A stretch of 64,000 nt of DNA from Turritopsis dohrnii (Eukaryota; Cnidaria; Hydrozoa; Anthoathecata; Oceaniidae): NCBI GenBank assembly GCA_027922465.2, contig BQMF02000030.1, positions 868,001 through 932,000 on the forward strand. The letters run 5' to 3'. Under the pieces are notes generated by a model. It was not told the DNA's origin and ran no database searches. It saw nothing but the letters and a program-made list of their open reading frames with translations. Positions 1-64,000 of the stretch are shown here, one piece after another. The first letter of the stretch is position 1. The number at the start of each line of letters is the position of its first letter. The position numbers and the translations under genes are program-made.

Positions 1-2061
1 GGTGTCCTCGTCTATCTTGTTTCCATGTATTTCCAGATGCTGCTTGGTGATTGAAAATCCTCTTTCGGGATCAGCGTTTCCGTGAGAAAGTGTAAGGATA
101 AGATTTACAAACGTAACCAGTCTCCGATATTTGGGTTTTCCTTCTAAGTCGACTATACCACCCACATTTCTCCAATAATGATCTATGCGAACAAACTTTG
201 AATCGTCGTCGTTATGCGTTGCTGTCACATCCAAAAGACCGTATGCGTATTTCCAGTAAGAATACACCTCTCTCTTTTTCTCTTGAGGTTTGGCTTCATA
301 AAAGGACGAGGGGATCTTATCTATTTGATAGAGTTTGAACTCCTCAGTTACCGCATCAATGAGACTATCGGTAGATTCATCATCCTTAATGTTGAAGATT
401 TTCTTTAAGGCATCAGGCTTCATGGTTCTGCAAACATTGTAGCAAAGCCTTTTGATTGCTGTTATTCCTTTTTTTCCACCATGATTTTGATGCCCAAGGT
501 ATTGGGCATCGCGGACTACCTGCTCATCAATTGGCAAATTACTTAGGAGGTAATCTGCTGATTCAGCCATGGCTTCCTTCATATTTTGCCTCAACCTTTT
601 CTTTTCCAACTCATCCATCTTTGATTTCTTGAACTGAATTTCGGTCTGAGCCCCAAAATTACACAACACCTTATGGTTTGATTGTAGTTTCACATCTATC
701 TCCTTTAGATTTTTCACTGGTTTCATCACATAGCATTCATCACCTTTTTTGTCTTGAAAAACTTCAGGGTTCAGGAATTTATCGAGAACGGTATTCACCA
801 GTTGCATGCATTTCAAATGAAGAAGGTGAATTAAAGGTGCATTCGTCTCGAAAGTTTTGATGAACTTGCGAAAATCCTGGGCGAATGAAACAACACAAGC
901 AATGACAACTGGAATCTTCTTATTTTGCAAATAAGCTTTGATACGAGCATACCTTGCTGTTGAAGAAACACCTTTTGATCCGGTGAATCCAGGTAGTGTT
1001 GGTAGTTTCCGAAGAAAATACTCAGAAAGATTTTCCCATTGCTCCATTAACTTGACCAGCACTTTCTCCAAACTCATCCAACGAGTAGAGCAATGTTTCT
1101 CCATCATTCTGGCAGTAATGCCAGTAATCTGATGACAAGCAGTGTACTGCTCTCTTCTGGCAGCTGAATATTTAAAAAAAAAGTGAAAATCGATGGACAT
1201 TTCATCTAGATCGACAACGGTATTTTTTAAAGCCTTAACAACTTTGCCAAATGCATTGTTTACAATGTGTAGAGGACAGGTGCCTACTTCAATAATAGAC
1301 AATTCCTCCTTGAGTTTGGTTTTGAACGATAGGTTAACATTTGGTCCATCCATACCCAAACCTAACATGTAATTAGGTTCTAAAGAAGCTTCTTTCATAA
1401 AATCATGGAAGTGAATCAACATATCATCTGCAGTGCATCTTCCAACATATAAGGAGCCGCAGTACACAGATGATATTTCCTTATGTTTCGGGCTGAAGTA
1501 TGTAGCATAACCGTCATATTGTTTCTTGACTTGGCTGTTAGTCGTTTCATCAAAATGAAATGTAAAAGGTTGGTTTTGAAGGTCTTTCTGTACCAACTCC
1601 TTGATATGTGGAGAAATACCGAACTGTATGACATATTTCACTTTCCCTCTGCCCTGACAATAATTTTTGGCAATACTAGAGTCAGGAAACATTCGCCGGT
1701 ATAAATCATTATCATTTTCACAAGAGTTAAAAGAGATGTTGTTCTCAACCACATTCAAAGCACGTACAATCACAGCATTCCATGCTTGTTGCTCGCTTGT
1801 AAGAACCACTTTAGTATTTCCCTTTTTCATGAAAAAATCATTACTACTTGTACTTTGGGCAAAAGTAGCTTGAGAATTCGAATCGCGCAACCTCTTCAAA
1901 TGTTTTTCAACTTTCTCATGTCTTTGAATGACACCAACGCCAGCCTCTATATTCAATGAAGAATTGCATACTGTGCAGAGAGCTAAGTAAACGTTAGTCT
2001 TATTCGGAATGAGCCATGGACGATTTACTTGCCAAGATGCCTGAAACTTTGTTTTACCCAT
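1..2061 (-). CDS. hAT-superfamily transposase-like protein, 3' end off window
   Basis: An ORF of 687 codons runs from the ATG at 2061 to base 1 without a stop. An in-frame TGA lies just upstream (2067-2065), so this start is the first one available. The N-terminus has a C-x2-C ... H-x5-H zinc-finger pattern (residues about 30-60) like the BED/C17orf113-type fingers. The middle has RNase-H-fold landmarks of hAT transposases: FHFDETTN near residue 170, GLGMDGPNVN near 239 and CSTRW near 325. Close to the window edge is ILTLSHGNADPERGFS (about 650-665), matching the C-terminal hAT dimerisation region. Family knowledge: such proteins cut and paste hAT elements, and some are domesticated. It is inferred to be recent or under selection because it is fully open. 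Its terminal repeats are not both visible, so element boundaries are unknown. Confidence 0.85.
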   Translation of the reverse strand, partial: MGKTKFQASWQVNRPWLIPNKTNVYLALCTVCNSSLNIEAGVGVIQRHEKVEKHLKRLRDSNSQATFAQSTSSNDFFMKKGNTKVVLTSEQQAWNAVIVRALNVVENNISFNSCENDNDLYRRMFPDSSIAKNYCQGRGKVKYVIQFGISPHIKELVQKDLQNQPFTFHFDETTNSQVKKQYDGYATYFSPKHKEISSVYCGSLYVGRCTADDMLIHFHDFMKEASLEPNYMLGLGMDGPNVNLSFKTKLKEELSIIEVGTCPLHIVNNAFGKVVKALKNTVVDLDEMSIDFHFFFKYSAARREQYTACHQITGITARMMEKHCSTRWMSLEKVLVKLMEQWENLSEYFLRKLPTLPGFTGSKGVSSTARYARIKAYLQNKKIPVVIACVVSFAQDFRKFIKTFETNAPLIHLLHLKCMQLVNTVLDKFLNPEVFQDKKGDECYVMKPVKNLKEIDVKLQSNHKVLCNFGAQTEIQFKKSKMDELEKKRLRQNMKEAMAESADYLLSNLPIDEQVVRDAQYLGHQNHGGKKGITAIKRLCYNVCRTMKPDALKKIFNIKDDESTDSLIDAVTEEFKLYQIDKIPSSFYEAKPQEKKREVYSYWKYAYGLLDVTATHNDDDSKFVRIDHYWRNVGGIVDLEGKPKYRRLVTFVNLILTLSHGNADPERGFSITKQHLEIHGNKIDEDT

Positions 2062-2083
2062 TTTTCATTTTACATTTTACTTA

Positions 2084-2217
2084 AAGTCTGTTCAAAAAAT
2101 ATGTGCACTAATTTCAGTTACCATGTGGAAACCAGATTTAACAAATTACATAAATTCCCTTGAGCCTGGTTTTTATATAAAAGCTGAAATCAGTGCATAT
2201 AATTTATGAACAGACTT
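2084..2217. mobile_element. 134-bp MITE, AAGTCTG family, TA-flanked
   Basis: The inverted termini begin AAGTCTGTTC and match over about 35 bp. The left arm runs to about 2118 and the right arm starts at about 2183. TA dinucleotides flank both ends (2082-2083 and 2218-2219), as expected for Tc1/mariner-type insertion. A larger relative with the same ends lies at 19486-19885. It sits just upstream of the hAT-like ORF. There is no coding capacity. Confidence 0.75.
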
Positions 2218-3628
2218 TAGTAATATCTAAACGAGCAAAAGAGATTCACTAATGAAAAAATAATAACGAAGTGAATACCTGTAAAATAGAAGAGTGCAGG
2301 AATACAATTGAAATAACCTTGCGCAAAAATTAGCTGACAATGGTACAAAATTGGATAATAAATGTTTTAGGTGATTGTACAAGAAATAAAGTCCATTCAT
2401 ACAGAGCATAAAATATTCACAAACAAAAGTAAACAAAATACTACATCTGTTTTTATATCTGTTTTGATAACAATTCGAATTGGTATTCGACATTCGAACA
2501 TGAGAAAGATCTAAAAAATGTTCGAAACAATATCATATATATAATTCTTTCTCAGCTAAAAGATAAAAAATTTTTGTATTGAAGGGAGTTATCATCATCT
2601 GGTAAAGGTTGGGCTGTTCATGTAGTGGAATGATTATATGATAACGCTGACCCCAGGTTCAAAAAACGTTGCGATGGTTTTCCCTGAATTGACTAAAATG
2701 ATGGCAGAAGATCACAATCAAAAAATATTTTTGGTAGACGCTCACAAAAACATGATTTTCCAGGCAATAACATGCTAAAAACATGAAATCATTCAAAACA
2801 TAGGAAAAACATGAAAAACATGAAAAACATGCTGAGTTGCATGCCTGTACCTTATATAACCACGTTTTACAAACGTCTCTTGCCATTTTCAAGACATTGG
2901 AGAACTGGAATATTCGTTAGTGAAAACTGAGCGTTTTCAGCCTATGGGTTTTCACCTGTAAAGGTTGGCTTTTCCATAGAAATATGGTTTTTTCCCTGCG
3001 CCAACATACAACTGGTAATTGCCAAGATATGTGTAGCATTGCTCTAATTTGCACAAAGACCAACGTAACTCAAACGATGTTCACCGGTTGCTTTCAGGTT
3101 CGAGTTATCGATTAAAAAACGTTCCCTTGTCATACAGTAGCAGTTGTTTTGAACATGTTCAGAATTTGATGAACAAACCTCTGTAATCACTGTCTCCTTT
3201 TTAGCAAGGGGTAAAAACAAAAACAGGCATTATAATATTGGGATTTGGTGCAATGGAAGTTATATCTGCAGTAACAACAATAATCACCTTAACCAATAGA
3301 AACTACAACTTTATCTATTTATTTACCCTAGTCCCTTTTAGGGGTTTCCATGACGTCAATGTTCAAACACACCCAGGTATCTTTAAAAAGATTGACTGAG
3401 TTTCAAATACGATTGTACGTAACATAATCGATAGAATCCATATTACAAAAACAAAATTCATCCCTGGAACATTTACTTTTCTTTGAAACAGAAAAAAGCG
3501 ATCCGCAGACCCTGCACAGTGATTTCAATTCAAGAGAGTGACGTCACGTCGTAAGTGACGTGTGAATCTTCACTTTCGAAAAGCAAATACGACATCAACA
3601 TCTCGTCTGGTTCGAGAAGAACTGATGA
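2218..3628. other. Intergenic; no gene recognised; CRE-like sites
   Basis: Only short unconvincing ORFs occur here. A run of near-repeats of AAACATG is seen around 2770-2830. CRE-like TGACGTCA words occur around 3350 and 3540 (the second within a cluster TGACGTCACGTCGTAAGTGACGT). They lie downstream of the Josephin gene, not upstream, so I assign them no target. Confidence 0.5.
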
Positions 3629-4947
3629 TTACGCAATTTGATCGTTAAAAATAATAACGTCACGCTTTTCTTTTCCAGATTCGACAACGAGGAGGAGTTC
3701 AGTTTGTTTACATTTAAATTTGTCTTCTAAAAACGTTTTAACTTGCTCTCCTTCTCCGATCTCTATAGGAGCAGATAACTTAGAGTCCAAGTTGTAATAT
3801 TTACCGTCGCTCAATTTACGGACAGTGTACCAATGTTTCAAGAAATTGACTTGGTACGATTTTCCGAACATAGAGAATTGCGTTACAGAGTTTAGTAACA
3901 AACCATACACTTCTTCCAACTTAATGTTTGACACAGACCTGAAATAGACAAAGTATCAGTGACTTTCTAATTGCTATCATTCCCAGTGGGTAGAATCGTC
4001 AAAAAGTCACTACGACGAAGAGCATTTTCATAAAAACTGTGTGTGTATACTTCTATGGAATTGCACACATCTTCGCAGTGTTTTTTTAAAAAATGATCAA
4101 GTTCGTCGACTACCACTTCGCATTCACTTAGATGTTCTTTTTTTCTGTTAATAGAGTTCTCTAGTATTCGTGTTGGCAAGAAAGAAAGTCAGATGTTTTT
4201 ATTGATAAACACTTGACTTACGTTGATACAGATTTTGATTGTTTTTCAGTTTGTACCCGACGGACAATTTTATTCAAAAGTCAATGCGGAGGAGTATATT
4301 TCTACAGAAAGGCATCAAAACACTCTTTTTCAATGAAAATGCTTTTCGTCGCAGTAACTCTTCGACGATTTTGCCAACTGGAAGGACACAGACTGCAAAT
4401 TGAAAAGCGTTTCTAACATAATCTTTTTTCCAATTCTCGAATGTAAGGTAGAATCTTGAACTTTGAAAACCCCAACGGTTGATAACTCGAACTGTTTATG
4501 CTGAGTTATCGCATTTGTGATTACGTGAAGTTTTTGAAACACTTTTAAAAGAACAAGGGAAATAAATTTCGCGGGAATTCATTTTCGGATTTCTATTGTT
4601 CTAGAACAATAGTCTTTTGTTTTATACAACAATAGGACACGCGAAATTCGGGAAAAATTTATTCCCGCGAAATCTAATTCCCTTAAGGTAAACACTACTT
4701 ACTGCCTTCGGTCGAACCAAATGACGTCATAGCTCATCTTGTTTAAGAACGACATGATCACGTTGACGTCATAATTTCCAATACCCAGCATGCTTTTATG
4801 TGGATTCGTCCATCTCCCAGGATTCAAAGCGTAACATTCAGCATCTAAACTTTGTTTACTACAAACGCCACCATCTTGGAATAGATTGTTGATAGCATGC
4901 ACAGCGCAGAACTGGAGGCTCTGCTTTTCATGGTAAAACTTGTCCAT
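3629..4947 (-). CDS. JOSD2: Josephin-domain deubiquitinase (JOSD1/2-like), two exons
   Basis: A cysteine protease of the Josephin/Machado-Joseph family, which removes ubiquitin from substrates. Exon 1 is 4947-4703 and exon 2 is 3938-3629. The donor GTAAGT is at 4702, the acceptor TTTCAG ends at 3939, and the joined frame gives 184 residues. That is close to human JOSD2 (188 residues) and shorter than JOSD1 (202). The catalytic triad is visible: Cys14 in LQFCAVHA, His117 in KHWYTVR and Asn131 in YYNLDS. Other hallmarks are NPHKSMLGIGNYDVNV and the C-terminal ELLLVV strand. The protein is essentially a bare Josephin domain, with no ataxin-type UIM tail. The 764-bp intron holds two palindromic 120-bp repeats and a further MITE. 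JOSD2 rather than JOSD1 rests on length only. Confidence 0.93.
3982..4100. mobile_element. Palindromic ~120-bp MITE, copy 1
   Basis: It begins CCCAGTGGGTAGAATCGTC and carries the family core (GTCACTACGACGAAGAGCA, then TCTATGG, then CTTCGCAGTG). The right terminal CCCAGT end is eroded. It lies inside the intron of the Josephin gene. Confidence 0.7.
4255..4381. mobile_element. Palindromic ~120-bp MITE, copy 2 (opposite orientation)
   Basis: The right end reads TTCGACGATTTTGCCAACTGG, the reverse complement of the left end of other family members. The internal GGAGTATATTTCTACAGAAA block matches the central part of the family. It is in the Josephin intron. Confidence 0.7.
4554..4686. mobile_element. 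Short MITE with TTTCGCGGGAAT inverted ends
   Basis: Inverted termini of about 28 bp: AAGGGAAATAAATTTCGCGG on the left and the inverse of CCGCGAAATCTAATTCCCTT on the right. A smaller palindrome, CTATTGTTCTAGAACAATAG, sits in the centre. It is within the Josephin intron, and has no coding content. Confidence 0.65.
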
Positions 4948-5254
4948 GTCTCACGACCAACCCTTCTTGAACATCGGTAATATTTCGATAAACTGGAAAA
5001 TCAAGCGCAACTGAGCTCACGATAACCCAAACTGCAAAAGTAAATATTACCTCAAAACACGTTCTCGATAACTCCAACATTTAAATGTCAAGAAAGTTGG
5101 ATAGAAGTTGAAATTGATTTAGAAGTGCTCATAGGAATTGGACTGAAATTCCATCCTGATCTGGTTAATGACATGAGACAGTTCAAAACAATCATCAGTT
5201 ACTGACCACCATCTACAACCCGAACCAATTTACAAGATCCTGGAGATTAATATA

Positions 5255-5372
5255 CCCAGTTGGCAAAATCTCAAATGACCACTGCGATGGAGAGCATGTT
5301 CACTGAGAAGGTGTGTATTTCTATAGAAATGTACTCCTTCGTAGTGATTTCTCAAAGAATTTGTTCACTGGG
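5255..5372. mobile_element. Palindromic ~120-bp MITE, copy 3
   Basis: It starts CCCAGTTGGCAAAATC and ends TTCACTGGG. The core GGAGAGCATG ... TTTCTATAGAAATG ... CTCCTTCGTAGTGATTT is as in the other copies. Confidence 0.8.
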
Positions 5373-5865
5373 TAAAGCACTGATATCGTGATATCGAGAT
5401 GAAGAAGATAGGTATTTCAAAAACTTATGGTTCGGCATTTTATACACATTCACTAAAATGGATACCATACCGCTTTTGAACAAAAATATTATCAAAAGAT
5501 TCAATACATACAAATAAGAAAAAACTAGTTAATAAAATTTAACAATGAACAGAACTTTGGTGACCAACTTGTCGAAGCTTATTTTCTTTATGACGAAGTG
5601 ACAAACTCTTTTTGAGGATAACAGAAATTTGACCAGTTCATTGACAAAGAATGGTAGAAAAAAAAAACACATACTCTCTCAAAAGTTTGTGCAGGTATTT
5701 TTGCTTGTTCGTCCGTAAGAACCAAGCGTAAATATCTTGCTATATCGTAATCAGAAAATGGTTTCCACAAACAAAAAAAATAAAAAAACTTTTTGTGACA
5801 GACTTTGAGGAGCTTCCTTTCAAGTTAATGACATATCATAGTTGTTGCAGGCTCGCTTTAGAAAT

Positions 5866-5985
5866 CCCAGTAGGCAAAATTATCAAAATGTCACTGCGGT
5901 GGAGAGCATTTCTATTGAAATAGTATGCATATTTCTATAGAATTACACTCCTTCTCAGTGTATTTTCAGCAAATTAAACCACTGG
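5866..5985. mobile_element. Palindromic ~120-bp MITE, copy 4
   Basis: It starts CCCAGTAGGCAAAATTATC and ends AAACCACTGG, with the same central TTTCTATAGAAT block. It lies downstream of the DHRS7B-like gene. Confidence 0.8.
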
Positions 5986-6137
5986 ATAGTCACCCAAAAC
6001 GCACTATATGTTTTTGATGGGATATTTCATGGTTTGATCAAATGATGCCATCAAAATATTTCAAAATGAAAAGAAAATGTGAAAATTATAAAATCCTTGT
6101 AAAAACCCATCTCTGTAACCAACAGATTCTTGTACAA

Positions 6138-7621
6138 TTACGAAGACTTCTTGTAATTTTTCCATTCGCTGTTCGCTTTCCATTCCATGATTTTGAAATA
6201 TAGATCAGGAAACAACGTCCTCACATACATGGCAAAAGTAGCTTTCATATCACCAATATTCCATTCATTACAGGGATAGACAGTTGCATCAAAGATCATG
6301 TTGGCTACAAATGATGGAGATAAACCAGAGGCAGTCGTTTTATCCATGACTAATAAACAAAAAATGCAAATCAGTGTAATATTTTTCAAGGGAGTCCTGA
6401 GTTCAAATAAACATTAAATTAAAAATTCTCAAAATTAAGCGATGAACCAATCATACCTCCATGCTTGCTGCCATCATTGCTAAGAGCATTTTTAGAAATA
6501 TTGGTTCTAATGTAGCCTGGATTTACAACGGTGACAGAAATGTTATCACGAGCTACTTCCGCACGCAGACTGTCGAAAAATGCTTGGCTGGCATGTTTGC
6601 TGGCAGAATCTGAAACACACAAGCAGTAAAAATAGGAAGCACTTGGCTATATTGGAATTATTGAGAATTCAGACAGTCTTCATAAATACCTACAAGCAGA
6701 GCGAAATGGTATTGCGATTTGGCCTTGCACACTTCCTATGGAGATTATTTGACCACTTTTCCGCTTCAGCATTGATGGCAAAACCGCTTAAATAAAATAA
6801 CAGCCATAACATTAGTAAAACGTCTAAAGTGAAGTGGCAAAGAGTATATTCGTAAATAAAGAATCTCGTGTTTTGGCCCTGAAAATGTATAATGCAATCT
6901 TGTTTTCTATGTTCGACTGTTTCATTACCTTTAACTAGATTCACTTGTGCAAAGTAATTTAGTTTCATCAGACTGTTATGAATATCGATAATACTATCTA
7001 AAACCGATCCACGTTGACTTATTCCAGCATTACTCAACACGATGTCAATTCCTCCATATTTAGCTTCTACTTCCTCTACTGTTTTCTGGACATCTTCATG
7101 CTTTGTGACATCCAAACAATAAATGAGAGGCCACTCGCTAACCTAAAATCATCACGCAGAACGACATGAATCAACAACAGATGTCACAGATAAGATGTTT
7201 GACTTCTTTACTGTTTTCTTTCCTGACACTACAAAATAAATGTTCAGGAAAGCAACTGTACTGTTACATGCATACCTCTTCTTTGTTTATGTCCTTTTTC
7301 ACACGTTTCAATTCTTCAACATTTCGAGAACATAAAATAACTTTTGCTCCTGATTTTGCATACCGCTTTGCACAAGCTGAAAGAGCAAGAATTGACATAA
7401 AGGAAATTCTTTTTTTTGAATGTTCTTTAAAATGTAAAACAGAATACATTTTTGAATAGAATACATTTAAGATACCTACCTTCACCAAGACCCGAACTTG
7501 CACCAGTTACCATGATTATTTTTCCACTGATGTCCACTTCGCTTTGAAAAAACTTTCGGTATAGGAATGAAGCCATTGAGATAAATACAAACGGTATGAA
7601 AATCACTAAGACTGGCAACAT
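6138..7621 (-). CDS. DHRS7B: DHRS7B-like short-chain dehydrogenase/reductase, six exons
   Basis: A membrane-anchored NAD(P)-dependent reductase. In mammals DHRS7B (PexRAP) acts in peroxisomal/ER ether-lipid synthesis by reducing acyl-dihydroxyacetone phosphate. Exons: 7621-7480, 7376-7276, 7142-6929, 6786-6694, 6609-6457 and 6349-6138. All junctions are GT-AG and in frame, giving 304 residues against 325 in human. The first 20 residues are a hydrophobic anchor. Visible motifs are TGASSGLG (39-46), SNAG, the catalytic Ser in [10 protein letters not shown], and Tyr184/Lys188 in [13 protein letters not shown]. The sequence [19 protein letters not shown] is nearly the mammalian one, and the tail [16 protein letters not shown] also follows DHRS7B. 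Exon 4 is only 93 bp and is easily missed; it supplies the [15 protein letters not shown] strand. Confidence 0.93.
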
Positions 7622-8572
7622 TTTTACTTATGATAGCACTATAATATAATAAAAAGAAATGCTTAGAAAATAAATACATCATTAAAGTAAATCGAAAAAA
7701 GGGGGAATAAATTGAAAAGAAGTTGACAAACTCCTAAAAGTTACAATACATATTTGTCCAGATCAGTTCATCTGTATCATTTACATTTAAATAATATAGG
7801 AGAACTACAGCATTATATTATGAACTATTATAAACTTAGCATTAAGAAATATACCATGAATGACATAGTATAGTAATATTATTTTCCCTTTCCAAGTGAT
7901 CAATTAGATAAATTGAAAGAGATGAGAGTAGAACTGCTTACCATTCATGCTTATAATTTTATGAACCAACTTTCAAATAAAATCCTCTGAATCTCCTAAT
8001 TATTATGTAAATAAAGCAAGCATGTTGGGGCTGACTGTTATGGTTTTATAGGCATGAAAGAAATATTGGAATGCAGAATACAAAACGTTACAAAGAAAGA
8101 TGTTTGAAATAGATATTTTCCAAGTTATTCAAATTTTTCTTTCAAATGTCTTTTAATGTTGTCGTAAGATGAAAATGACCATTCAGATGTTACATGAAAA
8201 TAAAGAGTCTTCGGAGATATATATATAAAATTTCTTTTCAGTGAGACACATAGTTGTAATAGTGTAAATGTTCGAATAATACATTTTAACTTAAATATGT
8301 GTTAACGTTTGTTATGGTAACTAATACAATGCAATCAAAAAATCTTAGCCAATCATGTTGCTTATCAAGTGTAACATAAATAAAATAATCAGTCAAGTTT
8401 GTTGACAATATTTATTTACAAAGGCATTTTATGATTAGTTTCGAAATAAAAACTCAAAAGTTACATGACCTTTAATTTTATATAGGTCAACTTTACGTTT
8501 TGATTCTATACTCAGCAAATAAAAAATTGTGTGTCAGTTGCTCCAAAGTGTTTTCCTTTTAAAGATAAATAT
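7622..8572. other. Intergenic; includes 3' flank shared by the SDR pair
   Basis: No gene is recognised. From about 8165 to 8572 the sequence resembles 20400-20549 (shared words such as GGTTACTAATACAATG and CCAATCAT). The duplicated unit of the SDR pair therefore extends into this 3' flank. Confidence 0.5.
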
Positions 8573-9262
8573 TCATGGAACAGTCAGTTGTTTTCCATTA
8601 GATCTTCTATCTAATGAAAGCAAAAATGGACCAGCTGCTCTAACCCAGTCATCAGGGCCTCGTGAATATTTCGCATCGTTGCCAAACACTTCTCCCAACA
8701 TTTCGGTGTTGATCATACCAGGATTTAAAGGTATACAAGCTAGTGGGGAGGGCAGTTCCTTTGCTAATGCCATGGATAATCCTTCAATTGCCCATTTAGA
8801 ACAACAATATGGTGCTACATTTGGAGATGTTGAACGACCCCAACCAGAACTCAGATTAACAATAATGCCTTTACCAGCTTTGATCATTGCAGGAACAAAA
8901 ACATGAATAACATAATTAACACCTTTTATATTTACATCAATTACTTTATCGAATTCATTTAAAGGCACATCCCATAGTGAGTTCGGTTTATTGACAACAC
9001 CTGCATTGTTCACCAACATATCTGGTGCACCAAAACTGGCAATAGTCTTTTGTGCCCATTCTCCAACTGACTCCTGAGATGTAACATCTACTACTGTGAA
9101 TAAACTCCCATTTGCAGCAAAAGTTGCATTCAGTTCACTGATTTTTTGTGCTGAACGGCCACACCCGACAACCTTATGTCCATTTTCAATAAACCATTTG
9201 GTTAAAGATAACCCCAAACCTTGTGTGACACCAGTTATCGCAATAACTCTTGACTGCGTCAT
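8573..9262 (-). CDS. Classical short-chain dehydrogenase, intronless, paralogue A
   Basis: A single-exon NAD(P)-binding oxidoreductase of 229 residues. The start at 9262 (MTQSRVIAITG) is chosen because the Rossmann strand begins right there. An in-frame ATG 26 codons upstream would add a stretch typical of neither the family nor a signal peptide. Motifs: TGVTQGLG (10-17), NNAG (85-88), Ser139 in NLSSGWG, Tyr152/Lys156 in YCCSK, and NPGMINTEM after it. The substrate is unknown. Paralogue B, about 12 kb away on the same strand, is nearly identical in the shared part. Here the ORF stops with TGA after QLTVP, whereas B reads CAA at that codon and continues. No introns, unlike DHRS7B next door. 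Confidence 0.9.
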   Translation of the reverse strand: MTQSRVIAITGVTQGLGLSLTKWFIENGHKVVGCGRSAQKISELNATFAANGSLFTVVDVTSQESVGEWAQKTIASFGAPDMLVNNAGVVNKPNSLWDVPLNEFDKVIDVNIKGVNYVIHVFVPAMIKAGKGIIVNLSSGWGRSTSPNVAPYCCSKWAIEGLSMALAKELPSPLACIPLNPGMINTEMLGEVFGNDAKYSRGPDDWVRAAGPFLLSLDRRSNGKQLTVP

Positions 9263-11687
9263 TGTATATGTTTGCACTTTTAATAAATATATACATGGTG
9301 TATGCTTCAAACTATAAAAGGGCCTCATCATTATGAACACAAATCAATACATATTGTTAATATCCGTCAACTAAACTATCAACACAAACTTTTCTTGTTG
9401 CTGATTTTAGTGAGTATGGATGGATGACAAATTTTTGTTAATTTTTTGTGAAGGAAGGTTCCTTGTAATTAGGAACATTGATAGGAAACACCACATGGTG
9501 CTAAAATATACAGATGGGAATAGAATAATATTTGTCACAAAAAAAAATAATTGAAAACAAAGTATATATAATGAGACGAAATAAAGACTGAAGACCACCC
9601 CAGTAGATAAATCTAAAGGAGGTGGCCACCAAAAAGAAGGCAAAATAAAAATATAGCTACAAATACATAACTATATACAACAGAAAAAGAAAGATAAATG
9701 AAATGGCAGTAAACAAACAAAAAAAAAAAAAATAAAAAAATAAAAACAAAACAAAACAAAACAAAAAAACTGTTGCCCGATTAAGGTATCTCCTTAATGG
9801 GGCAACAGTTTTTCGTCTTGCTTATCCAATAGTAAGAAGCTAGTTGCATGTTAGTGTTTTAGAAAGAATCAGTTGCGAGATTTTTAAGTTGGTTATATAA
9901 AAGGGAAGCTCAGTCGATGTGTTTATAGGTGAATTGGAGGAGATTCCACCAAGATATTGAGTGATATGTAAAAGAATTAATACCATAAGCTAGTTGTTTA
10001 TACTAGGTTTACATAGAGATCCTGCTGACTTACCCCTAGTATTGATGGTTTGTAATAATTTGGAGAAATTGAAAGCACTATAAATGTGATCAGGAATTTA
10101 GTGATTAAGAATTTGATGATGAAAAGGATATTTAGGGTTCTTGTCAAATCAAGATTGAAATAATTTCCAGATTATGAAACAAAAACCCAATTACTTATAC
10201 AAAAACTATTTCCAGAAAAGGAAACTTTATTGAATTTGAAATAATGCATATAAAGTGTTAAAGTAAAGAACAAAGGTTGCATTTTATTATACTTTGAAGT
10301 AAAATAATGAAGTGACTGCTTTTTCTTGTTCAGATTTTTCAGATTTGAAGTAAAACTATAAAAGCAATATGTTTTTCTGTTATTATAAAAACTATATATT
10401 TGAATAACCAGTTGGAAATGACCTCCCTGCCCTGTCCTGGATATTGGAAAGTATTATCAAATTTAGAACAATGTATAAATACCTTAATTCAATTATTTCT
10501 GCACAGCAAGTCCATGAGCAAATCAAAGGGTGGATGAAATAGGGAGATTGCTATAAAAATCTTATTCATACTTTGTAGCCTTTTCATGAGGTCTGTGTGG
10601 TGGAATGGAAAGTGCTTGTTTAGTGACTGTTAGAATGGCTGCCATTTTAAAAAACACTGACATATTGTGGAAAAGTATTTTAAACTTCTTAAAGAAAAAC
10701 ATATATAGAACCAAAGAACAAAGAAATATGCTTTGTTGCAAACATCCATACTAATACTGGTTTTATTCCAATGAAATCAAAGGTTTCAAGTAAGAGCGAA
10801 AATAAAAAGGTCACTGTAAAGAAAGCAAAACAAATTAAAAGGTAAGAGCTATCTTTAAATCTGCAGCCAAATCAAATTCTACATCTTGTGCTGATGCTAC
10901 AAAATGCTTGGAAGCCTACTTCTTAAAGGAAAAGAAAAGAAAAGTTAAAGAAAAGTCCATATCATTAAAAACTTTTGATTTGTTTTTTCGCCAAAACTTT
11001 TGCAAATGGTTTTAAGATTTTTTTGTGAACATAAACTTGCGAACTGGGCACCTAAAGTATGACAGAAAAGTACAGAAAAAATGACGTTTTTTTTATTGAG
11101 AACCTAGGAAGTATATAGATGAATTCTTTACCCCTCGTAATACAATGGAGAAAGGGTTTTCTTTGATAGGTGTGCGGAAGTATGCACAAGACTGGATTCA
11201 ATCCATATACAATCTATTTATTCGTTTAATAAATCTTAGCATTGTTTGATACCCTTGGTGGTGCTTGCCTTATCGGTCTTCCCTGATTCACAAAAGTTTA
11301 CTTGCAAACACAAAGGCTGGGGCTCCTGGACCCACGGGACAACAGAAAATACTTCGTACATCATCGAATACAATAAATCTACAACAACATAATGGATTTG
11401 CAGCCAGCATTTTTTTGCCTACTGTTTTGTTTTGGTGGCACAGTCAAACATGTGCTTCTTGCGCATGCTTGGATTTATTGATAGAAGTTAAAAAAATAAA
11501 TATGGCGTGTTCAATATGAGTGGGCATATCAAGAATATCCAATAAAGAAACGGGAAGTAGATTTTAGGGATTATGAATTCTCTAAGGAGTAAGATTAATT
11601 TGAATTGAAATTTGTAACCTTGTAGTGCGATTAAGCAAATTCAAGCATTGTGGAAGATGAATGTGGTTTCTTTTCATTTGTTTATTA
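9263..11687. other. AT-rich intergenic; A-rich tract, hairpin, no gene recognised
   Basis: It contains an A-rich/AAAAC tract at about 9718-9768 followed by a strong hairpin. The rest is low-complexity AT sequence with short ORFs only (for example 11265-11519) that I do not recognise. Confidence 0.5.
9765..9813. repeat. 22-bp-stem hairpin next to A-rich tract
   Basis: The left arm AAAAACTGTTGCCC-g-ATTAAGG (9765-9786) pairs with the right arm 9792-9813. There is one G/G mismatch and a 5-nt loop. It directly follows an (AAAAC)n tract. It may be the remains of a foldback element or a transcribed hairpin. No promoter or tRNA boxes are seen. Confidence 0.75.
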
Positions 11688-12116
11688 AAGGGATTCCTGC
11701 GTCCAAAATCATATTTCAAGGGATGATAGAACTCGCAAAGTTGTTTAAGAACTCTTTTTACAGTTTTTGGAAATTTTGTTTCCTTGGGCAGATGTTCAAA
11801 AATGTTCAAGTTATGCAACGCATAATTATGATGTAATAAGATAGTATTTTTGTTAGTGTGTATAACTTCTGAATTAATATTATGACTTCATTCTTCTATA
11901 AATCAAGTCAGAGTGGAAGCCTTTACTTCATAGTAACTTACAAAGATGTAATATTAATCATATCTAGCTAAAGTTATTGCAATGAAAAGTGTTAGTTACT
12001 ATCTTATTACATCATAAATATGCACTGCATAAATTAAATATATAAGATTTTAAAAACGAAATATCTCAGAAAGAATAATTATGAAAATTGAAAAGAGACT
12101 TGTTAAGGGGTCAGTC

Positions 12117-13398
12117 ACAAATCGATTTTAGGTTCAAATAACGTCATATGACGTTACGAATAGTACCCCACCCACCCACCACTCATAACGTCATATGTCG
12201 GAAATGGTAAAAAATCGATGTAATTGAGTATTTCTGTAAAAACGCTAGTTTAGTTAAAAAAACATCATACATTTACCATCTCCCAACAACAACATACATA
12301 GATTCGGAACTAGCCAGGCCTGGGGAGGAAAGGCGTGCGATCGCACTCGCACGCCCCCGCACACGCCATCTCAATTTTAGACGTGTGACTCATCGCACGC
12401 CTAGCTGCTTAACAAAAATATAAAAAAAAACACGTTATTTTACTTTCACATTACGTATTTATATCCTTTCTGTTTGCATTCTATTCACGGTTTATTTTTC
12501 TGTATATGCACACTTGTTTTTAGTTCTTAAAAACCCGTTACAAACCCACAGCTTCTTGCCTTATTGTGAAAGAGAGCTGCAGTCGAAGCCCTAGGAACGA
12601 GAGGCTGCGAAATGAGAACTTGTTCCAAGAAATACTTCATGCCGGGCACATAATTTTATGTACCCAGGATTAGAAACGCTATTAAAATGAGGACCAAACA
12701 AATTTTTAATTTCCATGCTCATTGCAGTTCCTTGTGAATTTAAAATCTTAAGTTTCTATTTTAAACAGCGGGTACCTGTAAGCATTACTCACATTAGCGA
12801 TAATTTCATAAGAAAATACATCAAAAGATAGAAAAATAACAACTCATTTTTTTATTCATAACGCATATATTTTCTTAATTCTAAAGAGACTCATTAGAAA
12901 TGATAGGCGGAAGTGCGGTTATGTTTTTCATTTTAATAATCAACAGAGCTCATTAAATAACTGACATGATAATTATTAGTGGTACATGCTTCATTAAGAA
13001 AAAACAGGAAAGTAGACTTTTCAAAGCCAGTGAAGAAATTTCGGTCGCACGCCAAAATCCAACAGACGTGCGAATCGCACCCCAAAGTAACTTCCAGGCA
13101 TGTGAAAAACTACGCACGCCATGTGGAAATGAGGCGAGTGGTGGACCGCACGCCGGCCTATTTCTTCCTCCCCAGGCCTGCTAGCCGACCAAAAAACTGG
13201 AAAATAACCCGAATTACCACAATCGGGAAATCTTGCAAGAAAAAGAACCACGGCAGCGGAGAGTGTTCTCGCAAAAAAATAGCACTTTTAAAATCGATGC
13301 TTCTGTTATGAATTTTTTAACGTCACTTGAATTAACCCACCCACCCACTAATGTCATATGACGTTATCTAAACCTAAAATCGATTTGTGACTGACCCC
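12117..13398. mobile_element. PIF/Harbinger-type non-autonomous element, nested
   Basis: Termini GGGGTCAGTCACAAATCG ... CGATTTGTGACTGACCCC extend about 45 bp inward through TAACGTCATATGACGTTA-like palindromes. TAA is duplicated immediately outside both ends. A 3-bp TAA duplication plus G-rich ends is the PIF/Harbinger pattern. It has no transposase and carries the inner element 12315-13180. Confidence 0.7.
12315..13180. mobile_element. Innermost element, CAGGCCTGGGGAGGAA termini, 5-bp duplication
   Basis: Inverted ends CAGGCCTGGGGAGGAA and TTCCTCCCCAGGCCTG are flanked by CTAGC on both sides (12310-12314, 13181-13185). The CAGG start and short duplication suggest a hAT-like element. GGCGTGCG-type words recur near both ends. 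No coding region is visible. Confidence 0.65.
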
Positions 13399-13458
13399 TA
13401 AACAACTTTTTGAGCTCTATCATATTTGTAAATATCATTTTGGACGCAGGAATCCCTT

Positions 13459-15169
13459 TAATAGGGGTGTCCCAGCTGTATATCGGCGATAAGTTGAAAA
13501 TCTTAAGAAAGTTTACATGCAAGTTTTATTATGTATTTTTGAGTGCTCTTTAAGATAATATCAAAAAAAGTAAGTTTTTTGGGCTTCCGTTTCCCTTTAT
13601 TAAGCCCACAAACTTATTATATATACCTTCAGATTCAACAAAGGTTTAGGGGGTTTAGATCAAATGAAAACAGATAAAAATTAAGTCACATCAGTTAGGA
13701 CCACTCGACCAAAACTTGCGATAAAAAGCGTCTCATACTACTTTATGACAGCCACACGACAAAGTGCCATTCACAACTTTTCTTCTGATTTGAGAATACA
13801 AGATTGAGAAATGTATTGTAAAATCGTGAAAGAAGTAATTATCAACCTGATTTAATTTGTAACTTAGAACTCTTTACTTTGTACATTCACGTCAAAATAA
13901 ATAAATTGGCCAGAACAAATTACTTGTGTTTTTCTATGAAACCCGAGAATATGTGAATAGAATTCATCGAGATACAATACAGACGAAGTTCATCGTAATA
14001 CTAAGGCACAAAAGATCGGGAGCACAAAAATTCTCGCGACTTTCGCGACATTTTGTGTACGCAACATTTTGCTTTTTTAGGATTCACGACTTTATACTGG
14101 CGACTTTTAAATATTTTCACAAAAAAACATTTCACAGATTTGCAGCCATTTTTATTTTTCCTTTCCGGAAAAGTGAACTTGAAGGGTGCTCGTGACATTT
14201 TGTGTTATTTTCGTATTCGGATTGAATAACTTCGTTTCCAGATCCCCAAAATAAGTAGGCAGTGGCGTAACTCGGGGGTTGCTTTGTATTGAATGTCATA
14301 TACTTTTTTTAGAATGGCTCTTTTAGAGATTTATATAGTTTCTGCTTTCGCTCTATGCGGCTTTGAATGACTCATAATTATTCAAATTAGATATCCGCAC
14401 AATATACCATCAAACACTGCTTATTACTAGAACACTAAGTTTACGTTAAAGGGAGGACTGAGCGTGTTATTACGAAACATATAATGTTCTGGTGAAGCAT
14501 GTAATAACCATTCGTTCGTTTGAATTATTCATTCCGAATGCTTCCCGAAAATTTATTATTGCAATGTTTGGTATTGTCATGTTAATGATTTTAATAATCG
14601 TTTTGTCGATATGCCACACAATAGCGCAATTTAATTTTATGACCATTATTGAAACTGATGCTAATGTTCGTTAGAAAAGCGGTACTCCTCCGAAGATGTA
14701 GAAATTGTTCGTTTTCTTCTTTCTTCATTTTCTGATGAACTAAGCCGAAAGGGAAATTTTGACACGGTAAAAAGTTTTGTTTTTGCATAAAGTTTCACCA
14801 CCCCAAAAATAAAAAAAATTTACCGTGTCGAATTTTCCCTAGAGCTATGTTTCTATGCGGTTGCTATGCTAGATCGTCATCATTCAATCGGATGTATTCA
14901 AATAGGAGAGTAAAATAAAATTATCGAGGCAATTCTTTATAACAAATCACGATTATTTTAGCGACGAATTCTGGTCGAGTGGTCCGAACTGCACATGTTT
15001 GAGTTGTTTCAAAAATTTCCTTCTTCACCCAGTCAGTCATGACTGGCCAACAAAGTATCCTTTGCTCAACAGCTGTGGTTACACTAGTAAATTTGCCATG
15101 GTTCCTATGTCTAATTATAAAGATCTATATTCATTTCAGAGAATTATATACTACTTCTAATTATATATA
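13459..15169. other. Flank of TMEM184: one transposon plus presumed 5' region
   Basis: A transposon-like element fills 13698-14985. The 185 bp left before the TMEM184 ATG should contain its promoter or 5' UTR. I see no confident TATA box. Confidence 0.45.
13698..14985. mobile_element. 1.29-kb DNA element, GGACCACTCGACCA termini
   Basis: Inverted ends GGACCACTCGACCAAAAC and its near-complement at 14968-14985. The right 650 bp is repeated, diverged, at 57309-57920, showing this is a dispersed family. A fragment of another element end, CAGTGGCGTAACTCGGGGG, is embedded at 14260. No long ORF. Confidence 0.7.
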
Positions 15170-19105
<3,936 letters not shown>

Positions 19106-20549
19106 TGATTAAGGAACAGTTTGATATAAATATGATACACAAGAAAGTTTGCCAGTATTGTAAAATCAAAAATTCTCCATCTTGAAGAGAAATTTATAGT
19201 TTTATGGGGTTAGTTTATGGGCTTTTATTAAGGTTTGATGGATGAAATGAATTAATGGCGAACTGAAAGTGGAAGGTCTCTGTTGTGACCAAACTCAAAG
19301 CATACTCATATTGATTATTGGATTAATTGAACGTTTTTACCCAATGTTTGTATATAGTTTGCTTGTATATATTTTCTTATGGTTCAACACAACCACGAAA
19401 TATTTGTTTCCCTTTCAAGTTACTCATGTACATGAAATCTAAAAAAAATCTTTATCAGGAGTTAGTATCATCAATACATGCCTTAAAGTCTGTTTAAAAA
19501 TAGTGTGCACACTTTTAAGATTTCCTTGCCATTTGCCCAATACTGAACCAATTTTAACAAATTTGGTATCGTTGGATAGACATTAAAAAGCACAATATTC
19601 TACAGAAATAAAAAAGCCCAAATAAGAAAAAGAAAATGAAGAAAACAAACTTTTTATACAAAAGTCATATATATTTGATTTTTATATCATTGGAAACCTT
19701 ATTCTTTGGCGATTTCAAAAATATATATATTTAATGGAAAATTTCCATTAGTTGTTGTTTATTATGATACATTTGAGGGTATATTGAAATTTTGGCAATT
19801 TTGTTGATTTTTGAAAGACGAGGGAAATATCTGAAAACACAGTAAGGAAATCTTAAAAGTGTGCACACTATTTTTAAACAGACTTTAAATCTACTTTTCT
19901 TTTTCTTATACTCTAGTTATTCCATTAAAAGCCTAACGTTTCTTAAAGCACCCTTCTCTGAAATAGCTTCCTATGTGAATCTTTGCGATATTAAAAAGGT
20001 GAGAAATACTTTGGAGCAAGGTTGTTTTGTGCCAATATCATGTCGTCTGTATGATGCATTAGATATGTTTCAAGGAAATGATATCACGCTAACTGTACAG
20101 CTCGAACTCGAAGCTAAGGTTTCTTGCCATCTTTGAAATGGGAAGGACAGCGTAATGCTCTTTCAAATTGCGTACAGTTGTCTGATTAACTTTCAAGATA
20201 TATGAAGTGGGTTGATCCAGCTATGCTGGTGTTGCAGTTACAAAGAAACAGCATTCCAAATAAATCCACGGATCTTCTAATTATCTTTTAAAGGCAAGAG
20301 GTTGACTGCTACATTATTTATTGGCTTGAAAGAATGCACTTTTATTGAACGTTATAAGGGAAGATGCTGGAAAAATGCATGTCATGGTTATTATGTATAT
20401 AACTTTTTTGTAAGATGAGAACGATCATTCATATGTGACATAAAAATAACTTTGAAGAGTTTATGAAGGTATAAATTATTATCAGCGATGGTTACTAATA
20501 CAATGAAATAAGTATATCTTATCCAATCATTTTGCATATAATATAAAGT
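19106..20549. other. Intergenic between TMEM184 and SDR paralogue B
   Basis: It holds the 3' UTR side of TMEM184, a 400-bp element at 19486-19885 and the duplicated 3' flank of the SDR (from about 20400). No further gene is recognised. Confidence 0.5.
19486..19885. mobile_element. 400-bp element, AAGTCTG family, long inverted ends
   Basis: Ends AAGTCTGTTTAAAAATAGTG pair with the complement of CACTATTTTTAAACAGACTT, over about 45 bp including a GTGTGCACAC palindrome. TA flanks both sides. It shares its outermost 10 bp with the element at 2084-2217. Confidence 0.8.
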
Positions 20550-21332
20550 CTAACGTGAAGTCAAATAATCGGTCAAATTCGCTGACAGATTCAAATGAAA
20601 AAATTTGCTCCAAAATGTTTTCAATTTAAAATATTTCAATATTTGAGGAACAGTCAGTTGTTTTCCATTAGATCTTCTATCTAATGAAAGTAAAAACGGT
20701 CCAGCTGCTCTAACCCAGTCATCAGGGCCTCGTGAATATTTCGCATCGTTGCCAAACACTTCTCCCAACATTTCGGTGTTGATCATACCAGGATTTAATG
20801 ACACGCAAGCCAATGGGGAGGGCAGTTCCTTTGCTAATGCCATGGACAATCCTTCAATTGCCCATTTTGAACAACAATATGGTGCTACATTTGGAGACGT
20901 TGAACGACCCCAACCAGAACTCAGGTTAATAACAACCCCTTTACCAGCTTTGATCATTGCAGGAATAAAAAAATGAATAACATAATTGACACCTTTTATA
21001 TTTACATCAATTACTTTATCGAACTCATTTAAAGGCACATCCCATAGTGAGTTTAGTTTATTAACAACAGCTGCATTGTTCACCAACATATCTGGTGCAC
21101 CAAAACTGGCGATACTCTTTTGTGCCCATTGTCCAACTGACTCCTGACACGAAACATCTACCACTGTGAATAAACTCCCATTTGCAGCAAAAGTTGCGTT
21201 CAGTTCACTGATTTTTTGTGCTGAACGGCCACACCCGACAACCTTATGTCCATTTTCAATGAACCACTTTGTTAAAGATAATCCCAGACCTTTGGTGACA
21301 CCAGTTATCGCAATAACTCTTGACTGCGTCAT
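20550..21332 (-). CDS. Classical short-chain dehydrogenase, intronless, paralogue B
   Basis: A 260-residue single-exon paralogue of the SDR at 8573-9262, with the same MTQSRVIAITG start (ATG at 21332). The coenzyme motif is TGVTKGLG (10-17), and Ser139, Tyr152 and Lys156 (YCCSK) are kept. Two differences matter. NNAG at 85-88 is NNAA; this motif stabilises the central sheet and its Asn helps the proton relay, and the Asn is retained. The ORF also continues 31 residues beyond the QLTVP end of paralogue A, because TGA there is CAA here. Most other changes are conservative, which suggests purifying selection in both copies, although a calculated dN/dS was not possible. Substrate unknown. Confidence 0.88.
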   Translation of the reverse strand: MTQSRVIAITGVTKGLGLSLTKWFIENGHKVVGCGRSAQKISELNATFAANGSLFTVVDVSCQESVGQWAQKSIASFGAPDMLVNNAAVVNKLNSLWDVPLNEFDKVIDVNIKGVNYVIHFFIPAMIKAGKGVVINLSSGWGRSTSPNVAPYCCSKWAIEGLSMALAKELPSPLACVSLNPGMINTEMLGEVFGNDAKYSRGPDDWVRAAGPFLLSLDRRSNGKQLTVPQILKYFKLKTFWSKFFHLNLSANLTDYLTSR

Positions 21333-22471
21333 TTTGTATGTTTGCACTTCTATTAAATATATGATATAATGCTCCAAACTATGGAAAAGTCTCATAATTT
21401 TGAACACAAATTAAAACACATATTTCCACTGTCTGTAAACAAAATTAAAACACAGATTTTGTTTTCAAATGTCTGCACTGACTTTTGTGAATATGAATGC
21501 ATATTTTCATCTTAATTGATCGTTAAGAAATCAATGAGTTTTTCCAAACTTATTTTTCGATTTTCTCTTTTTCTACTTTTCCATTTCCTACAAAAATTAC
21601 ATCACGAGAAAGACCAAAAATAAGGATTCCATCGATATAAAATTTGTAAAAATTAATTGGACGTATATCAAAAAGGCAAGAAGCCCTGGGGACGAGGTTG
21701 TGTATTCTGTTGTCTTTACCTCAGCCATATAACATCTGATGATTTTACATTTTTTTTGTAATTGTCATTTTTTCTACCTTTCAAAAACTGATAATCTCAT
21801 ATGAAAAGATCACGATTTTTGAAGGATCATATCGATAGGGTGTATGGGAACAAATTGGTGATAACAAATGAAATCAAATTAAAATTGTTTTTATTTCATC
21901 CTGACACGGAAATGGTGGGTAAATATTGTTTACATTTTTGTTGTAAAACAGTCCAAAATGGTCTCCGTTTTGGCCCATTTTTAATAGAATTCTAAACGGT
22001 GCTTACCCTGTCACAATTTATACATTATAGAAAATATAGCTAATATATAGGATCGCTTCATATATTTGTGAAAAGTACACATCGAAAACAATAATCCATA
22101 TATTTCATACTCAGTTTGAAAATATCTCTGCATAACCAAATTGTCCATATTTTAGGCTTTAAAATCTTCAGGGCCAATAGGGATAACTCCAGACCTTGTG
22201 CTCAACAATATTGACAATGGGGTGATCAAAATATCTGGATCTAAAAACGTTTAAGGACGGCAGAGAGGACGGCGATGAGCAACAGAATCTAAACGCTCAC
22301 ACTTAACTGTTGTGAGACGATCCATTACGTTTTTCAGATTGGTTTTATATCCTGTAAAAGATGGATACACTTTTGTACTTGAAATGTTTTAATTTATTAT
22401 CTTTGCATTGAGTATATATTTCACACTGTGCAGTCTATCCAACACTTTAAGTTGATTAAACACACATACTT
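21333..22471. other. Intergenic; no gene recognised
   Basis: AT-rich sequence with only short ORFs (for example 21801-21995) and no recognisable product or repeat ends. Confidence 0.4.
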
Positions 22472-22591
22472 CCCAGTAGGCAAAATCGTCAAAAAGTCAC
22501 TACGACGAAGAGCATTTTCATTGAAATTGTGTATATTTTGTATAGAAATGCACTCCTTCACAGTGATTTTTTAACAAATGTGCCGGCTGGG
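22472..22591. mobile_element. Palindromic ~120-bp MITE, copy 5
   Basis: A full-length copy from CCCAGTAGGCAAAATCGTC to AAATGTGCCGGCTGGG. The left breakpoint of the 2.39-kb tandem duplication falls inside its left end. Confidence 0.85.
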
Positions 22592-23061
22592 TTATATATG
22601 TGTCTCACTAAGGTTTTGAGATACTTGCCAATGATTCCAAAATAAACTAAACTGATGAGAAATCATAAACTTTCGATGCCCCTAATATAATCACTTTAAT
22701 CGCTTGCTGTCTTTGTTATGTATTGGAAGGTGTATTTGTACACGAACCACCTAATAGTTAAAGGTAATTAAAAATAAGTCAAAACATGAACAGGAGCTTT
22801 ATCGACAACTCCATTTATACATACTTGTGCTATCTTGCTCATGCTAATAAAAAGTAAAATATTTTTCACAAGAAACTGTTTGTAAAAGAACGGTAAATAA
22901 CCAGCTCATTAAATAATTATCAAAGCATGGATTGTATATAGCCTTATTAAGTGGTTTGTCACGGTTGATCAAAAGTCTCTCCATCAAGGTGAATCACGAA
23001 CGTCAAAGAATAGTTGAAGAGTAAGTGATATGTAAAAGATGCTCCTCAATGTACGAAAAAT

Positions 23062-23206
23062 CAGAGGCGTAGCCAGAGGTCAGTCAAAATTTGTGGAGGA
23101 GAGTTAAGTCATTTAGGGCAGAAAAGGAAAGCGTGCAAGTAACCTAATCGCCACTTAAGACTCAAAAGAAATATCGTAATGTTGACTGACCTCGGCTACG
23201 CCTCTG
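23062..23206. mobile_element. hAT-like MITE, CAGAGGCGTAGCC termini
   Basis: Inverted ends CAGAGGCGTAGCC and GGCTACGCCTCTG with subterminal GAGGTCAGTCAA/TTGACTGACCTC. It is flanked by AAAAAT on both sides. The same element is carried in copy B at about 25448-25592. Confidence 0.75.
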
Positions 23207-24616
23207 AAAAATTATACGAATTTATAATTTACATGGCTTTCGAACATTGCCATCAAATAATGCCATAAGTTTTCTTATGTGTTGATTTAACAAACATTTG
23301 TGGATTTTAAATCAAATGAAAACGAATATAAATCAAGTCATTTTTTGCATTTTGATTTCCGGATTTTCATCTCGGTTGTTCCAAAAATTTCCATTGACAC
23401 CCCGCCATGATTTGATGCCTTAGTACCCTTTCTTCAATAACCTTGGTGACTTCCACAATGTTTACTCAAAATATTTAAGTTTCTCCTTTCAATTGAAATT
23501 TCAAGACTGAAATGATTTTAGGTTTGTTTTGCAAAGATATCTAACTAATAAAATTATCAACATTTCTCTCTGTCAATCATCATAAATCTTTTGAGCATTG
23601 GATTTTAGCAGTTCTTCATTCTTTGTAAGTGTTTTTTTAACCGGGTGAAATTGTCAACTTCTGAACCTTTATTTTCAGTCCAGATTATTTCTTTCATCCA
23701 ATAACAAAGGCATATCAAGAATAAAAGTTTCATGTTAAGATTGAAAATTTCATTTTTTTTCCCTGGAATTCTAAGCACCAACCAGTGGCAAGTTTTTTGC
23801 TTGCAAAGTCAAGGAGCCCTTAAGGACTAAAAAATTAGAAAATATGAGTCAAGTAAAATCAGTTAAGAGTAGGTCAGGTTTCAGGATCAGAGAAGAAATA
23901 AGTGAAAGAATTTGAGTCTTAATACAGAGGCGTAGCGTCAAAATTTATGGAGGAGAGTTTAGTCATTTAAATAAGTAGTACGAAGTTACTATTACCATCA
24001 AATCTCTCAATATGGCGACTTTTATCAAAATGGCAGGTTCGATTTGAAGAAAAAGTCGAAATATCATAAGATTGCCTGTTACCCTTTTTTTCCTTTTTAC
24101 AAAGTGTAATTATAGGAAATTTTTATACGTAGCCTCTGTTATGGCCTGAGTTAGCGCATTCTACAAGCGAATGATCTGCTGGTAGCAAGTTAAGCAGAAA
24201 AGCTCAAGCGCATTAGTAAAAGCTGATAGTGTTTTCTTGCAATCACAAATAAGCGAGATGACATGAAACGCTGTGGATTTTTTTAGAAACATTTTTCGGT
24301 GGTAGTCATTTACTAATTTCCGAGACCGTTCTGGCAGTTTCATGTATTCATTTTTTTTTTTTGAATTGATTTTCTGTTGGCTGGAAGGAACTGGAAGTGT
24401 AATTCACTGATGTGGGTTTCCATCAAAAGTGTCTGCCTAAGATTTTAAGGCAGAGATTTTCACTTACTAGAGTGATAGATGACTGTGGTTTTATTTATGC
24501 AATTTTAGGCACTTGTTTATTACATCACATCATATACAATCTGGTATGTACGTTTTTGCTGCATACTACATTATTAATCTACATTTTTCATGTCACGATA
24601 GTATTTTACAATGCCG

Positions 24617-24862
24617 GTGTCACCGTAAATAACTACTCTCTTAAAAAAGTACTCCCCAGTACTTATTTACTGGGAAATAATTACTCCACAGTCATTATTT
24701 CCCAGGAAAAAAGTACTCCTGGGAGTAATTTTTTCCTAGTAAATAAGTAGTCCTTCAGGAAATAAGTACCCCCTTATCGCAACAAGTCCGATCAAATTGA
24801 AAAGGAGATTTTTAATAACGTTTTATCGTAATTTTTTAACGTTGTTTGCCGTAAATGGATCA
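24617..24862. mobile_element. Foldback element with AAGTACT repeats, truncated copy
   Basis: It starts ACCGTAAATAACTACTC and contains repeated AAGTACTCC / AATAATTACTCC words. It is cut by the duplication junction near 24862. The complete version is at 27465-28125. Confidence 0.65.
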
Positions 24863-24866
24863 AAAT

Positions 24867-27693
24867 CAAAATCGTCAAAAAGTCACTACGACGAAGAGCA
24901 TTTTCATTGAAATTGTGTATATTTTGTATAGAAATGCACTCCTTCACAGTGATTTTTTAACAAATGTGCCGGCTGGGTTATATATGTGTCTCACTAAGGT
25001 TTTGAGATACTTGCCAATGATTCCAAAATAAACTAAACTGATGAGAAATCATAAACTTTCGATGCCCCTAATATAATCACTTTAATCGCTTGCTGTCTTT
25101 GTTATGTATTGGAAGGTGTATTTGTACACGAACCACCTAATAGTTAAAGGTAATTAAAAATAAGTCAAAACATGAACAGGAGCTTTATCGACAACTCCAT
25201 TTATACATACTTGTGCTATCTTGCTCATGCTAATAAAAAGTAAAATATTTTTCACAAGAAACTGTTTGTAAAAGAACGGTACATAACCAGCTCATTAAAT
25301 AATTATCAAAGCATGGATTGTATATAGCCTTATTAAGTGGTTTGTCACGGTTGATCAAAAGTCTCTCCATCAAGGTGAATCACGAACGTCAAAGAATAGT
25401 TGAAGAGTAAGTGATATGTAAAAGATGCTCCTCAATGTACGAAAAATCAGAGGCGTAGCCAGAGGTCAGTCAAAATTTGTGGAGGAGAGTTAAGTCATTT
25501 AGGGCAGAAAAGGAAAGCGTGCAAGTAACCTAATCGCCACTTAAGACTCAAAAGAAATATCGTAATGTTGACTGACCTCGGCTACGCCTCTGAAAAATTA
25601 TACGAATTTATAATTTACATGGCTTTCGAACATTGCCATCAAATAATGCCATAAGTTTTCTTATGTGTTGATTTAACAAACATTTGTGGATTTTAAATCA
25701 AATGAAAACGAATATAAATCAAGTCATTTTTTGCATTTTGATTTCCGGATTTTCATCTCGGTTGTTCCAAAAATTTCCATTGACACCCCGCCATGATTTG
25801 ATGCCTTAGTACCCTTTCTTCAATAACCTTGGTGACTTCCACAATGTTTACTCAAAATATTTAAGTTTCTCCTTTCAATTGAAATTTCAAGACTGAAATG
25901 ATTTTAGGTTTGTTTGGCAAAGATATCTAACTAATAAAATTATTAACATTTCTCTCTGTCAATCATCATAAATCTTTTGAGCATTGGATTTTAGCAGTTC
26001 TTCATTCTTTGTAAGTGTTTTTTTAACCGGGTGAAATTGTCAACTTCTGAACCTTTATTTTCAGTCCAGATTATTTCTTTCATCCAATAACAAAGGCATA
26101 TCAAGAATAAAAGTTTCATGTTAAGATTGAAAATTTCATTTTTTTTTCTGGAATTCTAAGCACCAACCAGTGGCAAGTTTTTTGCTTGCAAAGTCAGGAG
26201 CCCTTAAGGACTAAAAAATTAGAAAATATGAGTCAAGTAAAATCAGTTAAGAGTAGGTCAGGTTTCAGGATCAGAGAAGAAATAAGTGAAAGAATTTGAG
26301 TCTTAATACAGAGGCGTAGCGTCAAAATTTATGGAGGAGAGTTTAGTCATTTAAATAAGTAGTACGAAGTTACTATTACCATCAAATCTCTCAATACACG
26401 CTTTTTTTTATAAGAACAATTTTATAAGAACACGAGCCTCAGATTTGGCCAAAAAATAAGAACAAAATAAGAACAACCCGAGGCTCAAATCATTGTTCCA
26501 AAAATTAAGAACAGCCTGAGCCTGAATTTTCTTGGAAAATAAGAACAGTTCATGATGTGAATTCTCTCATTGGTAAATGGTTTAGAAGGTTATTGGGTTT
26601 TTTTCACCTCCAATAAATGTGCGAATGGGTCATTACCGAACAGCAACCATACTTTTTGCCAGTTGTTTTTAAAAAATATTTCTATTTTACTGGAAGTTCC
26701 ATAAATAAGAAGAACAAAATGAGGCTGAAATTTGAAACTGTGTTCTTAAAGCAAAGAACAAAATAAGAACAATTCAGGCTGAAAAAGGCTCCAAAAATAA
26801 GAACAGCCAGCCTTAGGTCAGATTTTACTGGTTCTTATAAAAAAAAAGCGTGTATGGCGACTTTTATCAAAATGGCAGGTTCGATTTGAAGAAAAAGTCG
26901 AAATATCATAAGATTGCCTGTTACCCTTTTTTTCCTTTTTACAAAGTGTAATTATAGGAAATTTTTATACGTAGCCTCTGTTATGGCCTGAGTTAGCGCA
27001 TTCTACAAGCGAATGATCTGCTGGTAGCAAGTTGAGCAGAAAAGCTCAAGCACATTAGCAAAAGCTGATAATGTTTTTCTTGCAATCACAAATAAGCGAG
27101 ATGACATGAAACGCTGTGGTTTTTTTAGAAACATTTTTCGGTGGTAGTCATTTACTAATTTCCGAGACTGTTCTGGCAGTTTCATGTATTCATTTTTTTT
27201 TTTTTTTTGAATTGATTTTCTGTTGGCTGGAAGGAATTGGAAGTGTAATTCACTGATGTGGGTTTCCATCAAAAGTGCCTGCCTAAGATTTTAAGGCAGA
27301 GATTTTCACTTACTAATAGATGACTGTGGTTTTATTTATGCAATTTTAGGCACTTGCTTATTACATCACATCATATACAATCTGGTATGTACGTTTTTGC
27401 TGCATACTACATTATTAATCTACATTTTTCATGTCACGATAGTATTCTACAATGCCGGTGTCACCGTAAATAACTACTCTCTTAAAAAAGTACTGGACTT
27501 ATTTACTGGGAAATAATTACTCCACAGTCATTATTTCCCAGGAAAAAAGTACTCCTGGGAGTAATTTTTTCCTAGTAAATAAGTAATCCTTCAGGATAAG
27601 TACCCCCTTTATTGCAACAAGTCCGATCAAATTGAAAAGGAGATTTTTGATAACGTTTTTTTTTATCGTAATTTGTTTGCCTTAAATGGATCA
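24867..27693. repeat. 2.39-kb tandem duplication, copy B (with insertion)
   Basis: The second copy begins at CAAAATCGTC (24867), four bases after copy A ends. It differs mainly by the TA-flanked insertion at 26397-26852. Confidence 0.9.
26397..26852. mobile_element. 456-bp Tc1/mariner-like MITE inserted in copy B
   Basis: Termini CACGCTTTTTTTATAAGAAC and GTTCTTATAAAAAAAAAGCG. Copy A preserves the empty site, reading ...TCTCAATATGG..., while copy B reads TCTCAATA-[element]-TATGG. The duplicated TA target is thus shown directly. Internally it has repeated AATAAGAACA and GCCTGAG-like words. Confidence 0.9.
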
Positions 27694-28125
27694 AGTTTTG
27701 CGAAGACAACGTTTTGTGAATTTCTCGATTTTTGATCATTTTCTCAAAAGTTTCTCTATTGGCACACACAGGACACAAAATTCGCGATTTTTCTCCAGAA
27801 TAAAAAAGACATGATTTATCAACCTTCTTTGGATACCACTTCTATTTTGAAAGTTTTTTCTGACTAAATTCCAACAAAATAGCGACTCACGGAAGGCTCT
27901 TTTAATTGTCCCTCGCATCTCAAAAATCTCAATATCGAGTCATTAGGCCAAAGTAAACAAGATCGACTGCATTTCAATGTTCAATGGAATGGCTTCACAG
28001 GGAGTGCTTTTTTCCTGACAGGAGTACTTTTTTACTAGGTAATAAGTACTGGGGGAGTAATTATTTCCTAGAAAAAAAGTACTGAGGGAGCACTTTTTTC
28101 GGGGAGTACTTATTTACGGTTACAC
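27465..28125. mobile_element. Foldback element with AAGTACT-rich inverted arms
   Basis: The left arm starts CACCGTAAATAACTACTC, and the right arm ends GAGTACTTATTTACGGT (about 28012-28125). Both arms carry repeated GTACTT and AATTATTTCC words. The arms are about 130 bp and the centre is unrelated AT-rich DNA. Confidence 0.7.
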
Positions 28126-28199
28126 CGAAGCTTGAACCACTACCAAAGCGAACTAATTCGATATTCGGAAGAATACACGTTTTTTTTATAAGCAACACG

Positions 28200-29060
28200 C
28201 TTATAAGCAACACTAGTAAATTTTCTCAAAAGGTTTAGCAGCAGTACTACATGGATCGACGGGTAGCTTGATAATGGCGAATTCTCAGGATGCGTGCTAG
28301 GTCCGCTCTCAACCGCATAACAAGGTAGTATCGTTGCGGGGCAGGTCATCATATTTGATCACATATCTTCGCTGCCACACTCTATGGAAAAGGCAGTTTA
28401 AGATAGTAAGGACGAAGAGATTTCGCTGAAAGAGTTGTAAGATTACCAGATCGGAAATTGAAAGATTAGGTTGGTTTTTTATGAAAGAAATATAGGAAAG
28501 AGCAGGTTGAAGAATAGAGATGAGGAAAGGACAGGTTAGGAGAGCGTGTGTAACCGTTTCAGATACCTTACAAGAAACACATTGTGGTTGGTTGGGCTTG
28601 GTAGCCTCTCCAAGTACTTAATACCTCATTCTTGGGTAACACATTGTGGAATGCTTTGAATAATACGGTGTACGGTGTAATGTGGTGTACGGAAACCCCG
28701 GAACAGAAAATTCCAAATTGGGGATTTGAGTGGAATTAATACATTGCATTTCATGAAACCCTTTGAAGGGGAAATGGTGTTCCTCAGAGTTTCGTAGATA
28801 GCTTTTACGGTAAAATCTTTAAACTTTGCCTTAACAACCTTGAGAATGGTTGTTTTCCTTGGATAGATTTGGGAAGTGAGCAGAGATATCTCGGGTGGAT
28901 GTTCCAAAGAGCTTCTTTCCAAGGCGGGTAGAAATGAGCTCTTTGTAAGTATAGTAAATATTTTGCAAGATCAAACCATGGGTGGTTGGATTTTGAAGTG
29001 AACATTTGGTTGAGGTATTTAATCGCTATAGCTTTAAAATGGCAATCTGAGACTCAGATT
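28200..29060 (-). pseudogene. Degenerate non-LTR retrotransposon, reverse-transcriptase C-terminal end
   Basis: Read on the minus strand, several frames give fragments typical of the end of a LINE ORF2. Around 28590-28470 is CVSCKVSETVTHALLTCPF, fitting the C-x2-C ... ET..H...C zinc-knuckle of the zf-RVT domain. Upstream, at 28922-28626, is a 98-residue open piece with FMKCNVLIPLKSPIWNFLFR. Frameshifts and stops separate the pieces, so it is dead. The clade is not assigned. Confidence 0.55.
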
Positions 29061-30723
29061 CAGTCCTCCAACGGAAGTTCTCGTGGTAACAAAACTCAAA
29101 AGAAATAGGGGAAGATTTACCTCTATATATTATTTATTAGGGTGGTTAAGAAATAAATAGAGGAATATTAACTTGGATAATAAGAAGATGTTGATGGAAA
29201 TCACCTTACCTCTAAGAGATTTTATCTCCTTTTTAATATTTATACAAAAATAAAATGTATGGTTGGCAAAATTTCAGATTTCCAGCTGTGCTTCAAAATC
29301 CTTATCGTTCATTTCACTAAAACAACATAAAAGTAATATGAAAAACGTCTAAGCAATGTTACCATACGAACTTCCTAAATAACATTGGGGGAATTTTCCT
29401 ACTATATGGTGGGCGATTGTCCGGGGGCAATTGTCCGGGGGGAAATTACTAGAGGGTAATCATCTGGGGAGGGGGATTGTCCAGGGGGGAGTTGTCCATG
29501 AACCAATACACAATGGGGATATCACGTAAATATTTGTTTTGGGTAATTATCAACTATGCGTAGAATTCGAGCGTTACAATCAGCGTATCTCCGTCTTTTA
29601 GGAGGTGGTGGATGTCACGCTAGATTTTGAAGCATTCGGACATGCACAACACTTTCCTCCTTACGTAATATTTCCAAAAATTTCCAGAACGTCGGGTGGC
29701 AAGAAGAAACGTTAGGGTTAAAAGTAATTCTCCAAGGTGTATTGACTAATGCGCTGTCAATATTCCTTATTTATAAACCGAATTCTAGTGATCTTTGTCG
29801 GACACTCCGGTGGACTGTGTCGTAAGTAAACACTTCAAATATCATTTTAGTAGACAATGAGAATATATGAAACTTTGTTGGTTTGGGGGGCAATATTCCG
29901 GGGGGATTTTCCTACCTATATGGGGGCGATTGTCCGGGGGCAATTTTCCGGGAGGTAATGCTCCGGGGGGCAATTTACTAGGGGGCAATTATCCTGGGGG
30001 AATTGTCCAGGGGGGAATTGTCCTGTCACCATTTCACGAGTAGTGATTCATGATGCAATGGCCAATTCCAGTGTTCAATGTTCTAGTTCAATGACACGGT
30101 GCTTGATAGAAAAGGGGATAATAAAATTAAAACAGTTGAAAATACAGAATATCTTTTGTTACAAAGTATCGGTTATTCTCGTTTCTCACTTTTTTTGAAA
30201 GTTTTCTACATAGTAATAACATTTACTAACAAGACAGATATCATTACAAAAACAAAAGTGACTAAATTGATTCGTCATTAGACGTTTTAGCTTTTTAATG
30301 ATTGTCTGGATTACAAATTAACCTATGAAAAGGCTTATGCTTATCCCCCTTCACTGCCATTTCAACCGCTGGAAGAGGAGGAATAGGAGGAGGAATAACA
30401 GTAGTTTAAGGGCGTTTTTCGTGCAGTATTAACAAGAAGGCAATATAATTGTATCTACACAATTGATTAGTTCGCAATTGATAGACTTTTAGAAATAATT
30501 GAATGAATGATTGAGTGACTTTTACTAATCCTACATCTTTACTAAGTCATAACTCAGATCACGAGATCTCTTATTAATTTTTTTGAAATGTGTGACTTCA
30601 AACAATGCCTTTGCATTGATTATACATGATCATTTAAATTATGATCATTATTTTGATGATAACGTCCATATATTGAGGTTATTTGACCATCTCTTCAACC
30701 GACGAAAGTTCACATAAGTTACC
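29060..30723. other. Intergenic with two G-rich repeat blocks; no gene recognised
   Basis: The G-rich blocks are annotated separately. The last few hundred bases before 30724 would hold the acyltransferase promoter and are plain AT-rich DNA. Confidence 0.45.
29390..30025. repeat. Two direct blocks of GGGGGCAATTGTCC-type repeats
   Basis: Blocks at about 29393-29505 and 29905-30022 share TTTTCCTAC.TATATGG.GGGCGATTGTCC and then repeated GGGGGCAATTGTCC-like units. Units occur every 13-20 bp and are strand-asymmetric (G runs on the plus strand). They look like the subterminal repeats of a foldback or solo-arm element. Confidence 0.75.
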
Positions 30724-32037
30724 ATGGAACTAACACATTTATCTACAATTATCGTAACTGCAAAAGATCAACGCAATGCGAAAGAGCAAAAGTTGTCAGC
30801 CTTTGATAACGGAAGGAATGGGACTTTCTTACCTTTAGCATTTTATTACAAGAACAAGGAAGACTTACGTAAATCATACGAGGAAACGTTGGTGACAGCT
30901 CTTGAAGCTACCCTTTTGCAGTATCCAGAATTTGCTGGCTCGTTTGAAACCCAAGAAAATGGCTGTGTTATTCGCTGTGATAACAAAGGTGTCAAACTGG
31001 TAAGATCAACAGGAAACTTTACTTACAAAGATGCTGAAAACTGCAATTTCTCACTGGAAATTCCCGATTCCCAATTGTTTTTGGAAGACAAAAAGGATGA
31101 AGAATCATACATGACCAACGCTCATTTGATAGAGCTTCAAGATAATTCTGTCATCGTTGCTGTCAGGATATCGCATGGAATTTGTGATGGGCATGGGGTC
31201 GCACGCTTTTTGAACGCATGGGGATCAGTTGCTAGAACAGGAGATGTCGGAACTTTCACTAACGACACTAACCGACAATTACTATCTGGAAACGGAAAGG
31301 CGATCATGCAAGAAAAATATCGTGGTGATATACCAATGTCTTCAATAACTATTCCTGCTACAAACCAAGTGGCGTATTTTTCAGTTTCTTATTCGAAGCT
31401 TGATAATCTTAAAAAGGAGCTTTCAAAAGATTTCAGCCCAAGGCAATTCATTTCCCGAAATGACATCATTACTGCTATTTCATGGAAAGCCGCTGTAAAT
31501 GCAAGACTGCATCGAAAAAACGAATACACGGCTTGCGTAATAGTTAAAGACTGTCGGAAAGTACTCGGTCTCTCCGAATGTTATATTGGAAATTGCTGTC
31601 CCTTTTTGGCTCAAAGGCTTCTGACAAGTGATATTGAAAAAATGTCGTTGAAAGAAGTTTGCTTAAAAATTCGTTCATTCTATGGTGTTGTTACTAAAGA
31701 TTACGTCATCGACAATATTAATTGGATGGAGAAAAATGAAAAGAAAAACTCATTATTTTTTAACTGCGTGTCAGGTAACGACTTCATATTTTCGTCAGCT
31801 GCAATGATTTCTTGGTATAGCTTTGATTTTGGCCATGGAAAACCTAATTACGTTACCCCCTCTAAAGACTATGTTGTTGGAACAATATCTATCATGCCTG
31901 TAGCAAACAATGATGGATTGGAAGTAACAGTGGCTTTTGAAGAAGAGGAAATGGCAATCTTTTTGAGTGACAGATATGTAAAAAGTATATGTGACTTAAG
32001 ATATATTTCCAACGGTTATGCGGTGAAACAATTGTAG
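30724..32037 (+). CDS. BAHD-family acyltransferase, intronless
   Basis: A 437-residue single-exon protein, the usual length for the BAHD family (about 430-460 residues). These enzymes move an acyl group from acyl-CoA to an alcohol or amine. The catalytic HxxxD motif is HGICD (His151, Asp155), in RISHGICDGHG. The structural DFGWG motif appears as DFGHG (368-372), in SFDFGHGKP. Also family-like are LLQYPEFAGSF near residue 65, WKAAVNARL near 255 and the YIGNCC segment near 288. The start has a good context (ACCATGG), and no signal peptide is present, so it is probably cytosolic. BAHD enzymes are abundant in plants and fungi and scattered in animals, so this is unusual but not impossible. The acyl donor and acceptor cannot be read from sequence. 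Confidence 0.9.
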   Translation: MELTHLSTIIVTAKDQRNAKEQKLSAFDNGRNGTFLPLAFYYKNKEDLRKSYEETLVTALEATLLQYPEFAGSFETQENGCVIRCDNKGVKLVRSTGNFTYKDAENCNFSLEIPDSQLFLEDKKDEESYMTNAHLIELQDNSVIVAVRISHGICDGHGVARFLNAWGSVARTGDVGTFTNDTNRQLLSGNGKAIMQEKYRGDIPMSSITIPATNQVAYFSVSYSKLDNLKKELSKDFSPRQFISRNDIITAISWKAAVNARLHRKNEYTACVIVKDCRKVLGLSECYIGNCCPFLAQRLLTSDIEKMSLKEVCLKIRSFYGVVTKDYVIDNINWMEKNEKKNSLFFNCVSGNDFIFSSAAMISWYSFDFGHGKPNYVTPSKDYVVGTISIMPVANNDGLEVTVAFEEEEMAIFLSDRYVKSICDLRYISNGYAVKQL

Positions 32038-34500
32038 AAAAAGTATTTGTGTAGGCCGTTTATCTGTTCATTTGCTTTTGATTATGAAAGATATGCTTAA
32101 GTTTCGTTTCTTTCATCATCTTGCTGGCAAATCATTCTTATGTTTTTATTGAATAATTGTAAAACTCTTTGTATGCTCAAGTCTTTTGTAGAGAAAAGCA
32201 GAAATTTAAAAGTGGATTTTTTGTGTGTTCAACGCCTTCTTAGCAATATAATCACTTATTATGAAAAAAGGGATGGTTCACCCTTTAAAGAGGGTTGAAG
32301 ATTCACCAATCCAATCGATGAACCCTATGATGTTTCTTCAGGAATATAGAGATCTTTCCATAAAATACTACACTCTTGATAGGTAGAATTCATAATTGAA
32401 ATTAAGGAATATGATGGCAATATATTCACTACTTTTAACCTGAGTAAAAATCTTTACCAAGTTTAACTTGGAAAAGGATGTGTCAAATTCGCCTTTCTCG
32501 TGTGCTCCATGACGAAAATTTATATTTGGAAATTGGAAGCAGAACATGCAACCATGTCGTAGAGCTTGAAAAACGTTTCGCTACGATCAACCTTATTCAT
32601 ACTATAAGAAAAAACAAAACAAAAAAAAAAGTTCAAAAACGTACTTACCCTAAAGACATTAGTAAATCTTCGTGCAATACTTTCGTAGGGAACGAAAACT
32701 TTGCTTGTTTGATTCTTGATCTAGCAAACCAATCAAAACATTTGAAACGATCAGGACAAATGCACTTTATACTAACAACAAATCTCTCTCTTACCTCTAC
32801 CTGGTCTTATTTGCTCCTATGAAGAAGTTGCCCGTTAAAAAAATGAAATATATGACTTTGTAAGTGTGACACACGTCCGAGTGTTGGGACATACATAGAT
32901 AGATAATGACAAAGACAATTACCTTTTATTCCTATGTAAAAATGTAAGTACAGCAATTTTTCATCTGTAACCTGTTATTTGGCCTGTGTCAGGGCATTCT
33001 ACACACGAATGCTATCATTGTGGTGGAGGGGAAAAGTTAAAATGCATTAGTATAAAGGCCCCCGCTTAGTCGCTATAGATTTCTCTTGCAAATAAAAATT
33101 ATTTAATTATTTTTCAGTGAGTTCAGTGATTCTTTCATTCAGCGTCCATCGGCATTATAAAAGTCTTCTGGCTGCTGAATGTATATTCAACTAACAGATG
33201 TCTGGAAAGGAACTTATAAATTAAGGAAGTTATAAGTTGGATATTTTAAACATCTCATCCATTAGCTCTCAAGGAAATGCTGAGGGACTGTTTTTCTTTC
33301 AATTTCGTTAACTCTCCTTTTGTTCATCTTTTTGTTCATTTTTTTTCAAATTTCTGTGAGAAATGTTTTCTTTGTTTTTTTCCCTCTTCCCACTATTCTA
33401 ATGGGGATTTAAAATTTAGTTTCTGTTTTCGCCAATTTTGTCACATTATTTGGAAATCTTTTTAATCTCTTTCTTTTTCTGTATCAATTGCATTTAGAAT
33501 CCACATGCCTGGTCCTATGTTATGTTTTTTTATTATTTGCTATTTCTATGTATATTAAGTTATGGTCTGAAGAAGCAAAGGTACGTCTGTTTTATGTTGT
33601 TAAGTTTATTTGTAGAGTTGTAGAATGTGTCCAGTCTACTTTGTGTTGTTTGTGAATGAAAGGTATAGTTTAGTTTATTTAGGTTAAACTGTCTCCATAT
33701 GGCAGTAGTTAATTTGTGTTTGTTTAATATTTGATTAAGGACCGATTATCATCTTTTATTTAGCTGTCACCAAAAAATATTTATAGCTTTCGAAATATTG
33801 TCAAGGTTTTTCAATGTCGAAAAGATTGTTACGTAAATAAAAATTCTATTTCCTTAATGTTTGTGATAATGTTATCGATATTATTATTTCAGTTGCCTCA
33901 ATAATCTGGCTTTAATATGTTTGCTAAAGTACATGTTTCCAAGCTAGATAAAATAGTACTAAAATAGTTACTTAAGTTTGATTAAGGATTAATTAACTTA
34001 AGTCTTCTACAAAAATAATATGCTTGTTTTGGGTATTGATTTTCTCCATTATGTTATGGAGTTCTGTGTAGAAAGTGTTTTTTTTTTCATTTGGGGTTTG
34101 GGTGGGGCATATATTGCAATTGTAAGGATGATTTCATTATTGTAGGATATTTCAAATTCTACTATTCTGTTACTTTGATGATGAATTTGTGAGAAAGGTA
34201 GTGTCGAAAGGAATGCTCTTGGTATGTCTGAGGGTGGGGATGCTATATTATATTTATCCCATTTTTTGGGTTATTTCTAGGGCAGTTGTCTGGTCTGCTC
34301 TAGTGTCTATTATCATTGTGATGTGAAACTTAGATACGATGGTTTTGTTAATTATTAAATTATTTATATTTGGAGGTCTTGCTTTTAGAACAATTTATGT
34401 TTATTTCCGCAATCCTTAGGACACTGCCTTTCTCACTGTTGTTGAATGTGTATTGAGAAAAAGTAAATTATAACTTAAATTATAAATTAGAAAATAATAA
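32038..34500. other. Intergenic; no gene recognised
   Basis: A 114-codon ORF at 32478-32822 is the longest; it is lysine-rich, has no motif I know and no supporting neighbour, so I do not call it a gene. The rest is AT-rich without clear repeats. Confidence 0.45.
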
Positions 34501-34506
34501 AAATAA

Positions 34507-37426
34507 CTAGCTACCAGTCTTTTTTTTCTTTTTTTCTTTTCTTTTTTCTTCCTCTTCTTCGTTCTCTTTTTCATCCACTATTCGTTTAATCGCTGTGGAT
34601 TCTTTCATTTCTTCGTCCTTTGCGTTTTTGTTAAGTTCTTCCTTTCGTATTTCTTCCCTTTGTTCTTCATTTTCGTTTTTTCGTTCGTTGTTGTTTTCTT
34701 CTTTCTTCTTTTCTTCTTCCCTTCTTTTCGTTTTCAATTGTTCTTCTTCTATTCCTTCTTCTTCTTCATTTCATTTAGTTTCTTCTTCGTTCACGTTTTC
34801 CGTTACTTTGAATTCAATTGTCGTCTGTTTTTTTTCAGTGTTTTTCTTCACTGTGTCTTCAGATGGTGTCTATGCATCGCGTGTGTGGATTATTTCGTTT
34901 GGTGTAGACTTTTCAACAATCTTTCTTGGTTGAAAATTATTGACGTCATAGAATAGGTAATACCTTCCATCAATTTCGATTTTTGTGCTTATTAACGGGC
35001 CATCTTCTTCTGGTTCAATTAACAAGTGGCGTTCTCCAACTATGATTCCGACTACATTCAACTACATTCTTAAGATTTCCAAAACGAGTTTTGAATACTT
35101 GTTTGAAATGTTCTACAGTGGTTGTTTCCGGTAAGTTATAAACCATATGCTTGTAGATTCTCTCCGCTTTCTGGGTTGTTGGTGTTGGCTTTGTAGTTTT
35201 CTTTGCTGTTGCAGCGTACGATAATGGTTTCTTTATGGTTTCTTCGTCTTCCGAAACTTGTAATTCTTTATTCATCGTTTCCATTACTACGATTTCTTCT
35301 GCACGATGTCGTGTGTTATGCTCCCACTTTGTAATTATCTTGCCCCACTTTGTAATTATCTTGCCCCACTTTGTAATTTTTTTGCCTCACTTTGTAATTA
35401 TTTTGCCTCACTTTGTAATTATCTTGCCCCACTTTGTAATTATTTTGCCTCACTTTGTAATTTTCAAGCTGTACCACTTTGTAGTTACTATCTGCCCCAC
35501 TTTGTAATTTGTGATCCTAATTTCCCTGTTTTTTTCCTGGTGTCTATACGGGAGATGACTATCTTTAGAGTATTCCATTTTCTTGCGCATGCTCAATGAG
35601 TAAGAAAAAACCTAATTGACTCACTAATTATCAATTTGTCAACTTCATTAGTTCACAATGTGATAGTAACATTTTGATATTTTTGAGCACATGCACAGTA
35701 GGAAAAACGCAATTATCTCGCTAATTATCAATTTATAGCTGTCGGCTTCATTAGTATGCAAGGTAAGACGAACATGCTGATGGTGACCCTTAATGATTTT
35801 GAAATCCTCCAACGCATGCGCAGTAGAAAAAACACAATTATCTCGCTAATTATCAATATATTGCATGTATGTAAGCTCCAGAGGCGAAGTTTACACAACA
35901 ACTAAAACAAAGAATTATCAAAATCATTATTCAAAGTCACAGTACAACCTTTCTATATGCGCAACCAAACAAACTGAAGACTTTTCCAGGTCTTACAGTT
36001 CTCGTGGGGTTTTCCAGACAGTTGTCGTTTTTCAGACAGTTGTTGCCTTCGGTTAAAAAGTTATTATAAGTTACCCATTTTTAGCTTAAGTTCTTTAAGA
36101 TAGATATAAACAACGAACCCATTCTACATTTATTCATTTTCAGTCATGTAAACTTCTCGCTTTATAAATGCGTTTAAGCCAGACCCTTACCTTCACTAAC
36201 CCAGACAAATTTTACATGATTTGATAAAAACTAGTTCTATTTTTAGATGTCTGTAAAGTATATGCATTAACAATATGTGCTGAGGCGGATACAAACATAA
36301 TCAATTTTGTGGAGGAGTACACTGTCACGAATTTTCTTTTCAGTCTCATTATTGTTTAGTAATCACGTTATTTTTTTCTATTCTTAATAACTTAAGTCGT
36401 TTCAAATCCGACTATCCTAACGATTTTTTGCTTCTTTACCTGGACTTAGCATTTGAAAGGTTGATTTTTTCAGCCATCCACATCGAATATTTGCATCTTT
36501 GGAAACATTTCCACGGTTTTGTAAAGAACCCATAACAAGCACCACATGATGCAAAACCATCTTTAACGTATTAAATTCTTCAACATCCTTCATCTCTGCT
36601 AGAATTATTGCTTAGTTTTTTTATGCCTTTTTTAGGTTTAGTTATGCTTACATGAGAACTTCCACATGGAAATGTGTCATGGTACCACTAACAATAGATC
36701 GCCAAAGACGTTAAGACTAGTATGAAAGTGATGATTACAGTTACGAAAAGTCACTTCCAAGTTCGAAATCAGCATCTCCCAATTATTCTTTGTGCAAATT
36801 TTTGTGAAATTTGGAGAACTTTCAAAAATTGGTCCAGTTTAGTGACGTTATTTGATAATTCTTACAAATAAAGTTTTGGTAAAATACATATTATTTAGGA
36901 AGTAAAAAGGACAGGAAATTACAAAGTGGGGCAGGAAGTAATTACAAAGTGGTGCCGCTAAAAATTACAAAGTTGGGCAAGATAATTACAAAGTGGGGCA
37001 AAAAAATTACAAAGTGGGGCAGGAAGTAATTACAAAGTGGGGCAAAATAATTACAAAATGGGGCAGAAATTACAAAGTGGGGCATAACATCGCCCACCAC
37101 TTAGTAGATAACTTGCACAAGTTTTTTATTCCCGGTAGGCTTGATGTTTCTTCAAAAGGCTGTTTCGCTGACTCGTGCCACGTGGTGATTAACTTTTCAT
37201 TGGATCGTAGATATTCATAAAATCGTGGTTCTTCATAGTTTCTTTTATCTTCCGTCTCTTTCGGGATTTGATTTTCGCCAGATGATCGTGCTTCTTCATC
37301 CCTTGGGATTATCTTGTCATCATCATATTCCATTGCAATGACTTGCTCGGCTCTTTCCATCGTGTCTTCATCAGAGTTGGCCTCTAGTGAATCGAATGAT
37401 AAGTCGACGTTGTTCTCAGGATCCAT
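34507..37426 (-). pseudogene. Unrecognised retroelement-like ORF, split by a foldback insertion
   Basis: The 5' part is 37426 to about 37090: an acidic start MDPENNVDLSFDSLE, then an E/R-rich region. The next part, 35313 to about 35050, includes EEIVVMETMNKELQVSEDE and KPLSYAATAKKTTKPTP. Then comes 35061-34870 (GIIVGERHLLIEPEEDGP), and finally a glutamate/lysine-rich stretch at 34737-34507. The first two parts are separated by a foldback element (35314-37090). The second and third are out of frame around a 10-bp direct repeat (GAATGTAGTT/GAATGTAGTC at about 35050-35070). The composition is reminiscent of ORF1/gag-like proteins, but no domain is certain. Confidence 0.45.
35314..37090. mobile_element. 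1.78-kb foldback element with tandem-repeat arms
   Basis: The left arm (about 35320-35512) is a tandem array of a 21-bp unit, CCCCACTTTGTAATTATCTTG, about nine units. The right arm (about 36912-37085) is the same array in inverse (ATTACAAAGTGGGGCA). Outermost ends are TGTTATGC and GCATAACA. The interior has no transposase. It sits inside an ORF and breaks it. Confidence 0.85.
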
Positions 37427-38093
37427 TAAAGCTCATTACCCGCGTAACAGCAACTCTTCGAACTTCCTTTTATTCCTACTTAAAATATATGTATAGGAAT
37501 TTATTAATTGTAACCTTTGTTACAACTAGAACTAGTTTTTACCTCTTTGGTCTTAGTCAGGCCATTCTACGTGCCAATGATACACTTGTGGTGGCAAGTC
37601 AAGGAGATTGCTTGAAACGCATTTTTTTACTTAAGAATTCGGGATCAATAGAAAAGCTTGATGGTTGGTTATTTTTTTTCATGAATGACGCAATTGTCAT
37701 TGATGTATTTTGAAAGCGAGGCGAGTATACTACTGTGATGTAATTTCTTAATACTTGCCGCCGTGATTTCATTGTAGATAATGTTCAAAATTGTTCAAAA
37801 TTTACAGCCGTAATCTCATGGCTACTTTTAGCGAGGTTCACGCGTTTTCACGAAATTTTTGCGTTTAATAGGCGGAGTGATCGCGCTCCGAACACTTATC
37901 CCACAAAATAAAACTACTTTGTTTTCATTGAACATCTGAAAATGCTGGCTACCCCTGGCCGTGAACATCAATTTGCTGAACTTCACCACTTTGCATGGTT
38001 ATACCCCAGATGAGTCCATAATTTCCAGAATAGACAGGGTCTACATTTCCATAAAAATACAATCACGCGTGTTTATGTGACTATAGAAATAAG

Positions 38094-38441
38094 ATGCTCC
38101 GTCTTCCTCGTAGAGGAAAGGAGAAACATCGTCTGATGCCTTTTTCGCCCTCCAGAAAAAGAAGGAAGGAAATCCATTTCCGCCATCAAGATCGGCAACC
38201 ATTGGGTCAAAAAATTGAGGCCATGAAGGATTACTATAAAAATCTTTTCACCAACGAAGACGCCTCCCAGGAAGCCCAACGCGACATCCTCAAAAAAATT
38301 CCTAATAGACTGAACAACGAACCAACTAAACACCAAAGACGTAACAAAGATAATAAAGCGAAACTTCACAAAAAAACCCCCAGAGTCATAAGTAAAGCTC
38401 TTACGTGGTGCTTATACATAGTGTGTAATAGAAACATATAA
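38094..38441 (+). pseudogene. Possible LINE ORF2 fragment
   Basis: The stretch YYKNLFTNEDASQEAQRDIL followed by KKIPNRL resembles the linker between endonuclease and reverse transcriptase in non-LTR elements. An alternative frame just upstream gives FFALQKKKEGNPF, also of that type. It is too short and shifted to be functional. Confidence 0.35.
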
Positions 38442-39200
38442 TACGGAAACGGCACGAAAAAAACTATGCCAGATCGAAAACTCCCGCCGATAATGGCGAC
38501 AAAAGAAATTGGTAACCAATCAAATTGCAGAAGAGCATTTTTCGGATCGAATACAATCCTATTTATACTGCATAGTATAGATATAATAACAGAATGACTA
38601 TCCTTTTTTTCCCGCCACGGAAAATTGTATGTATTACTAATAAATTGTATTTCATTTTACATGATAAAAGATAAAAAAAAAAAAGATAGTGATGAATTTC
38701 ATGTTATTTCGGTAATTCGATTTTCGATCGGTCGATTTGGGAGGGATGGATGTACAATAAATAAATAATAATAAATAAGTAAATAAATAAACAGTAAATA
38801 AACATTTGTGTTTATGTCAATGTATGCAATCAAACTACTTTGAGTAGGTTGATTTATTTTCAGTGATAAAGCAAGAATTTCAAAGGTTTAGAAGCAGTTT
38901 CCTTACCGGGGATAATTTCGTCGGGGAAAAGTGACAAAGTTTTTGCTTCGTGACGAAAATTTTCCCCCGGCAAAAATTTTGAAAAAGTGAAATTTATAAG
39001 AAAGTATTAGTAAAATTTTGCAAAATGACGATATTTTCCCTGACGAAGAATTTTCCTCGGCGTAAATTTTCCACGTATGCTCTTAAGCGCAAAAGAGAAA
39101 GTTGATGTGCGTCGATTTTCTCACATATTCCGGTTGATGCTTTCAAATGTGTTCTCTCAAGTATAACACATGCACATAAACTTGTCGAATGTAAACCCCT

Positions 39201-39468
39201 CAGTGGCGTAACTCGGGGGGTGCGTTGGGTGCGATCGCACCGCCCTCGGATTTATCTTGCCCTTCTTTTACTACCAAGCAATTTTTCATGCGACATTCTT
39301 ACAAAATTTCTAAAAATCATTAATTTTTTGTCAGCAAAACTGCATAAAATAGCTTTGTTTGAATTTGTTGCTATGGTATAAAGTGTGCCATTGATTTACG
39401 ATTGTATGTTCTAAGCCTAAATATGTGAAAAACGCACCTGCCCTAAGTTTAAGTCAGTTACGCCACTG
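39201..39468. mobile_element. 268-bp hAT-like MITE, CAGTGGCGTAACT termini
   Basis: Inverted ends CAGTGGCGTAACT and AGTTACGCCACTG, flanked by CCCCT on both sides (39196-39200, 39469-39473). CAGTGGCG ends are typical of hAT elements. A related end fragment is at 14260. Confidence 0.8.
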
Positions 39469-39733
39469 CCCCTTGAAACGTGATGTTTGTAACAGGGCGG
39501 CTAAAAAATGAAAATCAACCTGAAACCCATGACCGCCATCCGTTATCGAAAAGGCAAGAAACCGTGGGTTCGAAGTTGAATGAAAATATGATGACCGTTG
39601 TATCCATATCAAACATTTTTTTCTTTTGACTACGCTGGAACCATCGAACATCTTCTGGAATTTCAGACGTCTTTCCAAGGCAATTCATATGCTACGCGAA
39701 CTTTCGTTTTTTTTTTTCGAATAAAATCACTAA

Positions 39734-40080
39734 AGGCTGGTTCTCACTAGCGTCGTAAGGCTTACGTTACGACGATCCTAAGCCATGCGACAGTTTTAAG
39801 TCAAGAATCAAGAAACCCTTCTTAAGTCTTAAAACTGGTATTTTAACGCTTACGACTGATATAAAAAAAATTTGCTTGCAACAGGTTAGAAAAAAAAATA
39901 AAAATAAAAACAATATGGCGCTGCTCTCATTGAGAAAAAAACGAATTTGTGCCTTAGCAGCTATTCTTATACTCATGGAAGATGAAGAGGAATGTGGACC
40001 TAAACGAAGAAGATTTTTGGTAAGAAAGCTTTGACAAGAAAGAAAAAGTGATGGTGATTACCTTACCAGGGCAAAAAAAG
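39734..40080 (+). pseudogene. PIF/Harbinger element, left end with transposase N-terminus
   Basis: The terminal repeat AGGCTGGTTCTCACTAG is preceded by TAA. An ATG at 39915 opens MALLSLRKKRICALAAILIL then MEDEEECGPKRRRFLVRKL before a TGA. Reading through it gives QERKSDGDYLTR. The KRRRFLVRKL...GDY pattern is the N-terminal start of HARBI1-like transposases. It breaks off near 40075 in a GTCGGGGAAAATT repeat region (40072-40310). Confidence 0.6.
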
Positions 40081-42893
40081 TCGGTAAAAAATTTAGTTAG
40101 GAAAAATTTTAGTCGGGAAAATGTTAGTCACTTTTCCCCGACCAATTTTTGAAAGTAGTCACTTTTCCCTGACTATAAGAAGAAAATAACCAAGATATTA
40201 CAATAACATCTGAGTTATTCTATATCTTATCGGGGTAAAAAAGTCGGAGAAAATGTTTGGTCGGGTGCAAAAAAGTTGGGGGAAAATTTGGTCGGGGAAA
40301 ATTTTAATCATACCCTTCTTTGTAAACAGGCATTGGTTGCATCTTTCCATGATAAATAGACTTCTGGGCCAACATGAATTACAATATACTCTTCTATTCA
40401 TACATTGATAAAATTCATGAGGACGATTGGAAATCTCATAATTTCCGTCAGGCTTCTCGAAGCACAGGTTGTTCCTACCTAAACGGCTCAAGGAGAAAAG
40501 ATTCAAATTACGAAGGTTCGATGCTTGGTTTCCACTTCAGAATGATAAACCATCTTTCCCATTTTGGCCAGAAAAACTTAATTTTATCGCAAAGTTTTGA
40601 ACTGAAGAATATTTTGGTGCGATAGGTCAGAAAACATAAGTAATAGGCATGATGAATTTCAAGCGTTTAGCGATGGCTGTTTCGGTGTTGTTCAAAAAGA
40701 AAAAGATAGGTGTTTATCGGACTCATGACAACTAATCGTTCATTGCTTGGCTTGAAATGTTCTTATGCGATCAACCTAAAATTATTGGACCATAAATAAA
40801 GTGATGAAACTCCATTGCACAGTGTGAAACAAGTTGTGGAAATTCTAAATCGCATAAATATAAGTTCTCTTTATAGCTTGCTTAATTTAATTTTACGATG
40901 TTTTCAAAAGGTGTACACAACAATAATAACATGATATATTCGGGAGTATTGATAACTTATCTATCAAAGCACACTTACAGATAAATAATGATGGAATCGT
41001 TGGATTTATTATAGCTGTAATTGCTCGTTGCTCCCTTACGCTCGCTGCGGGGGCAATAAAAGTGGGATGTACGTTAATTGGATAATTATAATATGATAAT
41101 ATAGGCTTATAAGATTACTCAGCAATCCATGTTTTTTCATAATAACCCATGAAAAAAAGAGACGAATTTTCTGCATAGAAAGCAAATCCGAAAAAACAGC
41201 AGCAATGTTTTCAGAATTCACTTTTACTAATAAAAATTGTTTTGGAAAAAAGACACTTAATTCTGTAAATACTGAAATACCTAAAATTTCTTTAAATCGA
41301 AACATCACATTTTAACACTTCCTAAAAAAGAAAATATGATGTTTTCAAAACTCTTTGTCCGAAATTTTAACACTTTTGTCCGAAATTTTAACACTTTCTT
41401 GGTTTCAGGAACATCTGAATACTAACCTCATTAGGGCTTCACCCAGTGGGCAAAATCTTCAAAAAGTCACTGTGACGGAGACAATTTTTAGTGAAATTGT
41501 GTGTAGATTTCCATGGAAATGCACTCCTTCGCAGATATTTTTCAAGTCATAATAATATGAAAGAGGTGAATGAGGGCGAGTTAGAGCGTGAGGGAGAGTA
41601 AAAGCTTCACTCAGGAACATCTGAATACTAACCTCATTAGGGCTTCACCCAGTGGGCAAAATCTTCAAAAAGTCACTGTGACGGAGAGAAACTTTAGTGA
41701 AATTGTGTGTAGATTTCTATGGAAATGCACTCCTTCGCAGATATTTCTTAATAAATGTGCTGAATGGGAAGGAACTGAAAATACATTATTTTCAAAATTG
41801 GAAAATTGGAAACTAAGCTGACAAAACCAAGCAATGAGATGGCACTCCATTAACCAGATCTCTAACCCAGTGTGCAAAATCGTCAAAAAATCACTGTGAC
41901 GGAGAGGTGAATGAGGGCGAGTTAGAGCGTGAGGGAGGGTAAAAGTCTCACTTGTGTATCTAAGCTTTCAGATACACCAATTAATGTATATTCCTATTTC
42001 TTAGTTTTACTTTTCATTAAGTTTTTGCATTGATAAAATAGCGAACATTTTTGCGCATCTGTTTGTAAAAAACATGATTTTTTATTTCAAGTGTTTATCA
42101 ATGCCTTGTGGAAATTTTCTGGTGATTTCAAGGAAAAAGAAGTTTCGCAGCTTCTCCATGACATTTATAAACCACATTTTAGTTTATGTGAACAATGTTG
42201 TTTTTTGTAGTAAACATACTTGCAGCCTTAAAGGAAGAAAAACTATTTAAACAAAGATATTCTCATAATTACGTACAATATTTAAGCCCAAAATGTATCA
42301 GTCCATGACCGGTAATATCAATCAACGCTTAATTCATTCCATTGATTAATTTATTACTTTTCGATGTTTCACTGCACGAAATTTAATGTTTCTACAGTGT
42401 GTATCAAAATGTCTTATCCATCAAGGTGTATCTTTCATTACATGTCTGGATAAAATATTGTGAATTTTATATCACAAGAAAAAGCTTTTCATGCCCTATC
42501 TATCAGTATGAAATGTTTGGCAAAATATTTGTTCTTCGAAAAGATATTGAAGAAAAAACTCAACACTGTACATTTTCTGATGCACGAAAATATTGTCTAG
42601 TCAGTCTCCATAAATGTAAAATTATCATTTTGTTATTATTCCCATTGGGATTTAAAAGCGTAAATAGAATTTAAAAAATGAATCAGAGTGTTAATTAACT
42701 GTTAATTGCTCTCCTCAGCGAAAACAAGCAAATTAAGTTTACGTCATAGTCAAATCCCTTGTCTCCAATCTATAGGCACTGTTGTTTACGCCAAAAACTA
42801 TAAATTCAGCATCAAATATTTAAAACATTAAGTTGAAATAAGTCAGACCTAATAAAAATATTAATGACACTGTTGGTATAACCTGCAAAAGCA
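40081..42893. other. Repeat-rich interval, no gene recognised
   Basis: It starts with degenerate GTCGGGGAAAA repeats (to about 40310). A cluster of duplicated MITEs lies at 41406-41945. A segment near 42440-42520 is inversely related to parts of 45505-45680. The ORF at 40374-40625 is unrecognised. Confidence 0.45.
41406..41945. repeat. Local duplications carrying three MITE copies
   Basis: CAGGAACATCTGAATACTAA ... GTCACTGTGACGGAG occurs at 41406 and 41612. GTGAATGAGGGCGAGTTAG occurs at about 41566 and 41907. The palindromic MITE is present at 41442-41547, 41648-41769 and as a 40-bp stub at 41866-41904. Confidence 0.8.
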
Positions 42894-44642
42894 ATGAGTC
42901 CATCATTTATGTTTAACAATATTTTTCTGCTGATACTACAACATTTGCATGATAAAACAGGCAAGATTTCAAAGACATCGATGATATCAAACGATGGTGA
43001 CTTGCAAGTCGTAAACACTAGATGTGGAAAAGTCGAAGGATTAAAACGTGAAGTCGTCACTGATTCTGGATACACAAAATCAATGTACCAGTTCAACAAC
43101 ATTCCGTATGCTGCACCTCCGGTTGGCAAACTTCGATGGCGACCACCACAGAAAATCAGTAACAAGACGTGTTGGAAGGGTATTTTGAAGTACACTAACA
43201 ACACGATACAATGCACACAGTATTTTCCCGGGTATTTGAATGTTTCTGGCCAAGAAGATTGTCTGTTGCTGGACATACGTACGCCTTCTTTAAATCGAGG
43301 AGCCAAGAAGCCAGTTTTGGTTTGGATTCATGGTGGTGCAATGATAACCGGAAACAAAGCAATGGAAGGATATTCAATAGACAGCCAATTGGCAGCATCG
43401 TTGGATGTGGTGGGTGTAAATATCAATTACAGGCTAAATGCATTCGGATTTCTATCATTGGAAGAACTATGGGTGAAGTCTGGTCCAATGGAATCTTACG
43501 GAAACTATGGAATCATGGATCAAATCATGGCGTTGAAATGGATAAAACACAATATCAAGTACTTTGGAGGGGATCCGAACAAAGTGACCATTTTAGGTCA
43601 ATCTGGTGGTGGCACAGCAGTAAACGCCTTGTTGTCATCAACGCCTGCTCAAGGGTTATTTCGAAAGGTAATTTCAGCCAGTGGTGCACCTAACATTCGT
43701 GTGACGCATACAGAAGCAAATGCGATGTATCGATTCTTCATCAATGACACGAATTGCATGAGAAGTACTCGTGAAGAAATTCGAGATTGTTTGCAAGCAC
43801 TACCAGCGGAAGTTGTCGTCAAACACCAACCTTGGGCTAAATCAATAATTCCTGATGTACCCCCAGGAACTGTCAATTTACTACCCTACAAATATTACTT
43901 CCCATTCAACGAACCTGTTATTGGTTTTGCTATTGAAATTATAGATCCTGTGGTGGTACAACGATCACCGAACGAAATCATGTCTTCCGAGAACAATCAA
44001 ATAGATGTAGCTATAAGCAACACAGCTCAGGATATACCAGTATTTCCACCAGTTGTTTTGAATGATGAATTTAGCTCCTTGAAAGATGTGGTAGAACCAA
44101 GAATTTCCTCCTTCAACAACGCTTCATATGATGAAATCTTGGAGACATATATACGGGAACATTACGAAAATGAAAAGGTTCGCCCAGCAGTCTTATCGCC
44201 ATCATATTTATACACGGTCATGGCTACAGATGTCTTATTGTCATGTGCCATTAACGATTTAGCAACTCACTTATCAACAACACCTGGTTACAATGTGTAT
44301 CGGTTCGTGATTAGTCAACCACCGAGTCCAATCAACGGAGAAGTTCAAACAGCTGCTCACATATGGGACATGCGTGCATTGTTTGGTTATCAACAGAGTG
44401 ATTTCTTTGGTCTCATTCATGTGCCAAACGAAGATGACATGGCATTGAAAGTAAATATCCGAGAATATTACAAGAATTTCATTCACTCTGACTGGAAATT
44501 TATGCGAGCACATCAAGACAAAACAGCCGTATTCTGGGAAAATGATATCCGTTTTTTCGATAACAATTATCATCACAAAGAATGCCAGTTTTGGCGGAAC
44601 AATGATTTTTTAAAACAAAGCTGGGGGAATTTAGGTGAATAA
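42894..44642 (+). CDS. Secreted type-B carboxylesterase (cholinesterase family), intronless
   Basis: A 582-residue alpha/beta-hydrolase with a short hydrophobic N-terminus (residues 5-17), suggesting export. Family landmarks in order: IPYAAPPVGKLRW (70-82), EDCLLLDIRTP (121-131), the oxyanion loop WIHGGAM (HGG 146-148), YGNYGIMDQ, the nucleophile elbow GQSGGG with Ser237, and His489 in TAAHIWDMRALFG. The acidic member normally is a Glu in a T-K-D-E-G context. Here the aligned segment is NTAQDIPVF, so Asp380 is the likely acid. The elbow GQSGG replaces the usual GESAG. Esterases of this family hydrolyse carboxylic esters; the substrate is unknown. It has no introns although long animal relatives usually do. 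The last codon and stop overlap an AATAAA. Confidence 0.92.
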   Translation: MSPSFMFNNIFLLILQHLHDKTGKISKTSMISNDGDLQVVNTRCGKVEGLKREVVTDSGYTKSMYQFNNIPYAAPPVGKLRWRPPQKISNKTCWKGILKYTNNTIQCTQYFPGYLNVSGQEDCLLLDIRTPSLNRGAKKPVLVWIHGGAMITGNKAMEGYSIDSQLAASLDVVGVNINYRLNAFGFLSLEELWVKSGPMESYGNYGIMDQIMALKWIKHNIKYFGGDPNKVTILGQSGGGTAVNALLSSTPAQGLFRKVISASGAPNIRVTHTEANAMYRFFINDTNCMRSTREEIRDCLQALPAEVVVKHQPWAKSIIPDVPPGTVNLLPYKYYFPFNEPVIGFAIEIIDPVVVQRSPNEIMSSENNQIDVAISNTAQDIPVFPPVVLNDEFSSLKDVVEPRISSFNNASYDEILETYIREHYENEKVRPAVLSPSYLYTVMATDVLLSCAINDLATHLSTTPGYNVYRFVISQPPSPINGEVQTAAHIWDMRALFGYQQSDFFGLIHVPNEDDMALKVNIREYYKNFIHSDWKFMRAHQDKTAVFWENDIRFFDNNYHHKECQFWRNNDFLKQSWGNLGE

Positions 44643-45177
44643 AATTTGGTTGCATTAAGATTGTGCTAAGTGTGATAAAATCTCGTAAATGTATTGAAAT
44701 GTGAGGACGTGCATGTAGATTCTCTTAGAGAACCCTCCCCGAATAAGCAAAATCCTTATGTTACGTGATGACAATCTTTTCATTCATATCAGAAATAAAA
44801 AAATTTCCTTCCATATATAACCAGCAGTCAAATGAGCTTTATTTTTTTTTTTTTTTATAAAAGTGGATTTGTAATAAGTTTCCCCAAATATATCATGTGA
44901 AAAAACTGTTCTTGTTCTTGTTCTTGCCCGTGCATTGTTTAAGGCACTTAGATGAACAATGCCCTTTTAACATCATTTACATATGTCGCTGGTTGCGCGC
45001 TGGCGGAGTTGGAGTTGCACTTGCAGCTAATTTAGTATTTGAGCGAAAAATGTCAATGCATTTTAAATTTATTTTAATTTTCAAAATTACACATCAAATT
45101 ACTAATCACTTGCGATCGCTAGAGACAGTTTCCTTTTAACACATAAATATGGTTTTAACAATAGACGCTTAACACTG

Positions 45178-46142
45178 CAGTGTGTCTACAAAACAGTGGG
45201 TACCTGGTTTAAAACACAAACATCTCTTTGAATTTTCACCAACACAATACGATTTTTGGAAAATACAGGAAAGACTTATCCGCAAACTTTCAGTGTATAC
45301 ACATTTTCAGAAAGTTCTCTGAAAGCTTTATCTTTTTACGAAATAAAAAACAATTGATTTTTATTTCGATTATAGGGGTTATGAATATCCTTAAAAATAA
45401 AAGTTTTGGGATTGAAATGCACAAAGGTACGCTTAACGTGTTCAAAAGATTTTATGATCAAAACAAAAAGAAAATTGCCTTATTAAAATGTCATTAAAGG
45501 AACTGTTAATTGATCATTCAGAAATTAATGATGCAAATCTGTATGTTTTTCTTCAATAACTTTCCCAAGAATAATCATTTTGTTGAAAATTTTATATCAA
45601 TAGAAAGTACTGGAAAAAGGCTTTCTTGTGATGTAAATTTCGCAATACTTTGACAAATAATTGCTGAGAAATAGGCATTGAAAGTTAGCGGATGAGTCTT
45701 TCTGATCAATAAAAAAGACTTTTAACTGTTTGTTACGTTGAAACAACGGCTGTTGGTACTGTTGTGCCAAGTTTGACACACAATATTTTGAATGGATACA
45801 AATGTTTTTCATTGCCTTTGCATTCCCAATGCATTGCCAAATTCCTCATAAGCAGAAAAATCCTTTTAAAAATTTCCTTTTAAAAATCCTTATAAAAGTT
45901 TTTAAAAAAATCCAATTATTACAATATTACAACGCTTTATTAAAACATTTGCTTTGTCCATATTACTCCAGTTATTAACTTATTCAAGCATACGTTAATT
46001 AATCATTGTTTAAAAAGTCACATATTTAGAAAGAGCAAAAAAAAATTCTTTCTTTTGGTATAAAAACTATAAAAAAACAAGGATGAAAAACATAAGATAT
46101 GCTTCTTGAAAGTTAGGTGCCCACTTTTGTGTGGAGACACTG
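45178..46142. mobile_element. Tc1/mariner-like non-autonomous element
   Basis: Left end CAGTGTGTCTACAAAACAGT then GGGTACCT; right end AGGTGCCCACTTTTGTGTGG then AGACACTG, followed by TA. The inverted match is about 30 bp with a few differences. The internal segment TTAATGATGCAAA...GAAAGTACT recurs at 47060-47140. Confidence 0.55.
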
Positions 46143-46431
46143 TATATTAAATTTGCCAACAATGATTTTTAAAATACTGATGAGACATCAGCAGTACTCT
46201 CTGAGAAGATTAAATGAAGATTAAATTAAGCAATAAACAATACGTGCGAGGAATCTCGAGATCTAATGATGAAAAGCACCTATGCTGTGAGGAAATCAGA
46301 TATTAGATTTAACACAGCGGCCGATCTAGACGGTAGTCCCAACTTGTGGAGAAGTGCATTAACATATATTCAGAATTCAATCTATATAATTATTGCCAAT
46401 GGGATTGAGGAGCGTTTTTCTTTTATAGTTA

Positions 46432-46975
46432 CCTTATCGGCCCTTTTTACGTCGGCCCTAATGTGGCGTTAATTTTGGTGCGCGGCGTTAAAGGGGCCGG
46501 CGTAAAAAGGGGCAAAAAAATGGAAATTTTTCAAAAAATCGGCGTTGTTTTTTAAAGTTGAAATTTAGATTTGAAAAAATGAAACAAACTTTAGATGTGA
46601 AAGAACTCTTTGGAGACAATGAAGAGTCAGATGAAGGAGAAGTTGAAGCAGAAATAGAGGTAGAATCAGATGACGATGAGGGAATTAGAGAAAATAATGA
46701 AAGCATTAATGAAAAAGAGGACGAAATAACTGTAATAGATTAAGTCTTACGATGTATTAGATGATATTATATTAGAAGACATTTGTAGTATAAGTTAAAA
46801 TTTGAACAGAAAAAGTGAAAAATAGTGCTAAAAAATTTTTTTTTTCTTTTTTACTTTTGAGGCGTAAATAACGGCCCTAAGTGGCGTTAAGGCAAAATCT
46901 TGGGGTGGCGGAATAAGGGCCGGCGTAAAAAGGGCCGGCGTTAAATTAGGGCCGGGGTAAAAAGGGCCGATAAGG
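46432..46975. mobile_element. 544-bp foldback element, CCTTATCGGCCCTTTTTAC ends, TA-flanked
   Basis: The arms are built from repeated GGCCCTTTTTACGCC and GGCGTTAA words. TA flanks both sides. The interior carries a 61-codon acidic ORF at 46558-46743 (DNEESDEGEVEAEIEVESDD), whose origin is unknown. Confidence 0.75.
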
Positions 46976-47229
46976 TAAAATGCTAACACTCTCCTACACA
47001 AATTTCGCTTAAATGATCGTTCTACAGGGTGCCTCAGAAAAACGTTAATTGATTTTTAAGAAATTAATGATGCAAACCTCTGTGTTTTTTTTCAATAACT
47101 TTCCGACGAATAGTCATTTTCTTGATAATCCTATAGAAAGTACTGAAAAGGGCTTTCTTATGATGTAAATTTTTTTTTCAAAAATAATTTGACAAATAAT
47201 TGTCAAGAAAAAGATATCATGTTTTGGTA

Positions 47230-47628
47230 CAAGAAACGGCGTTAAGTTGACAAAGAGTATTTCTTTCGATTTGTTTGGAACAATTACTTTCTTTTATCAA
47301 ACCTTCTCTACAACGACAAGCAACAATTATGAGGGAACCAATTTCTGCTTCTGAAAGACTGGTTTTAACATTGAGTTTTCTGGCATCCGGAGTCGTTTTT
47401 TGCTTGCTTTGAACGTTTTAGTTCATTCAAACTCTTATACGATTACGACACAAGGTCAAAAATTTTTTATCTTGTGCCTAAGGCTTGCGACGGTCAATCG
47501 TAAGAGAAAAAAGTGTTCATACTTTTTTGACAAAACACGATCAGAAAATTTGTGACATTTTGTCGTAAAGCCTTAAAACTGTCGTTAGGCTTACGATCAT
47601 CGTAACGACGTCTAGTGAGAACCAGCCT
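47230..47628 (+). pseudogene. PIF/Harbinger element, right end with transposase middle
   Basis: Frames around 47240-47412 give EYFFRF and then LLSFIKPSLQRQATIMREPI followed by SASERLVLTLSFLASG. That is the HARBI1-type block before the DDE domain. A TGA at 47410 ends it. The terminal repeat, the complement of AGGCTGGTTCTCACTAG, ends at 47628 and is followed by TAA. The left end with matching orientation is at 39734. Confidence 0.65.
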
Positions 47629-47973
47629 TAAAGCACCTGCACATCCGTGTGTAGCGCTTGTCACCAGCGACCTATTTCCTGTTTTTGACTTGACACACAG
47701 AAAAGCTTACCGTTCTCCTCTACGCGAAGAATTTCCAGTATTGATGAGTCAACAGAAGAGCTTGTCCGAAAGTAGCAAGAAAGAAGCAGAAAGACAAATT
47801 TTGAGTTCGTGGTTACCGTGGCTACCGTAAAAACTCTAAAAAAAAAATAAATATTTTGGTCATGCCGCACTAATAATAAGAGGGGATTAAATAACTAGGT
47901 TTCTTCTTTTCAGAAGCGCACTAATAAAAAGAGAAAATTCAGATCAAAACCGATTAAATTAGAGGTAAAAAAA

Positions 47974-48345
47974 TTACATTTGACACTTTTCAATTTTTTT
48001 ACATTTTTTAGTTTTTTCATTTTTTTTTCTTTTCTTTCCATTGACTTTGGCCCGATTCTCCTCAAATTTATTTATCTCTGTCAAAGTCTTTTCTTCCATT
48101 TGACGAAAAAGATTTTCATTTGAGGACTTGAAGTAAAATTCAGCTGGCAATTCCGAACCGCCTTGCTTCAAGTCAGCGAAGTACCTTCTCGGTCCGATGA
48201 CTTTGATGAATACCGTGCATTCGTTTTTGAAAAAGTAAAAAGTTAATCTTGAAAGGAATTTAGGTACATGCCCAACCGTTTGATGATCTTTTTGAATAGC
48301 AATCGCGTACTTATTGGTCAGCGCCAAAGGTAGCTGATCTTTCAT
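47974..48345 (-). CDS. HIRAN-like domain protein or fragment
   Basis: A 123-residue ORF. NKYAIAIQKDHQTVGHVPKF then LSRLTFYF...VIGPRRYFADLKQGGSELPAEFYF fits the small HIRAN-like fold seen in many cnidarian and sponge ORFs and in SNF2-type helicases, where it binds DNA ends. The tail is lysine-rich (NGKKRKKNEKTKKCKK). No start-associated exon was found upstream, so it could be a last exon, a complete small gene or a transposon-borne domain. The region downstream shares GCACTAATAA...AGAGG words with 52.9 kb. Confidence 0.5.
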   Translation of the reverse strand: MKDQLPLALTNKYAIAIQKDHQTVGHVPKFLSRLTFYFFKNECTVFIKVIGPRRYFADLKQGGSELPAEFYFKSSNENLFRQMEEKTLTEINKFEENRAKVNGKKRKKNEKTKKCKKIEKCQM

Positions 48346-49620
48346 TTCCCCGTGTCTGTCAGTCCGTCAGTCAGTTAGTAAGATCGCAGTTCTTCACGCC
48401 CTGATTAAGCGCCCGTTATTGCTAAATTTCAGTTTTTCGGTTCAAAATAAGAAAGTTCAAAGCACAACATTTATTTTTGGTACATATATCGCTAGTATGT
48501 AACTAACTATTATATATTGCAATGCAAAGAGGGTTCATTTCACTCAAATGAATAAATGAATTAATCGTTTTAATGCGCCCTTTCGCCACCTTAATTTATA
48601 ACGTAGGCCATTGGGAGCGAAACATTGCAGGGCTAAAAATTAGTAGTCGGATTAGTTGTATTTACATTACAAAAGCATATTGAATCAAGACGTTTACAAC
48701 TATGATCCCCAATTGGATAGGAGAGAAATTTATTGAAGAGGAAGAAAAAGTCAGGCAAGTTGCATAAATTATATATTTGTATATGTCAATGATTGAAATT
48801 GTTTTCTTAGCTCAGGGAAGACTTAGCTAGGTGTGCTGAGAATTATTCTGAATTATTCTATCGTAATTCTATTCTTGTGGTAGCACTTCCATTTTGCAGT
48901 TTTATAGTGAAATTTTGATGAACAAGAAAAAAGGATTTGAGATGATGGAAATATATAATTCACTCGTGCAGGGAGCTCAGGGTTAGGGTTAGTCATAAGC
49001 GTAAACCATGGGGGGCGGGGGTGAAAATATTCTACTACAGTTCACCATCAAAATATCCATCCCTATGCAGACAACCGACAAATTCCCTCGCATCTAGCAG
49101 ATCGGTCTACTTTTGGGTTACTTTTTTCTGCCTTGTTAGCTCATTTGAGAGATATATATATGCATACTATGAAAAATTTTGCATAATATAAAGCTTGAAT
49201 TTTTTATACCTGCTGTGCCTAATACTTGAAACTGACTATATTGTATACCGTTGATCGCCCTAACTTCGGACATCCTTCCTAACTTCGGACACAAAAAACA
49301 TATCTGCAATATACAAACCACACCAATAATAATCAATACTGCACTGTCAATTAAACTAAATCCAAAATTTATCTGAGCTTTGCAATGTGATTACGTACGT
49401 GATTTATTAAGACTCTATCTAAACATCAGATCCATGGAATTCACACAGACTTTGCACATATTTATCGTGATGTGTATGACATTGCTTTCCACATCCTGCT
49501 CACATTTTCTTACTTCGTCTTTCCCCGTATTATCTGAAAGTTATAGTGTCTGTTTGGATTTTTAGAAGACTTTTAAGAAGGTCCCTTTTCACATTTCAAT
49601 TTTCAGCAGATCAACAAATA

Positions 49621-50865
49621 CCTTATTATACAAAATTAAACCGCGTATATAACTTAATTAAGCTGCACAGCATAGAAATAGTCTTCATTAATGCGGCTTA
49701 ATTTTTAGCACGGCCTACAATATGATTAACACGGCTTGATTAACACTCAACCACGACTGACAACATTGAAACCTATCCATTTTGAGATACCGTAAATATC
49801 CGAACAAGCGCCCTGGGCGCTTATTAAATTTTTGGATTTTTTGCATGGGCGCTTAATCAAGGGGGGCGCTTAATAAATGCTGGGCGTTAATAAAATTTTT
49901 CTAATTTTGCACTAGATAAAGACAACAATAATTTTGATTTTTATAATTTTTCCTGAAAAATAAAACTGAAAAAAACATTAACAAAGTGAGGTTTCGTCTT
50001 ACTACTGTTTTCTTAGTTTTACTAGGATCTTCCTAGATTTTTTAGTTTTAATTTAAACAAGATCAACATCATCTTTCTCATTTCAAAACTACTACATCAG
50101 ATTTTAAACGCAAATACAAGAAATTACATCTACGTTACAGTCATTGGGAAACAAAAAATGGGAAGTTGGACTTGTGGTGCCCGCACAAAATGTAATCGAA
50201 CAGTAAGAGTCCCTGATGAACAATTGTTGAAGATCAAAGAACAGTTTCCAACTAGAGTTGAAACATAGGAAAAAAAAATTATAGATGCCCACAACATAAA
50301 CTACGTATTTTATTTATTTACCGATATAAGAAAGTAAAAATTTCAAATAAGCACCCAGTTTCTCAAGACAGTTTTCGATTAACCGCCCTCTTTTACAAGG
50401 TGGGCGCTTATTCAAGAGGGGGCGTTTAATAAATACTGGGCGCTTATTGAACTTTATGGAAATTACCTGGGCGCTTATTAGATGGGGGCGCTTAATAAAT
50501 GCTGGGCGCTTAATCGGATATTTACGGTAGTTAAAAAGATTTTTAGTTTCTTTGATACAAAAGTTGGCAACAAATCATTTCTGAATTTCGATCAGCTCTG
50601 GTATCATCCAAACCATTGAAAGCCATTATGTGTGGGTGAACATTCTTTACTTGGTCAATATATACGTGTAATTTTTCATGAGTAAGAGAATCCTTTAATT
50701 GCAAAAAATGAATTTATCCGTTTTTGTTTTTCAACTAATTTTTCTTTAGGTGTGTCTTAATTAATGAACATTTTTTCACAACTTATGTACATTGCGGCTT
50801 CATTAATGTGCGGCTGAAATTTGACCATCTTAATTAGGTGCGCGGTTTAATTTCGTGTAATAAGG
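49621..50865. mobile_element. Nested element II, CCTTATTATACAAAATTAAACCGCG ends, TA-flanked
   Basis: The left CCTTATTATACAAAATTAAA is matched by the complement of TTTAATTTCGTGTAATAAGG on the right, with TA at both outer edges. Subterminal GCGGCTTAATTAA-like words repeat in both arms. It hosts element III. Confidence 0.7.
49790..50527. mobile_element. Nested element III, CCGTAAATATCCG ends with GGGCGCTTAAT repeats
   Basis: Ends CCGTAAATATCCGA and TCGGATATTTACGG are flanked by TA. Both arms are made of repeated GGGGGCGCTTAATAAATGCT / GGGCGCTTATT units. The centre is AT-rich DNA without a transposase. Confidence 0.8.
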
Positions 50866-52945
50866 TATGTTCTTTCTCTAGCATTTGTATGTTCCATTTG
50901 TTTCTGTGAATCCTCAATCAGTAAAAGTCCTGGGAATGAGGTGATATTTTGTGAAAAACAGAAGCAAAACTAGAATCCTATAAAGTGCCATTTTGTGTTT
51001 GTGACACATTATCATGCAAGATGATTGAACTCTGGCAAAGTTATTTGTTTCAAAGATATGCTAGGGGATATGGAATTTTTGTAAAAAAAAAATATCATAA
51101 AAAAGTTCTTTACATTATTAAAATATAACCAGTAATTCTTCACACTTATTGCGTTTCAGTATCTTTTATCTGCTTCATCTATTATTTTAGTATTTGTTGT
51201 GACTTAAGGTTATGTACATTTTGCTTACCAGACTGTTTATTACAGTGTCTAAAGTTAGCAAGGCTGTCCAAAGTTAGGACGGTTGACAGAATAAAGGGCA
51301 ATAAACTTGAACAACTTCATTCAGGCAGTGTAGTGATGGTGTACTGTGAATCTTCCTAATTTTGCTGAATGCGAAAAGATTCTGATGATGAATATACTCA
51401 TAAACTATAGCAGAAACTATAGTTTGATTGACAGGTGTAGGTTTTTCATTTACAGACAGTTGAATTAGATTTGTGTTCTGAATTAGGAAAATTGACAGTA
51501 CTGGCTAGTACTTTAAAACTGGCAGCTGCAACTCATGGCAAGTCTCCTAGTCATGTCAATACTCTACTCTGATGAGGCCTTACACAGGTTTTCTTTATAA
51601 GGAGTTGCAAAATCTGGCGTTTTTATTTTTGGATCCTTTCTAAACTTGTTCTGTTATTTGATCCCAGTCAATTTGTTTGTCAATTCTGCATTCATGAATG
51701 GGAGTCCAGCGACACCGTCTTTGCCTCTTCTAGTCTAAATTAATAGCACATTTGCTTTTTGTCTGTCTGTCTGCATACTCCATCAGTTATACAAAATTTA
51801 ATACAATTTTTTTCAGATTTTTTTAACCATAGAAAATGAAAAATTTTCCCATGAATTGTCATGAACTGGATTTTATACTTTTAGGGTTGGTTAATTGAAA
51901 AGTGATTCACCCCACCCATCCTGAAATAGATAAATTCAGCTATTCCCTTAGTAAAATAATAGTATTTGTATATCTGTTTGCAAGTTTCTGTTAGGGATGA
52001 ATTTTGTTAAATGGGCCTAGAATTAAGTGGTGCATTGTGCAGTTATACATAAATTTTTACACTTTTATTTTTAGTAATCAGCAACTGCTTGGTATTGGAT
52101 CTTCATTTAACTTAATGATTGATGTCCACTTAAATTGGTAGAAAGAAAAGTTCACCTGCTCGATTAGCCAAACTCGTATGCTTGTAAGAACGTAAGCTGG
52201 AGAGTAAAAATTGAAGCTGAAATAAAATCGAGTATCTGTAATGGCTGTAGTTGTTCTTGTCCATTTGATTTCTGTAAATATTACCCGACTACTAACAAGG
52301 TTTTCATTGATCGTTATGGAAACGCGCGGGCGACCTGGTTTTCTTTCAAAACGTTTACCGATGATTACTCTTTACTTCTATGTTTTATATGAATTTGACT
52401 TTGGTACTTCCGTTAGAAAACAATGCGCATGTGATATGTTATGGCACTTGTTATTCGGCACTTAAAAAATTGTCTTTATGGTCTGCACAGGATATAGATC
52501 CAAATATTAAATTAGAGGAAACAACTTATATGTGTAGTCAGGCTTCTCCAGTTGTCATTCGATGACTTACCTATTCAATAGTGCTAACGTAACCTGGTCC
52601 TTTCCACCGCACATGGTTTTAATGTATCTTTGTTTTGGGGGAATAGATTTACATTTTCGATTTGCATGCCAACCAACCAAAAACAGGCGTACCAGGTTTT
52701 AAAAAGCAATTCTTTCGTTTTGTAAGTAAGTGATTATAATCTTTTGATTTTTGAGCATATATTTTGCGCTGACCTTAAGGCCTATGGGCCTCTTGTCTTC
52801 GTTTAGTTTTATAGTTTTTGAAAGCTGAAAGACAATATTGTTGAAAATGAAAACGAAAATTTCTTAACTTCACTTTTTTGAAACCCGATCCGCGCTATAA
52901 TTAGAGGTAAGTTTGACCATTCCCGCATTACAAATTAGAGGTGAA

Positions 52946-53459
52946 TCGAAAATTCCCTAAAACTGACCCGCACTAATAAATAGAGGGGAAAAAATTATTC
53001 ATTTTCGGAAAAAAAGACCATCTGCACTAATTAGAGGGCGCGCTAAATTAGGTTTTTTACGGTAGATAACAACACAACAACATTTTCAACATTGTAACCG
53101 GTCTTTACAAAATTTTAAAATAACGGAAATACGGAAACACCTTCGACAACTCGAACACCCTCGACAAATTGACATTTCTATCAATCCCGTTAAACAAATA
53201 ATCGGAAAATTCCCTAAAACTGACCCGCACTAATAAATAGAGGGGAAAAAATTATTCATTTTCGGAAAAAAAGACCATCTGCACTAATTAGAGGGCGCGC
53301 TAAATTAGGTTTTTTACGGTAGATAACAACACAACAACATTTTCAACATTGTAACCGGTCTTTACAAAATTTTAAAATAACGGAAATACGGAAACACCTT
53401 CGACAACTCGAACACCCTCGACAAATTGACATTTCTATCAATCCCGTTAAACAAATAAT
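52946..53459. repeat. Near-perfect 257-bp tandem duplication
   Basis: AATTCCCTAAAACTGACCCG recurs with a period of 257 bp, and the whole unit to AACAAATAATCG is repeated. It contains GAGGGCGCGCTAAATTAGG and TTTTTTACGGTAG, the arm of another foldback family. Confidence 0.85.
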
Positions 53460-53696
53460 CGTGAAAACTCGAAAAACTGTTCGAGTTGATATTCTACAGA
53501 TTTAAGTTGTCGGGAGCTTACTTTGTGTGTAACAACGCATCCAATTTTATAAATAAAATCCCCGAATAAACCTCACAAAAAATCTGCGGATACTACGTTG
53601 TTTGAACTTTAAAAGTTTTGTTTTGTTTTCTATGCTGAAGACACTTCTTCAATTAGACTGCACTTCTGTCCATAACATATAGTTCATTGGACAGAT

Positions 53697-53828
53697 CTCA
53701 AACGTCAGACTAGGGTGTAAACCTTGTGAAACGTGTTTGGGTCAGTGAGGGCAAGGTTCGGGCCTGATTTGTTCAAATACTTTTGTAAGTGTTTCACCGT
53801 ATAAGTCTGACGTTTGAGATCTGTTCAA
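53697..53828. mobile_element. 132-bp MITE, TTGGACAGATCTCAAACGTC ends
   Basis: Inverted ends of 25 bp with one or two differences: TTGGACAGATCTCAAACGTC then AGACT, and AGTCTGACGTTTGAGATCTG then TTCAA. A partial inner match GTGAAAC/GTTTCAC is present. It lies about 0.5 kb past the AP-3 sigma stop codon. Confidence 0.8.
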
Positions 53829-54311
53829 TAAACATACTATTAAAGTCTACGAAACCAGCTGGAATTTCGTTTGAAAGTTGAATAACAATGCCGTTTATAT
53901 TACAAAAAAGATGATTACGTAATAATTACGTAACACTAGAAACATGGCAAAGACTTTAATGACGTCATTTCTGGATAGCAGTACCAAAACAATTGAAGAG
54001 AATTGGCTCGTTAGGTTACTCACACTTCAAACAGGGGTTAAAAATGTTGCCAAGCAACTAATAACAATGTGTAAATGTATGAGAAAATCATGAAATGGGA
54101 ATCAAAAAAAGCCTTAAATTGGATGAAACATAGAAAAACTTTAGGATCATCAGGTCAACAAAGATGAAGGAATACAAAAAATAAAATTTCTAGTCGTCGA
54201 TATTATTGTGAGAAATGCTTTTGATCATTTTCCATATTCAGCTTGAGATGTATAGTCTTAAAGTATTCTATGGCAATTCAATTTTACAGTGTGTCACCAT
54301 ATTTGCGTAAC

Positions 54312-57300
54312 TCAGTTCTTTGTGAATGATATGTTGGGTAGTGAGACCCGCGGTAGGTTGATATTTAGATTCTTTGGAAGGTTCGGTAAATTCGGGCTCA
54401 TATTTTTCATAGCATTTAGGGCTTTTGTTGTATTATGTGATAGGCCACCCTGAAATAAAAATGAAGAAATTGCTGTAGTTGTTGAAAAAAACCATCAATA
54501 GTACAGACACATCCAATATGCATACACGTCCAATATGTTAAACTTATACTTGTGTAAACATTGATTTAGTATTCCTTTCCCGTTATGTACCCACAGGGCA
54601 ACTTAGTTGAAAACTCACTACAATGGAGAACATTTCTACAGAAAGGCCCATACATTTTCAATGAAAATGCACTTTGTTGCCAAGACTTTCTGACGATATT
54701 GCTTACTGGACAGGTCCATGTTTGAATTACAATGAAATTGACATGATGTTTTTATTATGTAGCTCCAATGTGGGATGAGTGAGAAAGATAGAAAAAAAAA
54801 AGCTTACAGTCAACATCTCCCTATATGAGAATGGATTCAAACAAGATCAACCAACATACACTGAAACACATCCAACATTTCATATCCTACATGCTGGATA
54901 CTGTTGGAATTATTTTTCCTTGATCTACATTAAAAAAACTTCCTGTATGGTCGCAATGCATTACCTCTTGTTTCTCGATCTTATTTTGGGCTTCTACATG
55001 CGTTAGAATTTCGGACATGTTAGTTTCCAGCACCATACCTCCCATTACGATTTCTTGTAAAATATATTGTACCTGCAATGCAAGTGAGAAATCACCAAAC
55101 AGAATCCTGACATGTGCTTATAAGGGAAAACAAAGTGCTCACCTTGTCCACATGAAATATTAAATCTAGTTCACAAACATTCTCAAAACACTTATCTAGT
55201 GTCTCAACGAATACCTACAAAAGACAAAAATAGGTAAATTTGCGTAAATACGTTTTAATAGATAGACTTTTTATTGGTATAGAAGCTATAAAAAGATAAT
55301 GATGATCATTCATAAAAAAAAACAACAGTTCTGAGGAAATGAAAAATAATAATAAACTAGAATCCTCATGTTATGAAATATCTTCCAAACAGCCCTTGAG
55401 GATATCCCATTAGCCTAATTTTCAAGATATCTGAATGACGGTATCCATTCTTTTTCGGTTGGAAATGTTTACATGGGAAAAGATAATTACCAAAACTGAC
55501 TTATTGTTCATAAAAACATGTTTGCAGGAAGTGGGCCGAAATGACATGACTTGAAGACTCTCACAATAGTATTAGATTTGACACCATTACATGTCTATAA
55601 AAACTAAATGATTTTCAATAGGTGAAACTTGTATAAACATTGAAGATCTTTGCCCTTAAGTTTAAAAAATGTTCGAAATTTAGTCCAACTTGGGCTCAAG
55701 CTGTAAACCTTGCAGTGTCTGATCTTAGCGATGGCCCGACTGTCTGCGACCGTCAAAAATTGGTTTGGGCTATGAAATTTTTTGAAAACCACTGTTGTGG
55801 TGATCTGACTGGACAGGTAAAAAAAAAAGTATTATAAATCGTAAGTATGATTTATAAATCTCCATTAGAAGAGATTTGAGTTTTATGTTTGTCTTTGCAA
55901 TTTCAACTCTTTTCTTCTATTTTGTAAGCATTGTGTGTCCAAATGAAATTTAGAGTGTTATTGAATATAGGGCCATTAAAACTTCTTTCGGGCCACCAAA
56001 AATTCTAAAAACAATGACGTCAATGGCCCAGCATCTTAAGATTAGACACTGCCTTGATGACAAGAAATACTGTATGATAGTTATGCATGTCAATAGAAAA
56101 CCTTTAACATACCTGAATCAAATCAAGAATACCAAGCTCACTTTCGGATGAATCAACACAAAACACAAAATATAATGTTGCATAATGTCTATAAATCAGC
56201 CTGGAATCTGGTCCACCCAAGGCACTAAACACACATTAATGAAAAGAATTAAAGCAAAAAATAATATTTATGCTGATTCAAGTCTAAATCTGCAATAGAA
56301 AACTTACGTTCCACCTTCAAGAAAATTACAAACACTATCATCTCTACGAGAAACCAATTGAAATGATTCACGAATTATCTGCTGTTGCACATCTTCCTTC
56401 TAAAAAACAATGCAACAGAATTATATTTGTGTATCAACAATTCCTGGATATTCCTAAAGCTAAGTGTCTATTTAAGCAAAATAAAGTTCTTTGCAAATTA
56501 TTTTCGCAAAAAAAAAATAAATTCCTGCTCCGGTGGACACACATTTGCGAAAGTAATCACCTGTTATTCTCCAAAAAAAGTCCACTATTTTTTTGCAAAA
56601 TGAATTGAAAATGTTTAAAGGAATATCGAACAAACTATGACGTAAATGAAATTAAGTTTCAAAAGAACCTTTGTTTAAAATCATCATCACTTTGATGTAA
56701 AGATCGAAAGTAATTTAAAGTGTGTTGTAGTGTATATATGTGTGTATGATCTAAACTAAAAGTGTGGGTAGGAAGGCTTTGTTGCCTATATATAACTGAA
56801 GAATGCGTTCGGAAATACCCTTGTTTATTACGACAAAGCTTCTAAGCATTGTAAGGATAGAAAAATGCGTGGGCAAATTTTATCAAAGACCTTTGGAAAT
56901 GAACACCGTATTCTATCCTTTCTCTGTAAATTTGTTGAACTCAATCTTTATGTTTTCTTTTTCTTTTCCTTGTGAGTATCAAAGCAAGAGCATATATATA
57001 ACATTTCGTCTTTAGAAAAATCTGAGTTGCCCATATTTCGAGGAATTAATTCTGTCGCTTATAAATTTTGGAATTTTGATTTTTATTAACTAATACATAC
57101 AAATAACTGATGTCACTTGAGGTCTGAAAAATTTTTCTTTTTTATTTGTAACACCATGTAGATAGATTCTGCCACAGCCCCTCCATGTAGAGCTTGGAAA
57201 ACTCAAATTTTTAGACATACACATGGAAAATGTTTTTGAATAATTTGATAGATGATTTCATATATACCGCCGGATTTAGTTTCTGATCAAAGTTTAAATT

Positions 57301-59471
57301 TTGACGTTTCTGCTTTCAAGCTTTGCGGCTTTTGATTGACTCATAATTATTCAAATTAGATATCCGCACCACATAACACCAAACACTACTACTTACTAGA
57401 ACACTAAGTTTAAAGGGGAGAACTGAGTGTGTTATAACGAAATATGTTCTGGTGTAGCATATAATAACCATTTGTTTGTTTGAATTAGCCATTCCCCAAT
57501 GATTCCTGAAAATTAATTTAGTGTAATGTTTGGTATTATGTCAAAGATTTTTGTTGATACACCACACAATAGCGCAACTTGATTTTACGACCATTGTGCT
57601 AATGTATCACTAGAAAAGCAGTACTCCTCTAAAGATGTAGAAATTGTTGGTTTTCTTCTTTCCTCATTATCTGAAGAAATAAGTAGAAAGGGAAAAAATG
57701 CTGCGGTAAAAAGTTTTGTTTTTACATAAAGTTTCACTACCTAAAAATAAAAAAAAATTTAACGTGTTAAATTTTCCCTATAGCTATGTTTCTATGCGGT
57801 TGCTATGCTAGATCATCATCATTCAACCGGATGTATACAAATAGGAGAGTAAAAATAATATTATCTAGGCAATTCTTTATAAATCAAGATTATTTTAGCG
57901 CGGCGGATTCTGGTCGAGTGGTGTTATTTCATGGATAATGGTAATCACACATTAACAAACTGGATAAAAGTTTATCACAAGTTTTAAAATAGCCATGGCG
58001 AAATTGAACTAACTGTTCATAAACTTTTAAGACTTGTTTTTTGTGTGTAAAAACTACCGTCAATCGTCCTAACTTCGGACATCCTTCCAAACTTCGGACA
58101 TAAAAAAACATATCCGCAAAATACAAACCACATCAGTAAAAGTCCATATTGCACTGCCAATTAAACTAAATCTAAAACTTGTCATAACTGAACTTAACAA
58201 AAATGAAACACTTAAATTAGTTGACTGTACCCTTGAGACGAACGTGATTTATAATTACCACGCGTTTAAAGGCGAATATCCACTATGGATAATTGTAGTA
58301 ATTTTTGCACGTGGTCTCTTGTTTTGCAAACTGATCCGAAGTGGATATTCCCCTTAAAGGCCCTATCTAAACAACAGATATCTAATAGAGAATTCACGCA
58401 GACGTTTCAGGTAGCACACATGTATCGTGTTCTTAGGCATTTTAAAGCATTTTCTGAAGAATGTCTAAAAAGCGCATTTTACTTTAAGTAATGGAATTTT
58501 AGAAGACATCAATGAAAGTCCTGGGAATGAAGTGATATTAGAGAGCTTAAGCAACTGTGATTCTACGGCGGCGGTGTGAACCAGATGATTGGGAAATTCA
58601 TGAGATAAACGTTGTAGATATACCAATCCGCTGTGTACATTCCATGACGGAAAAGTAATGAATTTGCCGTAGCCGTAGAACATACGCAGATGCTCATTAC
58701 GTAGAGAAGAGTATTGTAAAATCATCATACGCAATTGATTAGTATCAAAGAAAAAAGTTGAAAAAAAAATGTAAACAAAACATTTCGCTAAATGATATTC
58801 AATGTTTGGTTCTCTGGTTACACCTGGTTCTCATTCAGTTATATACAGATAAAAGATGAAATAGTTATTTCAAAAGTTAGTACAAGTAGAAACCGTCTGC
58901 TATAATTCTATTTTAAGTTGTTCGACAGGATTGCTATTGCAATCCCTTGAGGATGACGTTTATCGTTATTTTCAAATTTTCTACACGCTTATCTATTTTA
59001 TCAGCTTTATCTAATATTTTAGTATTTATTGTGACTTGGGTTGATTGGTTATATACATTTCGTTTACCAGACAGGTCTGTTTATTAGCGTGTCCGAAGTT
59101 TGGAAGGATGTCTGAAGTGAAGTTAAGGACGATAGACGGTAGTTGCTTCTTTGTGGATAATGGCTCTCTATCAATGAATGTAACTAATATTCACCCACTT
59201 AGATGTTTTTCCATTAATTAAAGCTTGCCACTAAAAAAAACAACGTAATAACTAACGTGTGTGAGTGTGCGTGAACAGTGATGTGAGTTTGTTGGATGTT
59301 TGTGTGTTGCGGGGTGTTAAGAGAAAAGATAAAAAATATATCTTATACTTGTTGTGTTTGGGACAAATTGACCTATGAATGACTGGATTGACGTAAACTT
59401 ACATAATGAACAAAGAACTTGCTTAGTCTTGGCTTTCCATGATTATTAAATACTAATATCGCCTTAATCAT
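54312..59471 (-). CDS. AP3S1: AP-3 adaptor complex sigma subunit, six exons
   Basis: The small subunit of the heterotetrameric AP-3 coat, which sorts cargo from endosomes to lysosome-related organelles. Exons: 59471-59403, 56399-56308, 56224-56113, 55214-55143, 55072-54965 and 54449-54312. All junctions are GT-AG and in frame, giving 196 residues against 193 in human AP3S1. Landmarks: MIKAILVFNNHGKPRLSKFF, then EDVQQQIIRESFQLVSRRDD, VCNFLEGG, LIYRHYATLYFVFCVDSSES, ELGILDLIQVFVETLDKCFE, MGGMVLETNMSEI, and a C-terminal NMSPNLPNLPKNLNI tail. The whole longin-like fold is covered. Intron 1 (3.0 kb) carries two transposon-like elements and intron 5 a palindromic MITE. AP3S1 versus AP3S2 is not decidable; one ancestral gene is likely. 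Confidence 0.95.
54590..54710. mobile_element. Palindromic ~120-bp MITE in AP-3 sigma intron 5
   Basis: It begins CCCACAGGGCAACTTAG and ends TTCTGACGATATTGCTTACT then GG. The core ACTACAATGGAGAACATTTC and TTTTCAATGAAAATGCACTT matches the family in reverse. Confidence 0.7.
57309..57920. mobile_element. Truncated copy of the GGACCACTCGACCA element
   Basis: The sequence matches 14339-14985 with substitutions and indels (shared GACTCATAATTATTCAAATT and AGATATCCGCAC). It ends in GGTCGAGTGGT. The left half is missing. It is inside AP-3 sigma intron 1. Confidence 0.75.
58054..59142. mobile_element. 1.09-kb element, CTACCGTCAATCGTCC ends
   Basis: Left end CTACCGTCAATCGTCCTAAC then TTCGGACATCC; right end the inverse, with an 8-10 bp insertion and substitutions, finishing GACGATAGACGGTAG. 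TA lies at both ends. It is related to the outer element at 49246-51290, sharing CATATC.GCAA.ATACAAACC. It is in AP-3 sigma intron 1. No transposase. Confidence 0.75.
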
Positions 59472-61686
59472 ATCGGTGGAGAAGTCTTCTATTCTTTTGG
59501 CTTGGTTTTTGGCCTGCAAATGTTTGTTCTCCGTTCGTATACGATTTAGTTCGCTTAGTAAATTGCCGAACGTTTGGAAGGCAAATTCATTTTCATAAAA
59601 TTATAATCTTATCAGGAAGACAATGTAACTTTATCAAAAAAGTTATTTAAGCAGAAAATTTAATTGCAAATTTCTTTTAGTCACTTTGTTGACTGAACAC
59701 CAGATTAATAATCGATTAATGGCATTCACGACATAATATGCCCTGTCCCCCACAGAAACATGATATTTTTAAGAAACCTAAAAAAAGCAGATGTGAATGG
59801 TTTTCATCAATTATCAGTTTTTTATGATGATGGCTTTTTGTTTCCTCTGACATTTTCATTTTCATATGCTTCGTAGAATAAGGACAATCCGGACCAATTT
59901 ATCCTCCAAAATCAAGGCGCCACCACATTCTGTTTGATTTTCCGGGCAATCGTCGAGCTTGGTTTTTATCATACCGAATAATTAGAAAAAAACGAGAAAA
60001 TGGCTCCGATTTGTTGAATCAATGTTTTCTAACAAGTTGATTCACTAATTAATACTGAAATAGTCGTGAATTACTCATTGAAGTTGTGCTGAGATAGTGT
60101 GTATTACGGTACTTGCCATTTTTATTATGATTAGAAATGATATTATGGTCCTTTTAAAAAGCAGTATGTGCTGGATGATGGCGCGGCCACAAAAATGGTC
60201 GTAGCATTTGGGGAGAAAAGATGTAAATTTACTAACTATAGCTATTTTATCCTCGCGACCTATATTTTCATTGGTTTTTAAGACAGGAGTCAATATTCAC
60301 CTTGTGTGATTTATTTCTATCTTTATCTTGTTGATAAGCCTTTACAAGATTTACCAACTGATAAGACAAAACTAAAACATTTTCCGTTCTTTTTCCCCTT
60401 TCTTTGTTTTGTCTGTGGTTGAGGAAAAACTCAGTTGCTGTATATGAGACATCTGTTCAAGATGTGTAAAAGCAACCCTACTCATGTTACTAAACTAAAG
60501 ATTTAGCTAAAATCCTTAATTCTTGCTTCATTTCTTGAAGTTTTATGGGTTATTTTTTGAGTCAGATAATATCATTTTTGTATATTATACTCAAAAATAA
60601 AAATGTTGAAATCTTTGAAATGATTTTCAAATTCATTTTAGGTTTTAATGGGTTATTTACTTGTGTAATAGTATATGTATGTAAATACACATCACTATAA
60701 TACTATATATATATATCTGATTTCATAAAGCTGTTTTATCTTGTTTTTGCTTTTAACAATTTAGGGCTTCCTTTATTTATAAATTCTGCAGATGCCCCTC
60801 ACCATAATGCATAATAGTTGTATTTATATAATAATTCTTTATAAATGTTTATCTGAAATAAATTATTAATTTTTTCAGCTGGAATTTGCTTTAATAAAAG
60901 CTTTTATTCCTGTCTGATTTTGTTTAAAGCACCATATTGTAGAATCCAAATTTCTGATATGTATATACACTGATTGTATGTGCTATGTAGTCTTCAGTCT
61001 TTTATGTCTATCATGAAATGCTCAGGAAACCACTTAGAAACACTTTTTTATGTTTATGAATTAATTTGATTCATAAAAACAGGGCGTTAGCTAGAAATTC
61101 TCAATTGAGGCCGTTAGAATATAACTACGATGAACATTTTTATAACGAAGCGGAAACGCATGTTAGTGATGAGTTTAAGCCGATGTTTCAAAACAGAATC
61201 AAATCATTTATTTTAACAGCAAGCTTATTTACTAACTTTTCATAAATTTATTGCTGGACTCAATTGGGAAACTTATTAGTTTTTTGGATTGGGAAAGAGC
61301 CGTCTAACGGCGCCTGTGGGACCCTAGCTAACACCCTGAAAAAGGTTTTGTTAAAAGGGAAATGGATGATAACTTTTTTTAGGATTTCTTAACAGAAATA
61401 AAAAATCGTCAAGAGATAATAGTTAGTAAATAGCAGTTTTTAAAGTAAGTTTCTGATGGTAAAATGGAATTATTTGAAGCTATGAAAAAGGAAAGGAGAA
61501 CTTTTGAGCTGTAACTTCTATCTTATGAGTGTTTTGTTTATTATTATTATGTTTTATTTTATTATTCAATGTTCTTGTCATAATGTAATACATATATAAA
61601 TCTTAAACTCTATGAGCACTCCTTGGATGACTGCCTTTCATGTAAATTTTCCATATTATAGTTTCAACCAAACTAAACAATGTACA
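59472..61686. other. Intergenic between divergent AP-3 sigma and Ig genes; no gene recognised
   Basis: AT-rich DNA with short ORFs (for example 60075-60293). It must contain both promoters, because the two genes point away from each other, but I see no confident core elements. Confidence 0.4.
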
Positions 61687-63457
61687 ATGAGGAGGAAACT
61701 TATTCTTAACATCATCATTTTTGTGATACTTAGCCAAGTTAATGGTAAGTAATTTCGTAAAAATATTATCTTATATAATAGCGAGTGTGCATAACACTTT
61801 TCAGAGAGTGATAAATTTTGCGGGTTTGCACACGGGAAAGGCGAATGCGACACATCCTTTTCGAAGTGAGACTCAGTAAAAATTTTTACCTTGGTTACTA
61901 GTTTGTATATAATATTGAGAATTTTTTTTTCAAAGAAAATGAACCCAGTTTTGCTATTTTATTAGTGAAAGCTGTTCTAAAGAATGTTGTATACTTTTTG
62001 ATTTTTAGACATTAAAGCAAATAGTCCGCCTTCCTTCACCAACTTACCAAAAGAGGAAACAGTAGTTCTGCTAAATAACCGCGCGTTCTTGAGCTGTGCT
62101 GCCAGTGGTTTACCGACACCAAGAGTGGTCAATTGGCTTGTTGACAATAAACCAGTCAATTTTGGATCCAGTTTGTATACATTGAGATCAAATGGGGAAC
62201 TCCAGATTTCACAGGTCTCGAAATCAGATTCTGGCCATTACCAATGTGTGGCAGGAAATACTGTTGGTAGTGTTGCATCTGAAAAACGAAAGCTGACTAT
62301 TGCATGTATGTCAAACACTTCAGTAAAACTTTATTTATCACTTTTGGAACTTATTGATCATCTTTCATTAACGGGGGCTAATGCAGACTGATTTTGTCGT
62401 TGATAACTGTTTTTAGGTGTATAAAATTCAGTGCATATTGATCATCTCTACTGGATTCAACCATGTCTATTTAGATTTTGAACAAATACCGCGTCCGCGT
62501 CCATCTGTTGAGAGAATATCAAAAAGTCGATACGAATACTTTACGGCTAGTCCACCAAAGATTAGCTGTAGTCCAAAGCCAGTGTACATATGGAAAAAGG
62601 ATGATGTTGTACTATCTGAGAGTAATAGAGTGATGATTAGTGCTGATGGCGGCTTATACATATCCACACTGCAGCTCGCTGATGAAGGAAGATATACATT
62701 GATTATTGAAAACCCTATTTTAAAACGTGAAGGCGTTCGATTTGCCTCTCAAACTGCCAAAGAAATTATCTTGAGTGTTTCATATGGGAGTATGTGTGCT
62801 TGTTTGGTTTTCTAATGAAATAAAATGCCTCTTTAAAGTAGGTTTGTTCTAAGCATATATCTTCAACTTTTACTTTAGGTTTGGCACCTCCTAACTCAGC
62901 TCAAATAATATTTGGGTCGAAAAAACAAATTGCTGGTGAAATGAAAACCGAGACCGTTATGCTGGAGTGCTTTGTAACAGGATTGTATGACGTTTTTTTC
63001 TTTAGCATAAAAAGCAAATTATAACTTCTCCCAGTCGGTGCATTTGTAAAAAAACTTTGCGAAGGAGTATATTTCAATAGAAATATACACAATTTTACTA
63101 AAAGTGCTCTTCGTCCCAGTGACTTTTTGACGATTTTGCCCACTGGGCTTCTACCTGAACTATGTGATTTTTTTTGTATTTATAAATTGGCTTTCAAATG
63201 TTTTAAGGGGAGCTTTGTGGCCAATGATTTCTGTTTTTACAGATCACTGGATAAAATACGAATGAATTGGAAAAGAATCAAAGATGATGGTCGACAAGTT
63301 GCAATAAATAGTAATTCAAAATATGTATTTTCAAGAAATGGTAGGCGTTTAACCATAAACAAGCCAACCTACGAAAATGATAATGGAGTTTTTCTTTGTG
63401 AGCCATATTTTAATCTCCAAAAGCTGGATTCAAGACAGATTCATCTTGATGTGTTTT
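61687..63457 (+). CDS. Multi-immunoglobulin-domain protein, 5' part (exons 1-5)
   Basis: Exon 1 (61687-61744) encodes a signal peptide, MRRKLILNIIIFVILSQVNG. Exon 2 (62009-62305) is an I-set Ig domain with both cysteines (FLSCAASG ... GHYQCVAGN). Exon 3 (62475-62789) is a second Ig-like domain with one canonical cysteine (KISCSP), while the usual second position reads GRYTLIIEN. Exons 4 and 5 (62879-62984, 63243-63457) form a third Ig domain (LECFVTG ... GVFLCEP). The splice phases are 1-1-1-2-1, the symmetric phase-1 layout common in Ig genes. The frame is open at the last donor (63458), so the gene continues beyond the window. Cell-adhesion or receptor proteins (PTK7-, DCC- or FGFR-like) are candidates, but the deciding domains lie outside. 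Confidence 0.85.
63030..63147. mobile_element. Palindromic ~120-bp MITE in Ig gene intron 4
   Basis: The copy runs from CCCAGTCGGTGCATTTG to GACGATTTTGCCCACTGGG, in the inverse orientation relative to copy 5. It is well preserved and sits between exons 4 and 5. Confidence 0.85.
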
Positions 63458-64000
63458 GTGAGTGTCACTTTGTGTTTTTTTATCATCATAGTTTAAGTTA
63501 ATTTTCAATTCATGAAGTTGCTTTTAATAATTGTGGGGCATTTTCCATTTCCATTTTTGGCAAGAAGTACATAAAAGCAAAGTTTTTGTTAAAGAATTCT
63601 TTATTGAACTAACAGCCAAGGCAGTATTATTGAACATCATGTGCTCCAATTTCTAACTTTGGTAAAAACAATTTGGAACATATTTGAAAGTATTTTGTAG
63701 AGCTTGAGAAAACAAAGGATTGATTGCTTGATCAAGCATTATGGAGATTTTACTGATTGAATATTTTAATGACAGGTCCCTGACGCAATTTTTATTATCA
63801 CCCCTTTGGCAATAACACAGACTCTAAAAATATCAAATATTTCTATTGGTTTATCAGATTGACAGACAGATAGAGAACTGAGAAATATATAGTTGAATGT
63901 CAAGGGTGAAAGGCATTAATGGGTTTGAGGACACTAATTTAATTCTGAATGTTTTGATAAACCATCAGTTAAATTAGTTTTATTGTTCAATTACAAATTA
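63458..64000. other. Intron sequence of the Ig gene; nothing further seen
   Basis: After the donor GTGAGT at 63458 no further exon with an Ig or fibronectin pattern is visible before the window ends. Confidence 0.5.

Follow-up and report, generated by a model that had tools for sequence, protein, structure and literature searches.

Much of the acylated chemistry found in plants is the work of BAHD enzymes, and BAHD genes are known chiefly from plants and fungi. The fold is two-domain and CAT-like, with a solvent channel running through the molecule; in the chemistry of the family a His deprotonates the acceptor for attack on acyl-CoA, and an Asp and the DFGxG loop serve structural roles. Among animals, the whitefly carries an acyltransferase, BtPMaT1, that we presume to be a BAHD member. 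The whitefly report describes BtPMaT1 as a plant-derived malonyltransferase (PMC12451028). A survey of 126 species, comprising algae, plants and a small number of others, locates the first BAHD in the green lineage and cautions that further species lay outside its sample (PMC11449225); the naming of HCT/HQT-type plant enzymes as clade V follows that survey. A search of the open-licence literature, with most subscription papers outside its scope, found no description of a native animal BAHD family, and the word acyltransferase is absent from the available sections of PMC12685057 and PMC11784711. The gene considered here lies in Turritopsis dohrnii, in a stretch of 64,000 nucleotides (C30:868001-932000, hereafter the window) from an assembly of 435.9 Mb in 891 contigs. 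We consider it probable that this gene belongs to a native animal family of BAHD-fold acyltransferases that is old, intron-free and still growing, and that numbers about 15 distinct intact members.

The locus holds an intact BAHD acyltransferase gene on the forward strand at 30724-32037, which runs for 437 codons from ATG to stop. An in-frame stop stands directly 5' of the ATG, and the stop-to-stop frame begins at 30718. The features referred to below are as follows.

30724..32037, + strand: single-exon gene for a BAHD-type acyl-CoA-dependent acyltransferase of 437 aa, from the open reading frame, PF02458 and PDB matches
31174..31188, + strand: HxxxD motif, here HGICD, with His151 and Asp155, both invariant in 17/17 intact members
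31555..31557, + strand: Arg278, candidate partner of Asp368, invariant in 17/17 members and 3/3 plant fragments
31582..31596, + strand: YIGNC, counterpart of the plant BAHD YFGN stretch, with Asn290 in 17/17 and Gly289 in 16/17 members, and both in 3/3 plant fragments
31825..31839, + strand: DFGxG motif, here DFGHG, with D, F, G and the final G in 17/17 members and H, I, A, C, F or L at the fourth position

We take His151 and Asp155 of the HxxxD motif to be the catalytic site and, from BAHD structures, presume a salt bridge between Asp368 and Arg278. The window protein matches PF02458 with an E value of 6.6e-46 and 157.3 bits (cut-off 22.7), residues 4-416 corresponding to positions 4-430 of the 434 in the profile. 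With coverage this near to full there is no space, 5' or 3', for a missing coding exon of any size. As judged from the sequence, the window gene is a single coding exon, with introns possible in its untranslated regions. When 13 kb of sequence around the gene was shuffled 200 times by mononucleotide, open frames reached at most 189 codons, versus 439 in the real sequence. A codon score trained on two neighbouring genes gives the frame 0.016 bits per codon; 2000 random windows of the same length, which may themselves overlap genes, average -0.173, and 17 of them reached the score of the frame. Among solved chains the closest are BAHD enzymes, led by 6lpv (E 9.4e-15), and PDB searches with two profiles returned 37 and 34 chains, whose names we take to be those of plant or fungal proteins. 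NCBIfam gave just a sub-threshold match to CatA and no family, and an AlphaFold model built on an 8-row alignment has a mean pLDDT of 40.1, too poor for a check of the active site. The intronless BAHD gene originally proposed is confirmed in its open reading frame, its PF02458 domain and both its HGICD and DFGHG motifs, which occupy the positions usual for a BAHD enzyme.

The best phmmer matches to the window protein are plant clade V BAHD enzymes (HCT/HQT and spermidine hydroxycinnamoyl transferase; 5kjv, 4g22 and 6lpv), with which it has in common a near-full PF02458 domain, HxxxDG, DFGxG, YxGN and DxR. It differs from them in having DFGHG rather than DFGWG and in the absence of a two-residue insertion; and, rather than nesting inside the plants with high identity, it lies outside them on two small trees at 19.5-24.5% identity. 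Three plant PDB fragments are 23-25% identical to the window protein and seven plant proteins 19.5-22%, versus 38-80% for the plants among themselves. The two-residue insertion follows the DxR stretch in the plants shown; all 17 members, the window protein included, lack it, as does the fungal fragment. The fungal counterpart, trichothecene 3-O-acetyltransferase (2rkv, E 1.8e-6; 2zba), matches the C-terminal half only, at 23% identity, compared with 21-26% for the plants over the same half. It resembles the window protein in its shorter DxR...Y stretch and in its non-Trp motif residue (DFGLG). The profile PF22664 (TRI-like_N) matches 2/17 members weakly, with a best E value of 0.00036. BtPMaT1, for its part, is like the window gene an acyltransferase gene in an animal genome; it is reported to be plant-acquired (PMC12451028), whereas the window gene lies outside the plants compared and is part of an old family of many genes, and the two are set apart here by description.

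A tree of eight sequences splits the plants from the window protein and the fungal fragment with 97% ultrafast bootstrap. In a tree of 23 sequences, the branch that parts this animal's 17 genes from the plants plus the fungus has SH-aLRT/bootstrap values of 70.9/78 and that of the plants 99.2/99, and a subgroup on contig C296 lies nearest the outside sequences (93.5/77). Both trees comprise plants of the HCT/SHT type, one partial fungal sequence and, for the rest, this animal's own genes. These small trees argue against a recent plant origin but do not discriminate vertical descent from ancient gain, whether single or repeated. Searches for protein homologues retained 0 of 5202 candidates at E <= 1e-3 with the whole window protein and 0 of 109 at E <= 10 with residues 56-176; a search with alignment A1 returned nine proteins, with the source names Ambrosia, Echinacea, Helianthus, Bidens and Artemisia. 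Alignment A1 also suggested a loop deletion before DFGHG, which we rejected on finding the loop of normal length relative to the fungal fragment and the paralogues.

The window gene has many relatives in its own genome. The whole genome gave 31 matches to the window protein (34 of 34 candidates scored) and 26 matches to PF02458 (25 of 25 candidates scored). Nineteen of the latter extend over nearly the full length in a single frame; 17 of these are open, while those on C565 and C16 each contain one stop. The remaining seven matches are pieces on C303, C438, C296 and C30. All 17 intact members match PF02458. In the protein search, four of the 17 (two on C3 and one each on C20 and C296) have a stop within the aligned part, apparently because the alignment overruns an end of the frame; the PF02458 search shows no stop over the profile. 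The protein encoded on C240 is 99.5% identical to the window protein, and long flanking blocks are about 97-99% identical, so that C240 resembles a second haplotype of the window locus. About 1.1 kb at window 32877-33997, 0.8 kb downstream of the BAHD gene, is absent from C240, which represents an insertion/deletion polymorphism. The same haplotype-like behaviour is seen for C171 and C463. Two of the 17 are therefore probably second alleles, which gives about 15 distinct intact loci. Contigs C368 and C438 match in six blocks, the BAHD copy being open on C368 and broken on C438, and the two may be an intact and a broken allele of one locus.

Broken copies are found on C565 and C16, where the full length is interrupted, and on C438 and C303. 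Collinear pieces occur on C303, on C438 and at C296:459k. Since the pieces on C303 and on C438 overlap in the DNA, as would result from frameshifts, and the C296 pair is missing 75 profile positions, we take them for broken genes rather than exons. The PF02458 search of the whole genome gave no clear case of an intron-split BAHD member, and with the same method some P450 genes do look split, for example on C42. Identity to the window copy ranges from 25 to 72% among the paralogues, and whole subfamilies are only about 25-38% identical to it. Several copies share a contig, in groups on C3, C20 and C296. Ten of the 78 open reading frames listed near BAHD copies were scanned; six are of transposon or reverse-transcriptase type and two have no match. 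A rhodopsin-type GPCR frame (L022) adjoins the C463 copy, and a DIX-domain frame (L023) adjoins the BAHD fragment at C30:498k. PF02458 matched 0/14 control genomes; the named controls are prokaryotes, so that this result is uninformative about animals. With about 15 distinct intact loci in the genome, a view of the gene as a lone stray copy gives way to one of an old, intron-free and expanded animal gene family.

The alignments, the dN/dS values and the larger tree are based on the 17 open full-length frames and exclude the C565, C16, C438 and C303 copies and the shorter fragments. Thirty-three columns of the 17-member alignment are invariant, among them H151, D155, R278, N290, D368, F369, G370 and G372. 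The initial annotation had regarded the His of DFGHG as an oddity. The motif matches the family consensus DFGWG at four of five positions, the Trp position being the one that differs. Residue 371 is never Trp in the 17 members: only the window gene and its allele have His there, the others having Ile, Ala, Cys, Phe or Leu, and the change is ordinary within this animal's family. We compared 15 chosen pairs out of 136 possible for dN/dS. The ratio lies between 0.085 and 0.27 in 10 of the 15 (two of these ten being probable alleles and two having dS >1.5), as in window/C21 (0.26), C446/C324 (0.25) and C3c/C20a (0.18). It is high in two young same-contig pairs, C3a/C3b (0.77) and C296a/C296b (0.58), and undefined in three pairs in which dS is saturated. 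By these sequence-based estimates, purifying selection is the rule among the pairs compared, with exceptions among the youngest copies.

As to how such a family came to reside in this animal, one possible reading, slightly favoured, is vertical inheritance, in which an early animal or pre-animal BAHD gene that was already poor in introns would have been kept here and lost in commonly studied animals. Over its C-terminal half the window protein is about equally far from the plant and the fungal sequences, and the divergence within the family nears the distance to plants and fungi, as is expected of an old lineage. The homologue searches, however, retrieved no other animal BAHD. Automatic annotations assign BAHD genes in other invertebrates.

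Possible as well, if somewhat doubtful, is an ancient horizontal gain, by which an intron-free (or intron-losing) founder would have been taken up from a fungus, alga, protist or bacterium well before the radiation of the family and would then have expanded. The occurrence of 19/19 near-full-length members in a single frame is consistent with such a founder, as are the names of the solved relatives, which we know as those of plant and fungal enzymes. Transfer of a malonyltransferase from plant to animal is on record for BtPMaT1 of the whitefly (PMC12451028). The C296 subgroup, which lies nearest the plant and fungal sequences, points the same way, and its position would allow for more than one gain. 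Against this, no close donor appears among bacteria and archaea, phages, plasmids or viral contigs. Two scans of 84,980 species confirmed none of 425 and 109 pattern stretches as close bacterial or archaeal relatives, and pattern scans of phages, plasmids and viral contigs found none either; these scans detect close relatives only and were of sets without fungi or algae. The 17 genes also stand apart from the plant and fungal sequences on the small tree, with moderate support. Of the three origins offered initially (horizontal gain, retroposition or an ancient intron-free lineage), the last fits best, and recent horizontal gain is disfavoured by the presence of some 15 distinct intact copies, the others of which are 25-72% identical to the window copy, and by the 20-26% identity to plants and the fungus.

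Retroposition of processed mRNAs, whether of the window copy or as the means by which the whole family spread, is in our judgement unlikely. The single-exon structure would be expected of it, and the homology of dispersed pairs is sharply bounded and only about 1.3-2.0 kb long, covering the gene and a little flanking sequence. At 32621, 0.58 kb downstream of the stop of the window gene, an A-rich stretch contains ten A in a row, and this much of the suggested retroposition finds some support. However, we found no exact direct repeat of >10 bases flanking the window copy within about 1 kb to either side, neither AATAAA nor ATTAAA in the first 1 kb beyond its stop, and no poly(A) tail at the 3' edges shown for five pairs, of which three are 94-95% identical. 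No spliced, intron-bearing parent is seen in the genome. Together with the same-contig groups, this favours duplication at the DNA level over retroposition, and the family appears to grow by both local and dispersed duplication of that kind. Recent retroposition of the window copy is thus disfavoured, though retroposition may have occurred, above all at the founder.

That the gene was recently transferred to this animal, or that it contaminates the assembly, is scarcely credible and we reject both: the family is best known from plants (in the survey of algae, plants and some other species; PMC11449225), but the same locus stands on two haplotype-like contigs with long flanking blocks in common, animal genes lie on the same contig, paralogues of all ages are present, and identity to all plant and fungal sequences compared is just 20-26%.

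The surroundings of the window gene are in part spliced, as the initial annotation held. A short-chain dehydrogenase (SDR) gene at 7621-6929 on the reverse strand is predicted from sequence to have three exons joined in frame across two GT-AG introns of 103 and 133 bp. Other animal genes in the window are represented by Josephin pieces (one of them weak), a piece of an Ostalpha-type transporter and immunoglobulin exons. Nor are genes without introns rare nearby. A carboxylesterase gene at 42882-44642 on the forward strand (PF00135, E 2.9e-86) occupies a single exon, and two SDR genes on the reverse strand, at 8573-9343 and 20550-21410, form a single-exon pair about 12 kb apart that is 91% identical over 817 bp. 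Given these three genes without introns, an intronless gene is unexceptional in this window. A tblastn search of the window with the window protein found no second BAHD gene (the next best match has an E value of 0.84), and Rfam gave no matches in the window at gathering scores.

The window also contains several repeats. Direct repeats at 22481-24012 and 24867-26396 extend over 1.53 kb at 99.6% identity, and those at 24011-24863 and 26853-27694 over 0.86 kb at 95.0% identity; these two adjoining pairs are perhaps young mobile elements. A 21-bp minisatellite of the CACTTTGTAATTATCTTGCCC type occurs at 35323-35510 and 36917-37084 in opposite orientations 1.4 kb apart. A G-rich array with units of about 15 bp, of the GGGGGCAATTGTCC type, lies at 29921-30025, 0.7 kb upstream of the BAHD gene. 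An open frame of 688 codons at 1-2064 on the reverse strand runs off the window edge and has, by eye, the look of a hAT-like transposase, without a Pfam match.

The window enzyme is likely functional, as the invariance of its residues suggests; the catalytic His and Asp are the same in 17/17 members, and the earlier impression of an active enzyme is borne out to this extent. By analogy with the family, it would be a BAHD-fold, acyl-CoA-dependent acyltransferase, probably located in the cytosol. With His151 as the general base, the hydroxyl or amine group of some small molecule would be activated to attack the thioester of acyl-CoA, and Asp155 and the DFGxG loop would hold the active site. A role in specialised or detoxifying metabolism seems plausible, and our guess is that an acetyl or other small acyl group is placed onto a hydroxylated natural product or a xenobiotic.

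Octocoral-type terpene clusters hold terpene cyclase and P450 genes beside an acyltransferase. Membership of a terpene gene cluster was considered for the window gene and rejected: a motif scan of the six frames of the window found no P450 haem motif, and the same frames contain no convincing pair of terpene cyclase motifs, only scattered cyclase-like ones. The terpene cyclase profile PF19086 has no match in the genome, nor in any of 14 controls, and is hence uninformative. Among the P450 matches listed, with 92 of 162 candidates scored, P450 and BAHD matches fall on the same contig only for C3, where they are >1 Mb apart, and C66, where a P450 match lies 46 kb from a broken BAHD fragment. At such distances linkage gives no hint of function. 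Six near-full-length, single-frame P450 matches lie within 45 kb at C3:959846-1004525, and further single-frame P450 genes are present in the genome.

Returning to the native family that we favour, we would venture, with some reserve, that this animal holds an ancient, intron-free repertoire of about 15 BAHD enzymes in several deep subfamilies, set apart from the plant and fungal families and from clusters of P450 and terpene cyclase genes, and that these enzymes acylate small molecules of its own or from its diet or symbionts. The case illustrates that one intronless gene, read alone, can mimic horizontal transfer even though it is one of many. The set of paralogues is ready for assay. A large native animal BAHD family would mean that the host, and not microbes, may be the maker of some acylated natural products found in animals of this kind.
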